The notes below the pieces were generated by a model, which was given only the letters and a program-made list of their open reading frames with translations, searched no databases and was not told the origin of the DNA. From Rubellimicrobium aerolatum (lineage in GTDB: Bacteria > Pseudomonadota > Alphaproteobacteria > Rhodobacterales > Rhodobacteraceae), in assembly GCF_017872975.1 (NCBI RefSeq), contig NZ_JAGGJP010000001.1:1-64000 (forward strand): a stretch of 64,000 bases of DNA, in the 5' to 3' direction. The position numbers and the translations under genes were made by a program. Positions 1 to 64,000 of this stretch are shown piece after piece (position 1 is the first letter of the stretch; each line of letters begins with the position of its first letter).

Positions 1-64
1 CCGCCAGTGGCGCTTCCAGAACGACCCCGATCACGACTGGATCGCAAAGCGCGACGCAGGGTGA
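1..64 (+). CDS. C-terminal tail of an unidentified gene, cut by the window edge
   Basis: A reading frame enters from the left edge at base 2 and ends at a TGA at 62-64. The roughly 20 visible residues are polar and include QWRFQNDPDHDW. That is too little to name a family. It faces the convergent LacI-type gene, with about 165 bases between them in which I see no gene. Confidence 0.4.
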   Translation, partial: RQWRFQNDPDHDWIAKRDAG

Positions 65-230
65 GGACCGCCGGGCTCTCCCTGCGGGCCACCCGTCTCG
101 CGCCGTTCAGGATCAGTCCTGTCCGCCGCAGCTGACCCGTCTGGAAGGCCATGCCGTCAGGCGCCGTGAAGCCTCGCCTTCATCGTCCGGCGTCCCCCAC
201 GCGTCCTCGTGCCTCGTTCTCGGTGCTCGC

Positions 231-1250
231 CTACAGGTTCTCGGCCGTTATGATGTCAAAGGGGATGAGGCGATCTGGCGGCCGCCGTGAAGGGTCCTCC
301 ATGCACTCCGAAAGGGCGCCGAGGCACTCCGATGCGAGCCGCTGGAGCGGGTGCGCGATCACGAGCGTGAGGGCCCCATCGATAAGGCCGTTCACCGTCG
401 GCTCGATTCGGTCGTAGCCCACGACGACGATGTCCCGCCGGCTCGCCTCCTGGAGAGCCACGAGCACCCCGCTGATCCCGCCTCCCGAGACGAAAAGCCC
501 CGCAAGGTCAGGCTCGCGGGCGAGGAGCTGTGCGGTCATTTCGCGGGCGACCACTTTATCCTCGAACGTGGGGATGGGCTCGAGCACGATGAAATCCGAC
601 GCATGCTCGCGCAGGTAGCTGCGAAAGCCCGACTCGTTCATCTCCTGGTTCCGGTAGCGCGGGCTGCCCACGAGGACGCCGATGCGGCCGGGCTTGCGGC
701 AGATGTGGGCAAAAGCCCATCCCGCAGTGCGCCCCACCTTTCGATGGTCGAGCCCGACATAGGTCACACCCGAAGGCGCGGTGAGGGTGGAGATGAGCGC
801 CACCGTCCGAACCCCTCGTTCGGCAAGTCTCTCCACGGCGTCGGTTACGCGTGGATGCTCGGCCGAGACCACTGCCAACGCCTCGACGCGCTGGCCCATC
901 TCGGTCATGCGTGCGGCGACCGCCTCGGGTGAGAGGTCATCGAGATGCTCCACCTCAAGCGCCACGCCCGGATCGGCCGCCGCGGCGTCCCGCAGCGCCT
1001 GAGCGACCAGCCGATAGAAGGTGCGGTTCGACTGAAGGAGCAGCACGCCCAGACGCCGGACCGGACGACCCACGCCCAGGCGATCGCGCAGGACAGGCGT
1101 GGCGTAGAAGCCGATGGCCTCTGCGGCGGCCAGCACCTTCTCGGCGGTCGCCGGGCGCACCTTGGCGCGGCCGTTCAGCACCCGGTCGATGGTGGAGATG
1201 CTGACCCCGGCGGCCTCGGCCAAGTCGTCAATCGTGGCGCGGCGGACCAT
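231..1250 (-). CDS. LacI-family transcriptional regulator
   Basis: A 339-residue regulator. Residues 4-50 are a LacI-type helix-turn-helix and hinge (TIDDLAEAAGVSISTIDRVL, then RPATAEKVLAAAEAIGF). From about residue 65 it has a periplasmic-binding-protein-like sensor domain of the sugar type. The length is normal for the family. It diverges from the catabolic operon starting at 1557, and the 306-base gap holds a good LacI-type palindrome at 1351-1364. It is therefore probably the local repressor, responding to the sugar or cyclitol consumed by the operon. The effector cannot be read from the sequence. This is not the GntR-like regulator type I recall for rhizobial moc loci, so regulation may differ. 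Confidence 0.92.
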   Translation of the reverse strand: MVRRATIDDLAEAAGVSISTIDRVLNGRAKVRPATAEKVLAAAEAIGFYATPVLRDRLGVGRPVRRLGVLLLQSNRTFYRLVAQALRDAAAADPGVALEVEHLDDLSPEAVAARMTEMGQRVEALAVVSAEHPRVTDAVERLAERGVRTVALISTLTAPSGVTYVGLDHRKVGRTAGWAFAHICRKPGRIGVLVGSPRYRNQEMNESGFRSYLREHASDFIVLEPIPTFEDKVVAREMTAQLLAREPDLAGLFVSGGGISGVLVALQEASRRDIVVVGYDRIEPTVNGLIDGALTLVIAHPLQRLASECLGALSECMEDPSRRPPDRLIPFDIITAENL

Positions 1251-1312
1251 CCGGGCGCTCCCTGAAAGAACCCTTCAGGCCGGCTTTGGCCCTATGAAGG
1301 GAATGCAATAAA

Positions 1313-1324
1313 AGAAGGCCTTCT
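1313..1324. promoter_or_regulatory. 12-bp palindrome upstream of the LacI gene
   Basis: AGAAGGCCTTCT is a perfect palindrome 63-74 bases upstream of the regulator's start codon. Nearer to it, at 1261-1279, is an inverted repeat with arms CCTGAA and TTCAGG and a 7-base spacer. Either could be a secondary operator or an mRNA hairpin. Neither has the central CG of a classical LacI operator. Confidence 0.3.
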
Positions 1325-1350
1325 CAATCCTTCGTCTTCGCAGGCGCGCC

Positions 1351-1364
1351 TGTCAACGCTAACA
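1351..1364. promoter_or_regulatory. Probable LacI-family operator
   Basis: TGTCAACGCTAACA matches the general LacI-family pattern TGTTAACGTTAACA at 12 of 14 positions, including the central CG. It lies between the divergent LacI-type gene and the hydroxylase gene at 1557, where an operator controlling both would be expected. The assignment to this regulator is inference. Confidence 0.55.
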
Positions 1365-1556
1365 CAGGCAAAGACTGATGCCGGACAAAGACGCGGCCCG
1401 CGCACGAGAGATTGCCGATAGCATCGCATGGGGATGACGGCCTTGCGCCGTCGACAGAAGGAACGTTTGGCCATGTCACGGCCGAGACGTTCCCTTGGGC
1501 GCCACTGGCGACAACGACCCCCACGTGAACCGACCGGCGTTGAGGGAGGCTCGACC

Positions 1557-2585
1557 ATGAACGATCTGGACTACGGCAAGCGCAACAAGCGGGGCGACTT
1601 CACCCCGCACGATCCCATCGCGCTGCCGCCGTTCTGGCGGGGCGCCTGGACCTTGCGCGACCTCGGGCGCTTCGTGTTGGATTATGTCTGGCCCTGGAAC
1701 GCCTTCCACATGGCGACGGCGCTGGCATACTGGTACCTCGTCATCCCCGATGTCGCGACCATGCAGACCCTGTCCTGGGGCTGGGCGCTCTGGCTCTACG
1801 CGGTGAACGCGGCGGCGATCTTCGTCTTCTACGGGATCTTCGAGCTGCGCTTCTACGTGAAGCGCGCGCAGGAGACGCGGTTCAAGTACAATGGCAAGTT
1901 CCCGGCCGATCAGCCCTCGGACGTGTTCTGGTTCCAGAGCCAGAACATCGACAATTTCCTGCGCAGCTTCTTCATATCGATCCCGCTCTGGACGGCGGTG
2001 GAGGTGCTGTTCCTCTGGTGCTTCGCCAACGGCTACGTCCCGTGGCTGAGCTGGGCCGACCACCCCGTCTACCTCGCGCTCCTGGTGCTTGTTGCCCCCG
2101 CGATTCACGAGGTGCACTTTTTCTGCATCCACCGGCTGATCCACTGGGGCCCGCTCTACCGCTGGATCCATTCGGTCCACCACAACTCGGTGAACCCCTC
2201 GCCCTGGTCGTCGCTGTCGATGCACCCCGTGGAGGCGTTCCTCTACCACGCCGTCGCGCTCTGGCACCTCGTGATTCCCTCGAACCCGATCGTGGCTCTG
2301 TTCCAGCTCCACATGGCCGGTTTCGGGGCGGTGAACGGCCATCTGGGCTTCCACCGGCTCGAGATCACCGAGGACACGCTCCTCGATGGCCACGCCTACG
2401 CCCATTACCTCCACCACAAGCATTTCGAGGTGAACTACGGCGGCGACGGGCTCATCCCGCTCGATCAGTGGTTCGGCACTTGGCACGACGGCTCCAAGGA
2501 AGCCGAGGCCCGCATGGACGCCCGTTTCCAGCGCAAGGTCGAGCGGATGAACCGCAAGAAGAACACGCCGACCCCGGCCGAATAG
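1557..2585 (+). CDS. Sterol desaturase / fatty acid hydroxylase superfamily membrane enzyme
   Basis: A 342-residue integral membrane oxygenase. The ATG at 1557 is chosen because GGGAGG lies about 8 bases upstream; a longer reading from 1428 has no such support. Histidine clusters typical of membrane di-iron enzymes are visible: HEVHFFCIHR (184-193), HSVHH (205-209) and HYLHHKH (283-289). Hydrophobic segments lie around residues 45-65, 72-95, 140-160 and 168-185. Family members use O2 and a ferredoxin or cytochrome b5 electron donor to hydroxylate a C-H bond. As first gene of an operon that also encodes a Rieske ferredoxin, it could hydroxylate or O-demethylate the cyclitol substrate, in the role proposed for MocD in rhizopine catabolism. 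That role is inference. MocD itself may belong to another subfamily. Confidence 0.88.
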   Translation: MNDLDYGKRNKRGDFTPHDPIALPPFWRGAWTLRDLGRFVLDYVWPWNAFHMATALAYWYLVIPDVATMQTLSWGWALWLYAVNAAAIFVFYGIFELRFYVKRAQETRFKYNGKFPADQPSDVFWFQSQNIDNFLRSFFISIPLWTAVEVLFLWCFANGYVPWLSWADHPVYLALLVLVAPAIHEVHFFCIHRLIHWGPLYRWIHSVHHNSVNPSPWSSLSMHPVEAFLYHAVALWHLVIPSNPIVALFQLHMAGFGAVNGHLGFHRLEITEDTLLDGHAYAHYLHHKHFEVNYGGDGLIPLDQWFGTWHDGSKEAEARMDARFQRKVERMNRKKNTPTPAE

Positions 2586-2756
2586 GTCGGAAACGGGCCG
2601 AAGGGACGCGAGGAGGCACCCTCCGGCCCGGCGCGCCCCAGGGGAAGGGGACGCAAGGATCCGCCGGACGCGCCCTGCGGCGCGCCGGCCCAAGGAAGGC
2701 CCGCAAAGGGCTGCAAAGCGCCGTCGTACCGACGGCAACAGGGAGGAAGGACTGAC

Positions 2757-3740
2757 ATGACCACCAACAAGGGCCTTTGGGCCGCGCTTCTCGCCGGGGC
2801 GGCGCTCGTGGGGGCCACGGTTCCCGCCATCGCGCAGGACGGCGCGGACATCTTCGTCATCGGCGGCAAGTCCGACGACCCGTTCTGGTCCATCGTCAAG
2901 CGCGGCGCCGAGGATGCGGGCCAGGTCGTGACGGCGCAGGGTGGCACCGTCACCTGGCTCGGGCCACAGAACTACGACAACCTCGGCGCCGACGCGGCCG
3001 ACCTCATCCGCACCGCCATCAGCCAGAACCCCGATGCCATCGTCGCCCCGAACTGGGTGCCAGAGGCGATGGACGAGGCCTTCAAGGCCGCGGTCGAGGC
3101 GGGCGTGCCGGTGATCGTCTACAACGCCGGCGGCATGGCGGCGTCCGACCGCCTGGGCGCCATGAACTACATCGGCAGCGACGACACCGAGGCCGGGCGC
3201 GCGGGCGGCGCCTACTTCGCCGAACACGGCGCCACGAACGTCGTCTGCGTCAACACCATCCCCGGTGCCGCGAGCCTCGAAGCCCGCTGTGCCGGCATCG
3301 CCGAGGGGATGGCCGCGAACGGCGGCGCGTCCACCCAGCTCCCCCTCCCCGCGAGCAGCTTCGGCAACCCCACCGCCGTCGCCCAGGCGATCAAGGCCGC
3401 GCTTCTTGAGGACACGACCATCGACGGCCTGATCACCATCAGCGCGGGCGACGCCGACAGCGCCGCCATCGCGGTCAGCCAGGCCGGCGTGGGCGAGACG
3501 GTCGCGCTCGGCACCTTCGACATGAACAAGGGCACGCTCGACCGCATCGCCGCGGGCGACCAGCTCTTCGCCATCGACCAGCAGCCCTACCTCCAGGGCT
3601 ATCTCGCGGTGTCGCTCCTGAACGGCTACGTCAACTATGGCCTCGACGTGCCCACCGCGCCGATCCTGACCGGGCCCGGCATCGTGGACAGCACCAACAT
3701 CGCGGCGACCCTTGCCGGCGTGGCGGCCGGCGCCCGCTGA
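2757..3740 (+). CDS. Sugar-type ABC transporter periplasmic binding protein
   Basis: 327 residues with a clear signal peptide, cleaved after about residue 26 (...VPAIAQ|DGA), followed by a ribose/inositol-type binding fold (Peripla_BP_4 class). The C-terminal stretch TFDMNKGTLDRIAAGDQ and QQPYLQGYLAV is typical of these proteins. A strong ribosome site AGGGAGGAAGG precedes the ATG. In moc loci the equivalent is MocB, so the ligand may be an inositol or amino-inositol. No permease or ATPase of the sugar class lies beside it, which is unusual. Either the membrane parts are encoded elsewhere or they were lost when the insertion sequences downstream of 8680 arrived. Confidence 0.93.
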   Translation: MTTNKGLWAALLAGAALVGATVPAIAQDGADIFVIGGKSDDPFWSIVKRGAEDAGQVVTAQGGTVTWLGPQNYDNLGADAADLIRTAISQNPDAIVAPNWVPEAMDEAFKAAVEAGVPVIVYNAGGMAASDRLGAMNYIGSDDTEAGRAGGAYFAEHGATNVVCVNTIPGAASLEARCAGIAEGMAANGGASTQLPLPASSFGNPTAVAQAIKAALLEDTTIDGLITISAGDADSAAIAVSQAGVGETVALGTFDMNKGTLDRIAAGDQLFAIDQQPYLQGYLAVSLLNGYVNYGLDVPTAPILTGPGIVDSTNIAATLAGVAAGAR

Positions 3741-3750
3741 CAGGCCGACC

Positions 3751-3779
3751 GCCGGCCTCGGGTCTTCCCCGGGGCCGGC
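3751..3779 (+). terminator. Stem-loop behind the binding-protein gene
   Basis: GCCGGCCTCGGG, a short TCTT loop and a matching CCCCGGGGCCGGC arm form a strong hairpin just after the binding-protein stop codon, followed by TTCTCC. Hairpins here commonly stabilise the upstream message and weaken transcription into the next gene, so binding protein is made in excess. It is probably an attenuator rather than a full stop. Confidence 0.5.
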
Positions 3780-3810
3780 TTCTCCCTCTCGTCCAGCCCA
3801 GGATGCGTCC

Positions 3811-5046
3811 GTGACCTCTCAATCCTTCATGCCGTTCCCACCGCCATCCCGGCTCATGCGGCTGGGCTTCGTGGGCGGCGGCGCCGGTGCCTTCATCGGG
3901 ACCATCCACGCCCAGGCCGCGCGCCTCTCGGGCCGGTGGGAGGTCGTGGCCGGCGCCCTGTCCTCCGACCCCGACCGGGCGCGGCAATCCGGCCGGGACT
4001 GGCTGCTGCCCCCTGACCGGACCTACGACGACTTCCGCGCCATGGCCCGCGCCGAAGCGGCGCACCCGCAGGGCATCGACGCCGTCGCCATCGTGACGCC
4101 CAACCACCTGCACGCGCCCGTGGCCGAGGCCTTCCTGGCCCAGGGCATCGACGTCATCTGCGACAAGCCCCTCGCGCCCAGCCTGGACGACGCGCTGCGG
4201 CTCGTGGAGGCGCAGCGGACCTCCGGCCTCGTCTTCGGCGTGACCTACGCCTACGCGGCCTATTCCATGGTCCGGCAGGCCCGCGCCATGATCCGCGCCG
4301 GCGAGCTGGGCGATCTGCGGCAGATCCACGTCGAATACTTCCAGGAGTTCGCGGCGACCCTCATCGCCGATGCCGGGGGCCGGCAGCCCTGGCGGGTCGA
4401 TCCGGCCCGCTCGGGAGGCAGCTTCACCACCGGCGACATCGGGACCCATGCGGTCCACCTCGCGAGCTTCGTCACCGGTCGGCCAGCAACACGCGTGCGC
4501 GCCGACTTCCACGTCTCCGGCGAGCCGAAGGACCTGGAGGATACCGCCTTCTGCCAGATGCGCTTCGGATCCGTGCCGGGGACCCTGATGGTGAGCCAGG
4601 CCGCCGTGGGCAACCAGTGCGGGCTGCGGCTGCGGGTCTTCGGCACCAAGGCCGCCCTCGACTGGAACCAGGAGCGGGGCGACGAGCTGACCGTGACGCC
4701 TTTCGATGCCCCGGCGCAGCGCTACCAGTCCGGCTTTGCTGGCGGCCTGCACCCGGAGGCCCGCCGCCTCGCCCGGATGCCGCGCGGCTGCCCCGAGGGC
4801 ATCCTCGAAGCCTGGGCCAACCTTTACACAGAGCTCGGCCTCGCGGTGGAGGCCCGCCGGACCGGCCGCGCGCTTCCCGACGGGATGCTCGCCTATCCGA
4901 CCGTCCGGGACGCCGCCGCCGGCGTCGCCTTCGTCGCGGCGGCGGTGCGCTCCAACGGCTCGGGCCGCTGGGAGGACTGCGGGCTGCACGTCCCGGACCA
5001 GCCGGGCCAGGCTCCGGGGCCGAGCGCCGAGCCCGTGCCGGCCTGA
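3811..5046 (+). CDS. Gfo/Idh/MocA family oxidoreductase
   Basis: 411 residues from a GTG at 3811, chosen for the AGGA 7 bases upstream; the more upstream ATG at 3712 would overlap the binding-protein gene. The N-terminus is a Rossmann fold (LGFVGGGAGAFIG). The family signature CDKPLA, with the dinucleotide-site lysine, follows near residue 120. In the C-terminal half GGSFTTGDIGTHAVHL carries the Asp and His expected at the catalytic site. Such enzymes oxidise a hydroxyl of a sugar or cyclitol with NAD(P). Position after a binding protein and before a Rieske ferredoxin fits a MocA-like role. The substrate is not determinable. Confidence 0.92.
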   Translation: MTSQSFMPFPPPSRLMRLGFVGGGAGAFIGTIHAQAARLSGRWEVVAGALSSDPDRARQSGRDWLLPPDRTYDDFRAMARAEAAHPQGIDAVAIVTPNHLHAPVAEAFLAQGIDVICDKPLAPSLDDALRLVEAQRTSGLVFGVTYAYAAYSMVRQARAMIRAGELGDLRQIHVEYFQEFAATLIADAGGRQPWRVDPARSGGSFTTGDIGTHAVHLASFVTGRPATRVRADFHVSGEPKDLEDTAFCQMRFGSVPGTLMVSQAAVGNQCGLRLRVFGTKAALDWNQERGDELTVTPFDAPAQRYQSGFAGGLHPEARRLARMPRGCPEGILEAWANLYTELGLAVEARRTGRALPDGMLAYPTVRDAAAGVAFVAAAVRSNGSGRWEDCGLHVPDQPGQAPGPSAEPVPA

Positions 5047-5240
5047 TGCAGGACGCGATCCCATCGCCTGCGGCCGACCGCGCCGGGTCTGGCCCACAGG
5101 TCGCCGGAGCTGTCAAGAGTGTTGCGCGAAGTGCCCCCCGAGCGTTCGTTGCCGACACCCGCCGTCAACCCTTTCCTGCGAATCTGTCCGCACGGGCCGA
5201 GAGAAGCCCGCGTGACACCAACCCGAAGGAGACCCGCCCC

Positions 5241-5576
5241 ATGCCCGCCACCGCCGCCCTTGAAGCCCTGACCTGGGTGGACGCCTGCGCCACCGCCGAC
5301 ATCGACGAGGAGGACGTGATCCGCTGGGATCACGACGGCCGCACCTTCGCGATCTACCGCTCGCCCGAGGGCGACTTCTTCTGCACCGACGGGATGTGCA
5401 CCCACGAGAACGTCCACCTCGCCGGTGGCCTCGTGATGGACCACGTCATCGAATGCCCCAAGCACAACGCGACCTTCGACTACCGCACCGGCCAGGCCAA
5501 GCGCGCGCCCGCCTGCGTGAACCTCCGCACCCACCCCGTCCGCGTCGAGGGCGGGCGGGTGCTGGTCGGCCTCTGA
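5241..5576 (+). CDS. Rieske [2Fe-2S] ferredoxin, MocE-like
   Basis: 111 residues, a soluble single-domain Rieske protein. The cluster ligands are visible: C53-x-H55 in CTHENVHLAGG and C72-x-x-H75 in ECPKHNATFD. No membrane anchor or export signal is present, so it is cytoplasmic. It would pass electrons to an oxygenase, and the only oxygenase-like gene in this operon is the membrane hydroxylase at 1557. No ferredoxin reductase (MocF equivalent) is encoded nearby, so a shared reductase would be needed. The ATG at 5241 follows GAAGGAG with 10-12 bases of spacing. The 194 bases before it, after the oxidoreductase gene, hold no gene that I can see. Confidence 0.92.
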   Translation: MPATAALEALTWVDACATADIDEEDVIRWDHDGRTFAIYRSPEGDFFCTDGMCTHENVHLAGGLVMDHVIECPKHNATFDYRTGQAKRAPACVNLRTHPVRVEGGRVLVGL

Positions 5577-5593
5577 CCTCCAAGGACCCCGTC

Positions 5594-6418
5594 ATGACCC
5601 GCAAGCGCCCCACCGTCGCCGACCTCCGCGCCCTGAAGGCCCAAGGCCGCAAGCTGTCGATGCTCTACGTCACCACCCCCGAGGAGGCCGCCGCCGCCGA
5701 TGCGGCCGGCATCGACCTGCTGTCCATCGAGGGCCGCTTCTTCTCGCCCGAGATGCGCGAGGCGGCGGGCGGCTGCTTCGTGCAGGTGGGCCTGCCCTAC
5801 GGCCCCTTCGGGACGCTGGCCACCGCCGAGGACCACCTCCGCGCCGCCTTCCGCTTCGCGGCCATGGGCGGGGACTGCTTCTACTGCGCGGCCTCCCATG
5901 ACATCCAGAAGGCGCTCTGCGACAACCACCTGCCCGTCGTCGGCCACGTGGGCCTGATCCCGTCGTGTGTCACCTGGACCGGCTACCGCGCCGTCGGCAA
6001 GACCGCCGCCGAGGCCCGCCACGTCTGGAACGAGGTCAAGCGGCTGGAGTCCATCGGCGCCTTCGGGGCCGAGCTGGAGGTCGTCCCTGACCGCGTCGCC
6101 GCCGTCCTCGCCCGGTCCACGCCGCTTCTCCTCCTCGGCATGGGCGCCGGCCCGCACGCCGACGCGCAGTATCTCTTCGCCGAGGACGTGCTGGGCCACA
6201 CGGTGGGCCACAAGCCCCGCCATGCCAAGACCTACCGCGACTTCCGCGCCGACTACGACCGTCTCCAGCAGGAGCGCATCGCCGCGTTCCGCGAATTCAT
6301 CGCCGACGTGGACTCTGGGGCCTACCCCGATCCCCGCCACGCCGTCCCCATCGACGACGCCGAGTTCGCCCGCTTCGTGGCGGGTCTCGACGCCGCCCCG
6401 GCGCTCGCCGCCGAATGA
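5594..6418 (+). CDS. Divergent PanB-like (ketopantoate hydroxymethyltransferase family) protein
   Basis: 274 residues. The central and C-terminal parts follow PanB well: PVVGHVGLIPSCVTWTGY, ELEVVPDRVA and LLLGMGAGPHADAQYLFAED correspond to conserved PanB blocks. The N-terminal metal and substrate site does not. Where PanB has VGDS there is LSIEG, and the usual KIEGG segment is replaced by GGDCFYCAAS. The Asp and Glu that bind Mg and activate ketoisovalerate therefore appear to be missing. It is probably not a pantothenate enzyme but a relative of the PEP mutase/PanB superfamily recruited to this pathway. It starts 17 bases after the ferredoxin gene, and its TGA overlaps an ATG of the next frame. 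Confidence 0.82.
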   Translation: MTRKRPTVADLRALKAQGRKLSMLYVTTPEEAAAADAAGIDLLSIEGRFFSPEMREAAGGCFVQVGLPYGPFGTLATAEDHLRAAFRFAAMGGDCFYCAASHDIQKALCDNHLPVVGHVGLIPSCVTWTGYRAVGKTAAEARHVWNEVKRLESIGAFGAELEVVPDRVAAVLARSTPLLLLGMGAGPHADAQYLFAEDVLGHTVGHKPRHAKTYRDFRADYDRLQQERIAAFREFIADVDSGAYPDPRHAVPIDDAEFARFVAGLDAAPALAAE

Positions 6419-6435
6419 CCCCCGGAGGAGCCCCC

Positions 6436-7245
6436 ATGACCTTCCCCCTTGCCGCCTGCGCAGAGATGCTCTGGCGCGACCGCCCCATCGACTGGCGCGC
6501 GTCGCGCCTCCACGAGATGGGCTTCGGCGTCGGCCTCTGGAACTGGCCCGAGCACGACCTCGCCGCGCTCGAACGCACCGGCGCGACCTTCACCATCATG
6601 AACGGCTACCTGCGCGGCCGCCTCACCGACGACGAGGGCGCGGCCGAGCTGCTGGCGACCGCGCGCGAGACGGCGCAGGTCGGCAAGCGCCTGGGCGTCC
6701 AGCGCCTGAACCTCCACGGCACCGGGCTCGGCGAGGGCGGCCTGCCCGTCCGGCCCGTCGAGACCGTCACCGGGGCGATGTGGCTCAAGGCGCGCGACAC
6801 GCTCTGCCGGGTCGTGGACCTCGCCGAGGCCGAGGGCGTGACCTTCACGCTGGAGAACCTGAACCTCCCCGTGGACCACCCCGGCGTGCCCTTCGCCCGC
6901 GCCGAGGATACGCTGGCGCTGGTGTCGTCCATCGACCACCCGCGCCTGCGCCTGAACCTGGATCTCTACCACGCCCAGATCGGCGAGGGGAACCTGATCG
7001 AGCTGTGCCGCACGTGCCTCCCCTGGATCGGCGAGATCCAGGTCGCGGACGTGCCGGGCCGCCAGGAGCCCGGCACCGGCGAGGTGAACTGGCCCGGCAT
7101 CGCCCGCGCCCTCGTCGCCATGGGCTACACCGGCCCCGTGGGCCTCGAGTCCTGGGCCTCCGGCGACCCTCAGGCCGCCCTCGAATCCTTCCGCGCGGCC
7201 TTCACGGTCGCGGCCCCCCAACGCTCCGCCCAAGCGGCGGAATAA
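6436..7245 (+). CDS. TIM-barrel sugar isomerase/epimerase (hydroxypyruvate-isomerase-like, MocC-like)
   Basis: 269 residues from the ATG at 6436, which has GGAGGAG five bases upstream. The fold is the xylose-isomerase-like TIM barrel. Metal-site candidates are Glu in TLENLN, Asp/His in LNLDLYHAQ, the IQVADVPGRQEPGTGEV block and the final Glu in GLESW. The last blocks are close to those of hydroxypyruvate isomerase. In rhizopine loci MocC belongs to this superfamily, and in inositol loci IolE/IolI do, so a keto-cyclitol or its ring-opened product is a reasonable substrate (inference). It is cytoplasmic and lies 12 bases before the iolG-like gene. Confidence 0.88.
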   Translation: MTFPLAACAEMLWRDRPIDWRASRLHEMGFGVGLWNWPEHDLAALERTGATFTIMNGYLRGRLTDDEGAAELLATARETAQVGKRLGVQRLNLHGTGLGEGGLPVRPVETVTGAMWLKARDTLCRVVDLAEAEGVTFTLENLNLPVDHPGVPFARAEDTLALVSSIDHPRLRLNLDLYHAQIGEGNLIELCRTCLPWIGEIQVADVPGRQEPGTGEVNWPGIARALVAMGYTGPVGLESWASGDPQAALESFRAAFTVAAPQRSAQAAE

Positions 7246-7257
7246 GGAGACACCACC

Positions 7258-8283
7258 ATGATCCGCATCGCCGTCCTGGGCGTCGGCCGCATCGGCCGCA
7301 TGCACGCCGAGAACATCGCCGCCCACCCCCGCGCCACCCTCGCCGGGGTCTATGACGTGATCGACGCCGCAGCAGCGGACGTGAGCGCCCGGCTCAGCGT
7401 CCCCGCCTTCGGCAGCGTCGAGGAGGTCCTCGCCTCCCCCGAGGTGGACGCCATCCTGATCGCCACCTCCACCCCCACCCACGCCGACCTGATCGAGAAG
7501 GCGGTCGCGGCCGGCAAGCCCATGCTCTGCGAGAAGCCCATCGACCTGAGCCTCGCCCGCGTGGACGCCTGCGCCCGCCGCATCGCCGGAACGGCCGTCC
7601 CGATCATGCTGGGCTTCGTGCGCCGCTTCGACCCCTCGCACCGCGCCGTCCGCGACGCCGTGCGGGCGGGCCGGATCGGCGACCTCCATCAGGTCGTCAT
7701 CACCTCGCGCGACCCCGGCCTCGCCCCCGAGGGCTACCTCAAGGTCTCGGGCGGCATCTTCCGCGACATGACCATCCACGACTTCGACATGGCCCGCTTC
7801 GTGCTGGGCGAGGAGGTCGTGGCGGTGCAGGCCACCGGCTCCCGCCTCGTGGACCCCGCGATGATGGAGCGGCTGGGCGACTACGATACCGTCAGCATCA
7901 CCCTGACCACGGCGAGCGGCAAGCAGGCGGTCATCACCAACTCCCGCCAGTCCGTCTATGGCTACGACCAGCGCGTCGAGGCGCTGGGCACACTCGGCAT
8001 GGCGCAGTCCGAGAACATCCGTGCTCATCACATGGTGCTGTCCACGCAGGCGCAGACCGGCGAGGGCGCGCCCTTGCAGAACTTCTTCATCGACCGCTAC
8101 CGCGAGGCCTTCGCCGCCGAGATCGGCGCCTTCGTCGACGCCGTGGAAACGGGCACGGCCCCCGAGGTCGGCTTCGAGGACGGGCGGCAGGCGCTGGTGC
8201 TGGCCGAGGCCGCGCTCCGGTCGGCCCAGGTCGGGCGGACGGTTCAGGTCAGCGAGGCCGCACGGCAATCCGAGCCGGCCTGA
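7258..8283 (+). CDS. iolG: Inositol 2-dehydrogenase-like Gfo/Idh/MocA enzyme
   Basis: 341 residues. The N-terminal Rossmann motif is AVLGVGRIGRMHAENI. The CEKPIDLS block carries the conserved Lys near residue 97, and GGIFRDMTIHDFDMARF carries the Asp/His catalytic pair. These match bacterial IolG closely. The enzyme oxidises myo-inositol or a related cyclitol to the inosose with NAD. It is the last intact gene of the operon begun at 1557. The ribosome site AAGGAG precedes the ATG. Assignment to the inositol branch is strong, but the exact isomer is not known. Confidence 0.88.
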   Translation: MIRIAVLGVGRIGRMHAENIAAHPRATLAGVYDVIDAAAADVSARLSVPAFGSVEEVLASPEVDAILIATSTPTHADLIEKAVAAGKPMLCEKPIDLSLARVDACARRIAGTAVPIMLGFVRRFDPSHRAVRDAVRAGRIGDLHQVVITSRDPGLAPEGYLKVSGGIFRDMTIHDFDMARFVLGEEVVAVQATGSRLVDPAMMERLGDYDTVSITLTTASGKQAVITNSRQSVYGYDQRVEALGTLGMAQSENIRAHHMVLSTQAQTGEGAPLQNFFIDRYREAFAAEIGAFVDAVETGTAPEVGFEDGRQALVLAEAALRSAQVGRTVQVSEAARQSEPA

Positions 8284-8679
8284 ACGCGGCTGCCTTGAAC
8301 TGTGAGAGCTCGAGATCCGAAGCGGGCATCATCATATTAAAGGGCTTCGGCCCGCCGACTCCTTCATAACGGACAGGAGCCTCGTCATTATGAAGGAGAG
8401 AACGGCGGACCGCGACTTGGATAGAGCAGATTGGCGAAGTGGGCGACACGGCATGAAAGCGACGGCCTATCTCTTACTCAGCCCAGGGGCAGGCTTGTTC
8501 GCCATCGTCCAAATCCTGCCCCCGCAACCAACCGAAACCGACCAGATCCCCCGCCCCAAGCGGGGGTGCCGTCGTCCGAAGCCGCAAACGCAACGCCGGA
8601 CAAGCTCGCGTCGCCCCCTTAAGGGCTGGCCTGCCCGATCCCTAGCGTCACGCCAATGCGAAACGGATAATCCCAACGT
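8284..8679. other. Gap between the iolG-like gene and the first insertion sequence
   Basis: No convincing gene. A perfect 11-base inverted repeat (arms CTCCTTCATAA at 8359-8369 and TTATGAAGGAG at 8388-8398, 18-base spacer) and a GGGC-TTCG-GCCC mini-hairpin at 8342-8353 are present. They could end the operon or be an old element end. An ATG at 8453 opens about 25 hydrophobic residues (AYLLLSPGAGLFAIVQIL), reminiscent of the start of a sugar-transporter permease, which then breaks off. I treat it only as a possible remnant. Confidence 0.4.
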
Positions 8680-8811
8680 CCCCCGTTTCACCGGACACTC
8701 AGGCGGTTGCGGTTTGGGCGGCGATGAACTTGCGAGGCGAGCGCATCGTCAGCCCGGAGTGCGGGTGGTGGGTGTTGGTGTCTTCGAACCAAGTGGGGAG
8801 CAATCCGAGAC
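8680..8811 (-). repeat. Inverted partial copy of the IS3 element's right end
   Basis: About 130 bases that are nearly the reverse complement of 9342-9470, with a few differences such as AACTTGCG versus AACTCGCG. It includes the end of the transposase gene (AAQTATA, then stop) and the outer CCCCCGTTTCACCGG. It abuts the deleted copy at 8816, so the two ends face each other. Confidence 0.85.
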
Positions 8812-8815
8812 TGAA

Positions 8816-9476
8816 CTGGCCCCCGTTTCGACCGGGCACCTGGGCATGACCATGGAGGCTCAGGGCAGCCCCAAGCACGTGCTTGTGTCTGACGCTGAGA
8901 TCATCACCGATGGCGGCCGGCGCCGCCGCTGGTCGGCGGCCGAGAAGCTCCGCATGGGTGTATCGGATCATGCAGGCGCACAGCCTCCTGCTGGCCCGCC
9001 ACTGCACCGAGCGGCCGGGCCTCGCCCACGACGGCAAGGTCATCGCTTGGCGGGCTGTGGCGAACGCGGGGATCGGCGGCTCGGAGGTGCGAAACATGAT
9101 GCTGGAGGCCGTCGAGACGCGCTTCGGCGGCTGCCGGCCCCCCCCAACTCGTGGAGATGCTCAGCGACAACGGCTCGCCCTGCACCGCCAAGGACACCCG
9201 CATCCTCGCCCGCCAGCTCGGCCTCAAGCCCTGCTTCACGCCGGGGAAGAGCCCGCAAAGCAACGGCATCTCCGAGGCCGTTGTGCGCACCCTCAAGCGC
9301 GACCACGTCCAGGTGACCCCGCTCCCAGCGCAGAGGTCGTCCTCGGATTGCTCCCCGTCCTGGTTCGAAGACACCAACACCCACCACCCGCACTCCGGGC
9401 TGACGATGCGCTCGCCTCGCGAGCTCATCGCCGCCCAAACCGCAACCGCCTGAGTGTCCGGTGAAACGGGGGCCAG
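8816..9476 (+). mobile_element. Internally deleted IS3-family element (IS2-like group)
   Basis: The ends are CTGGCCCCCGTTTC and its exact complement GAAACGGGGGCCAG (8816-8829 and 9463-9476). Inside, an orfA start near 8846 reads to RRRRWSAAEKLRM and then jumps directly into orfB-like sequence (YRIMQAHSLLLARH, GLAHDGKVI). A second deletion removes the region of the first catalytic Asp. A frameshift near 9142 precedes LSDNGSPCTAKDTR, which keeps the second Asp, and SPQSNGISEAVVRTLKRD, which keeps the Glu. Another shift follows near 9325. The element is 661 bases instead of roughly 1.3 kb and cannot encode an active transposase. Confidence 0.85.
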
Positions 9477-9477
9477 A

Positions 9478-10839
9478 TCAGGTCGCGGCTAGCACCTCGT
9501 CCAGCGCTTCGGCGGGAGACTTCCATCCGAGAGGCCTCCGTGGCCTGCCATTGAGGGCCGCGGCGACGGCGTCGAGTTCGTCATGTCCATGCTGGCTGAG
9601 GTCCGTCCCTTTCGGGAAGTACTGGCGCAGGAGCCTGTTGGTGTTCTGGTTGGATCCGCGCTGCCATGGGCCTTGAGGATCGCAGAAGTCGACGCCGAGC
9701 CCAGTCTCGATGCGTAACTCGTCGTGCTTCGCCATCTCGGCTCCCTGGTTCCAGGTCAGCGAGCGGCGCATGTGCTGGGGTAAGGTGGTGATCGTTTGCG
9801 CGATTGCATCGCGGACCGCCTCGGCGCCATGGCCGGCGAGCGCGGGACCATTCTTGACCCGCGGCCCGTCCCCGTGGCCGAGCATCCGGGGCAGATGCAG
9901 CAGCAAGGTGGAGCACGTGGTGCGCTCGACGAGCGTGCCGATCGCCGAACTGCCGAGCCCGAGGATCAGGTCGCCTTCTCAGTGCCCCGGCACGGTCCGG
10001 TCGTGGGCCTCCGTCGGACGCTCGCTTATCATGATCTCAGGTGTCACAAACGACTTGCCACGGCCCTGGACACGCGCCCGCCCCGTGCGCACACAGGCCG
10101 TGAGCTCGCGCTTCAGCGGGTCTCGGCCTTGGACGTAGAGCGCCTGGCAGATGGCCTCGTGGCTGACACGCATGGTCTCGTCCTCGGGGAAGTCGAGCCG
10201 GAGCCGGCTCGCGATCTGCTCCGGGCTCCAAGCCTTCGCCCATCGTCGATCCTGCCGACGCCCGGCACGCCGACCCGTCCAAGCCACGCTCGCCGGCCGG
10301 ATCCCATCACCGCCCGGCGCGGCGATCCGGCCGGCGAGCCGATCCTGCACATACTCGCGCAGCCTCACGTTCACCGCCAGCTTCGCCGCCTTTGGCCGAC
10401 GGGCGGAACGGTCCGCGTGCCGCTGCGCCGTTGTTGCCCGGTACTCCAGACCGCCGCTCCGCGTGTCCGCATTGCGGCACAGCTCGCGGGAGATCGTGGA
10501 GGGCGCTCATCCTAGCCGGCGTGCGATCTCACGTGTGCCTTCACCTCCGACGTAGAGAAGCACCATCTCTTCGCGCTCGACGAACGATAGGTATCGCCCT
10601 GAAAGCGGCTTCGCCGACGGTGCGAGTTGCGATGGTGGCATGTCGCCAGCCTCCCGGAACCACTTGGCTCCCACAGGCGGCGACACTCCCGCATCCACAG
10701 CAGCGTCCTCGCTCGAGCGCCCCGCCAAAACCGCCGACCAGAACACCTGTCGGTGCTCGCGTCGCGCCACGGGAGGCCGGCCCGGTGATCGCATCGCCTC
10801 TCGTATCGATCGCGCCGACCGCCTCTTCCTCGTCGTCAT
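9478..10839 (-). pseudogene. IS30-family transposase with two in-frame TGA codons
   Basis: One unbroken frame of 454 codons covers a whole IS30 transposase but for two stops. The first is TGA at 10507-10509 within IARRLG-*-APSTISREL, where Arg (CGA) is expected. The second is TGA at 9979-9981 within TVPGH-*-EGDLILG, where Trp (TGG) is expected. Order: HTH at the N-terminus, linker, then the DDE core. The second catalytic position reads TWNQG (family TWD) and the third reads GSNQNTN (family NENTN), so Asp and Glu also appear substituted. The stop codon sits two bases from the IS3 end at 9476, so the left end of this IS30 is missing. The other end is probably near 10886. Confidence 0.88.
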
Positions 10840-10886
10840 CGCAACCTCCCACTTCAGGGGTGTTGAGACAACCGTTTGAGACCCCC

Positions 10887-11443
10887 CTAGCTCCCCTGAT
10901 CTGAGTGATGAAGCAAGGCATCGGCCTTCCCTCTTCGCCAGATCGCCATCATTAGCGCGTCCATGACGAGCTGGGCGTCTCGCTCGGCCTTCATCGAACA
11001 GCCCGCGATCCGCCGCGGGAAAAGGTCCAACACCACCGCGACGTAGTGCCAGGTCTCAGCCGTCCAGATGTAGGTGAAGTCGGCCAGCCACTTCTGGTTG
11101 GGCCGCTCCGCTTGAAAGTCGCGTTCGAGAAGATTGTCGGCAATGACCGAGCGCGCGTCGTCGTCCTTCGGCATTCCTCGGCGCCTCGGCCTGGCTCGTA
11201 GTCCGTTCACCTTCATCAGCAGTTCTACGCCATGCAGGCCGCATGCGATGCTTTCGGCCAGGACATCGTGCCAGACCCGGCGCGCTCCTTGGTGCGGTCG
11301 CTCCTGTGGAAGCTCCGGCTGATAACCTCTGCTAGCCATTCGTCCGCGATTGCATTAACACTCGCGGGCCGGGCAGCCAAGCATGGAAGCCCGAGCGCGA
11401 CACTGCCAACGCCTCACAGAGCTATGACACCGAGTCTGAGCTC
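10887..11443 (-). pseudogene. IS3-family orfB fragment, part 2 of an element split by IS66
   Basis: The recognisable integrase catalytic-region start runs from about 11430 (LCEAL, VSRSGFHAWL) through GARRVWHDVLAE, NQKWLADFTYIWTAE and LHHSDQGS, then stops at TAG where the family continues with QYTS. The stop coincides with the probable end of the adjacent IS30. The early part is broken by a TAG in place of Trp near 11425 and by frameshifts near 11340. The matching orfA lies at 13967-14280 on the same strand, across the IS66 element. Confidence 0.82.
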
Positions 11444-11516
11444 AATGATCGTAAGCGCTTTGCCGCTCCCCTCCTACCGCTGAGGGTTGAGCCATGCAAC
11501 TGATCCGTTGGTGGTC

Positions 11517-11959
11517 ATGGCGATGAACGTCGATATGGACGGCTATTTGGATGGCTTTGCCGATCGCCTCGAGGTGATCGAGGGGCGGACCGGACGGCGG
11601 CGGTGGACGGAAGCGGAGAAGGCCCGGATCGTGGTCGAGAGCCTGATGCCGGGCGCCCGAGTGGCCGAGGTGGCGCGGCGGCACGGGACGACGCGATGGC
11701 ATATCTACGACTGGCGCCGACCGCGGACCACGGGCTCGCTGGAGATGCTGCCGAGGCAGGACGGGTGGGCGGCACGTCCATTGCTCCGGTGGTGGTGGAT
11801 CCGAAGGCCGTCGGACCCGCAATCCCCTACCAGGCGCCGCCGTCCTCCGGCACTGTCATCGAGACAATCGTCGACGATGTAACGATCCGCGCGGTGCCCG
11901 GGACTGACGAGGCGCATCTGGCGCGGGTGATCCGATCCGCACGGGCGGCGGCCCGATGA
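11517..11959 (+). pseudogene. IS66 tnpA, frameshifted
   Basis: The first part reads RRRWTEAEKARIVVESLMPG and RVAEVARRHGTTRWHIYDWR, the TnpA helix-turn-helix. After about 11720 the family sequence continues in another frame (SIAPVVVDPKA ... IRAVPGTDEAHLARVIRSAR) to the stop at 11959. A single indel near 11715-11740 explains this. The end overlaps the start of tnpB by four bases, as in intact IS66 elements. Confidence 0.8.
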
Positions 11960-12309
11960 TCGCGCCGCATGGGCAGCTTCGGGTCTGCGTGGCGATGCGG
12001 CCGATCGACCTCCGCAAGGGCATGGATGGGCTGGCGCTGGTGGTGCAGGAGCTCTTCGAGCTTGACCCGTTCAGCGGCGCAGCCTCCGTTTTCCGCTCCA
12101 AGCGCGGGGATCGGATCAAGGTGCTGATCTGGGACCGTACCGGGATGGTGCTCGTTCACAAGCGGCTTGAGGGCGGCAAGTTCGTCTGGCTCCAAGTGCG
12201 GGACGGGGTAATGCGGATGTCGTCGGCGCAGATCTCGGCGCTGTTCGAGGGGCTGGACTGGCGGCAGGTCCGGCCTGAGGCGGCGCGGCGACCACAGGCA
12301 GCCGGGTAG
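11956..12309 (+). CDS. tnpB: IS66-family TnpB
   Basis: 117 residues, apparently intact. The family blocks are MRPIDLRKGMDGLALVVQ, FRSKRGDRIKVLIWD and GMVLVHKRLEGGKFVW. TnpB is an accessory protein of IS66 transposition. It is the only undamaged reading frame in the insertion-sequence cluster, but with TnpA and TnpC broken it cannot support transposition alone. Confidence 0.88.
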   Translation: MIAPHGQLRVCVAMRPIDLRKGMDGLALVVQELFELDPFSGAASVFRSKRGDRIKVLIWDRTGMVLVHKRLEGGKFVWLQVRDGVMRMSSAQISALFEGLDWRQVRPEAARRPQAAG

Positions 12310-12342
12310 CTGCGGTGGAGTGACTCGGGGGCGTCGTTCGGC

Positions 12343-13943
12343 ATGGCCTTCGGACTGGCCATGTGCTTGATCCAACATTTGAATGACGCTGCCCTGGCCG
12401 AAGAGAACGCCCGCCTGAACGCGCGCCTCGCCGAGACCGAGGCGACATTGGCGGAGGCGATCGAGGCTCGGCAGCGGCTGGAGAGTATCGTCGCCGAGCT
12501 GCGCCGCGAGCGCTTCGGGGCCAAGTCCGAGAAGCTCGATCCCGAGCAGTTCAACCTGCCACTCGAGGACGTCGAGATCGCGCAGGGCATCCTGGAGGCG
12601 GCACAGGAGAAGGCCCGCCGTGCCCTGAAGGACCGCGCTGTCGATGAGGAGCGTCCTGCCAACCGCAACCGTGGCCACCTGCCCAGGCATCTGCCGCGGA
12701 TCGAACGGGTGATCGAGCCCGAGAGCACCCTCTGCTCCTGCGGCTGCGGCGAGATGACGAAGATCGGGGAAGATGTCTCCGAGCGGCTCGACATCGTGCC
12801 GGCGCAGTAGCGGGTGCTGGTGACCCGGCGTCCGCGCTACGCTTGCCGCCGCTGCTCCTCGGCGATGGCCCAGGCGCATGCCCCCGAGCACGTCGTGCCC
12901 GGAGGGCTGCCGACCGAGGCACTGATTGCGCAGATCATCGTGGCGAAGTTCGGGGACCATCTCCCCCTTTGCCGCCAGGCCGAGATATACACCCGGCAGG
13001 GCAATACCCTGGTCCGCGCCATGCTTGGCAACTGGGTTGGCCGCGCCTGCTTCCACCTCAAGCCCATCGTCGCGCACATGCGCGAGCATTCAAAGGCCGC
13101 AGATCGGATCTTCATGGACGAGACCCGCGCCCCAGTGCTGGACCCGGGGCGACGACGAACGAAGACCGGGTTCTTTTAGACCATCGTCGCGGACGACCGT
13201 GGACACGGCGCGGCCAGGCCGCCGGTCGTGATGTTCCACTACGCTCCCGGCCGGGGCGGGACCCACGCCGTGGCCTTCCTCGCCGGCTACCGTGGACGCA
13301 TCCTGCAATGCGACGGCTATGGCGCCTATGATGCGCTGACCGGCATTGACCGGCCCGAGGGGCCTTGGGTGCTAGTGAACTGCTGGACCCATGTGCGCCG
13401 CCGCTTCGTGAAGCGGCTGGAGCACGACGGTTCGCCGATCGCCGAGGAGGCCCTCCGCCAGATCGCCGCGCTCTACGCCATTGAGGCCTCGGTCCGAGGT
13501 TTCGGCCCGGATGCCCGTCTCGCCGCGCGGCGCGAGTTCTCTGCGCCGATCGTCGCCGCCTTCCGTCCCTGGCTGGAGGCGCAGCTCTCGCGTCTTCCCA
13601 AAGCCTCGGCCCTGGCCGAGGACATCCGCTACACCCTCGGCCTCTGGCCGGGCCTCGGCCGGGTCACTGAGGACGGCCGGCTGGAGCTCGACACCAACCC
13701 GGTCGAGAATAAGATCCGGCCCATCGCGCTCACGCGCAAGAACGCCCTCTTCGCAGGCCACGAGGTCGGCGCCAAGAACTGGGCGATGTTCGCCACCCTT
13801 ATCGCCAGCTGCAAGACGAGCGACGTGAACCGGTCGACCACATCACCGAGACGCTCCGCGCCCTCCTTGACGGCCATCCGAAAAGCCGGATCGAGGAGCT
13901 CATGTCGTGGCACCTCAGAAAGACGTCAAGCTGCCCCACATAG
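12343..13943 (+). pseudogene. IS66 tnpC transposase, broken by two TAG codons and a frameshift
   Basis: The frame starts with the leucine-zipper-like segment (AEENARLNARLAETE), then RFGAKSEKLDPEQ and the zinc-finger-like CSCGCGEMTKIGEDVSE. A TAG at 12808-12810 replaces the Tyr expected in AQYRVLVTRRP. A second TAG follows KTGFF at 13178-13180, where Trp is expected. The DDE domain continues (QCDGYGAYDALTG, NPVENKIRPIALTRKNALFA) until a one-base loss near 13830, after which the tail (VDHITETLRALLDGHP) reads in another frame to a TAG at 13941. Apart from these lesions the order and length are normal. Confidence 0.85.
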
Positions 13944-13966
13944 GGGGCGGGCGAGGCGCTTACGGT

Positions 13967-14280
13967 GCTTCGCGATGAAGGCGAGTCTCATGTCGACTCC
14001 CTCGCGAAGAACGCGGCCGCCTTTCTAGAATATCACGCTCCGCCTTGAGCCGGGCGACCTCTTTCTTCAGCGCTGAAACTCCAGCCTGCTCGAAGCGCAT
14101 ATGCCCCTGGCCAAGGGAGGCGTTCGCAGGCGCCTCCGCCAACTCCCGCATCCAGCGCCGGAGCGCGCTCTCACCAACATCCAGGTCACGGCAGGCCTGC
14201 GCAACCGATACACCGCGCTCCCTCACCAGCTTCACCGCTTCAAGCTTGAACTCGCGGCTGAACTTCCGCCTTATCGGCAC
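13967..14280 (-). pseudogene. IS3-family orfA, part 1 of the element split by IS66
   Basis: Starts MPIRRKFSREFKLEAVKLV with a normal HTH (GVSVAQACRDLDVGESALRR) and the heptad region (KKEVARLKAERDILE). One base seems lost after ILE: the expected tail KAAAFFAREST reads in another frame up to a TGA whose ATGA overlap begins orfB (MRLAFIAKHR). Six codons later the IS66 end begins. The part upstream of 14281 should hold the terminal repeat, which I could not delimit. Confidence 0.82.
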
Positions 14281-14289
14281 TCTCCAGTT

Positions 14290-14430
14290 CCAAGGTCACG
14301 ATCTCACCGTCGTGTCCGCGAAACCGGCAGCAGGCCATGGTGCCTTTTACGGTCAGAGCGGTTGTGAGCTTCGCCACCTTCCTTCGGCAGACGTCTGCGA
14401 GACCTGAGTGGAGGGCCTCTTCGGTCTCCC
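14290..14430 (-). pseudogene. Possible remnant of a serine recombinase C-terminus
   Basis: Read on the minus strand, about 25 codons give HSGLADVCRRKVAKLTTAL, close to the coiled-coil tail of large serine recombinases (typically HP-LAE-YRRKVA-L--AL). Neither end of such a gene is present. The similarity is short and comes from memory of the family, so this stays tentative. It lies between the IS3 fragment and the LysR gene. Confidence 0.3.
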
Positions 14431-14461
14431 TTGCCCGCCCGCCTTGCGCTAGTCTGCCCTT

Positions 14462-15385
14462 ATGCGCGAACTCACTCTCCGACAGGTCGAGGTTATCCGG
14501 GCGGTCATGATCGCCGGAACCATCCAAGGTGCCGCGACGCTGCTGGGGGTGTCGGCCCCCGGCATATCCCGCTTGATCAAGCACACCGAGGAGAGCCTGG
14601 GACTGCGGCTTTTCGAGCGCAAGGCCGGGCTCTTCGTCCCGGCGCGCGAGGCCGGGTCCATCTTCGAGATGGTGCATCAAGTCCATCGCCAGATGGAGAA
14701 CCTGAACTTGGCGCTGGGTGCCTTGTCAAAGGGGGAGGACGTCACGCTGTCCTTCGCCTGTGCCCCGTCGATCGCCCAGTTCATCGCCGCGCGGGCCGTA
14801 CGCAGCATCCGCGGCCGCTTTCCCGACCTGTTCATCGATCTCAACATCCTCAAGGTCGAGGAGGCCATGGACTACCTCCTGCTGGAGCGGGGCGAGTTCG
14901 TCATCATGTCCTCGGCGATCGACAACCCGGCGCTGTCGAACGAGCCCCTGGCCCGGGGCCGGATCGTCGCCATCGTGCCGGACGGGCACCCGCTCGCGCG
15001 GAAGGACGTCATCTCGGTCCATGACCTCGCGCGCGAGCCCTTCGTGGGGGTGGAGCCGGGCGATCCCTACGGCGCCGCGCTGGCCGCCCCCTTCCGGGAG
15101 GCCGACGTCGCGCCGCGCTACACCATGCGGGGCCGATTTGCGCAGACCGTGGTCAGCCTCGTCCGGCACGGGCTGGGTGTCGCTGTCATCGACGAGTTCT
15201 CGGTGGCCGAAATCTACATGCCGGGGATCACGCGACGACCGCTGAAGGAGGCGGCCTCGATCACGGCATGGGTCGTGACGCGCGAGGGCCGACCCTTGTC
15301 GAGCTTCGCGGACTACGCCGTGACCCGCTTCAAGAAGGAACTGATCGCGGCCACCTCCCGCGCCACATGGGATCCCACGACCTAA
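14462..15385 (+). CDS. LysR-family transcriptional regulator
   Basis: 307 residues. The N-terminal winged HTH is TLRQVEVIRAVMIAGTIQGA and LLGVSAPGISRLIKHTEE. A LysR substrate-binding domain follows from about residue 90, with VIMSSAIDNPALSNEPLARG and LVRHGLGVAVIDEF. It is read in the same direction as the 3-dehydroshikimate dehydratase gene 90 bases downstream. The gap holds an inverted repeat at 15394-15409, so this is the likely local regulator of that gene. The inducer is unknown; shikimate or dehydroshikimate would fit. Confidence 0.9.
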   Translation: MRELTLRQVEVIRAVMIAGTIQGAATLLGVSAPGISRLIKHTEESLGLRLFERKAGLFVPAREAGSIFEMVHQVHRQMENLNLALGALSKGEDVTLSFACAPSIAQFIAARAVRSIRGRFPDLFIDLNILKVEEAMDYLLLERGEFVIMSSAIDNPALSNEPLARGRIVAIVPDGHPLARKDVISVHDLAREPFVGVEPGDPYGAALAAPFREADVAPRYTMRGRFAQTVVSLVRHGLGVAVIDEFSVAEIYMPGITRRPLKEAASITAWVVTREGRPLSSFADYAVTRFKKELIAATSRATWDPTT

Positions 15386-15393
15386 CCTCGTGT

Positions 15394-15409
15394 TATGCCA
15401 ATCGGCATA
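15394..15409. promoter_or_regulatory. Candidate LysR-type operator
   Basis: TATGCCAATCGGCATA has perfect 6-base arms around a 4-base centre, 67-82 bases upstream of the dehydratase start codon. Size and place suit a LysR-type regulator, most simply the one encoded at 14462. Confidence 0.4.
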
Positions 15410-15475
15410 TCCGTATTTGTCGTTAATTCGTTCCACGGTCAGATTGGTCCCGGCCTTCAGTTCGGGAGCGCGCCC

Positions 15476-17356
15476 ATGAGGACGTCCATCGCCACCGTCT
15501 CCGTCTCGGGCGACTTCCGCGAGAAGCTGGAGGCCATCGCCGGGGCCGGGTTCGACGGCATCGAGATCTTCGAGCAGGATTTCCTGACTTTCGACGGCTC
15601 CCCCCGCGACGTGGGGCGCATGGTGCGCGACCATGGGCTCGAGATCACCCTGTTCCAGCCCTTCCGCGACTTCGAGACGCTGCCCGCTCCGCTGCGCGCT
15701 CGCGCCTTCGCCCGCGCCGAACGCAAGTTCGACTTGATGGGCGAACTCGGCACCGACCTCGTGCTCGTCTGCTCGACGGTCCACCCGGAGTCCCTGGGTG
15801 GCATCGACCGCGCCGCCGACGACTTCCGCGAACTGGGCGAAAGGGCAGCGGCGCGCGGGCTGCGCGTGGGATACGAGGCGCTGGCCTGGGGCCGACACGT
15901 CAACGACCACCGCGACGCCTGGGAGGTCGTGCGCCGCACCGACCATCCGGCCGTCGGCCTGATCCTCGACAGCTTTCACACACTGGGACGCGGCATCGAC
16001 CCCGACACCATCCGGCGCATCCCCGGCGACCGGATCGCCTTCGTCCAACTCGCCGACGCGCCCGCGATCCCGATGGACCTGCTCTACTGGTCGCGTCACT
16101 TCCGCAACATGCCCGGCGAGGGCGACCTCGACGTGACGCGCTTCATGCGGGCGGTGATGGCCACGGGCTACGCCGGCCCCCTGTCGCTCGAAATCTTCAA
16201 CGACCAGTTCCGCGCGGGCCTGCCCCGCCTCGTGGCGCAGGACGGACATCGAAGCCTCGTCCACCTCATGGACCGCGTGCGGCGCGAGGAACCGGGCCTC
16301 GCCATGGACCTTCCCGCCTTCCCGCCGCCCGCCCCGGTCGAAACGGTCGAGTTCCTCGAATTCGCCACCGCTCCCGGCGAGGCCGAGGGGATCGAGGCCC
16401 TCCTGGCCTCCCTGAGCTTCGAGAGGGCGGGCGCGCACCTGACCAAGCCCGTCACGCTCTGGCGACAGGGCGGCATCAACGTCCTCGTCAACACCGGCGT
16501 CGAGGGCTTCACCCGCAACGCCTTCGCCAGCCATGGCACGACCGTGAGCGAAGTGGGCCTCCTGGTGCCGGACGCCCATGCGGCCCTCGCTCGCGCCGAG
16601 GCGCTGGGCGCGACGCGCTTCGACGAGCGCCCGCCCGAGGGCCAGCTCGCCATTCCGGCGATCCGGGGCGTGGGCGGCAGCGTGATCCGCTTCCTCGACC
16701 GCGCGGGCGACCTGGGCCGGGTCTGGGAGACGGAGTTCCCTGACGCGGCTCCCGCCTCGGTCGGCGCGGGCCTCGTGGCGGTCGATCACCTCGGCCAGAC
16801 CATGGCCTACGACGAGATGCTGAGCTGGGCGCTCTTCTACACGTCGATCCTCGATGGCCGGAAAGCTCCCATGGTGGACGTGGCCGACCCCGACGGCCTC
16901 GTGCGGAGCCAAGCCGTCCAGTCCGGCGGGCTGCGCGTCACGCTCAACGGGACGGACGCGCGGCGGACGCTGGCGGGGCGGTTCTTCAGCGACACCTTCG
17001 GATCGGCAGTCCAGCACATCGCGCTGGCCACGGACGACATCCTCGCCACGGCGCAAGCGCTGGCTGCGCGGGGGTTCCCGGTGCTGGAGATCGGCGGCAA
17101 CTACTACGACGACGTGGAGGCGCGCTTCGGCCTCGATTCCGCGCTGACGGCACGGCTCCGGGCGGCGAACATCCTCTACGACGCCGACGGGCAGGGAGAG
17201 TTCTTCCAGTTCTACTCGGCGGCGCGGCCCGACGGCTTCTTCGTGGAGATCGTCGAGCGGCGGGGCGGATACTCGGGCTACGGCGCGCCCAACGCGCCCT
17301 TCCGCATCGCGGCCCAGAAGCGGGCGCTGCGGCCCGCCTCCATGCCGAGGGCCTGA
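15476..17356 (+). CDS. quiC1: Two-domain 3-dehydroshikimate dehydratase (QuiC1-like)
   Basis: 626 residues from the ATG at 15476 (GGGAG 7-8 bases upstream). Residues 1-270 are a TIM-barrel dehydratase domain with metal-site candidates in GYEALAWGRH (Glu), LILDSFHTLG (Asp), IAFVQLADAP (Gln) and LSLEIFND (Glu). Residues from about 290 resemble 4-hydroxyphenylpyruvate dioxygenase, with the 2-His-1-Glu set in VAVDHLGQ, VQHIALATDD and FFVEIVERRGGYSGYG. This architecture is that of QuiC1, which converts 3-dehydroshikimate to protocatechuate. The gene sits next to pcaQ and the protocatechuate operon, and opposite dehydroquinase and shikimate-dehydrogenase genes, which supports the call. The role of the second domain in such proteins is not clear. 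Confidence 0.88.
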   Translation: MRTSIATVSVSGDFREKLEAIAGAGFDGIEIFEQDFLTFDGSPRDVGRMVRDHGLEITLFQPFRDFETLPAPLRARAFARAERKFDLMGELGTDLVLVCSTVHPESLGGIDRAADDFRELGERAAARGLRVGYEALAWGRHVNDHRDAWEVVRRTDHPAVGLILDSFHTLGRGIDPDTIRRIPGDRIAFVQLADAPAIPMDLLYWSRHFRNMPGEGDLDVTRFMRAVMATGYAGPLSLEIFNDQFRAGLPRLVAQDGHRSLVHLMDRVRREEPGLAMDLPAFPPPAPVETVEFLEFATAPGEAEGIEALLASLSFERAGAHLTKPVTLWRQGGINVLVNTGVEGFTRNAFASHGTTVSEVGLLVPDAHAALARAEALGATRFDERPPEGQLAIPAIRGVGGSVIRFLDRAGDLGRVWETEFPDAAPASVGAGLVAVDHLGQTMAYDEMLSWALFYTSILDGRKAPMVDVADPDGLVRSQAVQSGGLRVTLNGTDARRTLAGRFFSDTFGSAVQHIALATDDILATAQALAARGFPVLEIGGNYYDDVEARFGLDSALTARLRAANILYDADGQGEFFQFYSAARPDGFFVEIVERRGGYSGYGAPNAPFRIAAQKRALRPASMPRA

Positions 17357-17358
17357 GA

Positions 17359-18255
17359 TCAGGCGGCTCGCGCCGCCTCGCGGGCGATCTCCACGAGGAG
17401 GGCCAGGGCCGCGCCTGCTTCGCCTTGCCGAAGCGTCAGGCCCACGGCCCCCGCCAGCCTTCGGGCGTCGGTCGGGATCGCCTGCAACCGCCCCGTCTCC
17501 AGTTCCTCGACCACCACCCCGCGCGAGATGAACCACACCGCGTCCGATCCCAGCAGGACGCCCCGCCCGACCGGATGCGAGACGGTCTCGACCGCCGCCC
17601 GGATCCCCGCGAGGCCCAGGCTCGCGAGGTAGTCGTCCACCGTGCGCCGGATCGCCGCGCCCTCGGGTGGCAGGACAAGCGGGACGCGCGCCAGGAGGTC
17701 GGCGGGCGGCAGGTGCGCCAGCGGATGCCCGGCCCGTGCGACCAGTTCCACCTGCTCCTCGTAGAGATGCTCGAAGGCGAGGCCCGCCATCTCGCGCGGC
17801 TCGGGCATCCGCCCGGCCAGAAGGTCGATCCGGCCGTCGCGCAGCAGGCCCACGAGGTGGCCCTGCGGCCCCGTGGCGATCGACAGAGTCGTGTCCGGCC
17901 GCATCTCACGGAACCGCAAAGCCACGCAGGGAAAGAAGCGCGTGGCCACCGTGGGCAGCACCCCCACGGACAGCTGCCCCTCGGCTTTCCCGCCCCGGAG
18001 CGCCGCCGCCCCCGCTTCCAGCGCCGCAACCCCCTCGGCGGCGTGGCGGCGGAACACCGCGCCCGCCTCGGTCAGCCGCAGGCTGCGCCCCTGCCGCAGG
18101 AACAGCGACTGGCCCAGCAGGTCCTCCAGCTCGGCCAGGGTCCGGGACAGGGCAGGCTGGGTGATGCCCTCGGCGCGGGCCACGGCCGATAGGCTCCCCT
18201 CTGCCGCGATGGCGAGGAACGCCCGCACATGGCGCAGCTTGATCGCCGGATGCAT
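17359..18255 (-). CDS. pcaQ: LysR-family regulator of protocatechuate genes, PcaQ
   Basis: 298 residues. The HTH is KLRHVRAFLAIAAEGSLSAV and EGITQPALSRTLAELE. The sensor domain follows (GQLSVGVLPTVATRFFP, GRGVLLGSDAVWFISRGVV). It diverges from pcaD, and a near-perfect PcaQ-type palindrome overlaps its own start codon. In related bacteria PcaQ activates pcaDCHGB in response to beta-carboxymuconate or beta-ketoadipate-pathway intermediates. Its stop codon is two bases from that of the dehydratase gene. Confidence 0.92.
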   Translation of the reverse strand: MHPAIKLRHVRAFLAIAAEGSLSAVARAEGITQPALSRTLAELEDLLGQSLFLRQGRSLRLTEAGAVFRRHAAEGVAALEAGAAALRGGKAEGQLSVGVLPTVATRFFPCVALRFREMRPDTTLSIATGPQGHLVGLLRDGRIDLLAGRMPEPREMAGLAFEHLYEEQVELVARAGHPLAHLPPADLLARVPLVLPPEGAAIRRTVDDYLASLGLAGIRAAVETVSHPVGRGVLLGSDAVWFISRGVVVEELETGRLQAIPTDARRLAGAVGLTLRQGEAGAALALLVEIAREAARAA

Positions 18256-18269
18256 GACCGGGCGGTTAT
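18254..18269. promoter_or_regulatory. PcaQ binding site
   Basis: ATGACC-N4-GGTTAT, a close match to the ATAACC-N4-GGTTAA pattern I recall for Sinorhizobium PcaQ. It covers the pcaQ start codon and lies 71-86 bases upstream of the pcaD start. That allows activation of pcaD and repression of pcaQ from one site. Confidence 0.65.
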
Positions 18270-18339
18270 GGATCGCAGCCTCCTATGCATTTTGCGGGGC
18301 GGGACGGTTGTGGCAGATCATGGGTCCAGGGAGGAGCCC

Positions 18340-19113
18340 ATGCAAGTTCTCGAACGCCCCTGGGGGCGGATGCACGTCCGCGTCGAAGGTGATGGGCCTC
18401 TCGTGCTCCTCGCCAATTCGCTGGGCACCGACCTGCGGCTCTGGGACGATCTCCTGCCGCTGCTTCCCCCCGGCTTGCGCGTCGCGCGCTTCGACAAGCG
18501 AGGGCACGGTCTGTCCGATCTGGGCGGAGCGGTCACGGTCGAGGACCTGGCCGACGACGCCGTTGCCCTGATCGAGTCGCAGGGCGGCCCGGCCGTGGTC
18601 ATGGGCGTCTCCATCGGCGGCATGATCGCGCAGGCGCTGGCCCTGCGGCGGCCCGACCTCGTGCGCGCGCTCGTGCTGTCCAACACGGCGGCGCGGCTGG
18701 GCACGCCCGACTCCTGGGCCGCGCGCATCGCGCAGGTGGAGGGACAGGGTCTCGCCGCCATCTCTGACGGGATCATGGAGCGCTGGTTCGCGCCCGCGTT
18801 CCGCGCGACCCCGCAACTCGCGTCCTGGCGCAACATGCTCGCGCGCACCTCGCCCGACGGCTACGTCGCCTGCTGCCGCGCGCTGGCCCGCGCCGACCTG
18901 ACCGCCGACGCGCCAGCCCTCTCGTGCCCAGTCCTGATGATCGCCGGCACTCAGGACGGCGCGAGCCCCCGCGAGGTCGTGGAGGCCACCGCCCGCCTCA
19001 TCCCGAACGCGCGTCTCGCGGTGCTGGACGCGGGCCACCTGCCCATGGCCGAGACGCCCGAGGCCTTCGCCGCCGCCGTCTCCCCTTTCCTCAAGGAGCA
19101 CGCCCATGCCTGA
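18340..19113 (+). CDS. pcaD: 3-oxoadipate enol-lactonase
   Basis: 257 residues from the ATG at 18340 (AGGGAGGAG just upstream). An alpha/beta hydrolase: NSLGTDLRLWDD oxyanion region, RFDKRGHGLS, nucleophile elbow GVSIGGM (Ser near residue 90), an Asp in AGTQDGASP and the catalytic His in DAGHLPMAE. It hydrolyses 3-oxoadipate enol-lactone to 3-oxoadipate in the cytoplasm. First gene of the pca operon; it overlaps pcaC by eight bases. Confidence 0.93.
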   Translation: MQVLERPWGRMHVRVEGDGPLVLLANSLGTDLRLWDDLLPLLPPGLRVARFDKRGHGLSDLGGAVTVEDLADDAVALIESQGGPAVVMGVSIGGMIAQALALRRPDLVRALVLSNTAARLGTPDSWAARIAQVEGQGLAAISDGIMERWFAPAFRATPQLASWRNMLARTSPDGYVACCRALARADLTADAPALSCPVLMIAGTQDGASPREVVEATARLIPNARLAVLDAGHLPMAETPEAFAAAVSPFLKEHAHA

Positions 19114-19489
19114 CCTGCGCGACGCCGGCATGGCCACCCGCCGCCGCGTCCTGGGTGACGCCCACGTGGACCGCGCCGAAGCCGCCAAGACCCCCTTCGA
19201 CTCGCCCTTCCAGGCGCTGATCGCCGACGCCGCCTGGGGCCACGTCTGGTCGCGCGGCACGATCCCCTTGCGCGAGCGGTCGATGCTGACCATCGCGCTC
19301 CTGGCGGGCCTCGGCAATGACCACGAACTCGCCATGCACATTCGCGCCACCCGCAACACCGGCGCGAGCGAGGCCGACGTGATGGAGGCTCTCCTTCACG
19401 TCGCCATCTACGCGGGCGTGCCCCGTGCCAACCACGCGATCCGAATAGCCAAGGACACGTTCGCCGCCATGGCGGAGGAGACTCGATGA
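19106..19489 (+). CDS. pcaC: 4-carboxymuconolactone decarboxylase
   Basis: 127 residues, a small all-helical AhpD-like protein. The family blocks [37 protein letters not shown] and [20 protein letters not shown] sequence (here [18 protein letters not shown]) are all present. It decarboxylates 4-carboxymuconolactone to the enol-lactone used by PcaD. The stop overlaps the pcaH start (ATGA). Confidence 0.94.
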
Positions 19490-20208
19490 AGCCCTTCGAA
19501 TACATCCCTCGCGACCGCGGGGTTCACCCGCCGGCCTACACGCCCGGCTACAAGACCTCGGTCGCGCGCAGCCCGCGCCTGCCGCTCCTGTCCTTGCAGA
19601 ACTCGCTGTCCGAGATCACGGGACCGACCTTCGGCCAAGGCGACCTCGGCCCGCTCGACAACGACCTGATCCGCAACTACGCCAAGACCGGCGACCCGGT
19701 GGGCGAACGGATCGTCGTCCACGGCCGCGTGCTTGACGAGAACGGGCGAGGGGTGCCTCACACGCTGGTGGAGGTCTGGCAGGCCAACGCCGGCGGGCGC
19801 TACCGTCACGTCAAGGACACCTACTTCGCCCCTATCGACCCCAACTTCGGCGGCTGCGGGCGGGTGCTCACGGACGAGCAGGGCTTCTACCACTTCCGCA
19901 CCATCAAGCCCGGCGCCTACCCTTGGCGCAACGGCGTCAACGATTGGCGGCCCGCGCATATCCATGTCTCGGTCTTCGGGCAGGCCTTCGTGCAGCGCCT
20001 CATCACCCAGATGTATTTCGAGGGCGACCCGCTGATCCCCCGCTGCCCGATCGCCGCCACCATTCCCGACCCGAAGGCGCTGGAGCGGCTGATCGCGCCC
20101 CTCGACCTCAACGCCGCGATCCCGCTCGACTGCCTCGCCTACAAGTTCGACATCGTGCTGCGCGGCACGCGCTCCACGCTCTTCGAGAACCGGCTGGAAG
20201 GGAACTGA
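19486..20208 (+). CDS. pcaH: Protocatechuate 3,4-dioxygenase beta subunit
   Basis: 240 residues, the iron-binding subunit. The four Fe(III) ligands are recognisable: Tyr in GGRYRHVKD, Tyr in PGAYPWRN, and both His in [20 protein letters not shown] is the family signature. With PcaG it cleaves protocatechuate between the two hydroxyls to beta-carboxy-cis,cis-muconate. It is followed after one base by pcaG. Confidence 0.96.
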
Positions 20209-20209
20209 G

Positions 20210-20836
20210 ATGCCCCAGACCCTCGACTACCTCAAGGAAAGCCCTTCCCAAACCGCCGGGCCTTACGTTCACATCGGACTCGCGCCGGGAGCGGCCGGCT
20301 TCTCGATCTTCGAGCGGGAGCTGGGTCAGGACATCGCCGGTCCCAATGCCGAGGGCGAGCGCATCCGCGTGGAGGGCGTCGTCACCGACGGCACGGGCGC
20401 GCCGGTCAAGGACGTGCTGCTGGAGGTCTGGCAGGCCGACGACGAGGGCCGCCATCCCCATCCCCGCGACCCCCGCCACGCCGAGGTGGCCGAGGGCTTC
20501 CGGGGCTGGGGCCGGATCATCCCGGACTTCGAGACCGGCCTGTGGTCTTTCGACACCGTCAAGCCCGGCCCGGTCATGGGCCGCCACGGCCGCCTCATGG
20601 CGCCGCACATCACCTTCTGGCTGGTGGCGCGGGGCATCAACATCGGCCTGAACACCCGGCTCTACTTCGGCGACGAGGAGGCCGCGAACGCCGCCGATCC
20701 CGTTCTTGGCCTGATCGAGCAGGTCCACCGCCGACGCACGCTGATCGCCACCCGCGAGGACCGGGAGGGGCGGGCCGTCTACCGCTTCGACATCCGCCTC
20801 CAGGGCGAGGGCGAAACGGTCTTCCTGGACATCTGA
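20210..20836 (+). CDS. pcaG: Protocatechuate 3,4-dioxygenase alpha subunit
   Basis: 208 residues. The start SPSQTAGPYVHIGLAP and DVLLEVWQADDEGRH are diagnostic of the alpha chain. It shares the intradiol dioxygenase beta-sandwich with PcaH but lacks the full set of iron ligands, as expected; APHITFWL replaces the PAHIH motif. It forms the alpha-beta unit with PcaH. Three bases separate it from the next gene. Confidence 0.95.
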   Translation: MPQTLDYLKESPSQTAGPYVHIGLAPGAAGFSIFERELGQDIAGPNAEGERIRVEGVVTDGTGAPVKDVLLEVWQADDEGRHPHPRDPRHAEVAEGFRGWGRIIPDFETGLWSFDTVKPGPVMGRHGRLMAPHITFWLVARGINIGLNTRLYFGDEEAANAADPVLGLIEQVHRRRTLIATREDREGRAVYRFDIRLQGEGETVFLDI

Positions 20837-20839
20837 ACC

Positions 20840-21679
20840 ATGAGCGAGACTTCCACCCCCACGATCATCTGCGTCGCCATTACCGGCAGCCTGCCGCAAA
20901 AGTCCGACAATCCCGCTGTCCCGATCACCATCGACGAGCAGGTGGAGAGCACGCAGGCGGCCTTCGAGGCCGGCGCCACCATCGCCCACTGCCACGTGCG
21001 CGACGACGAGGGGAAGCCCACGTCCGACCCCGAGCGCTTCGCCCGCCTGAAGGAGGGCATCGAGCGGCACTGTCCGGGGATGATCGTGCAACTGTCCACC
21101 GGCGGTCGGAGCGGGGCAGGGCGCGAGCGGGGGGGCATGCTCTCCTTGCGCCCCGACATGGCGTCCCTTGCGGTGGGCTCGAACAACTTCCCCACCCGCG
21201 TCTACGAGAACCCGCCCGACCTCGTGGACTGGCTAGCCGCCGAGATGCTGGCCCACGGGGTCAAACCGGAGGTGGAGTGCTTCGACCTCAGCCACGTGTT
21301 CAAGGCCAAGGAGATGGCCGACAAGGGCCAGCTCGCGGGCACGCCTTACCTCCAGATCGTCATGGGGGTGCGGAACGCCATGCCGGCGGACAAGCCGGCC
21401 TTCGACTTCATGGCCGCCACCATCCAGCGCCTCTTCCCCGGCGCGCCCTGGTGCGCGGCGGGGATCGGGCCGGCACAGATCACGCTCAACGAGTGGAGCG
21501 TGGCGGCCGGAGGGCACGCCCGCACCGGGCTTGAGGACAACGTGCGCCTCGATCGCCACACGCTCGCCCCCTCCAACGCCGCCTTGGTGCGGCGGGTGGT
21601 GGAGATCTGCGAGCGCCACGAGCGGCCCGTCGCAAGCTGGCAGCAGGCACGCGCGATGCTGGGGCTGGGGCGGCCCTGA
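20840..21679 (+). CDS. Beta-keto acid cleavage enzyme (BKACE, DUF849 family)
   Basis: 279 residues, a Zn-dependent TIM barrel. The signatures are ICVAITGS, TIAHCHVRDDEG with the zinc His pair, IVQLSTGGRSG, GSNNFP, PEVECFDLSH and the C-terminal GGHARTGLEDN. Family members transfer a beta-keto acid's acyl part to CoA from acetyl-CoA, releasing acetoacetate. The gene is wedged between pcaG and pcaB with 1-3 base spacing, so 3-oxoadipate is the obvious candidate substrate, giving succinyl-CoA plus acetoacetate. That would replace the missing pcaIJ and pcaF. The family is certain, the substrate is inferred. Confidence 0.9.
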   Translation: MSETSTPTIICVAITGSLPQKSDNPAVPITIDEQVESTQAAFEAGATIAHCHVRDDEGKPTSDPERFARLKEGIERHCPGMIVQLSTGGRSGAGRERGGMLSLRPDMASLAVGSNNFPTRVYENPPDLVDWLAAEMLAHGVKPEVECFDLSHVFKAKEMADKGQLAGTPYLQIVMGVRNAMPADKPAFDFMAATIQRLFPGAPWCAAGIGPAQITLNEWSVAAGGHARTGLEDNVRLDRHTLAPSNAALVRRVVEICERHERPVASWQQARAMLGLGRP

Positions 21680-23001
21680 TGCTTCCCGATGCGGGCAGCC
21701 CCCTCTACGCGCAACTCCTGGGCGACACGGCAACGGCGGCGTTCCTCTCCGACCGCGCCGAGATCCGGGCCATGATCGATGTCGAGGCAGCCTTGGCCGA
21801 GGCGCAGGGCGCGCTGGGCGTGATCCCGTCCGACGCCGGGTTCGCCCTGGCCCGCGCCTGCCGCGGCCTTTCGCTCGATCCGGGCAAACTCGCCGCGCGA
21901 ACCGGCGTGGACGGCGTGCCGGTCCCCGCGCTCGTGGCCGCCCTGCGCGACGCGCTCGGGTCGCCCGAGCAGGCGGAGCATCTCCATTGGGGCGCGACCA
22001 GCCAGGACATCGTGGACACGGCCCTTGCCCTGCGCCTCCGGGGCCTCCTCGAACTCTGGGACGACCGGATCGGCGCGCTCCTCCGGGCGCTGGCCGACCT
22101 CGCCGACCGCCACGCCGACCTACCGATGGCCGCCCGCACCTACGGGCAATCCGCCGTGCCCACCAGCTTCGGCGCGGTTGCTGCCGCCTGGGGGCGGCCG
22201 CTCCTGCGCCACCGCGACCGGCTCGGGGCCGTGCGGGGCGACCTGCTGAAGGTGTCGCTGTCGGGTGCCGCGGGGACGCTCTCGGCCATGGGCGGCAAGG
22301 GTCCCGAGGTGAGGGCGGCATTGGCGGCCAGTCTGGGCCTCGCCGACCCGGGATGCTCCTGGCACGCCGAGCGCGACGGCGTCGCCGCCTTCGCCGCCTG
22401 GATGGCCGGCCTGCTGGGCAGCCTCGGCAAGATGGGCGAGGACCTCCTCCTCCTCGCGCAGTCGGATCTGGGCGAGGTCCGCATCGCCGGCGCGGGCGGC
22501 TCCTCGACCATGCCGCAGAAGCAGAATCCCGTCGGGCCCTCGGTGCTCGTGGCCTTGGCCCGCACGGGGATCGGCCTCGCCGCAATCCTCCAAGGCGCCG
22601 CTCTGCACCGCCAGCAGCGCGACGGGGCCGCCTGGTTCACCGAGTGGCTGACGTTCCCGCAGCTCTGCCTCCTCACCGGGCGGGCGCTGTCGCTATCGCT
22701 CGACCTCGCCGCGCACCTGTCTCCCGATCCCGCCGCCATGGCGGCCCATCTGGAGGCGCAGGCCGGCACCATCCATGCCGAGGCGCTCAGCTTCGCCCTC
22801 GCCGTGCGGATGCCTCGCCCCGAGGCGCAGGTCGCCATCAAGGATCTGTCGCGGGAGGCGTTGAGGACGGGCACGCCGCTGCCCGACCTGGTGCGCCAAG
22901 CCTATCCCGACCTGCCGATCCCCGCGACCGACCTAGGTCAGGCCCCAGGCGAGGCGCGGGGCTTCGCTCGTGCCGTCCGCGACAGGGCCGGCGGTCAGTA
23001 A
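21679..23001 (+). CDS. pcaB: 3-carboxy-cis,cis-muconate cycloisomerase
   Basis: 440 residues of the fumarase/aspartase superfamily. Visible blocks: HLHWGATSQDIVDTAL, ARTYGQSAVPTSFG and the superfamily signature GGSSTMPQKQNPV near residue 275. It cyclises beta-carboxymuconate to 4-carboxymuconolactone, the PcaC substrate. The start overlaps the preceding stop by one base. The end overlaps the convergent shikimate-dehydrogenase-like gene by seven bases, so the two operons meet tail to tail with no room for a separate terminator. Confidence 0.94.
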   Translation: MLPDAGSPLYAQLLGDTATAAFLSDRAEIRAMIDVEAALAEAQGALGVIPSDAGFALARACRGLSLDPGKLAARTGVDGVPVPALVAALRDALGSPEQAEHLHWGATSQDIVDTALALRLRGLLELWDDRIGALLRALADLADRHADLPMAARTYGQSAVPTSFGAVAAAWGRPLLRHRDRLGAVRGDLLKVSLSGAAGTLSAMGGKGPEVRAALAASLGLADPGCSWHAERDGVAAFAAWMAGLLGSLGKMGEDLLLLAQSDLGEVRIAGAGGSSTMPQKQNPVGPSVLVALARTGIGLAAILQGAALHRQQRDGAAWFTEWLTFPQLCLLTGRALSLSLDLAAHLSPDPAAMAAHLEAQAGTIHAEALSFALAVRMPRPEAQVAIKDLSREALRTGTPLPDLVRQAYPDLPIPATDLGQAPGEARGFARAVRDRAGGQ

Positions 23002-23828
23002 TCCAGCCGCGCCACCTCGCGCAGCTCGGCCGCGTCGGCCGTGCGGAAGCCGAAGAACTCCAAATAGGCCGGGATCATCTCGAAGAGCATGTCGCTGCCG
23101 ACCTGGATGGCGCAGCCGCGCGCCTGGGCGGCGGCCAGGAAGGGGGTGATCTCCTGCTTCATCACCACCTCGCCCACGAAGGTCGCGGGCGCGATTCGCT
23201 CCACGTCCATCGGCAGCGGGTCGCCCGCCTGCATCCCCAGCGGCGTGGCGTTCACCACGATGTCCCAGCCCGCCGGGTCGTTCGAGCCGGTGGCGATCTC
23301 CAGATCGGGATAGTGCGTCCGCAGCCGCCCGGCCAATCCTTCCACCACCTCGGGGCGCGGATCGTGCAGCCCCAGCGCCCCCGCCCCCGCCCGCGCCAGC
23401 GACGCCGCGATGGCCGAGCCGACCCCCCCCGCGCCCACCACCAGCACCCGCGCGCCCGACACCGCGCGCCCTTTCCGCAAAACGCCGCGCACGAAGCCCT
23501 CGCCGTCGAACATGTCGCCCTGCAACCGCCCATCCGGCCCCAGTCGCACCGCGTTGCACGCCCCCGCGATCCGCGCCGTGGGCGACACCTCGTCGAGCAG
23601 CGCCACCGTCGTCACCTTGTGCGGCATGGTGACGAGGGCGCCGTGGATGTTCGACAGCCGGAACGCCAGCCGCAGGAAGTCCGGGTAGTCCTCGGCCCGG
23701 ACCCCCATCGGCACCACCACCGCGTCGATGCCGTGCCTCTCGAAGTAGGGGTTGTAGATCATGGGCGCGCGGAAGGACTCGGTCGGATAGCCCAGATGCG
23801 CGATGAGCTTGGTGGTGCCCCGGATCAT
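22995..23828 (-). CDS. Shikimate/quinate dehydrogenase-like protein (AroE superfamily)
   Basis: 277 residues; AAAGGAGGCTCC precedes the ATG. The catalytic Lys in VTMPHKVT and Asp in GDMFDGEGF are kept. The substrate-side motif reads GYPTESFRAP rather than AroE's SxSxSP, so substrate preference probably differs. The nucleotide site is VVGAGGVGSAIA followed by LHDPRP. The Asp there, instead of the NRT of NADP-dependent AroE, suggests NAD use, which suits oxidation. It is the last gene of the transporter operon. Likely reactions are shikimate to 3-dehydroshikimate or quinate to 3-dehydroquinate (inference). A biosynthetic role is less likely in this place. Confidence 0.85.
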   Translation of the reverse strand: MIRGTTKLIAHLGYPTESFRAPMIYNPYFERHGIDAVVVPMGVRAEDYPDFLRLAFRLSNIHGALVTMPHKVTTVALLDEVSPTARIAGACNAVRLGPDGRLQGDMFDGEGFVRGVLRKGRAVSGARVLVVGAGGVGSAIAASLARAGAGALGLHDPRPEVVEGLAGRLRTHYPDLEIATGSNDPAGWDIVVNATPLGMQAGDPLPMDVERIAPATFVGEVVMKQEITPFLAAAQARGCAIQVGSDMLFEMIPAYLEFFGFRTADAAELREVARLDY

Positions 23829-23863
23829 GGGAGCCTCCTTTGGATGCGGGGCCGGAGGGCCGG

Positions 23864-24613
23864 TCAGTGATGCGCCAGGATCTCGCCCAGGAAGGCGCGC
23901 GTCCGCTCGTGCTTGGGGGCCTTGAAGAAGGCCTCGGGCTCGCCCTCCTCGATGATGGCCCCATCGGACATGAAGATCACCCGGTCGGCGACCTGCCGCG
24001 CGAAGCCCATCTCGTGCGTCACGCAGATCATCGTCATCCCGTCCCGCGCCAGCCCCACCATGGTGTCGAGCACCTCCTTCACCATCTCGGGGTCGAGCGC
24101 CGAGGTCGGCTCGTCGAAGAGCATGGCCTTCGGCTCCATGCAGAGCGCGCGCGCGATGGCGACCCGCTGCTGCTGCCCGCCCGAGAGCTGCGCGGGATGC
24201 TTGTCGGCCTGGTTGCCGATGCGGACCCGCTCCAGATACTTGCGGGCGGTTGCCTCGGCCTCGGAGCGCGAGACCTTCCGCACCCGCATGGGGGCCAACA
24301 TGCAGTTCTCCAGCACCGTCATGTGCGGGAACAGGTTGAACTGCTGGAACACCATCCCGACCTCGCGCCGCACCGCGTCCACGGTCTTGGGCGTGTTGTC
24401 CAGCGTGGTGCCGTCCACCTCGATCCGGCCCGAGCGGATCGTCTCCAGGTGGTTGATGCAGCGGATCAGCGTGGACTTGCCGGACCCCGACGGCCCGCAA
24501 AGCACGATCTTCTCGCCGCGCCGGACCGTCAGGTTCACGGCCTTCAGGGCATGGAACGCGCCATAGTATTTCTCGACGTTCTCCATGCGGATCAGGATGT
24601 CGTCTTGGGCCAT
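23864..24613 (-). CDS. ABC transporter ATPase, polar amino acid (PAAT) class
   Basis: 249 residues with Walker [11 protein letters not shown]-loop [12 protein letters not shown], signature LSGGQQQR, Walker [14 protein letters not shown] and switch THEMGFAR. It is the cytoplasmic motor of the importer whose permeases and binding proteins are encoded at 26152-29204 in the same operon. The nearest relatives are the GlnQ/HisP type. Its position between oxidoreductase and shikimate-dehydrogenase genes points to a carboxylic acid such as shikimate or quinate as cargo. Confidence 0.95.
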
Positions 24614-24625
24614 GGGGGCTCCTCC

Positions 24626-25660
24626 TCAGATGACCACGCGTTGGCCGATGGCGGCGGACCGCTTCACGGCGTCGATGACGTGCAATGTCCGCAGCCCCTC
24701 GCGGCCCGACACCAGCGGCGACTCCTCGCCCCGGATCACGGCGGCGAAGTGGCGCACCTGCGCGGCGAGGGGGTCCTCGAGCCGCACGCCGGGGCGGGAC
24801 AGGTCGAACGGCTCCCACCAGCTCCGCGCGCCGGGGTTGCGTCGCAGGTCCAGCGACGGCAGGGCCAGCGATCCCTCTGTGCCGCCGATCTGGTAGCAGT
24901 GCTCGCGCTCCTGCGGATAGGCCGGGTTCTCGCCGGCCGTCATCTCCCAGGACCAGGGCGCGACCGTCGCATCGCAGACCGACGCGGTGCCAAGCGCGCC
25001 GGAGGCGAACTCCAGCAGGATCGCCGCCGTCTCCTCGACCGCGAAGCCCCGGACGGCGTTCGACTCGATGGCCTGCACGGCGACGATGTCGCCCAGCAGG
25101 AACCGCAGGCAATCCACGTCATGGATCAGGTTGAGATAGACCGGCCCCGCGCCGGCCTCCCGACGCCAAGGCACGTCAAAGTAGTCGTCCGGCTTGCACA
25201 GCCAGAACATCGCGTTCGCCACAAGCGGCCGGCCGATGGCGCCCGCCTCGATCAGCGCCTTGGCCTTCCGCATCAGCGGATTGTGCCGCCGGTGATGCCC
25301 GGTCAGCAGCGGCACCCCCGCCGCCTCCGCCGCCTCCACGAGCCGCAGCCCCCCCGCGAGATCGTCGGCGAGCGGCTTCTCTATCAGCGCCGGAAGACCC
25401 GCCGCCACGCATTCCAGACCGTTCCGCACATGGACCTGGTTCGGGGTGGCGACGATTACGCCGTCGGGCCGATCCGCCACCAGCATCTCCGTCAGGGACG
25501 CGAACCACGCAACCCCATGCCGCGCCGCCGCCTCGCGACCCGCCTCCGAGGGGTCCACCACGGCGGACAGCACAGCCTCGGGAGAGGCCGCGACGTGCCC
25601 GGCGTGGCGGGCCCCGATCAGGCCCGCGCCCATCACCGCGAGGCGGACCCGACCGGTCAC
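24626..25660 (-). CDS. Gfo/Idh/MocA family oxidoreductase in the shikimate operon
   Basis: 344 residues from a GTG at 25660 that overlaps the dehydroquinase stop (GTGA), so the two are translationally coupled. The Rossmann motif is [14 protein letters not shown]. The family block is LIEKPLADD, and the catalytic-site region is [14 protein letters not shown] with Asp and His. The partner enzymes make an alicyclic hydroxy acid the likely substrate. It may be the actual quinate or shikimate dehydrogenase, with the AroE-like protein handling the other compound. This cannot be settled from sequence. Confidence 0.88.
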
Positions 25661-26097
25661 GCGCCGACCAGCGCCGCGATGCGCCGCAGCCCGAGCTGGT
25701 AGCCCTGCGTGCCCGCCCCGGCGATCACCGCATCGGCGCGCAGCGACACGTAGGAATGATGCCGGAAGGCCTCGCGCTTGTGGACCTGGGAGATATGCAC
25801 CTCCACCACCGGTCCCTCGAAGGTGTTCAGCGCATCCAGCAGCGCCACCGAGGTATGCGTCAGCGCGGCCGGGTTGATGACGATCCCGCAGGCCGCCTCG
25901 CGTGCCTCGTGGACCCAGTCCACCAACTGCCCCTCGTGGTTGCTTTGCAGCAGCCGCACCTCCAGCCCCAGTTCGGCCCCCAAGGCGGCGCAGTCCCGCT
26001 CCACGTCGGCGAGCGTCTCCGCGCCGTAGATCTCGGGCTGGCGCTTGCCCAGCAGGTTCAGGTTGGGGCCGTTCAGGATGAAGACGAGGCGGGACAT
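25657..26097 (-). CDS. aroQ: Type II 3-dehydroquinate dehydratase
   Basis: 146 residues, the normal length. Diagnostic blocks: [18 protein letters not shown] with the catalytic Tyr, [14 protein letters not shown] with the Asn, and [19 protein letters not shown] with the catalytic His and Arg. It converts 3-dehydroquinate to 3-dehydroshikimate as a dodecamer. Type II enzymes serve both biosynthesis and catabolism. Location in an import and oxidation operon argues for the catabolic role, as for QuiB/QsuC. Confidence 0.95.
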
Positions 26098-26117
26098 GGG
26101 CTCTCTCGGATTGGGAC

Positions 26118-26143
26118 GGCCCGCCCCCGCCGGGGGACGGGCC
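26118..26143 (-). terminator. Stem-loop between binding-protein and dehydroquinase genes
   Basis: The arms GGCCCGCCCCC and GGGGG-A-CGGGCC (as read on the + strand) form a very stable hairpin in the 54-base gap. Like the one at 3751, it probably protects the binding-protein message and lowers expression of downstream enzyme genes. Confidence 0.5.
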
Positions 26144-26151
26144 GAGGCCGG

Positions 26152-26979
26152 TCACTGGGCGACGGTGAAGGGCACGCCCTCGACCTCGGTCGGGAACTCC
26201 GGCGGGGTCAGCCCCAGCCACTCCTGATAGATCGCCGCGTATTCGGGCGTCGTGATGAACTCCGCGAGGAAGGCGTTCAGCTCGGTGTTCCAGTCGGCCT
26301 CGCCCAGCCGGCTCCCCGCGCCGTTGTAAAGAGCGGTCAGCGGGATCTTGTTCTCGTAGGTGCCGGGCGCCTGCGGCTCCAGGCGCTGCACATAGAACTG
26401 GTTGCCGCCCACGGCGTCCACCTGCCCCGACAGCAGCGCCTGGATCGTCGCCGCGTCGTCGTCGAAGCGCAGGATCTCGGCGTCGGCGGGGGCCATCCCG
26501 GTCAGCGCCTTGTCCTGCTGCGAGGAGTTCGGAACGCCGATCCGCAGGCCCGACAGCTCCTCGGGGCTGGTGATCGTCGTCGCGATCGGGGCCACCACCG
26601 AAAGCTGGTTGGCGGCATAGGGGACCGAGTATTGCATCGCCTGCGCCCGCTCGGCGGTCATAGCCATCGTCGCGAACAGCACGTCCACCTGATCGGTCTC
26701 CAGCGCCGGAATACGGTTGGCGACCGCCAGCGGCACGAACTCGGCCTCCACGCCCAGGTAGGCGGCGAAGGCCTGGCCCATGGCAGCGTCCAAGCCCGAC
26801 TGCACGCCCGAGGAATCGAGGAACCCCCAAGGCGGGTTGTCCCCCTGGATGCCGATGCGGATCGTGCCCTCGGCCTTGGCCTCCTCCACGGTGCGCGCCT
26901 CGGCGGCCTGCGTCGCGGCCAGGACGGCCAGCGCCGCCATCAGGCTCCGGCTGGCGCCGGTCAGTGTGAATGTGGTCAT
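26152..26979 (-). CDS. PAAT-class periplasmic binding protein, paralogue 2
   Basis: 275 residues with a signal peptide (cleavage near ...TQAAEA|RTV) and the bilobed amino-acid-type binding fold (SBP_bac_3). The Arg that usually binds the ligand carboxylate is kept (MTAERAQAMQYS). The Asp that usually binds the alpha-amino group is replaced: GQVDAVGGNQ has Asn where HisJ and GlnH have Asp. This fits a carboxylic acid lacking an alpha-amino group. About 27 bases separate it from the paralogue upstream. Confidence 0.93.
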   Translation of the reverse strand: MTTFTLTGASRSLMAALAVLAATQAAEARTVEEAKAEGTIRIGIQGDNPPWGFLDSSGVQSGLDAAMGQAFAAYLGVEAEFVPLAVANRIPALETDQVDVLFATMAMTAERAQAMQYSVPYAANQLSVVAPIATTITSPEELSGLRIGVPNSSQQDKALTGMAPADAEILRFDDDAATIQALLSGQVDAVGGNQFYVQRLEPQAPGTYENKIPLTALYNGAGSRLGEADWNTELNAFLAEFITTPEYAAIYQEWLGLTPPEFPTEVEGVPFTVAQ

Positions 26980-27006
26980 GTGTGGTCTCCTCCGGGTTGG
27001 TCGGTC

Positions 27007-27837
27007 TTATTGTTGAACGGTGAAGGGCACGCCTTCAACGGCGTCGGGATAGGCGGGCGGGTCCATTTCCAGCCAGCCGTTGTAGCTCGCCTTGTACTCC
27101 TCCGAGCCCAGATACGCCTCCAGGAAGGCGTTCAGCTCCGCGTTCCAGTCGGCCTCGCCCAGCCGCGTCGCCGCGCCTTGGTAAAGCTGGCCGATCTCGA
27201 ACTTGTTCTCGAAGGCGCCCGGCGCGGCGGCCTCGACGCGCTGCATGTAGAACTGGTTCGCGCCGACCGCCTGCACCTGCCCCGACACCAGCGCCTGGAT
27301 GTTGGCCGCGTCGTCATCGAAGCGCAGGATGTCGGTGCCCTCCGGGGCCTCGGCCGTCAGGATCGTGTCCATGGGGGCCGAGTTCGGCACCCCCACCGAC
27401 AGGCCCGCAAGGTCGGCCACGTCGTCCATCTCCGTGCCCACGGGCCCGACGACATACAGGATGTTCGACGCATAGGGCCGCGAATACTGGATCGACTGCG
27501 CGCGCTCGGGCGTCATGCCGACCGAGGCGAAGAGCACGTCCACGACCCCGGTGGTCAGCGCCGGGATGCGGTTCGCCACCGCCATGGGCACGAACTCGAC
27601 CTCGACGCCCAGGTGCTCGGCGAAGGCCCGGCCCATGTCGGCGTCGAAGCCGTCCTGGTTGCCGGTGGAATCGAGGAAGCCCCAGGGCTGGTTGTCGGCC
27701 TGGATGCCGATGCGGACGGTGCCCTCGGCCTTGGCCTCGTCCACCGACATCCCCTGCGCCAGCGCAGGGAGGGGCAGCAGGGCGAGCGCCGCCGGAAGGC
27801 CCCGCCGCAGCAGGCCGAACAGGATCGGACCGGACAT
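27007..27837 (-). CDS. PAAT-class periplasmic binding protein, paralogue 1
   Basis: 276 residues with a signal peptide (...LLPLPALA|QGMS) and the SBP_bac_3 fold. It is clearly similar to the next gene throughout (RIGIQADNQPWGFLDSTG against RIGIQGDNPPWGFLDSSG; GEADWNAELNAFLEA against GEADWNTELNAFLAE), so this is a tandem duplication. Here too the amino-group Asp is Asn (GQVQAVGANQ), while the Arg is kept (MTPERAQSIQYS). Two binding proteins with one membrane complex would widen the ligand range, for example shikimate and quinate (inference). Confidence 0.93.
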   Translation of the reverse strand: MSGPILFGLLRRGLPAALALLPLPALAQGMSVDEAKAEGTVRIGIQADNQPWGFLDSTGNQDGFDADMGRAFAEHLGVEVEFVPMAVANRIPALTTGVVDVLFASVGMTPERAQSIQYSRPYASNILYVVGPVGTEMDDVADLAGLSVGVPNSAPMDTILTAEAPEGTDILRFDDDAANIQALVSGQVQAVGANQFYMQRVEAAAPGAFENKFEIGQLYQGAATRLGEADWNAELNAFLEAYLGSEEYKASYNGWLEMDPPAYPDAVEGVPFTVQQ

Positions 27838-27867
27838 GTTTCTCTCCTCCGAGTTGGTTCTTTTTGT

Positions 27868-28524
27868 TCAGCGGACGCCCAGCGCCAGCCGCCGTTCGAT
27901 GCGCCCGCCCCAGAGCGACAGGGGCCAGCAGAGCGCGAAGTAGAGGGCCCCCACGATTCCGAACACGAGCAGGGGGCGGAAGACGCTGTTGGACACGATC
28001 TGCCCCGACCGGGTCAGCTCGATGAAGCCCACGATGGCGGCCAGCGACGTGCCCTTCAGCAGTTGCACCAGGAAGCCGATGGTCGCCGGCAGCGACAGCC
28101 GGAAGGCCTGCGGCAGCACGATGTCCCGCATCCGCGACCCGTAGTGCAGCCCCAGCGCATGGGCGGCCTCGGTCTGGCCTTTCGACACCGCCTGGATCGC
28201 GCCCCGCCAGATCTCCCCCAGGAAGGCCGAGGCATGGGCCGTCAGCGCGATGGCCACCGCCGCCCAGGGCGGGATCCGCAGCCCGAACAGCGCGAAGCCG
28301 TAGAAGAACACGAACAGTTGCAGCAGCAGCGGCGTCCCCTGGAACAAGGCGATCCAGCCGGTCGCCGTCCAGCGCAGCCAGCGCCGCTCCGCCGTCCGCG
28401 CCAGCGCCACGCCGAGGCCGAAGGGGATGCCGCCGCCAAAGCCGATGGCCGCCAGGATCAGCGTCCACATCAGCCCCTTGAGGATGAAGAGCAGCTCGTC
28501 CGGGCCGAGGGTCGGGGTTTCCAT
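27868..28524 (-). CDS. PAAT-class ABC permease subunit
   Basis: 218 residues, with hydrophobic segments around residues 15-38, 57-82, 88-110, 160-175 and 185-208. The ATPase-contact (EAA) loop is GQTEAAHALGLHYGSRMRDI followed by VLPQAFR. FQGTPLLLQLFVFFYG is a typical PAAT permease block. It pairs with the permease encoded just upstream. Confidence 0.94.
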   Translation of the reverse strand: METPTLGPDELLFILKGLMWTLILAAIGFGGGIPFGLGVALARTAERRWLRWTATGWIALFQGTPLLLQLFVFFYGFALFGLRIPPWAAVAIALTAHASAFLGEIWRGAIQAVSKGQTEAAHALGLHYGSRMRDIVLPQAFRLSLPATIGFLVQLLKGTSLAAIVGFIELTRSGQIVSNSVFRPLLVFGIVGALYFALCWPLSLWGGRIERRLALGVR

Positions 28525-28535
28525 GGCCGGGCTCC

Positions 28536-29204
28536 TCAGCGGGTCGGGTAGGCGAAGGCGAGGCGCGCGACGCCCGCGAACAGCACCATCATCAGCCAGG
28601 CCACCATCAGGTAGATGCCGGTGATGAGGAAGTAGACCTCGAAGCTCTGGAACGTGTCGCCGTCGATCCGCCGCGCCACCGAGGTCAGCTCATAGGCCGC
28701 GATCGACGTGGCGATGGACGTGGTCAGCGTCAGCATCACGAACTGCGAGGCGAGGCTCGGGAACACGGCGCGCAGCGCGGGCTTGAGGATGATGAGCCGG
28801 AACACCTCGCCCGGATGCAGCCCCAGCGCGAGCCCCGCCTCGGTCTGCCCGCGCGGGATGCTCTCGACGCCGCCCCGGATGATCTCGATGGCGTAGGCCC
28901 CGCCGTTCAGTCCCAACGCCAGGATCGCCGTCACCGTCGGGTTCAGCCGGATGCCGGCCAGCGGCAGGGCGAAGAAGATGAAGAATATCTGCACGAGGAA
29001 CGGCGTGTTGCGGATCAGCTCCACGAAGGCGATCACCACCGCCCGCCCGAAGGCGTTGCCCGACCGGCGCACCGCCACGCCCAGCACGCCGATGACCAGC
29101 GCCAGCGCCATGCCGCCCAGCGCGAGGCCAATGGTGCCCAATGTGCCCCAGACCAGTTCGGGCCAGCGCGCCAGGACGACGCCGAAATCCAGATCAACGC
29201 TCAC
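28536..29204 (-). CDS. PAAT-class ABC permease subunit, first gene of the operon
   Basis: 222 residues. The EAA loop is GQTEAGLALGLHPGEVFRLI, and LIRNTPFLVQIFFIFFALP is the family block. The two different permeases imply a heterodimeric channel, as in HisQM. It is the first gene of the eight-gene operon running down to 22995. The promoter should lie within 29205-29590, where I see no clear consensus. Confidence 0.93.
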   Translation of the reverse strand: MSVDLDFGVVLARWPELVWGTLGTIGLALGGMALALVIGVLGVAVRRSGNAFGRAVVIAFVELIRNTPFLVQIFFIFFALPLAGIRLNPTVTAILALGLNGGAYAIEIIRGGVESIPRGQTEAGLALGLHPGEVFRLIILKPALRAVFPSLASQFVMLTLTTSIATSIAAYELTSVARRIDGDTFQSFEVYFLITGIYLMVAWLMMVLFAGVARLAFAYPTR

Positions 29205-29587
29205 CGACCCCTCCCTTGGCCCGTTTGCTTCCAGCGATCACCGCCGCATCGCGGCTCCCCGATCCACCGAACCGGCTCGGGGCCGCCGCTGCCCGCTTGG
29301 CACCCGCGCGATGGCGGCTTCGCCGTTCTCATCCGCTTCGATCCCAGATGCCCGCTCGTGGCAGTAACGTCAAAGATGATTACATGGAAAGCCGGAACAT
29401 GATGTTAATAGAGACCGGCAGAGCCAGCACCGTCTCCTCTATGCCATCCGGAGGGGCGCAGGCGAACCCTCCCAGGAGCCCAGGCCCGCGCCGCGCTTGA
29501 CCGAGGGGGCATGGCCCCCGCCGGACCGGGACCGCCGCCAGTACCTCGCCCGGCCGCCGATCCCAGGCAGCGCGACGGACCCATGAC
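29205..29587. other. Long upstream region of the shikimate-type operon
   Basis: No gene that I can support. A locally AT-richer patch (about 29365-29415) is the likeliest promoter zone for the minus-strand operon. Nothing else stands out. Confidence 0.4.
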
Positions 29588-29735
29588 AAGAAAAAAAGGC
29601 GGCAACCCGGGAGGAGGGCGCCGCCTTGTCACGGTAGGGGCCGGCCCAGGGAGGAGAAGAGGGCGGCCGTTCCGATCCAGTGAGCGACAAGGCCGGGAGG
29701 AGGATGGCCCGTCGCGTTACAGGCATCAAGTTAGC
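29588..29735 (-). ncRNA. Candidate three-hairpin small RNA with CCUCC loops (CcsR/cuckoo-like)
   Basis: Read on the minus strand there are three consecutive hairpins, each presenting a CCUCC-rich loop. The first (29684-29715) has outer arms GCGAC and GTCGC and loop AUCCUCCUCCC. The second (29639-29668) has arms GGCCGCCC and GGGCCGGCC and loop UCUUCUCCUCCCU. The third (29596-29627) has perfect arms AAGGCGGC and GCCGCCUU, with CCCUCCUCCC in its loop, followed by at least seven U: an intrinsic terminator. Repeated anti-Shine-Dalgarno loops of this kind are the hallmark of the CcsR/cuckoo RNAs of Rhodobacterales. A weak promoter (TTGTGC, 17 bases, TAACTT) lies near 29725-29755. The usual DUF1127 companion gene is absent. 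The 5' end is uncertain. Confidence 0.6.
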
Positions 29736-30202
29736 GCTAATGCTGCATCTGCACAATCAACGAGGCGGAAGACCAGCCATGTGCACCGGGCATGGCTTGC
29801 GTCGGCTCCCCGGACCGGCCGGTCGCGCGACCCGGTTCGCCGCGTCCCGCGCCGGCATCCCCGTCTTCCGTCCTCGGGCGCGGGGATTCCGGACGCCGGT
29901 CCCGCCGACACGAAAGGCGGCCCTGTCCAGGCTTGCGGCGTCGCGGATCGGCTTCCGCGCCGCCGTGACGGTTGGTCGGCTCCGCCCGAACACGACCCGC
30001 GCGCGGGCCGGACGGCTCCCGCCCCTCGGCCCGCCGATGCGGGGCAGGGCGGACGCGCCGCCCGACTTCGGAACAGGCCCGGCGCAAGCCCGCAGCTATC
30101 CGCCAGAGGCATTGCTGCATTGCAGAAATATGGTTTGTGGCGCCACAATCCGAACGTATCTGTGCGTCAGAGCTTAGACAGCAACTCGATACGGAACAGG
30201 CC
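29736..30202. other. Gap with a perfect palindrome before the acetyltransferase gene
   Basis: No gene supported. TTGTGGCGCCACAA at 30135-30148 is a perfect 14-base palindrome, 55 bases upstream of the acetyltransferase start, in a short AT-richer stretch (30115-30180). It looks like an operator or the edge of a promoter. The middle of the gap is GC-rich and featureless. Confidence 0.4.
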
Positions 30203-30742
30203 ATGCCCGGCACCTTGATCTCCGCGCCTCTCTCCGCGCCGAGGCACCATCTGGAGGAGTCCGAGGACATCGACCTCCTCCGCTCCCACCTGAAGGTGCA
30301 CTACCGGAGCCTGGGCCCGCGCTCGCGCCGCCTGCGCTTCATGGGCGACCCCTCCGTCGAGGCGCTCGACCGGCTCGCCGACCGCGCCGACCCCGAGCTC
30401 GTGCTGGAACTCGTGGAGGAGGGGGCCGTCCGCGCCATGCTCGAGGCCCATGCCTCCGCGCCCGGCCATGTCGAGGTCGCCATCTCCGTCGAGGACCGCT
30501 ACCAGGGCAAGGGCCTCGGCCGCGCGCTGTTCGAGGAAGGGCTGGTGATCCTCGCCGCGCGCGGCTTCCGCACCGCCGACCTCGTCTGCCTGCGCGAGAA
30601 CACCGCCCTCCTTCATCTGGTGAGCCGGGCCGGCGCGCGGATGCGGATGGAGGACGGCGAGGTCCAGATCGCCATCGAGCTCGACCACGTGCTCGACCAT
30701 GTCCGCCTCTCGGCCGCCCCCGCGCCGGCCGCCGGGGCCTAG
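30203..30742 (+). CDS. GNAT-family N-acetyltransferase
   Basis: 179 residues from the ATG at 30203, chosen because protein-like sequence starts there. The block HYRSLGPRSRRLRFMG near residue 35 is shared with protein-acetylating GNATs (Pat-like) and related small enzymes. The acetyl-CoA site is VEDRYQGKGLGRALFE (R/Q-x-x-G-x-G/A pattern) near residue 100. A single domain, cytoplasmic. The tail-to-tail neighbour is a Sir2-type deacylase, so an acetylation/deacetylation pair is possible but unproven. Confidence 0.82.
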   Translation: MPGTLISAPLSAPRHHLEESEDIDLLRSHLKVHYRSLGPRSRRLRFMGDPSVEALDRLADRADPELVLELVEEGAVRAMLEAHASAPGHVEVAISVEDRYQGKGLGRALFEEGLVILAARGFRTADLVCLRENTALLHLVSRAGARMRMEDGEVQIAIELDHVLDHVRLSAAPAPAAGA

Positions 30743-30761
30743 CGACGCGAACCCGCGGCGA

Positions 30762-31520
30762 TCAGAGGCCCGAGCCCGACCACGCCGCCATCCAGGCCGT
30801 CACGATCTCGTCGAGCTCGCCCGTCGCCTTCGCGGCCGGCCTGTAGAGCACGCGGTCGAACTGCCTCGGATGGACCATGCCCGGCACGAAATGCTCGGGC
30901 TCGACCGGCTCCAGGTTGTTGAGCACCTTGTGGCACCGCAGCCGCTCGGCCATCGCCCCGATGGGGACCACCGCGCCATCGGTGCCGATCACCACCAGCA
31001 CGTCGTCCGGCCCCAGCGCGCCGAAGGCCTCGGACATGGGTCCATAGAGCGGTGCCGGCTCGTTGAAGAAGACCACGTTCGGCTTGACCCGCTCCCCCGA
31101 CCCGCAATCGGGGCAGCGGTCCCGCGCCGGGTCCCAGGCGGTCGCGCCGATGTCCCAGACCGACCCGCAGTCCAGGCACCGCATCTCGGTCAGGACCCCA
31201 TGGACGTGCAGCACCTCCATCGCCCCCGCCCGCTCCAGCAGGTCGTCGATGTTCTGCGTGATAAGCGTCGTGCGGAACCGCCGCTGCCAGTCGGCGAGCA
31301 GGCGGTGCATCGGGTTGGGCGCCACGCCGGCCAGGGCCACCCGCCGGGCGTTGTAGAAGCGGTGGACCAGCTCCCGGTTGCGCTCCCAGGTCTCGAAGTT
31401 GCAGACCTCGTCGATGGAATGCTCCTCCCAGAGCCCCCGCGCGCCCCGGAAGGTGGCGATCCCGCTATCGGCCGAAAGGCCGGCCCCGGAAAAGACGACC
31501 AGGTGCCGTTCGTGACTCAT
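30762..31520 (-). CDS. Sir2-family NAD-dependent protein deacylase
   Basis: 252 residues from the ATG at 31520. NAD-site motifs are GAGLSADSGIATFRG and TQNIDDLLERAG. The catalytic His is in LHVHG. The zinc site is formed by CLDC and CPDCG, and KPNVVFFNEPAP follows. All elements of an active sirtuin are there, with local differences from CobB (NIDDLLERA for NVDGLHERA). It probably removes acetyl or other acyl groups from protein lysines. Confidence 0.9.
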   Translation of the reverse strand: MSHERHLVVFSGAGLSADSGIATFRGARGLWEEHSIDEVCNFETWERNRELVHRFYNARRVALAGVAPNPMHRLLADWQRRFRTTLITQNIDDLLERAGAMEVLHVHGVLTEMRCLDCGSVWDIGATAWDPARDRCPDCGSGERVKPNVVFFNEPAPLYGPMSEAFGALGPDDVLVVIGTDGAVVPIGAMAERLRCHKVLNNLEPVEPEHFVPGMVHPRQFDRVLYRPAAKATGELDEIVTAWMAAWSGSGL

Positions 31521-31717
31521 CGCGCAACCCTGCTGTGACCCTTCCCGGACCCTTCTAGACCCTGGCGGGGCGATGGTCACGCCGTCGCACGGGCGTCCGG
31601 GTCGCGCTTGCGTCCGGGCGCGGGCCAAGGCGCCCGCGGCGCCGAACGCGCTTGCGCGGCGCGCGGCCGGTATGCTCCTTGTCGGGCGAGGACGACTTCC
31701 GGCCCCGCAGGTGGAAC

Positions 31718-32857
31718 ATGGACGACTTGGACGCCTTGATCGTCGGCGGCGGCGCTGTGGGCATCGCCTGCGCGCTGGCGCTCGCCCGGCGGGGCCGGTC
31801 CGTGCTGATCGCCGAATCCGAGCCCCTCTTCGGCAGCATGACCAGCAGCCGCAACAGCGAGGTCATCCACGCCGGCCTCTACTACCCGCCGGGCTCTCTC
31901 AAGGCGCGGCTCTGCGTCCGGGGGCGCGACCTCCTTTACGCCTTCTGCGCCGACCGGGGGGTGCCGCACCGGCAACTGGGCAAGATCGTCTTCGCCCACG
32001 ACGAGGGGGAGCGCCCCGCGCTCGAACGGATCGCCCGGCGGGCGGCCGACTCCGGCGCGGGCGATCTGGCGTGGCTCGACCGCCGCGACATCGCCCGGCT
32101 GGAGCCCGCGCTCCCCGCCGTGGCCGCCCTCCTCTCCCCCCGGACGGGGATCCTCGATTCGCACGCCTACATGACCGCCATGTTGGGCGAGGTCGAGGCG
32201 CGGGGCGGCCAGATCGTCTGCGGCGCCCGCGTCGCGGCCCTGCGGCGCTCCGGCGACGCCTGGTCCGTCTTCATCGAGGGCGAGGCGGAGCCGGTCCTCT
32301 CGGCCCGCCAGGTCGTCAACGCGGCGGGCCTCGGCGCGCAGGAGCTGGCCGCCCGGACCGAGGGCTTCGACCCGTCCGCGATCCCCGCCCGCCTCCTCGT
32401 GCCCGGCTGCTACTTCGGCTATTCGGGGCCCGTGCCCTTCCGCCACCTGATCTACCCGGTCCCCGTCCCCGGCGGCCTGGGCACCCACCTCACGCTCGAC
32501 CTCGCCGGCCGGGCCAAGTTCGGCCCCAACGTCCGCCCGCCCATCGAGGCCGAGGACTACGTCGTGGACCCCGCCCAGCACGACCAGTTCGCCGCCGCCG
32601 CGCGGCGCATCTGGCCCGGCCTGGACGCCGACCTCCTCGTCCCGGCCTATGCCGGCCTGCGCCCCAAGGTCGCCGTGCCCCCCGGCCAGGAGCCCGACTT
32701 CGTGATCTCCGACGCCGCGCGGCACGGCTGCCCCGGCCTCGTGGCGCTGTTCGGCATCGAGTCCCCCGGCCTCACCGCCTCCCTTGCCATCGGCGAGGAG
32801 GTGGCCGAGCGGCTGGAGCTGGGCCCCGGCGCCACGACCCTCGACACCGCGGCCTGA
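31718..32857 (+). CDS. FAD-dependent oxidoreductase, L-2-hydroxyglutarate oxidase-like
   Basis: 379 residues from the ATG at 31718. FAD-binding motif ALIVGGGAVGIACALALARR, then SRNSEVIHAGLYYPPGSLKA, a block strongly associated with LhgO-type dehydrogenases. VVNAAGLGAQELA and the C-terminal GIESPGLTASLAIGE complete the DAO fold. The likely substrate is an L-2-hydroxy acid. It diverges from the sirtuin gene and converges with a transporter gene. Confidence 0.85.
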   Translation: MDDLDALIVGGGAVGIACALALARRGRSVLIAESEPLFGSMTSSRNSEVIHAGLYYPPGSLKARLCVRGRDLLYAFCADRGVPHRQLGKIVFAHDEGERPALERIARRAADSGAGDLAWLDRRDIARLEPALPAVAALLSPRTGILDSHAYMTAMLGEVEARGGQIVCGARVAALRRSGDAWSVFIEGEAEPVLSARQVVNAAGLGAQELAARTEGFDPSAIPARLLVPGCYFGYSGPVPFRHLIYPVPVPGGLGTHLTLDLAGRAKFGPNVRPPIEAEDYVVDPAQHDQFAAAARRIWPGLDADLLVPAYAGLRPKVAVPPGQEPDFVISDAARHGCPGLVALFGIESPGLTASLAIGEEVAERLELGPGATTLDTAA

Positions 32858-32867
32858 GGCCCGGCCC

Positions 32868-34178
32868 TCAGGACAGCGACCGCCCCCGCGTCTCCACGTC
32901 GATCAGGGACACCACGCCGGCGCCGGCCAGCAGCAGCGCCGCGAACAGCGCGACCGCCCCCGTGAAGCTCTGCGCGACCAGCACCGCCAGCGCCGAGGGC
33001 GCGAGCAGCCCGCCGAAGCGCGCCATCGCGCTTGCCGCGCCCATGCCCGTCGCGCGGGCCTGCGTGGGGAACAGCTCTGGCGTGAAGGCGTAAAGCGCCC
33101 CCCAGGTGCCCAGCAGCGCGAAGCTCATCACCAGGATCGACGCGCCGATCAGCCAGGCGTTCCCCGCCACGACGAACAGGAGGCAGGCCGCCGCGCTCGC
33201 CAGCAGGAAGCCCACCAGGGTCGGCTTGCGGCCCCAGGCCTCCACCCCATAGGCCGCGAGCGCGTAGCCCGGCACCTGCGCCAGCGCCACCACCACGAGG
33301 AACCCGTAGCCCCGGACGAAGCCGAAGCCCTCCCCGGCCAGGCGCGCGGGCATCCAGGTGAAGATCCCGTAATACGAGATCGACACGAGGAACCAGGCGA
33401 CCAGCATCGGCAGGGTGCGGCGGCGCAGCCCCGGCGACAGCAGGCGGGCCGGCGCCCCGCCGGCGGGCGCGGCCAGCCGGACGTCCCCCGCCAGCGGCGC
33501 GGCCCCGTTCGCGGCCAGCACCCGGTCCAGCACGGCCCGCGCCTCGGCCTCGCGCCCCCGGCGGAGCAGGTACATCGGCGATTCGGGAACCCACAGCCGC
33601 AGCCACAGGCCGATCAGCGCCGGCGTCGCCGTCACCGCGAAGATCCAGCGCCAGGCGTCCTCCACCCCCGCGAGGCTCGCCCCCCAGGCGGCAAGGGCGA
33701 CGACGATGGTGCCCACGGCCCAGAACCCTTCCAGCATCACCAGCCAGCGCCCCCGGTGCCGCGCCGGCAGGAACTCCGCCATCATGGCGTAATCCACCGG
33801 AAGCGTGCCCCCCACGGCCACGCCCGTCAGGAACCGCAGCACGAGGAGGATGCCGAAGCTCGGCGCGAAGACCGAGAGCAGCCCGAACACCGCGTCGCAG
33901 GCCACCGTGACCAGCAGGACGCGCCGCCGCCCGATGCGGTCGGCCAGCCGGCCAAAGCCGCTCGCTCCCAGCAGCATCCCCAGGAAGAACAGCGTCCCGG
34001 TCTGGAGCGCCTGCGGCACCGTCAGCCCGAAGGTCGCGGCGATCGAGGCGGCGGTGAAGCCGACCGCCAGCACCTGCATCGCGTCCGCCGCCCAGACGAA
34101 GCCGAACACGCCCAGGAGGCGGCGCTGGAACCGCCCCGCGCCGGCCCGGTCCAGGGCGTCCTCGATCGTCAGGTCCAT
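32868..34178 (-). CDS. MFS transporter, sugar/aromatic-acid type
   Basis: 436 residues from the ATG at 34178. About 12 hydrophobic segments, with motif A GRLADRIGRRRVLL after TM2 and a matching YGVEAWGRKPTL in the second half. The TM4-5 region FLTGVAVGGTLPVDYAMMAE is typical of the SV2/NiaP-like and AAHS branches of the family, which carry nicotinate, aromatic acids or similar compounds. Proton-coupled import is likely. The substrate cannot be read. Confidence 0.87.
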   Translation of the reverse strand: MDLTIEDALDRAGAGRFQRRLLGVFGFVWAADAMQVLAVGFTAASIAATFGLTVPQALQTGTLFFLGMLLGASGFGRLADRIGRRRVLLVTVACDAVFGLLSVFAPSFGILLVLRFLTGVAVGGTLPVDYAMMAEFLPARHRGRWLVMLEGFWAVGTIVVALAAWGASLAGVEDAWRWIFAVTATPALIGLWLRLWVPESPMYLLRRGREAEARAVLDRVLAANGAAPLAGDVRLAAPAGGAPARLLSPGLRRRTLPMLVAWFLVSISYYGIFTWMPARLAGEGFGFVRGYGFLVVVALAQVPGYALAAYGVEAWGRKPTLVGFLLASAAACLLFVVAGNAWLIGASILVMSFALLGTWGALYAFTPELFPTQARATGMGAASAMARFGGLLAPSALAVLVAQSFTGAVALFAALLLAGAGVVSLIDVETRGRSLS

Positions 34179-34379
34179 GCGTCGGCGTCCTTGCTCGTCC
34201 TCGGGGTTCAGTCCCCGATCAGGACCGGAACCCGCCCCCTCCCGCAAGCCGTTCCCGCCCCGGTCCGGTTTTCCCCACCGCAAGCCCGCCCGACCGTCGC
34301 GATTCCGCCACGGCCTTGGGGCTGGGCGGGGTGCCAGAGACGGAGCGACGGCCGGGAACGACCCAAGGGAAAGGCAGTC

Positions 34380-35025
34380 TCATATCCCGCGGCCCGTCGT
34401 GGCCTCGATCCCGACGCGCCCGTCCGGCCGCAGGGTCTGCCGGCGCGGGCGCGCTTCGCGCAGGTCCTGCGCGACCTCGAGCGCCTGCGCGCCCACTGGG
34501 GCGGCGAGGTCCCCGAGAGGCTGCGGAACACCTGGCTCCATCTCCACGCCACGGCGCTCACGCACACGGCCGAGCCGGCCGAGATCGCGGGGCGCGTCGA
34601 GGTCATGGCGGCGCAGGCCACCCCCGGCCTGCCGTCGCGGGAGGTGCGTGCCCTCGTCGCGAGCGCTCTCAGGAGGGCCGAGCAGGCCCGCTCGCCCATT
34701 CCTGACCAAGATAGCCGCTGCCACTACTCCGGCGCGTGGGTGGCCGAGCTCCTGGGCGTCACCGACGAGATGGCCCGCAGCCTCGGGTGCGAGCAGGTCT
34801 TCTCCCCGGCCGAGCGCGCGGCGCAAGGCCGCCGGCGAGACGGCGAGCCGCGCCGGCAAGGGCGTGGTCCGGCGCGAGGCCTACCTCGACGCGCATGACC
34901 TCTCGCGCATGAAGCCTTGGGCCGTGGAAGGGGTCTCCCGGGCCACCTGGTACCGGCGGCAGAAAGGGACGGGGCCGAGCGACCCCGCCCCGACCGGAGC
35001 GGAGATGGCCGCCCCGAGCCCGTGA
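34380..35025 (+). pseudogene. Broken gene, possibly a plasmid/phage replication-associated protein
   Basis: Protein-like sequence begins around 34440 (ARFAQVLRDLERLRAHWGGE, LRNTWLHLHATALTHTAEPA) and continues to WVAELLGVTDEMARSLG. Near 34820 the frame changes: AARKAAGETASRAGKGVVRR, then DLSRMKPWAVEGVSRATWYR to the stop at 35025. One lost base explains it. The layout (a helical region, a 'site where the element's host-range protein reads ... WYRR' tail) recalls proteins next to integrases in alphaproteobacterial islands, but I cannot name the family. No good start codon is visible, so the 5' end is probably missing. Confidence 0.45.
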
Positions 35026-35523
35026 GACGGGTGCGTGTCCGCACCAGGGGGGCGCAGCCGCGCCGAAGGCCAAGGCTGGGATCGAAAGATCCCAGCCACC
35101 AGCCCCTTCCACCCCCCCCCCCCCGCGCGCAGCCCACCGCCGAGACCCCCAAAACGACGCGCGACGCCCCCGGACCCGAGGGGACCATATCGCCGGTCGC
35201 GGGGAGCCGTTCAAAAAGCGGAGTTTCCATGCCGCCCCGCCGCGTCCGCCTCCGGCCCGGCCCCACCCGGTGAGGTCCGGGCCGGAGGCGGACGGGCAGG
35301 GCTTCTCCGGAAGATCGATAGCTCGAAGGCGTCGGCGATCCTCGACCGACCTTGCCTGCTGGCCCCGACAAGACCGGTCGCAACGCAGGTTGCCCGACCG
35401 ACGAACCACCGAAGCCTGCGCTCCCCCCAGATCTGAACCGACGCGCGCCGTCTGCCCCGACGTGATCGGTCGGACGAAGCGCCTGGCCGGTTCGAAGGAT
35501 TTGGGCTGCAAGGGCGGACCCAG
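35026..35523. other. Gap with a 13-C homopolymer
   Basis: No gene supported. A run of 13 C lies at 35112-35124. The rest is GC-rich with no clear hairpin or promoter. Such runs slip easily in replication and sequencing. Confidence 0.4.
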
Positions 35524-36018
35524 ATGCCGCCCTGTCTTGACGCCGCTCATCGGGAGCGGCCCTTCGGAGACCTATCGCATGCTCGACACCCCCACCATGC
35601 CGCGTCCGACGCCCCGGACGCCTCTACGACCAGCCCGCTCGCGCTCGCGACCGGCTTCTTCCGCCAACACGGGGAGGCGCTCGCCCAGGCAGCGGAGCTG
35701 CTCGGTGGCCGCCCCTGGTGGGGCCGTTGGTGCCGCCTCGCGGGCGACTTGGGGCGAGGCCGCCTCTCGCCCGGCCAGATCCGTCGCGAGCTGAGGGCGT
35801 TCTTGGGCGTCCTCCGGCTCGAAGCGGTCGGGGATCCCGATCGCGAGGAGTCGAGCTGCTTCGCCCTGCTCGACCCCCACTCGCCCGAGGTCCACGATCT
35901 CTGCCGGCTCACCGACGCCCTGGAGCGGCTCCTCGCCGACATCGACGCGGCGATAGCCCGGGCCAGGGACGGACAGGCCGCGCCGGGCGACGAGTCGAGT
36001 TTGGGGCTGGCCTCCTAG
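35524..36018 (+). CDS. Hypothetical protein of the tRNA-Asn element
   Basis: 164 residues if it starts at 35524; the first 35 look non-native, so the true start is unsure. From about residue 40 it is a convincing helical protein (LALATGFFRQHGEALAQAAE, RRELRAFLGVLRLEAVGD, DLCRLTDALERLLADIDAA). An ATG at 35579 with GGAGA upstream is in another frame, so a small frameshift near 35620 is possible. No family recognised. Located between the broken gene at 34380 and another unknown gene. Confidence 0.42.
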   Translation: MPPCLDAAHRERPFGDLSHARHPHHAASDAPDASTTSPLALATGFFRQHGEALAQAAELLGGRPWWGRWCRLAGDLGRGRLSPGQIRRELRAFLGVLRLEAVGDPDREESSCFALLDPHSPEVHDLCRLTDALERLLADIDAAIARARDGQAAPGDESSLGLAS

Positions 36019-36108
36019 CCATCCCGCGCTGCCGGTCCGCCGGCAGTCTTGACGCCGGTCTCCACAGCCCGCCGCACCGGCCGGGCGCCGTTCGTCCCTG
36101 GAGAGAGC

Positions 36109-36597
36109 ATGACCGCTCAGCCCATCCTCGCCGCCGACATCCCGTCCCCCCTCGTCCCTGCGGGCAGCCGCCAGTCGTGGCAAGAGGCACCCGCCCGCGA
36201 ACCGTCCGGCCACGCGATGACCCTTCCTCCGACGCATGCCTCGGACTGCTCGTGCCAGGCCTGCAGGCAGGCGCGGGCTCTGGCCAGCCTCGACGACTGG
36301 CTGGAGGAGGAGGGCCCGCAGCTCGAGCGGATCCTGCGCCTCCTCGGCCGGCCCGGCGCCCTCATGGACCTCGCGGCGCTCCAGGCCCTCCATGTCGAGC
36401 CGGACGAGGACGCAGAAGGACTGGCCGAGGCGGTCCTTCGCCTGGAGCGGCTGCTCGAGGAGCTTGCCCGGACACCCGTGCGGGCCGACCCCGCCGGACC
36501 GATTCCGCTCCAGGATCGCGCCTTCGTCCGAACCCCCGACGCCGCCGTGCGCTGGACCAGCGCGCGCACGCAGGAGACCTTGGCCGCAATCCGGTAG
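36109..36597 (+). CDS. Hypothetical protein with a CxCxxC motif
   Basis: 162 residues from the ATG at 36109 (GGAGAG just upstream). A short CSCQAC cluster near residue 45 could bind a metal. It is followed by helices rich in Leu and Glu (LDDWLEEEGPQLERILRLLG, GLAEAVLRLERLLEELAR). No signal peptide or membrane segment. Not recognised. It belongs to the same small element as the integrase and may be a regulator or accessory gene. Confidence 0.5.
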   Translation: MTAQPILAADIPSPLVPAGSRQSWQEAPAREPSGHAMTLPPTHASDCSCQACRQARALASLDDWLEEEGPQLERILRLLGRPGALMDLAALQALHVEPDEDAEGLAEAVLRLERLLEELARTPVRADPAGPIPLQDRAFVRTPDAAVRWTSARTQETLAAIR

Positions 36598-36808
36598 GCG
36601 CTCGCCTGATCACGGCCTCGACGTCTGGATGCGCCTTCGATGGCGCTCCTTGGGGGTGCGGCCGACAAGATCATCGTCGTGTCGCCCCTCCATCGAAGCG
36701 GCCCGGTCTCGGTCGGGCCGTTTCGTTCCGGCATCGGACCGTGATGAGCGCGCGAGCGAACCCAGGCCGGCCGCGCACGCAGGTCGGTCGATCCGGGCCG
36801 GACGCCGC

Positions 36809-39039
36809 TCACCCCACGAGCCGGAGACCCAGCTCCCCGGCCCGTGCCCGGGCGGCAGAGGGCTTCGTGTCCGCGAAGGGCGAGCGGATCCTGGAGATGT
36901 CGACCTTCACCGTGCCGATGCCGACCTGGAGCGCTTCGACCGAGAGGCCCTGGGCGTAGGACGTCTCGCCTTCGTCGAGCGGGGCATGGCCCATGAGGCG
37001 CCGCCGGATGGCATCGCTGCAATGGCTGTTCATGAGGTCGGCGTGGAAGGTCGTGCGGAAGGCGTGGAAGTCGAGGCCCAGCCAGTAGACGTCGTTCGCC
37101 TTGCGGTAGTAGCCGAACGCCTTGGTGAACAACTCCGTGAAGGTGCCCTTGGTCGCGCCGCGCCCGAGGTTCGGGAACAGGCGGCGCTGTCCCTGGCGCT
37201 TGCACAGCTCAACGAGGTGCATGAGGCCCAGCTCGACCAGGTTGGGATGGAGCGGGAGGAAGCGCTCGCTCGACTCGGACTTCACGTGGTTGCCGTCGAG
37301 GTTGCGGACCCGCATGTAGGGAATGCCGCGGTCCGTCCCGAAGTCGTCGGGCCCGAGCTGGAGGATCTCCTCCATGTGGCCGCCCTGGTGGCGGGCGATC
37401 AGGGGGGCCCAGAACAGGGGATCGCCGGGCTCCTCGGTATGCCCCTGGAACACCGGCGTGCGATACAGGTCGAGGAGGCGGTCGTCCCAGACGGTGCGGG
37501 CGCGGGACTCCTCGTTCTGGCGCAGCTTCTTCTCGTCGCCGTCGCTCCAGGTGCAGACGGAGAACGGGTTGGAGTGGATGAGGCCCAGGGTCAGCAGCAT
37601 CCGCCCGACCGCGTTCGGGAGGCGGGCATGCTTGAGATAGTTGTCGGTCCGGAACCGCCTGACCTTCGCGTCGAGGCGCGCCGCCTCGAGGTCGGCCCTG
37701 GTCGGGTTGCCCTTGCGCCGGAGAGCCGCGACCGCGCGGTCGCCCTCGGCCGCCTCGATGGCGTCCGCGCGCTCGATCAGCTCCCGATGGCCGTTCTCCG
37801 TCGACCACTTCGGACCCCGGCCATGGTCGCGCGGGATGCGCCAGAGCAGGTCCAGGCCGTCCTGGATCTCCTCGTCCAGATCCGCACGCCGACCTCGACC
37901 TTGTTGCCGCTCGACCGGACCCACTTCGGCCCGGTCGTGGGCACGATCTTCTGCTTGACGTGGAACAGGTCGTCGGCGAAGCCCTTGGCCTTCAGCTCGT
38001 GGTAGATCCGGAACCCCTCCCTGACGGACGGGCCTTCCGCCCGGAGGGCCGCGGCCTGCGTCTCCGGGCTCAGGTGCTTGAGGTAGAACCGGAACACCTC
38101 GTCCTGCCCGGGCGTGCGGCCAGGGCGCGCGACCGGCGGCGTGGCGGGCCGTCCAACGTCGTCGGACCCCGCACCCACCGGAGACAGGTCGGTGGAGCCC
38201 GGGAACCTCGGACCGGCCACGAGGACCGGCGCCGCAGGCACGGCACCGACGCCGGCCATGGCGGGCGGCGGCGCGGCGGCAACGCCCGGGCCGGCCGCGA
38301 CCGCGCCCGGGACGATGGCGGCCGACGGCTGGGCGGACGCGAAGGGCAGGGGCTCGACCGGGGCGGCGACGGGGGCGACCGGAGCCATCCCGCGCGTCGC
38401 CGGGACCCGGTCGGCCTCGGTCTCCTCCAGGCCCGCCATCGCGGCCCGGAAGGCCGGGGAGGGCTCCGCGTAGTGACCCTGATCGCGCCGGGCGCGCTCC
38501 GCGCTCACGTCGAGCAGGACGCGCGTCGCCTCGACGGCGAGCGCCCGCCAGTCCTCGGCCTCCTCGTCGAGCGCCACGCCGAGAAGACGGGCGACATGCC
38601 GCAGCGGCGCGCGGGCCACCTCGCGGTCGCGCAGGAGGAGCGCGCGGCGGAGCGTCTCCTGCGTGGCCGTCTCGCGGGCGAGGTCGCAGGCGGCCGCCTC
38701 GGGCGAACGCGTGGGCGCGAGCGCGCGCGTGCGCTCGAACGCCTCGATCTCGAAGCGCGCAAGCGTCATCAGCATCCTCCGTGCTTCTTCGGTCGAAAGA
38801 CCCATCACCGTCTCCGCCAGCGCGGCGAAGACCTGGTCGCTCATCCGGGACAGGCGGCGGGCCAGCATCTTCGCGTCGCGGGGGACATCCGTCCGGAGCG
38901 ACAGGACCAGCGAAGAATCGTCGATAGGGTCCAGGCCCGCCGCCACAGCGGTGCGCGGCGGCTGCGGCCAGCGCCGGCGCCAGACGAAGACCGTGCCCCT
39001 CCGCTCGAGATGGCGTTGGCCGGTCGGTGACGAGGGCAT
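36809..39039 (-). pseudogene. Tyrosine recombinase (integrase), frameshifted
   Basis: The N-terminal 385 or so residues from 39039 start with RHLERRGTVFVWRRRWP, an integrase N-domain of the DUF6538 kind, followed by a long Ala/Pro-rich linker and FRFYLKHLSPETQAAAL. Near 37885 the frame shifts; the core (DLDEEIQDGLDLLWRIPRDH) and catalytic domain continue in another frame to 36809. Catalytic features: HAFRTTF (His-x-x-Arg), LMGHAP (His) and the Tyr of GETSYAQG. At the first Arg position the sequence reads GGHMEEILQL, with His instead of Arg. It starts 108 bases from tRNA-Asn and points away from it, so the tRNA is the likely integration site. Confidence 0.82.
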
Positions 39040-39146
39040 CCCAAGGCTCCGTGTGCACCACGTTGTGCATCACGAAGTGCCCATAGGAGGGGATCTCCGA
39101 CTCCGAAGAGCGAAACCCCCACCAGATCAACAGCTTGGGAGAAAGG

Positions 39147-39221
39147 TGGCTCCGGCGGTAGGGATCGAACCTACGACCAAGCGATTAACAGTCGCTTGCT
39201 CTACCGCTGAGCTACGCCGGA
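39147..39221 (-). tRNA. tRNA-Asn (anticodon GTT)
   Basis: 75 bases with encoded CCA. Acceptor arms TCCGGCG and CGCCGGA, anticodon loop CTGTTAA (GTT at 39187-39189), T-loop GGTTCGATCCC. It is the presumed attachment site of the integrase element to its left. Confidence 0.97.
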
Positions 39222-39280
39222 CCACGGGGCGCTCTCTAGCAACCGATTCCGGCGGCGTCCAGAGGGCAGGGGCCGCATTT

Positions 39281-40141
39281 TCACCCGACCTTGCGGAAGA
39301 CGTCATCCTCCGACGACCCTGGCGCCTCGGCCAGCCCGCGCCGCGCGAGGTGCAGCAGATGCGCCAGCACCGTGCGCCGCGCCGCCACGGCGAGCGGGCC
39401 GGACAGGCCGGGATAAAGCCGCCCCGCCACCGCCGCCGCGTCCCTCGGGCCGGCGTCCAGAGCCGCCAGCACCTCGGCCTCCCGCGCGCGGCGGTGCGCC
39501 AGCAGCTCGCGCAGCCGGGCCAGCCCCTCGGGCACCGGCGCGCCATGCCCGGGCAGCAGGACGCGCGGCCCCAGCGCGATCAGCCGACCGAGCGACTCCA
39601 GGTAATCCCCCATGTCCCCCTCGGGCGGCGAGACCAGCGTCGTCGCGAATCCCATGGCGTGGTCGCCGCTGAACAGCCGCGCGCCGTCGTCGAGGCAGAT
39701 GTGGTTGCCCATGTGCCCCGGCGCGTGCCGCGCCACCAGCCGCCAGCCCGGGCCCTCGACGGCCTCCCCGTCCCGCAGCGCCCGGTCCGGCCGGAAGCCC
39801 AGGTCCACGCCCAGCCCGCCCTCGGGCGACGCGCCGTCCCGCAGCCCCGCCCGCGAGTCCCCGAAGGCCAGCACCGGCGCGCCCGTCGCGCGGGCCAGCG
39901 CCGGGGCCAGCGCCGAATGGTCCAGATGCGCGTGCGTGACCACGATCGCCGCGACCCTCCGCCCGCCGAGAGCGCCCAGCACCGCCGCCAGATGCTCCGG
40001 CGCCGCCGGCCCCGGATCGATCACGCAGGCCCCGTCGTCGCCCAGGACGTAGGTGTTCGTTCCCCCGGCCGTGAACGGCGACGGATTGGGCGCCAGCACC
40101 CGCAGGAGGTCCGGCCCGATCCGCGCCACCCTGTCCGCCAT
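39281..40141 (-). CDS. MBL-fold metallohydrolase
   Basis: 286 residues from the ATG at 40141 (GAGGGAGG upstream). Metal motif THAHLDHS (HxHxDH), further ligands in HAPGHMGNH, SGDHAMG and LPGHGAP. The shape is that of glyoxalase II/LACTB2-like hydrolases, with a winged-helix-like C-terminus (VLAALDAGPRDAAAVAGRLY). It probably hydrolyses a thioester or a small ester. It diverges from the histidine kinase gene. Confidence 0.9.
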   Translation of the reverse strand: MADRVARIGPDLLRVLAPNPSPFTAGGTNTYVLGDDGACVIDPGPAAPEHLAAVLGALGGRRVAAIVVTHAHLDHSALAPALARATGAPVLAFGDSRAGLRDGASPEGGLGVDLGFRPDRALRDGEAVEGPGWRLVARHAPGHMGNHICLDDGARLFSGDHAMGFATTLVSPPEGDMGDYLESLGRLIALGPRVLLPGHGAPVPEGLARLRELLAHRRAREAEVLAALDAGPRDAAAVAGRLYPGLSGPLAVAARRTVLAHLLHLARRGLAEAPGSSEDDVFRKVG

Positions 40142-40235
40142 GCCGCCCTCCCTCGCGCCCCATGCCAACCTAGCCCCGCCCGGCCCGGGGCCGCCACCGC
40201 TTTCCCCCGGGCCCCGCCCGCCCTAGACTGCGGCC

Positions 40236-41552
40236 ATGATCCGCCAATGGCTCCACGACCGGATGCCCCGGTCCCTGATCGCGCGCGTCGCGCTGATCCT
40301 GGTCCTGCCGGTCGTCACCCTCCAGCTCGTCGTCTCCATCGCCTTCGTCCAGCGCTACTACGAGGACGTGACGCGCCAGATGACGCACGCCCTCCTCCTC
40401 GAGCTGCGCTTCCTGGGCGAGGCCGTCGCCGCCGCGCCCGACCGGCCGACCGCGCTGGCCTACGCCACCTCCATCGCCGCCCCCCTGGAGCTCGATGTCG
40501 CGCTGCCCGCCCCCGCGCCCCTGGCCGAGATCCTCCCCCGCTGGGACCTCGCCGGCCGCGCCATGGCCGAGACGCTGCACGAGGGCCTGCCCGACCTGCG
40601 CGCCGTGGACCTGTCCGAGCCCCGCCGCGTCGCCATCCAGATGGCCACGCCGCAGGGCGACCTCCGGGTGGGCTTCTCGCGCCGCCGCGTCGCGGCCACC
40701 AACCCGCACCAGCTCCTGGTGCTGACGGGCGTGCTGGGCGCGCTGACCACGGCGGTCTCCTACCTCGTCCTGCGCAACCAGGTCCGCCCCATCCAGCGCC
40801 TCGCCCGCGCCGCCACCGCCTACGGGCGCGGCCGGATCCTGCCCTTCCGCCCCTCGGGCGCGCTGGAGGTCCGCGCCGCCGGCACCGCCTTCCTCGACAT
40901 GCGCGCCCGGATCGAGAGGCAGAGCCAGGCCCGCACCGCCATGCTGGCCGGCATCAGCCACGACCTCCGCACGCCGCTCACCCGCCTCCGCCTCGGCCTC
41001 ACGCTCCTCGACGACCCCGAGGCCGAGGATCTCGTGCGCGACGTGGACGACATGGCCCGGATGATCGACGCCTTCCTGGACTTCGCCCGGGGCGACGCCG
41101 GCGACGCGCCCGAGGCCGCGCGCCTGCCCCCCCTCGTCCGCGAGGTGGTGGAGGATTTCCGCCGCACCGGCCACGCCGTCGCGCTGGCCCCCCTGGAGGG
41201 CGCGGACCCCGGCCCGGTCCCCCTCCGTCCCCTGGCGATCCGCCGCGCGCTGGAGAACCTGATCGGCAACGCGCTGGCCCACGGCACCCGCGCCCGCGTC
41301 GGCCTCGCCTTCGGCGACCGCTCGATCCGCCTGACGGTCGAGGACGACGGCCCCGGCATCCCGCCCGACCGGCGCGAGGAGGCCCTGCGCCCCTTCGCCC
41401 GGCTCGACGCCGCGCGCAACCAGGACCGGCCCGGCGTGGGCCTGGGCCTCGCCATCGTCGCCGACATCGCCCGCACCCATGGCGGCACCCTCCGCCTGGG
41501 CGAGAGCGCGGACCTGGGCGGCCTGCGCGCCGACCTCGTGATCGCCCGCTGA
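40236..41552 (+). CDS. Membrane sensor histidine kinase, EnvZ-like
   Basis: 438 residues. Two membrane segments (about residues 15-40 and 160-185) flank a periplasmic sensor. HAMP follows, then the H-box AGISHDLRTPLTRLRLGL, N-box ENLIGNALAHG, G1 VEDDGPGIPPDRR and G2 GVGLGLAIVADI. No response regulator gene is adjacent. It is located directly before recA, an arrangement I recall from other Rhodobacteraceae. The signal is unknown; EnvZ-type osmosensing is only a guess. Confidence 0.9.
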   Translation: MIRQWLHDRMPRSLIARVALILVLPVVTLQLVVSIAFVQRYYEDVTRQMTHALLLELRFLGEAVAAAPDRPTALAYATSIAAPLELDVALPAPAPLAEILPRWDLAGRAMAETLHEGLPDLRAVDLSEPRRVAIQMATPQGDLRVGFSRRRVAATNPHQLLVLTGVLGALTTAVSYLVLRNQVRPIQRLARAATAYGRGRILPFRPSGALEVRAAGTAFLDMRARIERQSQARTAMLAGISHDLRTPLTRLRLGLTLLDDPEAEDLVRDVDDMARMIDAFLDFARGDAGDAPEAARLPPLVREVVEDFRRTGHAVALAPLEGADPGPVPLRPLAIRRALENLIGNALAHGTRARVGLAFGDRSIRLTVEDDGPGIPPDRREEALRPFARLDAARNQDRPGVGLGLAIVADIARTHGGTLRLGESADLGGLRADLVIAR

Positions 41553-41611
41553 CCCTCCCGTAAACCCCTTGTTAACCATCCCTGACCTACCCTCGCCCGG
41601 GTGGTTAAGAC

Positions 41612-41664
41612 TTGATTTGTTCACGTTTCGGTCCTAGATACGGTTACCGGAACAAGACGGGAAC
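41612..41664 (+). promoter_or_regulatory. recA promoter with an SOS (LexA) box
   Basis: TTGATT (41612-41617), a 17-base spacer and TAGATA (41635-41640) make a plausible sigma-70 promoter. GAAC-N7-GAAC at 41650-41664 is a perfect reverse-oriented GTTC-N7-GTTC, the LexA box of Rhodobacter. A weaker GTTC-N7-GGTC lies at 41619-41633. Upstream, TTAACCAT (41572-41579), a CtrA-like half site, is mirrored by GGTTAA at about 41603-41608. Confidence 0.7.
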
Positions 41665-41714
41665 AAAAGGCCTGATTGCCGCCATGGGGCGGCTGTGCGA
41701 CAAGGGTTCAGGAC

Positions 41715-42794
<1,080 letters not shown>

Positions 42795-42820
42795 CCTCCC
42801 CGGCGGGGAGGACGGAATCG

Positions 42821-42849
42821 GGGGCGGGGCCGCAAGGCTCCGCCCCTTT
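42821..42849 (+). terminator. Intrinsic terminator of recA
   Basis: Arms GGGGCGGGGCC and GGCTCCGCCCC, a GCAA loop and a following TTTC, beginning 27 bases after the recA stop codon. One G-U pair in the stem. Confidence 0.75.
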
Positions 42850-42901
42850 CCGTTCCCCGCCCCACGACCTCGCCCAGCCGATTCGCCGCTCTCGGGCACA
42901 T

Positions 42902-42919
42902 GATTAACGCCCGTTAATC
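42902..42919. promoter_or_regulatory. Perfect palindrome upstream of alaS
   Basis: GATTAACGCCCGTTAATC: perfect 8-base arms around CC. The two TTAA are six bases apart, one short of the CtrA full-site spacing. It lies 153-170 bases upstream of the alaS start and could be an operator for alaS. A further GTTAACGCCC occurs near 42985. Confidence 0.35.
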
Positions 42920-43072
42920 CCCAACCCCTTGCGGACCTTCGATCTTCCCGCACCCCACGCAACGCCCGTTGCTGTCGGACCCCGTTAACGCCCCCGTGGC
43001 ACACTCCTCGCGAACACTGGACCCGGACTCGCGCCGGGGCTATTCCACGCCAACCTGTTGAGGGACCATGCC

Positions 43073-45750
<2,678 letters not shown>

Positions 45751-45754
<4 letters not shown>

Positions 45755-46038
45755 CCGCCCTCTGGATCGCCCATGTCGAGGTGACCGACCCCGACGCCTA
45801 CGGTCGCTACGCCCAGGGCGCGACCGCCGCCATCGCCGCCCATGGCGGGGTCTTCCTCGCGCGCGGCGGCCGCCACGTCCAGCTCGAAGGCCGCGACCGC
45901 GCCCGCAACGTCGTCGCCCGCTTCCCGAGCGTCGAGGCCGCCGTCGCCTGCTACGAGTCGGCCGACTACCAAGCCGCCCTGGCCCACGCGAAGGGCGCGG
46001 CGATCCGCGACCTCGTGGTGGTCGAGGAGGTCGGCTGA
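45751..46038 (+). CDS. DUF1330-family small protein
   Basis: 95 residues, a dimeric alpha/beta barrel-type protein. Family blocks: [36 protein letters not shown] and [20 protein letters not shown]. No enzymatic role is established for the family. Translationally coupled to alaS through a four-base overlap. Confidence 0.9.
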
Positions 46039-46073
46039 GGGAACCGGAGCGGGGCCATGACGATTCTCCCGCC

Positions 46074-46838
46074 ATGGCCTACGATGCGTCCCCCGCCGCG
46101 AACCTCAAGGACAAGGCGCTCGAGGCGCACCGCCGCCTCTGCCGGGCCTACGGCTGCCCGATCGCCTATTTCCACGACCACGACCCGCTGAGCGAGCTCG
46201 TCTCCGCCCTCTTGTCTCACCGCACCCGGAACCGTGACAGCCACCGGGCTTTCGAGGCGCTGAAGCAGGCCTATCCGACGTGGGAGGATCTCCGCGACGC
46301 GCCCACGGCCGAGGTCCAGTCGCTCATCCCCATGGTCACTTGGCCCGAGCAGAAGGCCCCCCGGATCCAGGCCGTCCTGCGCGCGGTGACCGAGCGGGCC
46401 GGGCAACTCGACCTGCGCTTCCTGGGCGACCTTCCCGTGCCCGAGGCCCGCGCCTGGCTCGAATCGCTTCCGGGCGTCGGTCCCAAGACCAGCGCGGCCG
46501 TCCTCAGCTTCAGCGACCTGCGCGGCGCGGCGCTGCCCGTGGACAGCCATCACCACCGCGTGGCCCAACGGCTCGGCCTGATCCCGCCCCGGATGGACGT
46601 GGGTCCGTCGCACGAGGCCCTCGCCGCGCTGATGCCCCCCGACTGGGACGCCCAGGCCGTCTACGACCACCACGAGGTGCTGATGATCCACGGCCAGCGC
46701 GTGTGTCACTGGCGTGACCCGGCCTGCAACGCCTGCGTGCTGCTCGACATCTGCCCGACCGGGCAGGCGCGGATGGAGGCGGAGCCGGGGTCCGTGCGCT
46801 TCGGCGCGGTGATCCCCGGCAAGAACGCGTTGCGTTAG
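46074..46838 (+). CDS. Endonuclease III-like DNA glycosylase
   Basis: 254 residues. The helix-hairpin-helix LESLPGVGPKTSAAV carries the catalytic Lys and LPVDSHHHRVAQRLGL the catalytic Asp. The C-terminal [4Fe-4S] site has the exact C-x6-C-x2-C-x5-C spacing (CHWRDPACNACVLLDIC). It should excise oxidised pyrimidines. The N-terminal block LVSALLSHRTRNRDSHRA differs from E. coli Nth (LLSAQATD), so it is a second Nth-like subfamily and its damage range may differ. Confidence 0.88.
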   Translation: MAYDASPAANLKDKALEAHRRLCRAYGCPIAYFHDHDPLSELVSALLSHRTRNRDSHRAFEALKQAYPTWEDLRDAPTAEVQSLIPMVTWPEQKAPRIQAVLRAVTERAGQLDLRFLGDLPVPEARAWLESLPGVGPKTSAAVLSFSDLRGAALPVDSHHHRVAQRLGLIPPRMDVGPSHEALAALMPPDWDAQAVYDHHEVLMIHGQRVCHWRDPACNACVLLDICPTGQARMEAEPGSVRFGAVIPGKNALR

Positions 46839-46845
46839 GGCCGCC

Positions 46846-48663
<1,818 letters not shown>

Positions 48664-48718
48664 GGAACTCTCTTTTCGGGGATGCGGGGGCGATACAATG
48701 CGGTCGCAGAAAAGGCTA

Positions 48719-48743
48719 GGGGGCGGCCTGGGTGGGCCGCCCC
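48719..48743 (-). terminator. Hairpin terminator behind the membrane-protein gene
   Basis: GGGGGCGGCC and GGGCCGCCCCC arms with a TGGG loop. Read on the minus strand it is followed by CTAGCCTTTT. It lies 28 bases after the stop of the gene at 48771-49742. Confidence 0.6.
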
Positions 48744-48770
48744 CTTTCCCGTGCGTCATATAGGCACGGA

Positions 48771-49742
48771 TCAGTAGCTGCGGAAGAGGTAGAGCATCCG
48801 TCCCTCATCGCGATGCCGGCCGCCGATCCCCGCGCCATACATCGCCGCGCCCAGCGCGATGGCAAAGCCCGCCGCGATCAGGAACCCGGTCAGCACCGCC
48901 GCCCGCCGCGCCGCGTCCGCCGCGTCGCGCGCCGCCTGCGCCGCCTGATCGACCCGCTCCTGCGCCTCGGTCCGAAGCTGCGTCACCTGCTCCACCGCCT
49001 GATCGATGCGCCCGTTGATCTCCGGCTCGGTCAGCGTCGAGTTCGCGGCGATCTCCTCGACGAGGAGCTGCCGGTTCGCGTCCGACAGTTCGCCCGTCCG
49101 CGCCACGTCGAAGATCACGTCGCGCGCCACCGGGGCGATGTCGCTGGCGGCGTCCGGCGCGATGGCCTCGCCCGTCCCGCGCAGCAGCCGGTTGTTGATC
49201 GCCGCGATCGGGTCGAAGCCCGACAGGTCGAGCCCGCCCTCGTCGGTCGCCGCGTCCCCGGCCGCCGAGGCCACGCCGCCAACCGCGCTCGCCGCCCCCT
49301 GCGCGACCGAGCCCACCGCGCTCGCCGCGCCCTGCGCCACGTTGCCGACCGCGTTGGCGGCGCTGCCGATGACGTTCCCGGCGATCCAGGCGCCGATCAG
49401 CACGCCCAGGCCCCAGACGACCATCCCGTGGATGGAGTCCCGCGCGCTCACCTCGTCGGGCGTCGCGCCCTCGTGCCGCCGCCGCATCCGCCCGGCGACA
49501 TAGCCCCCCGTCCCGTAGGAGACGAGGATCGTGACCAGCGCCCAAAGGCCGGTCAGGATCAGCGACAGCCGCCCGCTGCCCTCGCCCTCCTGCGGCGACA
49601 CGGCCGACAGCCCCAGCGCCGCGCCGAACCCGGCGAAGACGACGCCGATGGCCGTCGCCACGACCGCCCCCGCGAGGATGGCGGGCCAATCGACGTAATG
49701 CCCCTGCGTCCCGCTGGGGCCCGGCGTGATGATCGTGGCCAT
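48771..49742 (-). CDS. Membrane protein with Ala/Gly-rich repeat region
   Basis: 323 residues. Hydrophobic segments near residues 22-45, 62-82, 105-125 and 290-310. In the middle a short unit VAQGAASAVG is repeated twice in tandem, with a third degenerate copy, followed by a long helical stretch (VEQVTQLRTEAQERVDQAAQ, AARDAADAARRAAVLTG). No enzyme motif. Similar proteins with YrzE-like membrane blocks are common in Rhodobacteraceae, but I cannot give a function. It follows a 24-residue membrane peptide gene after two bases. Confidence 0.8.
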   Translation of the reverse strand: MATIITPGPSGTQGHYVDWPAILAGAVVATAIGVVFAGFGAALGLSAVSPQEGEGSGRLSLILTGLWALVTILVSYGTGGYVAGRMRRRHEGATPDEVSARDSIHGMVVWGLGVLIGAWIAGNVIGSAANAVGNVAQGAASAVGSVAQGAASAVGGVASAAGDAATDEGGLDLSGFDPIAAINNRLLRGTGEAIAPDAASDIAPVARDVIFDVARTGELSDANRQLLVEEIAANSTLTEPEINGRIDQAVEQVTQLRTEAQERVDQAAQAARDAADAARRAAVLTGFLIAAGFAIALGAAMYGAGIGGRHRDEGRMLYLFRSY

Positions 49743-49744
49743 GG

Positions 49745-49819
49745 TCAGCGCAGCCCCAACAGCGAGAGGACGGCGAGGACGACGACGACCAGGCCGATAA
49801 GGTAGATGATCCCGTGCAT
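49745..49819 (-). CDS. 24-residue single-span membrane peptide
   Basis: ATG at 49819, TGA at 49745-49747, with AAGGGAAAGG about 6 bases upstream of the ATG. The product is one hydrophobic helix (HGIIYLIGLVVVVLAVLSLL) ending GLR. It lies two bases before the start of the membrane-protein gene at 49742, so the pair is probably co-translated and may interact. Too short for routine gene calling. Confidence 0.65.
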   Translation of the reverse strand: MHGIIYLIGLVVVVLAVLSLLGLR

Positions 49820-49910
49820 GTGTGGCCTTTCCCTTGGCATTCCGCGCGGACCAGGGGGCCTCGCGCTTCCGTGAAGCGCCAACGGAACGGAGCGGGCTTG
49901 GTTCCCCGCT

Positions 49911-50537
49911 TCACCAGGCCATGTAGCGGTCGCGCCGGTGATTGATCGCGATGACGAGGTTCACGACGCCCGCGCCCAGCGCGCTCAGCACCACCACCCG
50001 CAGGTCGAGCACCAGGAGCGCCACCCCGAACAGCGCCGCATCGAAGCCCAGTTGCGTCCAGCCCGCCCGGAACCCCGTCCGGTCCTGCACCAGCAGCGCG
50101 ACGATCCCGACGCCGCCCAGCGACGCCCCGTGCCGGAACAGCGCCAGCAGCCCCGCGCCCGAGCAGAGCCCGAACAGCAGCGCCCCGAACACCGGGTTCA
50201 GGTGCGCGAATTCCAGCCACCCCGGCAGCAGGAACGTCAGCCCCGACATCAGCGCCACCGCGACGAAGGTCTTGACCGTGAAGGCCCCGCCCATGCGCCG
50301 CCAGCCCAGCCAGTAGAAGGGCAGGTTGACGGCGAAGAACACCGCCCCGAACGGCCAGCCCGTCAGGTAGGACAGCAGCACCGCCAGCCCCGCCGTCTGC
50401 CCGGTGATGAGCCCCAGATGCGTCAGGATCGCCACCCCGAACGCCGCCATCACCGTCCCGAACGCGAGCCCCTGCGCGTCGTCCAGAAGGGTGTGGGGCG
50501 CGACCACCGCCGCGCCCCGCGCCGCCTCAGCCGGCAA
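49911..50537 (-). CDS. YitT-family membrane protein
   Basis: 208 residues with about six hydrophobic segments. Family features: [35 protein letters not shown] and [20 protein letters not shown]. This matches the YitT/YczE-like group of unknown role. Its start lies within the last codons of icd (11-base overlap), so expression is probably tied to icd unless a later start is used. Confidence 0.85.
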
Positions 50538-51741
50538 GGGCCTTGCCCAGGTAGTCGTCCACCTTCTCCAGGTAGCCCATCGTCGTCAGCCACTTCTGGT
50601 CCGGTCCGACCAGCAGCGCGAGATCCTTGGTCATCCAGCCGTCCTCGACGGTCTGCACCGTGACCCGCTCCAGCGTCTCGGCAAAGCGTTGCAGCGGCGC
50701 GTTGCCGTCCAGCTTGGCGCGGTGCTTCAGCCCGCCTGTCCAGGCGTAGATCGACGCGACCGAGTTGGTCGAGGTCTGCTCGCCCCGCTGATGCTGGCGG
50801 AAGTGCCGCGTGACCGTCCCGTGCGCCGCCTCGGCCTCCACGGTGTTCCCGTCCGGCGTCATCAGCACCGAGGTCATCAGCCCCAGCGAGCCGAAGCCCT
50901 GCGCCACCGTGTCCGACTGCACGTCGCCGTCGTAGTTCTTGGTCGCCCAGACATAGCCGCCCGACCACTTCAGCGCCGAGGCCACCATGTCGTCGATCAG
51001 CCGGTGCTCGTAGGTGATGCCCTTGGCCTTGAACCTGTCCGCGAACTCGGCCTCGAAGACCTCCTGGAACAGGTCCTTGAAGCGCCCGTCATAGGCCTTG
51101 AGGATGGTGTTCTTGGTGGACAGGTAGACCGGCCAGCCGAGGTTGAGCCCGTAGTTGAACGACGCCCGCGCGAAGTCGATGATCGACGCGTCGAGGTTGT
51201 ACATCGCCATGGTCACGCCCGCGCCCGGCGCCTTGAACACCTCGCGCTCGATCACCTCGCCGTCCGCGCCGGTGAAGGTGAGCTTCAGCGTCCCCGCGCC
51301 GGGGAAGCGGAAGTCCGTCGCCCGGTATTGGTCGCCAAAGGCGTGGCGGCCCACGACGATGGGCTTGGTCCAGCCGGGAACCAGGCGGGGCACGTTCCGG
51401 CAGATGATCGGCTGGCGGAAGATCACGCCGCCCAGGATGTTGCGGATGGTCCCGTTGGGGGACTTCCACATCTGCTTGAGGTTGAACTCCTCGACCCGCT
51501 GCTCGTCGGGGGTGATGGTCGCGCACTTGACGGCGACGCCGACCTCCTTGGTCTTGTTGGCGGCGTCGATGGTGATCTGGTCGTTGGTCCGGTCCCGCTC
51601 CTCGATGCCGAGGTCGTAATACAGCAGGTCGATGTCGAGATAGGGCAGGATCAGCTTCTGCTTGATGAAGTCCCAGATGATCCGGGTCATCTCGTCCCCG
51701 TCCATCTCGACGACGGGATTCTCGACTTTGATCTTGGTCAT
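50527..51741 (-). CDS. icd: NADP-dependent isocitrate dehydrogenase
   Basis: 404 residues of the dimeric, eukaryote-like subfamily. Blocks: [55 protein letters not shown] and [17 protein letters not shown]. It oxidises isocitrate to 2-oxoglutarate with NADP in the TCA cycle. Full length. The next gene overlaps its end. Confidence 0.97.
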
Positions 51742-51853
51742 GGGCGTGCCTTCGGCCAGATGTGGGCTCGGAGGCGTCCTAGCCTATCCGGGCCGAGGGG
51801 GGAAGGCGGTATGCCGTGGTATGCGGGAACCGCCGCAACCGGGCCGCCCCGCC

Positions 51854-52423
51854 TCAGGACGCGCTCCGGAAGTAGCCCCGCGTCCGCTCCCGCACCCACT
51901 CCCACAGCCCCGGAGCCCCCCGCGCCACCTTGACGCCGACGCGGGCTTCCAGCTGCTCCGCCGTGACGCCGTACGTCACCCACGTCCCCCCGCCGCTCGC
52001 GAGGTTCTGCATCACCGGCTGCACCCGGTCGAGGCTCTTGGCGAACACCGCGTCCGGCGTCTGAGCCGCCTCGAACTCCTCCCAGAGCGCGCGGAACTCC
52101 GCGCCCTGCGGGTCGGGCAGCAGCCCGAAGATGCGCTCCGCCGCCGCCCGCTCGGCGGCCAGCACCTCCGCCGACCCATGCGCCGCGCCCTCCGACGAAT
52201 GGATCGGCACGTCGCCCACGTCGATCTCCACGAGGTCGTGCAGGATCAGCATCCGCACCACGCGGTCGATGCTCACCCCCGGCCCGGCCTCCCCGGCCAG
52301 AACCATCGCATAGAGCGCGAGATGCCACGAATGCTCGCCCGAGTTCTCCCGGCGCGAGCCGTCCGCCAGCGTCGTCGCCCGCAGCACCGACTTCAGCCGG
52401 TCGGCCTCCACCAGAAAGGCCAT
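51854..52423 (-). CDS. HD-domain hydrolase, YfbR/HDDC2-like nucleotidase
   Basis: 189 residues. HD metal motifs: SGEHSWHLALYA (His) and LILHDLVEIDVGD (His-Asp), plus a later Asp in KSLDRVQP. This HD_3 group acts on 5'-deoxyribonucleotides or similar phosphates. A few residues more at the N-terminus are possible, since the usual family start is slightly upstream, but no ATG supports them. Confidence 0.85.
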   Translation of the reverse strand: MAFLVEADRLKSVLRATTLADGSRRENSGEHSWHLALYAMVLAGEAGPGVSIDRVVRMLILHDLVEIDVGDVPIHSSEGAAHGSAEVLAAERAAAERIFGLLPDPQGAEFRALWEEFEAAQTPDAVFAKSLDRVQPVMQNLASGGGTWVTYGVTAEQLEARVGVKVARGAPGLWEWVRERTRGYFRSAS

Positions 52424-52464
52424 CTGCGCCGCGAGGCGATCCCCGGGGTTCAGCGCCCCGCCGC

Positions 52465-53118
52465 TCAGCGCGTCGTCTCCGTCAGCCGGCGCTTCACGTA
52501 GGCCTTCACCGTGTCGATCATCCGGTCCATGTGCGGGTCCTCGAAGAAGTGCCCCGCGCCCTCCACCACGTCGTGCGTGATGGTGATGCCCTTCTGGTCG
52601 TGCAGCTTGTTGACCAGCGCCACCGTGTCGGCGGGCGGCGCCACCCGGTCGGCCGAGCCGTTGATGATGAGGCCCGAGGACGGGCAGGGGGCCAGGAAGC
52701 TGAAGTCGTACATGTTCGCCGGCGGCGACACCGAGATGAACCCGGTGATCTCCGGCCTGCGCATGAGGAGCTGCATCCCGATCCAGGCCCCGAAGCTGAA
52801 CCCCGCCACCCAGCAGTGCTTGGCGTTGGTGTTCATCGCCTGGAGGTAGTCCAGCGCCGCCGCCGCGTCCGACAGCTCGCCGATGCCCTGGTCGTATTCC
52901 CCCTGGCTGCGGCCCACGCCCCGGAAGTTGAACCGCAGCACCGTGAAGCCGATCTGGTGGAAGGCGTAGTGCAGGTTGTAGACCACGCGGTTGTTCATCG
53001 TGCCCCCGAACTGCGGGTGCGGGTGCAGGATGATGGCGATCGGCGCGTCGCGGTCCTTCTGCGGATGGTAGCGGCCTTCGAGCCGGCCGTCCGGGCCGGG
53101 GAAGATGACTTCGGGCAT
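52465..53118 (-). CDS. Alpha/beta hydrolase
   Basis: 217 residues. Oxyanion region ILHPHPQFGGTMNNRVVY, FNFRGVGRSQG, nucleophile elbow AGFSFGAWIG (Ser), Asp in INGSADRVAPP and His in EGAGHFFED. This is the small dienelactone-hydrolase-like group (COG2945). Substrate unknown. It diverges from iscR and may share the regulatory region at 53152-53188. Confidence 0.9.
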   Translation of the reverse strand: MPEVIFPGPDGRLEGRYHPQKDRDAPIAIILHPHPQFGGTMNNRVVYNLHYAFHQIGFTVLRFNFRGVGRSQGEYDQGIGELSDAAAALDYLQAMNTNAKHCWVAGFSFGAWIGMQLLMRRPEITGFISVSPPANMYDFSFLAPCPSSGLIINGSADRVAPPADTVALVNKLHDQKGITITHDVVEGAGHFFEDPHMDRMIDTVKAYVKRRLTETTR

Positions 53119-53151
53119 TCGCGTCCCTTGATTGCGACCGCGAGAGCTTTC

Positions 53152-53188
53152 TTGACGAAAACCCTCGGTGACCTTAGAACAGTTCTAA
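53152..53188 (+). promoter_or_regulatory. suf operon promoter with an IscR-type operator
   Basis: TTGACG (53152-53157), 17 bases, TAGAAC (53175-53180). The palindrome TTAGAAC-A-GTTCTAA (53174-53188) covers the -10 element, as expected of a repressor site. It resembles the iron-responsive IscR motif described for Rhodobacterales. The start codon of iscR follows after 78 bases. Confidence 0.7.
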
Positions 53189-53266
53189 ACCAGCGCCCCG
53201 CGGGGCCTGGCACACGGCACGCAGTTAAGACCGCGCCCCGCGCGCGTCAACGGAGTAGGGCGGTCG

Positions 53267-53725
53267 ATGAAGCTTTCCACCAAGGGACGTTACGCCGTCG
53301 TGGCGCTCGCCGACATCGCCCTCCAGCCCCAGGGCGCGCTCGTCAACCTGGGCGAGATCGCCAAGCGCCAGGACATCTCGCTCCCCTATCTCGAACAGCT
53401 CTTCGTCAAGCTGCGGCGCGAGGGGCTGGTCGATTCGGTGCGCGGCCCCGGCGGCGGCTACCGCCTCGGCCGCCCGGCGAGCGAGATCCGCGTGGCCGAG
53501 ATCCTGGCCGCCGTGGACGAGACGGTGAGCGCGCTCCACAAGGGGGCGGCCGCCCAGGGCGGGGCCTCGGGCACCCGCGCCCAGTCCCTCACCAACCGCC
53601 TGTGGGAGGGGCTCTCGGCCCATGTCTACGTCTTCCTCCATCAGACGCGCCTCTCGGACGTGGTGAGGAACCAGCTCGCGCCCTGCCCGGCGGTCCCGTC
53701 CCTGTTCGAGCTCGTGGACGAGTGA
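53267..53725 (+). CDS. iscR: Rrf2-family regulator IscR
   Basis: 152 residues. Winged HTH STKGRYAVVALADIALQPQG, IAKRQDISLPYLEQLFVKLR and VRGPGGGYRLGRPASEI. The three clustered Cys that hold the [2Fe-2S] cluster in E. coli IscR are absent. The only Cys is in APCPAVPS near the C-terminus. A one-Cys IscR has been described for Rhodobacter, so the protein may still bind a cluster in an unusual way. Stop overlaps the next gene's GTG start. Confidence 0.92.
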   Translation: MKLSTKGRYAVVALADIALQPQGALVNLGEIAKRQDISLPYLEQLFVKLRREGLVDSVRGPGGGYRLGRPASEIRVAEILAAVDETVSALHKGAAAQGGASGTRAQSLTNRLWEGLSAHVYVFLHQTRLSDVVRNQLAPCPAVPSLFELVDE

Positions 53726-54768
53726 CCCCCCGCACCTACCTCGACCACAACGCCACGACCCCGCTCCGCCCCGAGGCGCGGGCGGCGATGCTCGCGGCGA
53801 TGGACCTCGTGGGCAACCCGTCCTCCGTCCACGCCGAGGGCCGGGCCGCGAAGGCCCTGATCGAGCGGTCGCGCGAGACGCTGGCCGAGGCGCTGGGCGC
53901 GACGCGATCGGACATCGTGTTCACCTCCGGCGCCACCGAGGCGGCGGCCCTCGCGCTCGCGGGCCGCGACCTCCACGCCGCCGAGGTCGAGCACGAGGCC
54001 GTCCTCGCCTGGGCCACGCCCGACCTCCCCACCGACCCCGACGGCCGCGTGACGGCCGCCGACCCCGCCACCGCGACGCTCCAGCTCGCCAATTCCGAGA
54101 CCGGCGTCCTTCAGGACCTCCCCCCCGGCCTCGCCGTCAGCGACATCACGCAAGGCCTGGGCCGCGTCCCCTACGCCCATGACTGGTCGGGCGCCGGCAT
54201 GGCGATCCTGTCGGCCCACAAGTTCGGCGGCCCCAAGGGCGCGGGCGCGCTGGTCCTGCCGCGCGGCCACCACCTCGACGCCCGCCTCAAGGGCGGCGGG
54301 CAGGAGATGGGCCGCCGCGCCGGGACCGAGAACGTCGTCGCCGTCGCCGGCCTCGCCGCCGCCGCCCGCGCCGCCCTGCGGGACCTCGCCGACGGCGTGT
54401 GGGAAAGGGTCGCCCAGCTTAGAGATATTCTAGAAGCGGCGCTTGAGGCCGAGGACCCCGATACCATATTGGTGGGGCGCCGGTCGCGGCGCCTGCCCAA
54501 CACCAGCCTGATCCTCACGCCGGGCTGGAAGGGCGAGACGCAGGTGATGGCGATGGACCTCCGGGGCTTCGCCGTCTCGGCCGGATCGGCCTGCTCCTCC
54601 GGCAAGGTCCGGACGAGCCGGGTCATCCGCGCCATGGGATTCGACGACGGGCTTTCGGGATGCGCCCTGCGCGTCTCGCTGGGGCCCGACACCACGGAAG
54701 AGGAGGTGCTGCGCTTCGCCGACGCCTTCCTCCCCGCACGACGCAAGCAACGCAGCCGGGCCGCCTGA
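53722..54768 (+). CDS. Cysteine desulfurase, short NifS/IscS-like form
   Basis: 348 residues from a GTG at 53722 that overlaps the iscR stop. PLP Lys in LSAHKFGGPKG, active Cys in VSAGSACSSGKV, N-terminal YLDHNATTPLRPEAR. It is shorter than IscS (about 400). The operon encodes a second desulfurase, SufS, at its end, so two sulfur donors are co-expressed. Confidence 0.92.
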   Translation: MTPRTYLDHNATTPLRPEARAAMLAAMDLVGNPSSVHAEGRAAKALIERSRETLAEALGATRSDIVFTSGATEAAALALAGRDLHAAEVEHEAVLAWATPDLPTDPDGRVTAADPATATLQLANSETGVLQDLPPGLAVSDITQGLGRVPYAHDWSGAGMAILSAHKFGGPKGAGALVLPRGHHLDARLKGGGQEMGRRAGTENVVAVAGLAAAARAALRDLADGVWERVAQLRDILEAALEAEDPDTILVGRRSRRLPNTSLILTPGWKGETQVMAMDLRGFAVSAGSACSSGKVRTSRVIRAMGFDDGLSGCALRVSLGPDTTEEEVLRFADAFLPARRKQRSRAA

Positions 54769-54792
54769 GTCCGGGACGAGAGAGGAAGACGA

Positions 54793-56367
54793 ATGGCCGC
54801 CTTGGACAACCGGACCGAAGCTCCCGTCATGGAGATCCGCCCCGACGCCCTCCAGGCGCGCGAGGCCGCGCTCGACGTGCGCGAGGGGGTGGACGAGGCG
54901 ACCGTCGCCGCCGTCGCCTCGCTCGGCGCCTACAAGTATGGCTTCGAGACCGACATCGAGACGGAATACGCCCCCAAGGGCGTCAACGAGGACATCGTGC
55001 GCCTCATCTCCGACAAGAACGGCGAGCCCGCGTGGATGACCGACTGGCGCCTTTCGGCCTTCGCCCGCTGGCAGGAGATGCAGGAGCCCCGCCACTGGCC
55101 GCTCCTCGACCTCCCCGAGATCGACTTCCAGGACCAGTATTACTTCGCCCGTCCGAAGAGCATGGCCGTCAAGCCCAAGTCGCTCGACGACGTGGACCCC
55201 AAGCTGCTGGAGACCTACAAGAAGCTCGGCATCCCGCTCAAGGAGCAGGAGATCCTCGCCGGCGTCGAACGGCCCGAGGGCGAGCAGCGCAAGGTCGCCG
55301 TCGATGCGGTGTTCGACTCCGTCTCCGTTGGCACCACCTTCCAGGCCGAGCTCAGACGCGCCGGCGTCATCTTCTGCTCGATCAGCGAGGCGATCCGCGA
55401 GCATCCCGAGCTTGTCCGCAAGTATCTGGGCAGCGTCGTCCCGCCCTCCGACAACTTCTACGCCACGCTCAACAGCGCCGTCTTCTCCGACGGCTCCTTC
55501 GTCTACATCCCGCCGGGCGTCCGCTGCCCGATGGAGCTCAGCACCTACTTCCGCATCAACGCCGAGAACACCGGCCAGTTCGAGCGCACGCTCATCATCG
55601 CCGACAAGGGCAGCTACGTCTCGTATCTGGAGGGCTGCACCGCTCCCAAGCGCGACATCGCCCAGCTCCACGCGGCCGTGGTGGAGATCATCGTCGAGGA
55701 GGACGCCGAGGTTAAGTATTCGACCGTCCAGAACTGGTATCCCGGCGACGCGGAGGGCAAGGGCGGCGTCCTCAACTACGTGACCAAGCGCGCCGACTGC
55801 CGCGGCGACCGCGCCAAGGTCATGTGGACGCAGGTCGAGACGGGCTCGGCGATCACCTGGAAATACCCGTCCTGCATCCTGCGCGGCGACGACTCCCAGG
55901 GCGAGTTCTACTCCATCGCCATCGCCAACAACCACCAGCAGGCCGACACCGGCACCAAGATGGTCCACCTGGGCAAGCGCACCAGGTCGCGCATCGTCTC
56001 CAAGGGCATCTCGGCGGGCCACGCCCAGAACACCTACCGGGGCCTCGTCTCGATGCACCCCAAGGCCAGCGAATCGCGCAACTACACGCAATGCGACTCG
56101 CTGCTGATCGGCGACCAGTGCGGGGCGCACACCGTCCCCTACATCGAGGTCCGCAACGCCTCCTCGCGCGTGGAGCACGAGGCGACCACCTCCAAGGTGG
56201 ACGACGACCAGCTCTTCTACTGCCGCTCGCGCGGGGTGGGCGAGGAGGAGGCCGTGGCGCTCGTGGTGAACGGCTTCTGCAAGGAGGTGCTCCAGGTCCT
56301 CCCCATGGAGTTCATGGTCGAGGCCCAGCAGCTCGTCGCGATCTCCCTCGAAGGGAGCGTCGGCTGA
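54793..56367 (+). CDS. sufB: Fe-S cluster scaffold protein SufB
   Basis: 524 residues. Family blocks: [58 protein letters not shown] with a conserved Cys, and [15 protein letters not shown]. With SufC and SufD it forms the scaffold that builds clusters. Longer than E. coli SufB mainly at the N-terminus, as is usual here. Stop overlaps the next start by one base. Confidence 0.96.
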
Positions 56368-56780
56368 TGGCCTGGGGCGCGTCCTCTCCCCGGCGGGAGC
56401 CCGTCCTGCGCGTCCCCGCCGCGTCCAATCACCCGGGCGAGCCCAGGGTCCGCGCGTCCGAGCCGCCGCTGCGCGACGTGCTGCTGACGACGACCCCCGC
56501 CGTCGAGGGCCGCCCCGTCGCGGCCTATCTCGGCGTCGTCACCGGCGAATCGACCTTCCGCACGGAGTCCGAGGCCCCCACGGGCCTCCTCGGCCGCCTG
56601 CGGGGCCGGTCCAAGGCGGCGCCCTCGCTGGCCGGGTGCCGCGAGGAGGCGTTGCGCGACCTGCGCGCCCGCGCCGCCGCGCTGGGCGCCGACGCCGTTC
56701 TGGGGCTCTCGCTCGCCCATGAATCGCTGGGGGATCAGGTGCTTGTCGTGGCCACCGGCACCGCCGTCCGGCTCGGCTAG
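56367..56780 (+). CDS. YbjQ/UPF0145-like protein in the suf operon
   Basis: 137 residues. The stretch DVLLTTTPAVEGRPVAAYLG, REEALRDLRARAAALGADAV and VLVVATGTAVRL follow the UPF0145 (YbjQ) pattern, a pentameric fold sometimes called heavy-metal binding. The N-terminal 35 residues are extra and Pro/Arg-rich. It is coupled to sufB by a one-base overlap. The function in cluster assembly, if any, is unknown. Confidence 0.8.
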   Translation: MAWGASSPRREPVLRVPAASNHPGEPRVRASEPPLRDVLLTTTPAVEGRPVAAYLGVVTGESTFRTESEAPTGLLGRLRGRSKAAPSLAGCREEALRDLRARAAALGADAVLGLSLAHESLGDQVLVVATGTAVRLG

Positions 56781-56804
56781 GATTCATCCTTCCTTAAACC
56801 CACC

Positions 56805-56823
56805 GTTCGTTGCTGTGACGAAC
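56805..56823. promoter_or_regulatory. Inverted repeat before sufC
   Basis: GTTCGT and ACGAAC with a 7-base spacer, within the only long gap of the suf operon (105 bases). A TTGACG follows at about 56825. An internal promoter or operator for sufC is possible; no good -10 is seen. Confidence 0.3.
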
Positions 56824-56885
56824 CGTTGACGAAGATCCGCTAGGTTGTCCGCACGCGGAACAGCCCAGGAGGCCAGGAGAACAGA

Positions 56886-57637
<752 letters not shown>

Positions 57638-57641
<4 letters not shown>

Positions 57642-58927
57642 CCCTCGCCCGCCCGAACCTCCGCGCCCAGGCGACCGAGGCCCGGCTCCAGGCCCTGACC
57701 CTCCCCGAGGGCGGAGCCTGGGCGCGCGCCGCCCGCATGGCCGCGCTGACCCGGCTCCAGGGCCTCGGCCTGCCGGTGCGCCGCGACGAATACTGGCGCT
57801 TCACCGACCCCGCGACCCTGACCGCGCCCGCGCCCGCGCCGGCCCAGCCCCTCGCCGACGACGAAGCCCCCGCCTTCGCCGGCATCGACGCCCTGCGCCT
57901 CGTCTTCGTGGACGGCCGCTTCGACGCCGCCGCCTCCGACCCGCTCGCGCTGTCCGGCGTGACGATCGAGCGGCTGCCCGACGCCGCCGCCCGCGACATC
58001 CACTGGGCCCAAGGGCTCTACGGCGTCCTGGAGGCCGAGGGCCAGCACCCCGTCGCCCGCCCGCTCGCCGCCCTCAACACCGCCTTCGCGACCGACGGCG
58101 TGGTGATCCACGTCACCGGCCCCGTCGCGCGCCCCGTCCACATCGTCCAGCGCCACGAGGACCCGTCCTCCGACGCCCTCCTGCACCATCTGGTGAAGCT
58201 CGACCCCGGCGCGCGCCTGACGCTGCTCGAAAGCGGCCCCGCCGCCGCGCGCCTCAACTCCGTGATGGAGGTGGAGGTCGCCGACGGCGCCGCGCTCCAC
58301 CACGTCCGCACCCAGGGCCGCGACCACCAGCGCCGCACCGCGACGCACGTCTTCGCGCGGCTGGGGCAGGGGTCCGACTTCCGCTCCTTCACGCTGACCT
58401 TCAACGGCGTCCTGACCCGCAACGAGATGGTGGTGAGCCTCACCGGCTCGGACGCGGTGGCCCACGTGGCCGGCGCGGCGGTGGGCGACGGCGACTTCCA
58501 CCACGACGACACCGTGTTCATCACCCACGGCGCGGAGGGCTGCGAAAGCCGCCAGGTCTTCAAGAAGGTCCTGCGCGGCGGCGCGACCGGCGTGTTCCAG
58601 GGCAAGATCCTCGTCAAGGCCGGCGCGCAGAAGACCGACGGCTACCAGCTCTCCCAGGCGCTGCTGCTGGACGAGAGCTCGCAGTTCCTCGCCAAGCCCG
58701 AGCTGGAGATCTACGCCGACGACGTGAAGTGCTCGCACGGCTCCACCGCCGGCGCGATCGACGAGACGGCGCTGTTCTACCTCCGCTCGCGCGGGGTGCC
58801 CGCGCGCGAGGCCATGGACCTCCTGACGCTGGCCTTCCTGCGCGAGGCGCTGGAGGAGATCGCCGACGCGGCGCTGGCCGAGGATCTCTCCGCCCGCCTC
58901 GAAGGCTGGCTGGCCCGGCGGCGCTGA
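57638..58927 (+). CDS. sufD: Fe-S cluster assembly protein SufD
   Basis: 429 residues from the ATG at 57638 (ATGA overlap with sufC). Family features: RRDEYWRFTDP near the N-terminus, the beta-helix core and KCSHGSTAGAIDETALFYLR with the conserved Cys and His, then SRGVPAREAMDLLTLAFL. Partner of SufB. Confidence 0.95.
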
Positions 58928-59427
58928 TGGGGGTCGCGGCCGACATCCGGCGGAGCCTCACGGGCGGCCCGCGCCCCGTGGTCCGCGAGCATCTCGCCCG
59001 AGGCGAGAGCGAGGCCCACGCGCTGGCCCTGCTCATGCTCGGCTGCGGCCTCGTCTTCGTGGGCCAGTGGCCCCGCCTGATGCGCGTCGCGCAGGAGGAG
59101 GGGGACGACTTCGCCCGCCTCGTCGCCTACGCGATGCTCGGCTGGATGATGATCTGGCCGCTGGTCCTTTACGGCCTCGCGGCGCTGACGCACGGCGTCT
59201 CGCGGCTGCTGGGCGGTCGGGGGACTCCCTTCGGAGCGCGCCTCGCATTGTTCTGGTCCTGGCTCGCCGCCGCGCCGCTCGGGATGCTCACCGGCCTCCT
59301 GGCCGGGCTCTCGGGCAGCGCGGCGCTGGCCAACCTCTGCGGCGCCCTCTGGATCGCCGTCTTCGCCGCCTTCTGGTGGTCCTCGCAACGGGAGGCGGCC
59401 CGGGGGCCGCGCGCGCATGGCGTCTGA
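58927..59427 (+). CDS. Membrane protein of unknown function in the suf operon
   Basis: 166 residues with four hydrophobic segments (about 35-50, 68-90, 108-128, 133-150). The N-terminal LTGGPRPVVREHLARGESEA is soluble. No motif known to me, but with its neighbour it forms a Yip1-like pair. Start overlaps the sufD stop by one base. Confidence 0.8.
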   Translation: MGVAADIRRSLTGGPRPVVREHLARGESEAHALALLMLGCGLVFVGQWPRLMRVAQEEGDDFARLVAYAMLGWMMIWPLVLYGLAALTHGVSRLLGGRGTPFGARLALFWSWLAAAPLGMLTGLLAGLSGSAALANLCGALWIAVFAAFWWSSQREAARGPRAHGV

Positions 59428-60007
59428 CGGCTCGATCCTCCTGTCCCTGATCCGCGACAGCATCGCGACCCCGCGCGAGGCCGCCGGCCGCCTCCTGGCC
59501 CTGCGCCCGCCGTTGGGCGTGGTGCTGGAGGCCGCCGTGCTCGTGTCGGTCCTCGACGCGCTGCTGGTCGGCGTCCTGTCCGGCGGGGCCTTCGCCATCC
59601 CCCTGCCGGAGGGTCAGATGGTCCTGTCGCCCCTGATGCACGCGGCGCTGCTCGCGGCTTCCCTGCTGATCTCGGCCGGCGCGCTGCAGGTCGGCGGCCA
59701 GCTTCTCGGCGGTCGCGGCCGCTTCGACCAGGCGCTCCTCGTCGTCGTCTGGCTGGAGGTGGTGGCCATCGCCATCCAGCTCGTGGAGCTCGCCGCCGCG
59801 CTCCTCCTCGCCCCGCTCGCGCCGCTCCTCGCGCTCGCGGGCCTCGCGCTCCTCCTGTGGTGCGTGGTCCACTTCACCCGCGCCCTGCACGGCTTCTCCG
59901 GCTACGGCCGCACGCTCCTCGCGCTGCTCCTGGGCGCCTTCGCCATCGGGATCGCGCTTTCGGCCCTCCTGGGCCTGTTCGGCTTCGGAGGCCCCGCCGA
60001 TGTATGA
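59417..60007 (+). CDS. Yip1-family membrane protein in the suf operon
   Basis: 196 residues with about five hydrophobic segments. The pattern [20 protein letters not shown] and [20 protein letters not shown] resembles Yip1-domain proteins. It overlaps both neighbours (11 and 8 bases). Its role in a cluster assembly operon is unexplained. Confidence 0.82.
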
Positions 60008-61217
60008 CGTCCACCGCGTCCGCGCCGACTTCCCGATCCTCGCGCGCGAGGTCCACGGCAAGCCGCTGGTCTACCTCGACAACGGCGCCTCGGCGCAGAA
60101 GCCCCGGGCCGTGATCGACGCCGTGACCCGCGGCTACGCCGAGGAATACGCCAACGTCCACCGCGGCCTGCACACCCTCTCGACGCTCGCGACCGAGCGC
60201 TACGAGGCCGTGCGCGGCAAGGTCGCCCGCTTCCTGAACGCCCCCACCGAGGAGGAGATCGTCTTCACCTCCGGCACCACCGAGGGGATCAACCTGATAG
60301 CCTACGCCTGGGCCATGCCCCGGATGCAGCCCGGCGACGAGATCGTGCTGTCGATCCTCGAACACCACGCCAACATCGTCCCCTGGCACTTCCTGCGCGA
60401 GAGGCAGGGCGTCGTGCTGAAATGGGTGGACTGCGACGCGAACGGCGACCTCGACCCGCAGGCGGTTCTCGACGCCATCGGCCCGCGCACCAAGCTGGTG
60501 GCCGTCACGCATCTGTCCAACGTCACCGGAACCGTGGTGGACGTGAAGGCCATCACGGACGGCGCGCACGAACGCGGCGTCCCCGTCCTCGTGGACGGCA
60601 GCCAGGGCGCGGTCCACGCCCCCGTGGACGTGCAGGCGCTCGGCTGCGACTTCTACCCCGTCACCGGCCACAAGCTCTACGGCCCCTCCGGCTCCGGCGC
60701 GATCTTCATCAAGGCCGATCGGCTGGCCGAGATGCGCCCCTTCATGGGCGGTGGCGACATGATCCGCGAGGTCACGCGCGACGCCGTGACCTACGCCGAC
60801 CCCCCCATGAAGTTCGAGGCCGGCACCCCCGGCATCGTCCAGACCATCGGCTTCGGCGCTGCGCTCGACTATCTCTCCGACCTCGGCATGGCCAACGTCG
60901 CCGCCCACGAACTCAGTTTGCGCGACTACGCCCGCGATCGTCTCTCGGGCCTGAACTGGCTCCAGCTCCAGGGCACCAGCGAGGGGAAGGCCGCGATCTT
61001 CTCCTTCACGATGGACGGGGCGCACGCGCACGACATCTCGACCGTGCTCGACCGCCGGGGAATCGCCGTGCGCGCCGGGACGCACTGCGCCATGCCGCTC
61101 CTCCAGCACCTGGGCGTGGGGGCGACCTGCCGCGCCTCCTTCGCCCTCTACAACACCACGGAGGAGGTGGACGCGCTGGTCTCGGGCCTGGAGCTCTGCC
61201 GCGACCTCTTCGGCTGA
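60000..61217 (+). CDS. sufS: SufS cysteine desulfurase
   Basis: 405 residues. PLP Lys in [12 protein letters not shown], active Cys in [15 protein letters not shown], and [20 protein letters not shown] is diagnostic of SufS. It supplies sulfur to SufBCD, usually with SufE or SufU; neither is encoded in the window. Last gene of the operon, 45 bases before tRNA-Arg. Confidence 0.96.
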
Positions 61218-61262
61218 TTTGCGGTTGCGCCCGCCGTGCGCTTGGCCTATCTCCGCCCCAAC

Positions 61263-61339
61263 GCACCCGTAGCTCAGCTGGATAGAGTGCTGCCCTCCGA
61301 AGGCAGAGGTCACAGGTTCGAATCCTGTCGGGTGCGCCA
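61263..61339 (+). tRNA. tRNA-Arg (anticodon CCG)
   Basis: 77 bases with encoded CCA. Acceptor arms GCACCCG and CGGGTGC, anticodon arm CTGCC-CTCCGAA-GGCAG, T-loop GGTTCGAATCC. It reads the CGG codon. Confidence 0.97.
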
Positions 61340-61503
61340 GCTTCCAATCATCTCAGGGCCGCCCGGGCCATTCACCGCCCGGTGACGTGGCGCCGCCTGC
61401 GCAAGCGCCAAGGCCATCCGCGCGCGGCCGCCCGGGCGCTGGGGCCCCCGACGGGCCGCTGGCCCCCGACGCGGGGCAAGCGTCGGGGGCCAGCGCCGGC
61501 CCG

Positions 61504-62010
61504 TCAGAACGGGATGTCGTCGTCCAGATCGCCGCCGCCGCCGCTCCGCCCGCCGCCGAAGCCGCCGCCCGAGGAGCCGCCGCCCATCCCGCCCCGGCCG
61601 CCGCCGTAGCCGCCGCCCTGGTCGTCGTCGCCGTAGCCGCCACCGCCGCCCGAGTCGCCCCGGCCGCCCAGAAGCGTCAGCTCGCCCCGGTACTGGCGCA
61701 GCACGATCTCCGTCGTGTAGCGGTCCTGGCCGGACTGGTCCTGCCACTTCCGGGTCTCGAGCTGGCCCTCGATGTAGACCGTCGAGCCCTTCTTCAGGTA
61801 CTGCTCGGCGATCCGGGCCAGGTTCTCGTTGAAGATCGCGACCGAATGCCACTCGGTCCGCTCCTTGCGCTCGCCGGTGCTCTTGTCCTTCCAGTTCTCC
61901 GAGGTCGCGATCCGCAGGTTCACGACCTTGCCCCCGTTCTGGAAGCTCCGCACCTCGGGGTCGCGCCCGAGATTCCCCACCAGGATCACCTTGTTCACCG
62001 AGCCTGCCAT
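61504..62010 (-). CDS. ssb: Single-stranded DNA-binding protein
   Basis: 168 residues. OB fold ([56 protein letters not shown]), a Gly-rich disordered linker from about residue 115 and the acidic interaction tip DLDDDIPF. Normal in all respects. I see no SOS box in front of it. Confidence 0.97.
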
Positions 62011-62174
62011 CGGCCCCTCTCCCTTGTCGCGTCTTGCGTCAGGGCCTTAGACCATGCCACACCGGATAAGGAAAGCGCGCGAGGCCGGGCCCGCCCGGAC
62101 AGTGTCCCGAAGGGGACCGCGCGCGACGGATCGGTGACGCATCACCGGTCGAACGGGACAGGGAAGGGGGAACC

Positions 62175-62768
62175 ATGCGGGCTCGGACCTGCGCGACCGC
62201 CATCTGCGCCGCGACGCTGGCCATCCTCGCGACGGGCGCGGCCCGCGCGGACACGATCTCCACCATGAACCGCCCCGGGCTGCTCGCCTCGCAACTGTCG
62301 GTGCTCGACGGGCGGGCGGCCCAGCAATACAACGGCTCCGACCGCCTGCGGCCCCCCCGCGCCGAGGTGCCGCCGCTGCCCGCCATAGCCTATGCCGGGC
62401 GCTACGACGGCCCCCTGATCGACGTGGCCCGCGCCGCCGCGCGCCGCCACGCCGTGCCCGAGGACCTGTTCCTCCGCCTCGTGCAGCAGGAATCGGGCTG
62501 GCACGCGGGCGCGGTGTCGCCAAAGGGCGCCATCGGCCTCGCCCAGCTCATGCCGGACACCGCCAAGCTCCTGGGCGTGGATCCCGCCGACCCCGAGCAG
62601 AACCTCGAGGGCGGCGCCCGCTACCTGCGCCGGCAGTTCGAGAGGTTCGGCACTTGGGACCTCGCGCTCGCCGCCTACAACGCCGGCCCCGAGGCGGTGC
62701 AGCAATATGGCGGCGTTCCCCCCTACGCCGAGACGCAGGGCTACGTGAAGGCGATCCGGGGCCGCTAG
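62175..62768 (+). CDS. Lytic murein transglycosylase
   Basis: 197 residues with a signal peptide (...ATGAARA|DTI). SLT domain: catalytic Glu in VQQESGWHAGAVSPKGAIG, LAQLMPDTAKLLGVDP and LALAAYNAGPEAVQ. It cleaves peptidoglycan in the periplasm. A short single-domain member of the family. Confidence 0.92.
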   Translation: MRARTCATAICAATLAILATGAARADTISTMNRPGLLASQLSVLDGRAAQQYNGSDRLRPPRAEVPPLPAIAYAGRYDGPLIDVARAAARRHAVPEDLFLRLVQQESGWHAGAVSPKGAIGLAQLMPDTAKLLGVDPADPEQNLEGGARYLRRQFERFGTWDLALAAYNAGPEAVQQYGGVPPYAETQGYVKAIRGR

Positions 62769-62777
62769 GCGGCGGCC

Positions 62778-64000
62778 TCAGCCGGGGACGGCCTCGAAGA
62801 CCGGCTCCATCCCCGCCAGCGCCTCGTCGGGCAGGTGGCAGCGCACCCGGTGGCCGGGCGCCAGCGCCCGCAGCGGCGGGATCTCCCGCGCGCAGAGGTC
62901 GCCCGGCACGGCGTCCTTCCAGCGGCAGCGGGTGCGGAACGGGCAGCCGGACGGCGGGTCGAGCGCCGAGGGCACGTCGCCATCGAGGATGACCCGCCTC
63001 TTCCGCACCCGGGGGTCCGCGACCGGGACCGCCGCCAGCAGCGCCTCGGTGTAGGGATGGTAGGGCGGGGCGAAGACCTGGTCCGCCGTGCCGATCTCGA
63101 CCACGTGGCCCAGATACATGACCAGCACGCGGTCGCTCAGGGCGCGCACGACCGACAGGTCGTGGCTGATGAGCAGCAGCGTCGTCCGCTCGCTCCCCTG
63201 GATCTCCAGGAGCAGCCGCAGCACCGCCGCCTGCACGGACACGTCCAGCGCCGAGACGGGCTCATCGGCGAGGACGATCCGGGCCCCCCCCGCGAGAGCG
63301 CGCGCGATCCCCACCCGCTGCCTCTGCCCGCCCGAGAGCTGCCGGGGCAGGCGCTCCGCCAGCGCGCGGGGCAGCTCCACGCGGTCGAGCAGCCCCAGCA
63401 TCCGCCCGCGCCGCTCGGCCCGGGATCGGCCGACCCGGAACGCCTCCAGCGCGCGCAGGATCTGCCGGCCCACCGTCCGCGACGGGTTGAGCGTGTCGGT
63501 GGGGTCCTGGAACACCATCTGCACGGCGGCCACCGTCCGGGGATCGCGGGCGCGCACCGGCCGGTCCTGGACCTCCTGGCCCAGCAGCGTCACGCGGCCC
63601 GCGCTGGCCGTCTCCAGCCCGATCAGCACCCGGGCGAGCGTGCTCTTGCCGCAGCCCGACTCGCCGACGACAGCCAGGGTCTCACCCTCCCGGACCTCGA
63701 AGCTTACCGATTCGTTGGCCCGGACGACGCGGCGCCCCGCCACGGCGTAGCTCTTGCTCAGCCCTTCCACCCGCAGGACGACCGGGCCGGGCTTCACCGG
63801 GACGCGTCGGCCGGCCCGGGGCGGCGGCGCGTCCCAGTCGATCTCGCCGTGCCGGAGGCACCGCGCCGCGTGCGGCCCCGGGCCGACCCGCAGCATCGGC
63901 ACCGCGCCGCCGTCGCAGCGGCCCGGCGCGACGTGAGCGCAGCGGGGGGCGAAGCCGCAGCCGCGCGGACGCTCGCCCGGCGGGGGAGGAACGCCGTCCA
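62778..64000 (-). CDS. Tandem oligopeptide-type ABC ATPase, 5' part beyond the window
   Basis: The second ATPase domain is complete: Walker A VVGESGCGKST, signature LSGGQRQRVGIARAL, Walker B VLADEPVSALDVSVQ, and a C-terminal oligo_HPY region with CPFRTRC. Before it, the frame continues without a stop to the window end and reads GCGFAPRCAHVAPGRCD, which is itself the Cys-containing oligo_HPY tail of another ATPase. The protein is therefore a DppD-DppF type fusion. The ATG at 63902 is unlikely to be the real start. It energises a dipeptide or similar importer, whose other genes must lie outside. Confidence 0.88.
   Translation of the reverse strand, partial: DGVPPPPGERPRGCGFAPRCAHVAPGRCDGGAVPMLRVGPGPHAARCLRHGEIDWDAPPPRAGRRVPVKPGPVVLRVEGLSKSYAVAGRRVVRANESVSFEVREGETLAVVGESGCGKSTLARVLIGLETASAGRVTLLGQEVQDRPVRARDPRTVAAVQMVFQDPTDTLNPSRTVGRQILRALEAFRVGRSRAERRGRMLGLLDRVELPRALAERLPRQLSGGQRQRVGIARALAGGARIVLADEPVSALDVSVQAAVLRLLLEIQGSERTTLLLISHDLSVVRALSDRVLVMYLGHVVEIGTADQVFAPPYHPYTEALLAAVPVADPRVRKRRVILDGDVPSALDPPSGCPFRTRCRWKDAVPGDLCAREIPPLRALAPGHRVRCHLPDEALAGMEPVFEAVPG

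Follow-up and report, generated by a model that had tools for sequence, protein, structure and literature searches.

What does an ABC importer of amino-acid type carry when its genes share an operon with enzymes of quinate and shikimate catabolism? The question is raised by a 64,000-nucleotide stretch of Rubellimicrobium aerolatum DNA (the window), where a first-pass annotation had described eight genes at 22995-29204 as one operon and its transporter as a probable shikimate or quinate importer. We think it likely, at a probability of about 0.78, that the operon encodes a complete importer of the polar amino acid (PAAT) class in which both binding proteins (SBPs) have shifted in specificity from amino acids to shikimate and/or quinate, which are C7 hydroaromatic acids.

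An open-reading-frame check, with domain calls from Pfam and NCBIfam profiles, bore out all eight genes on the minus strand. They are close-set, with intergenic gaps of 11-54 bases, and GGAG lies directly upstream of six of the eight starts, the exceptions being AroQ and the Gfo/Idh gene. Plus-strand frames at 23840-25702 and 25756-28551 were considered as genes and taken instead as antisense by-products of high G+C. The operon encodes:

28536..29204, minus strand: PAAT-class ABC permease 1, GTG start (PF00528 56.2 bits; TIGR01726 92.8, cut-off 42.2)
27868..28524, minus strand: PAAT-class ABC permease 2 (PF00528 62.2 bits; TIGR01726 95.6, cut-off 42.2)
27007..27837, minus strand: SBP1, periplasmic binding protein (PF00497 95.7 bits, cut-off 26.4)
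26152..26979, minus strand: SBP2, second binding protein (PF00497 98.2 bits, cut-off 26.4)
25657..26097, minus strand: AroQ, type II 3-dehydroquinate dehydratase (NF003806 226.7 bits, cut-off 171)
24626..25633, minus strand: Gfo/Idh/MocA oxidoreductase, adjoining AroQ (PF01408, PF22725 and PF02894 over cut-off)
23864..24613, minus strand: GlnQ-like ABC ATPase (PF00005 139.2 bits; GlnQ model 317.2, below cut-off 379)
22995..23828, minus strand: AroE-like dehydrogenase of the subclass AroE_w (PF08501 58.8 bits, cut-off 27)

The dehydroshikimate dehydratase and pca operon said to face these genes were both found on the plus strand. The two operons are convergent, with the QuiC-like dehydratase gene farther out, and pcaB and the AroE-like gene, placed tail to tail, overlap by 7 bases at their 3' ends. 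The facing genes and their regulators are:

14462..15385, plus strand: LysR-family regulator adjoining the QuiC-like gene (NF008239 144.9 bits, below cut-off 288)
15395..17356, plus strand: QuiC-like 3-dehydroshikimate dehydratase, in which a TIM barrel is joined to an HPPD-like half (NF042435 645.9 bits, under the cut-off of 1200)
17359..18255, minus strand: PcaQ-like LysR regulator (TIGR02424 298.9 bits, just below cut-off 303.8)
18340..20836, plus strand: pcaD, pcaC, pcaH, pcaG (TIGR02427 280.5, TIGR02425 181.8, TIGR02422 365.4, TIGR02423 249.0 bits, all over cut-off)
20840..21679, plus strand: BKACE-family 3-oxoadipate:acetyl-CoA acetyltransferase (NF053568 481 bits, cut-off 350)
21679..23001, plus strand: pcaB-like cycloisomerase (TIGR02426 339.4 bits, just below cut-off 355.75)

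The window thus holds a dehydroquinase (AroQ), a dehydroshikimate dehydratase (the QuiC-like protein, below its model's cut-off, with residues 28-648 of 653 aligned to positions 1-630 of 635 in NF042435), and protocatechuate 3,4-dioxygenase with the lower pathway, for which pcaH, G, C, D and BKACE exceed their cut-offs and pcaB falls just below.

Assignment of the transporter to the PAAT class held up: its SBPs are of family 3 (PF00497), its permeases contain the His/Glu/Gln/Arg/opine 3TM domain (TIGR01726), and its ATPase is of GlnQ/HisP type, with GlnQ the best named model. None of the eight operon proteins matched an MFS family in Pfam or NCBIfam. A separate MFS gene lies at 32868-34178; its best model is TIGR00898 (244 bits, cut-off 550.75).

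Binding-protein pockets

SBP1, whose signal peptide was recognised by eye, gave an AF2 model with a mean pLDDT of 91.0. The nearest PDB sequences and folds are amino-acid SBPs and their ancestors, as are the top Foldseek matches of SBP1, and the solved structures closest to them have ligands such as arginine, ornithine, glutamine and cysteine. These matches, and the PAAT type of every transporter component, speak for an importer of the usual amino-acid kind, or an opine-like one, whose transcript includes catabolic genes by chance, an explanation that we consider very unlikely on the gene context given below.

By alignment, the predicted pocket of SBP1 includes Asn194, Gly107, Arg112 and Arg90. 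The first-pass annotation had pointed to Asn in place of the Asp that binds the amino group of amino acids, and to retention of the carboxylate-binding Arg; both are present, with Asn at residue 194 of SBP1 (GAN-Q) and at the matching site of SBP2 (GGN-Q), and Arg112 in 96 of 96 aligned SBPs. A second change had gone unremarked. Five positions ahead of Arg112, at residue 107, SBP1 has Gly, SBP2 has Ala, and four other PAAT SBPs of the genome have Ser, Thr, Asn and Thr; the same four, aligned from six other PF00497 matches, all keep the Asp. Across an alignment of 94 SBPs (>100 bits) from 79 related loci plus the window's two, with near-identical sequences kept, the Asp site is Asn in 96/96 and the Ser/Thr site is Gly (61) or Ala (35); Gln46, Asp48, Asn49, Asn89, Arg90 and Arg112 are invariant. 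Of the features of an amino-acid-specific importer, this family therefore lacks the Asp, and the Ser/Thr that links the amino and carboxyl groups, and keeps the carboxylate Arg.

The argument that Asn suits an acid lacking an amino group needs amending: Asn is universal among the aligned SBPs, but an opine binder also lacks the Asp, so its loss taken alone is no evidence for such a ligand. In both nopaline-binding-protein sequences compared (5ot8, 4pp0) the Asp site is occupied by Ser, and in 4pp0 the position equivalent to 107 is Gly, which also favours the amino-acid or opine explanation. Equivalents of Asp48, Asn89 and Arg90 occur in the L-cysteine receptor 2yjp, and the Asn89-Arg90 pair in most sister SBPs. 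The motif alone proves little, because the nopaline-binding protein too is without the Asp; we rejected the residue changes as sufficient proof of ligand and lowered our confidence in the main reading from 0.80 to 0.78, since both changes occur in an opine binder. For the class of ligand, it is the gene context rather than the residue motif that carries the evidential weight.

Conserved gene neighbourhood

Neighbours were searched (E 1e-8 and 50 bits) at 79 loci drawn from the best 80 of 281 confirmed relatives, and matches below further identity limits were dropped (Gfo/Idh <50%, ATPase <60%, PcaH and AroQ <45%). In 76 of the 79 loci the SBP has an AroE-family gene nearby, as it does in 64/64 of those of at least 20 kb. 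AroQ is near in 58 and absent near the other 21; a dehydroshikimate dehydratase is near in 58/79, PcaH in 31/79 and Gfo/Idh in 27/79. The QuiC counts include matches to the query L009:8789-10687, annotated as a 3-keto-5-aminohexanoate cleavage protein; despite this BKACE-type annotation it is QuiC-like (NF042435 628.3 bits). The loci are not independent, since they come mostly from a few groups (Rhizobiaceae, Bradyrhizobium, Paracoccus and Aureimonas).

By comparison, AroE, AroQ, QuiC, Gfo/Idh and pca genes were found in 0 of 40 control PAAT loci from this genome and relatives, which were chosen manually among the upper entries (nine <19 kb, four from this genome) and tallied under the same identity limits minus that for the ATPase. 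Moreover, in another 18 loci, spread over 17 genomes, AroQ accompanies SBPs with Asn194 in 7/7 cases and those with other residues in 0/11; these are 18 of 25 places outside the genome, leaving aside G379 (two), G301 (four) and G441 (one). Both the contrast of 76/79 with 0/40 and the pairing of Asn with AroQ argue against chance association of an amino-acid importer with these genes. Together, the conserved neighbourhood, the control loci, the co-variation of Asn with AroQ and the exchange of transporters described below point to a C7 hydroaromatic acid as the probable cargo and support the shikimate/quinate reading first proposed.

The cargo could instead be a neighbouring compound of the same route: protocatechuate, or one of the oxidised acids 3-dehydroquinate and 3-dehydroshikimate if these arise in the periplasm. 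QuiC and the pca genes are close by, but PcaH is near only 31 of the 79 SBPs whereas AroE is near 76, and a dedicated dehydrogenase would be useless for acids already oxidised; we consider such a cargo very unlikely.

Enzyme displacement further supports this reading of the cargo as shikimate or quinate: the AroE that accompanies the ABC genes belongs to either of two subclasses (25-29% alike), at 60 and 16 loci. AroE-like genes also occur in off-pattern contexts. At L205 one (38%) is near a PAAT SBP outside the family that has Ala at the Asp site, and on S. meliloti pSymA another (32%) adjoins branched-chain-type ABC genes, in a region without AroQ or QuiC matches.

Entry enzymes and proposed route

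AroQ is the only dehydroquinase found in its genome (PF01220, one match; PF01487, none), and a tree places it among AroQ sequences from its genus, next to the copies in the Paracoccus operons. We considered whether it is a housekeeping copy lost from near accB. The accB locus of this genome gave no AroQ match, and among relatives' AroQ loci tested for accB the sole match was L151, of another family; nothing follows from this comparison.

The AroE-like protein, whose best PDB match is 4k28, is short of the cut-off for every aroE-type NCBIfam model among 25 of 28 matching families. It keeps Lys71, Asn92 and Asp108, and has Phe19 and Leu65 at the positions of AroE's pocket Ser and Asn. These two residues hold shikimate in AroE. 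They are missing in 21/21 aligned AroE_w members, the present protein included, so the substrate may not be shikimate; by its sequence, the enzyme appears to be a separate subclass with an atypical pocket. The other candidate quinate/shikimate dehydrogenase, the Gfo/Idh protein, is below all named enzyme models listed (best iolG, 122.5 of 355). Its gene adjoins AroQ in 24 of the 27 loci that contain Gfo/Idh, and we propose that it is a dehydrogenase of quinate or a related cyclitol acid.

These enzymes might instead act on another cyclitol or sugar acid, which would then be the cargo in place of shikimate or quinate. The atypical AroE-like pocket in 21/21 would fit, as would the fact that some Gfo/Idh proteins are inositol dehydrogenases. 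KDG-kinase-like and hydroxyacid dehydrogenase genes accompany a sister PAAT operon (L203), and a more distant operon in Paracoccus denitrificans, outside the family, combines an AroE-like gene (43%) with sugar-acid-type genes (dihydrodipicolinate-synthase-family and aldehyde dehydrogenase) and gave no AroQ or QuiC matches. Three further loci (L080, L081, L091) have the SBP, Gfo/Idh and AroE-like genes, with AroQ and dehydratase not seen; two of them are on 5-6 kb contigs. Against this, the presence of AroQ and QuiC at these loci sets the route via dehydroquinate and dehydroshikimate, and the annotated relatives tested use AroE-type enzymes over model cut-offs. There is accordingly only a small chance, in our estimate, of such a cargo.

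With shikimate and/or quinate as the cargo, SBP1 and SBP2 would capture the acid in the periplasm, its carboxylate held by Arg112, perhaps with Arg90, and its hydroxyls by the invariant Gln46, Asp48, Asn49 and Asn89 and by Asn194. Import would proceed through the two permeases, driven by the GlnQ-like ATPase. The AroE-like enzyme would convert shikimate to 3-dehydroshikimate; for quinate, oxidation to 3-dehydroquinate, perhaps catalysed by the Gfo/Idh protein, would precede dehydration by AroQ. QuiC would yield protocatechuate, PcaHGBCD would open the ring and the BKACE enzyme would split 3-oxoadipate. SBP2 is 60% identical to SBP1 and branches apart from SBP1 orthologues, and the two probably differ in ligand preference.

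If this is correct, many alphaproteobacteria that live in soil or in association with plants take up two common plant acids, quinate and shikimate, by an ABC route whose permeases and ATPase are labelled as amino-acid transport in annotated records inspected. Inspection of records covered 5 of the best 40 of 458, 3 of the best 40 of 1517 and 4 of the best 40 of 1531. The sequence mark is simple, with Q-x-D-N early in the protein and G-x-N in its second lobe, and annotation could therefore be corrected across rhizobia, agrobacteria and Paracoccus. The AroQ-Gfo/Idh pair is a candidate for an unknown enzyme step, possibly also that of fungal QutH. More speculatively, and with doubt, this may be the first ABC importer of hydroaromatic acids, with two SBPs of different preference feeding an AroE-like entry enzyme for shikimate and a Gfo/Idh-AroQ entry in which the former is a third, unrelated quinate (or quinate-isomer) dehydrogenase that may explain the orphan QutH.

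Relation to known systems

We found no paper describing shikimate or quinate uptake by an ABC importer in the open PMC literature, judged by title and start of abstract among the papers listed (in two cases 40 of 64 and 15 of 101), with most subscription papers outside it. Quinic and shikimic acids were in the ligand library of a Rhodopseudomonas SBP screen, the excerpt of which names no binder (PMC3223731, excerpt).

The first-pass annotation described known uptake as mostly by MFS carriers. ShiA-type MFS carriers are indeed known, among them R. leguminosarum RL4709, grouped with the shikimate carriers of that type (TIGR00883/NF007414; PMC3333776, excerpt), but TRAP systems serve as well: S. 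meliloti SMb20036, a TRAP binding protein, binds quinate with a Kd of 5.9 nM (PMC3454389, excerpt). ShiA-type carriers resemble the present system in context, as ShiA-like genes adjoin a window-type AroE in Methylobacterium nodulans (74%) and Paraburkholderia (69%), and differ from it as single-protein symporters without a binding protein. These ShiA-like matches are below the cut-offs for the shikimate transporter (311.0 and 255.9 of 538) and TIGR00883 (389 and 349.1 of 443.45), and neither AroQ nor QuiC was found within 8 kb in the Paraburkholderia region.

The TRAP system SMb20034-20036 likewise serves quinate (PMC3454389, excerpt), and its SBP gene adjoins an AroE (57%) of the subclass found in 60 ABC loci; it differs in being TRAP rather than ABC and of another protein family. 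In Marinovum, a TRAP system accompanies AroQ, Gfo/Idh, QuiC and an AroE, all of the window's type. Such overlapping enzyme sets with ABC, MFS and TRAP carriers suggest that the carrier was swapped and the pathway kept.

Bacterial qsu/qui/qut clusters for quinate-shikimate catabolism share with the window a dehydrogenase, a dehydroquinase, a dehydroshikimate dehydratase and the protocatechuate route, whereas the window adds ABC uptake and a Gfo/Idh gene paired with AroQ. The quinate cluster of A. niger belongs to the same comparison, and Aspergillus QutH, of unknown function, is reported with Gfo/Idh/MocA domains (PMC12610400, excerpt).

PAAT/HAAT importers of the HisJQMP, LAO and GlnHPQ type agree with the present system in having two BPD permeases that bear the HEQRo domain, SBPs of family 3, a GlnQ-like ATPase and the same SBP fold. 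They differ in that their amino-group Asp and Ser/Thr are Asn and Gly/Ala here (96/96 aligned SBPs), and in that the window's system has catabolic partners of the quinate/shikimate route.

An ABC operon facing the pca genes

The first-pass annotation had placed an ABC importer operon at 22995-29204, and an ORF check found these limits to be exact. Domain searches agreed with it on the identities of all eight products: two permeases, two binding proteins (SBP1, 27007-27837, and SBP2, 26152-26979), the type II dehydroquinase AroQ, a Gfo/Idh/MocA oxidoreductase, an ATPase, and an AroE-like protein. The dehydroshikimate dehydratase and pca operon that it described as facing these genes are likewise present, on the + strand and convergent.

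29204 to 22995, - strand: ABC importer operon, 8 genes, intergenic gaps of 11 to 54 bases
convergent with the operon, + strand: pcaD, C, H, G, a BKACE-family 3-oxoadipate:acetyl-CoA acetyltransferase gene, and pcaB, assigned by family models
20840-21679, + strand: the BKACE-family gene, inside the pca operon
left of the pca genes: QuiC-like dehydroshikimate dehydratase and LysR regulator

As judged from sequence, the enzymes of this gene set would take dehydroquinate or dehydroshikimate via protocatechuate into central metabolism, and the BKACE enzyme perhaps replaces PcaIJ/PcaF in the last pathway step. We consider it likely, with a probability of about 0.78, that this ABC operon of the polar-amino-acid (PAAT) class is an importer for shikimate and/or quinate. 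The same reading in the first-pass annotation is supported by genomic context, from which the candidate ligands are predicted.

Elsewhere in the window, an inositol-like cluster (2757-8283) includes a rhizopine-type binding protein (178.2 bits, cut-off 420) and iolG (411 bits, cut-off 355), and short ORFs at about 11500-14300, left of the LysR gene, resemble transposase remnants by eye.

Gene neighborhoods of the binding-protein family

Relatives of the binding protein are found on rhizobial plasmids at about 52-58% identity (best 40 of 1531 records), and in all four contexts opened from these matches a shikimate dehydrogenase and AroQ adjoin the ABC genes. A scan of one genome per species across 84,980 species returned 281 relatives, the best 80 of which were kept, giving 79 loci. 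Once matches under set identity limits (50% for Gfo/Idh, 45% for PcaH and AroQ) had been removed, an AroE-family gene is present in 76/79, and in 64/64 of the loci that span 20 kb or more; the three loci without one (5.8, 4.2, and 14.2 kb) lie on short or cut contigs. AroQ occurs in 58/79 and is missing from 21/79, a dehydroshikimate dehydratase is also found in 58/79 (QuiC-like in 52, a short TIM-barrel type in 12, both in some), and PcaH and Gfo/Idh occur in 31/79 and 27/79, respectively. By comparison, AroE, AroQ, QuiC, Gfo/Idh, and pca genes were each found in 0/40 loci of other PAAT binding proteins from the window's genome and its relatives; these control loci are drawn chiefly from the genus and family to which the window belongs and the 79 loci mostly from other groups, and we give no P value because of this difference in taxonomic make-up and because the loci are mutually related. 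One QuiC-like dehydratase, at 8789-10687 of a relative's locus (L009), is annotated in CP021373 as a 3-keto-5-aminohexanoate cleavage protein.

Of the 27 loci with a Gfo/Idh gene (24626-25633 in the window), 24 have it immediately adjacent to AroQ; in the three exceptions (L080, L081, and L091) it sits between the binding-protein and AroE-like genes. The pair also occurs apart from ABC genes in Paroceanicella and Marinovum, and neither AroE nor QuiC was seen in the Paroceanicella region. We infer a role for this enzyme on the quinate side. The pairing recalls QutH, an orphan of Aspergillus quinate clusters, the likeness being its reported Gfo/Idh/MocA domains; PMC12610400 gives QutH no assigned function and reports that its expression increases 6-fold with quinic acid and 245-fold when a repressor is mutated.

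No dehydroquinase other than the operon AroQ (25657-26097) was found in the genome (type II, one match; type I, none), and this AroQ clusters with those of its own genus. For both reasons it may also function in making aromatic amino acids, and so be both biosynthetic and catabolic; with the assembly 95.6% complete, a second copy could be missing from it.

Among the 79 loci, the AroE partner is PRK12549-like in 60 and of the window's subclass in 16. The window's AroE-like protein shares 73% identity with its counterpart in a plasmid locus (L010), but only 25-29% with other AroE proteins beside the same transporter type. Two tested partners belong to the PRK12549 type of shikimate dehydrogenase (444 and 433.4 bits, cut-off 235) and also come fairly close to a model for quinate/shikimate dehydrogenase (264.6 and 293.6 of 515); another is an ordinary aroE, found alongside a PRK12549-type gene in Bradyrhizobium. 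If the substrate is shared, one dehydrogenase would be expected to give way to another while the transporter stays the same, as is seen here. In 21/21 aligned members of the window's subclass, Phe19 and Leu65 occupy the positions of the Ser and Asn that hold shikimate in AroE, with Lys71, Asn92, and Asp108 kept. In the PDB, 4k28 is the top match, and a 5-ketofructose reductase ranks third. This pocket and these matches make the substrate of the window's AroE-like protein more doubtful than its operon context would imply.

The binding pocket and sister proteins

The first-pass annotation had also noted Asn in place of the Asp that binds the amino group, with the carboxylate-binding Arg kept, and both features extend throughout the family alignment (Asn in 96/96 and Arg in 96/96 binding proteins). 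In the HisJ/LAO structures of amino-acid binding proteins, this Asp holds the amino group. The first-lobe Ser/Thr site is Gly in 61/96 and Ala in 35/96. Five further residues (Gln46, Asp48, Asn49, Asn89, and Arg90, SBP1 numbering) are invariant among the 96, and four other PAAT binding proteins of the same genome differ from the family at all five. The alignment suggests a polar pocket that would suit a polyhydroxy acid. These changes are not unique to the family: in two nopaline-binding-protein sequences the Asp site holds Ser, and in one of these the Ser/Thr site holds Gly, and the L-cysteine receptor 2yjp has Asp48, Asn89, and Arg90 as well. Because an opine binder thus shares both changes, our confidence in the shikimate/quinate reading is slightly reduced. 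An AF2 model of the binding protein is good (mean pLDDT 91.0), and because its best PDB matches span arginine, ornithine, cysteine, glutamine, tryptophan, and glutamate binders plus reconstructed ancestors, the fold alone is silent on ligand.

Profile searches of 385 genomes from the class and 398 from the phylum, with the window's genome in both sets and counted in both, found family binding proteins (>420 bits) in 2/385 and 5/398, and sister proteins at about 207-333 bits. Of 25 places outside this genome, 18 were fetched, from 17 genomes, comprising 5 family members and 13 sister loci. AroE and AroQ accompany 5/5 family members. Two sister loci (L200 and L201) keep the pocket residue Asn194 and have AroQ, Gfo/Idh (38-42%), and dehydratase-like matches; AroE was seen in neither. 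The other 11 have Ser or Ala at residue 194 and AroQ in 0/11; one of them (L205) has an AroE-like gene (38%). Across the 18 loci, AroQ therefore occurs with Asn194 in 7/7 and with other residues in 0/11. One sister operon (L203) adjoins genes for a 2-dehydro-3-deoxygluconokinase-like protein (244.1 bits, cut-off 400) and a hydroxyacid dehydrogenase; it is possibly a sugar-acid importer, a hint that the wider clade carries sugar acids.

In a tree of the family, SBP1 clusters with Paracoccus first-copy proteins and Aureimonas proteins (support 0.999), and SBP2 branches outside this group. The Paracoccus second copies lie on other branches, and Agrobacterium pairs arose separately. That two copies are kept in several lineages suggests that SBP1 and SBP2 differ in ligand preference. 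The binding protein was found at E 1e-60 or better in 0/40 relatives, which indicates a patchy distribution of the operon in this lineage.

The same enzymes beside other transporters

The window's AroE subclass also occurs with other carriers. In Methylobacterium nodulans (74%) it is preceded by TIM-barrel dehydratase-like and ShiA-like MFS genes and followed by AroQ pieces; in Paraburkholderia (69%) it directly follows a ShiA-like MFS gene, and neither AroQ nor QuiC lies within 8 kb. In a Klebsiella record (63%) it follows an MFS gene of another type and QuiC-like pieces; this record (L094, CP125156.1), labeled a plasmid, is 5.37 Mb long, has pykF, and resembles a chromosome. Neither AroQ nor QuiC was found in the regions of two more distant AroE-like genes. 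One of these regions, a Paracoccus denitrificans plasmid locus (L098), has PAAT-type ABC genes with an AroE-like gene (43% to the window's); its operon also contains dihydrodipicolinate-synthase-family and aldehyde dehydrogenase genes, and an altronate dehydratase family gene adjoins.

On Marinovum pMaD4, window-type AroE (70%), AroQ (72%), Gfo/Idh (58.5%), and QuiC (62.5% to the QuiC-like query) accompany a TRAP transporter, with a transporter of the tripartite tricarboxylate type nearby. The common AroE subclass (57%) is directly 3' of a TRAP binding-protein gene on S. meliloti pSymB, a record without annotation in which this binding-protein ORF is matched to SMb20036 by position and type; the Marinovum and S. 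meliloti TRAP binding proteins share only 29% identity. According to PMC3454389, SMb20037 (AroE) adjoins SMb20034-20036, and SMb20036 binds quinate with a Kd of 5.9 nM and shikimate at about 0.1 mM, with an error larger than the value. The open PMC papers searched yielded no published ligand for the SBP family and no case of PAAT machinery combined with the shikimate/quinate pathway. Both the machinery and the pathway are already known.
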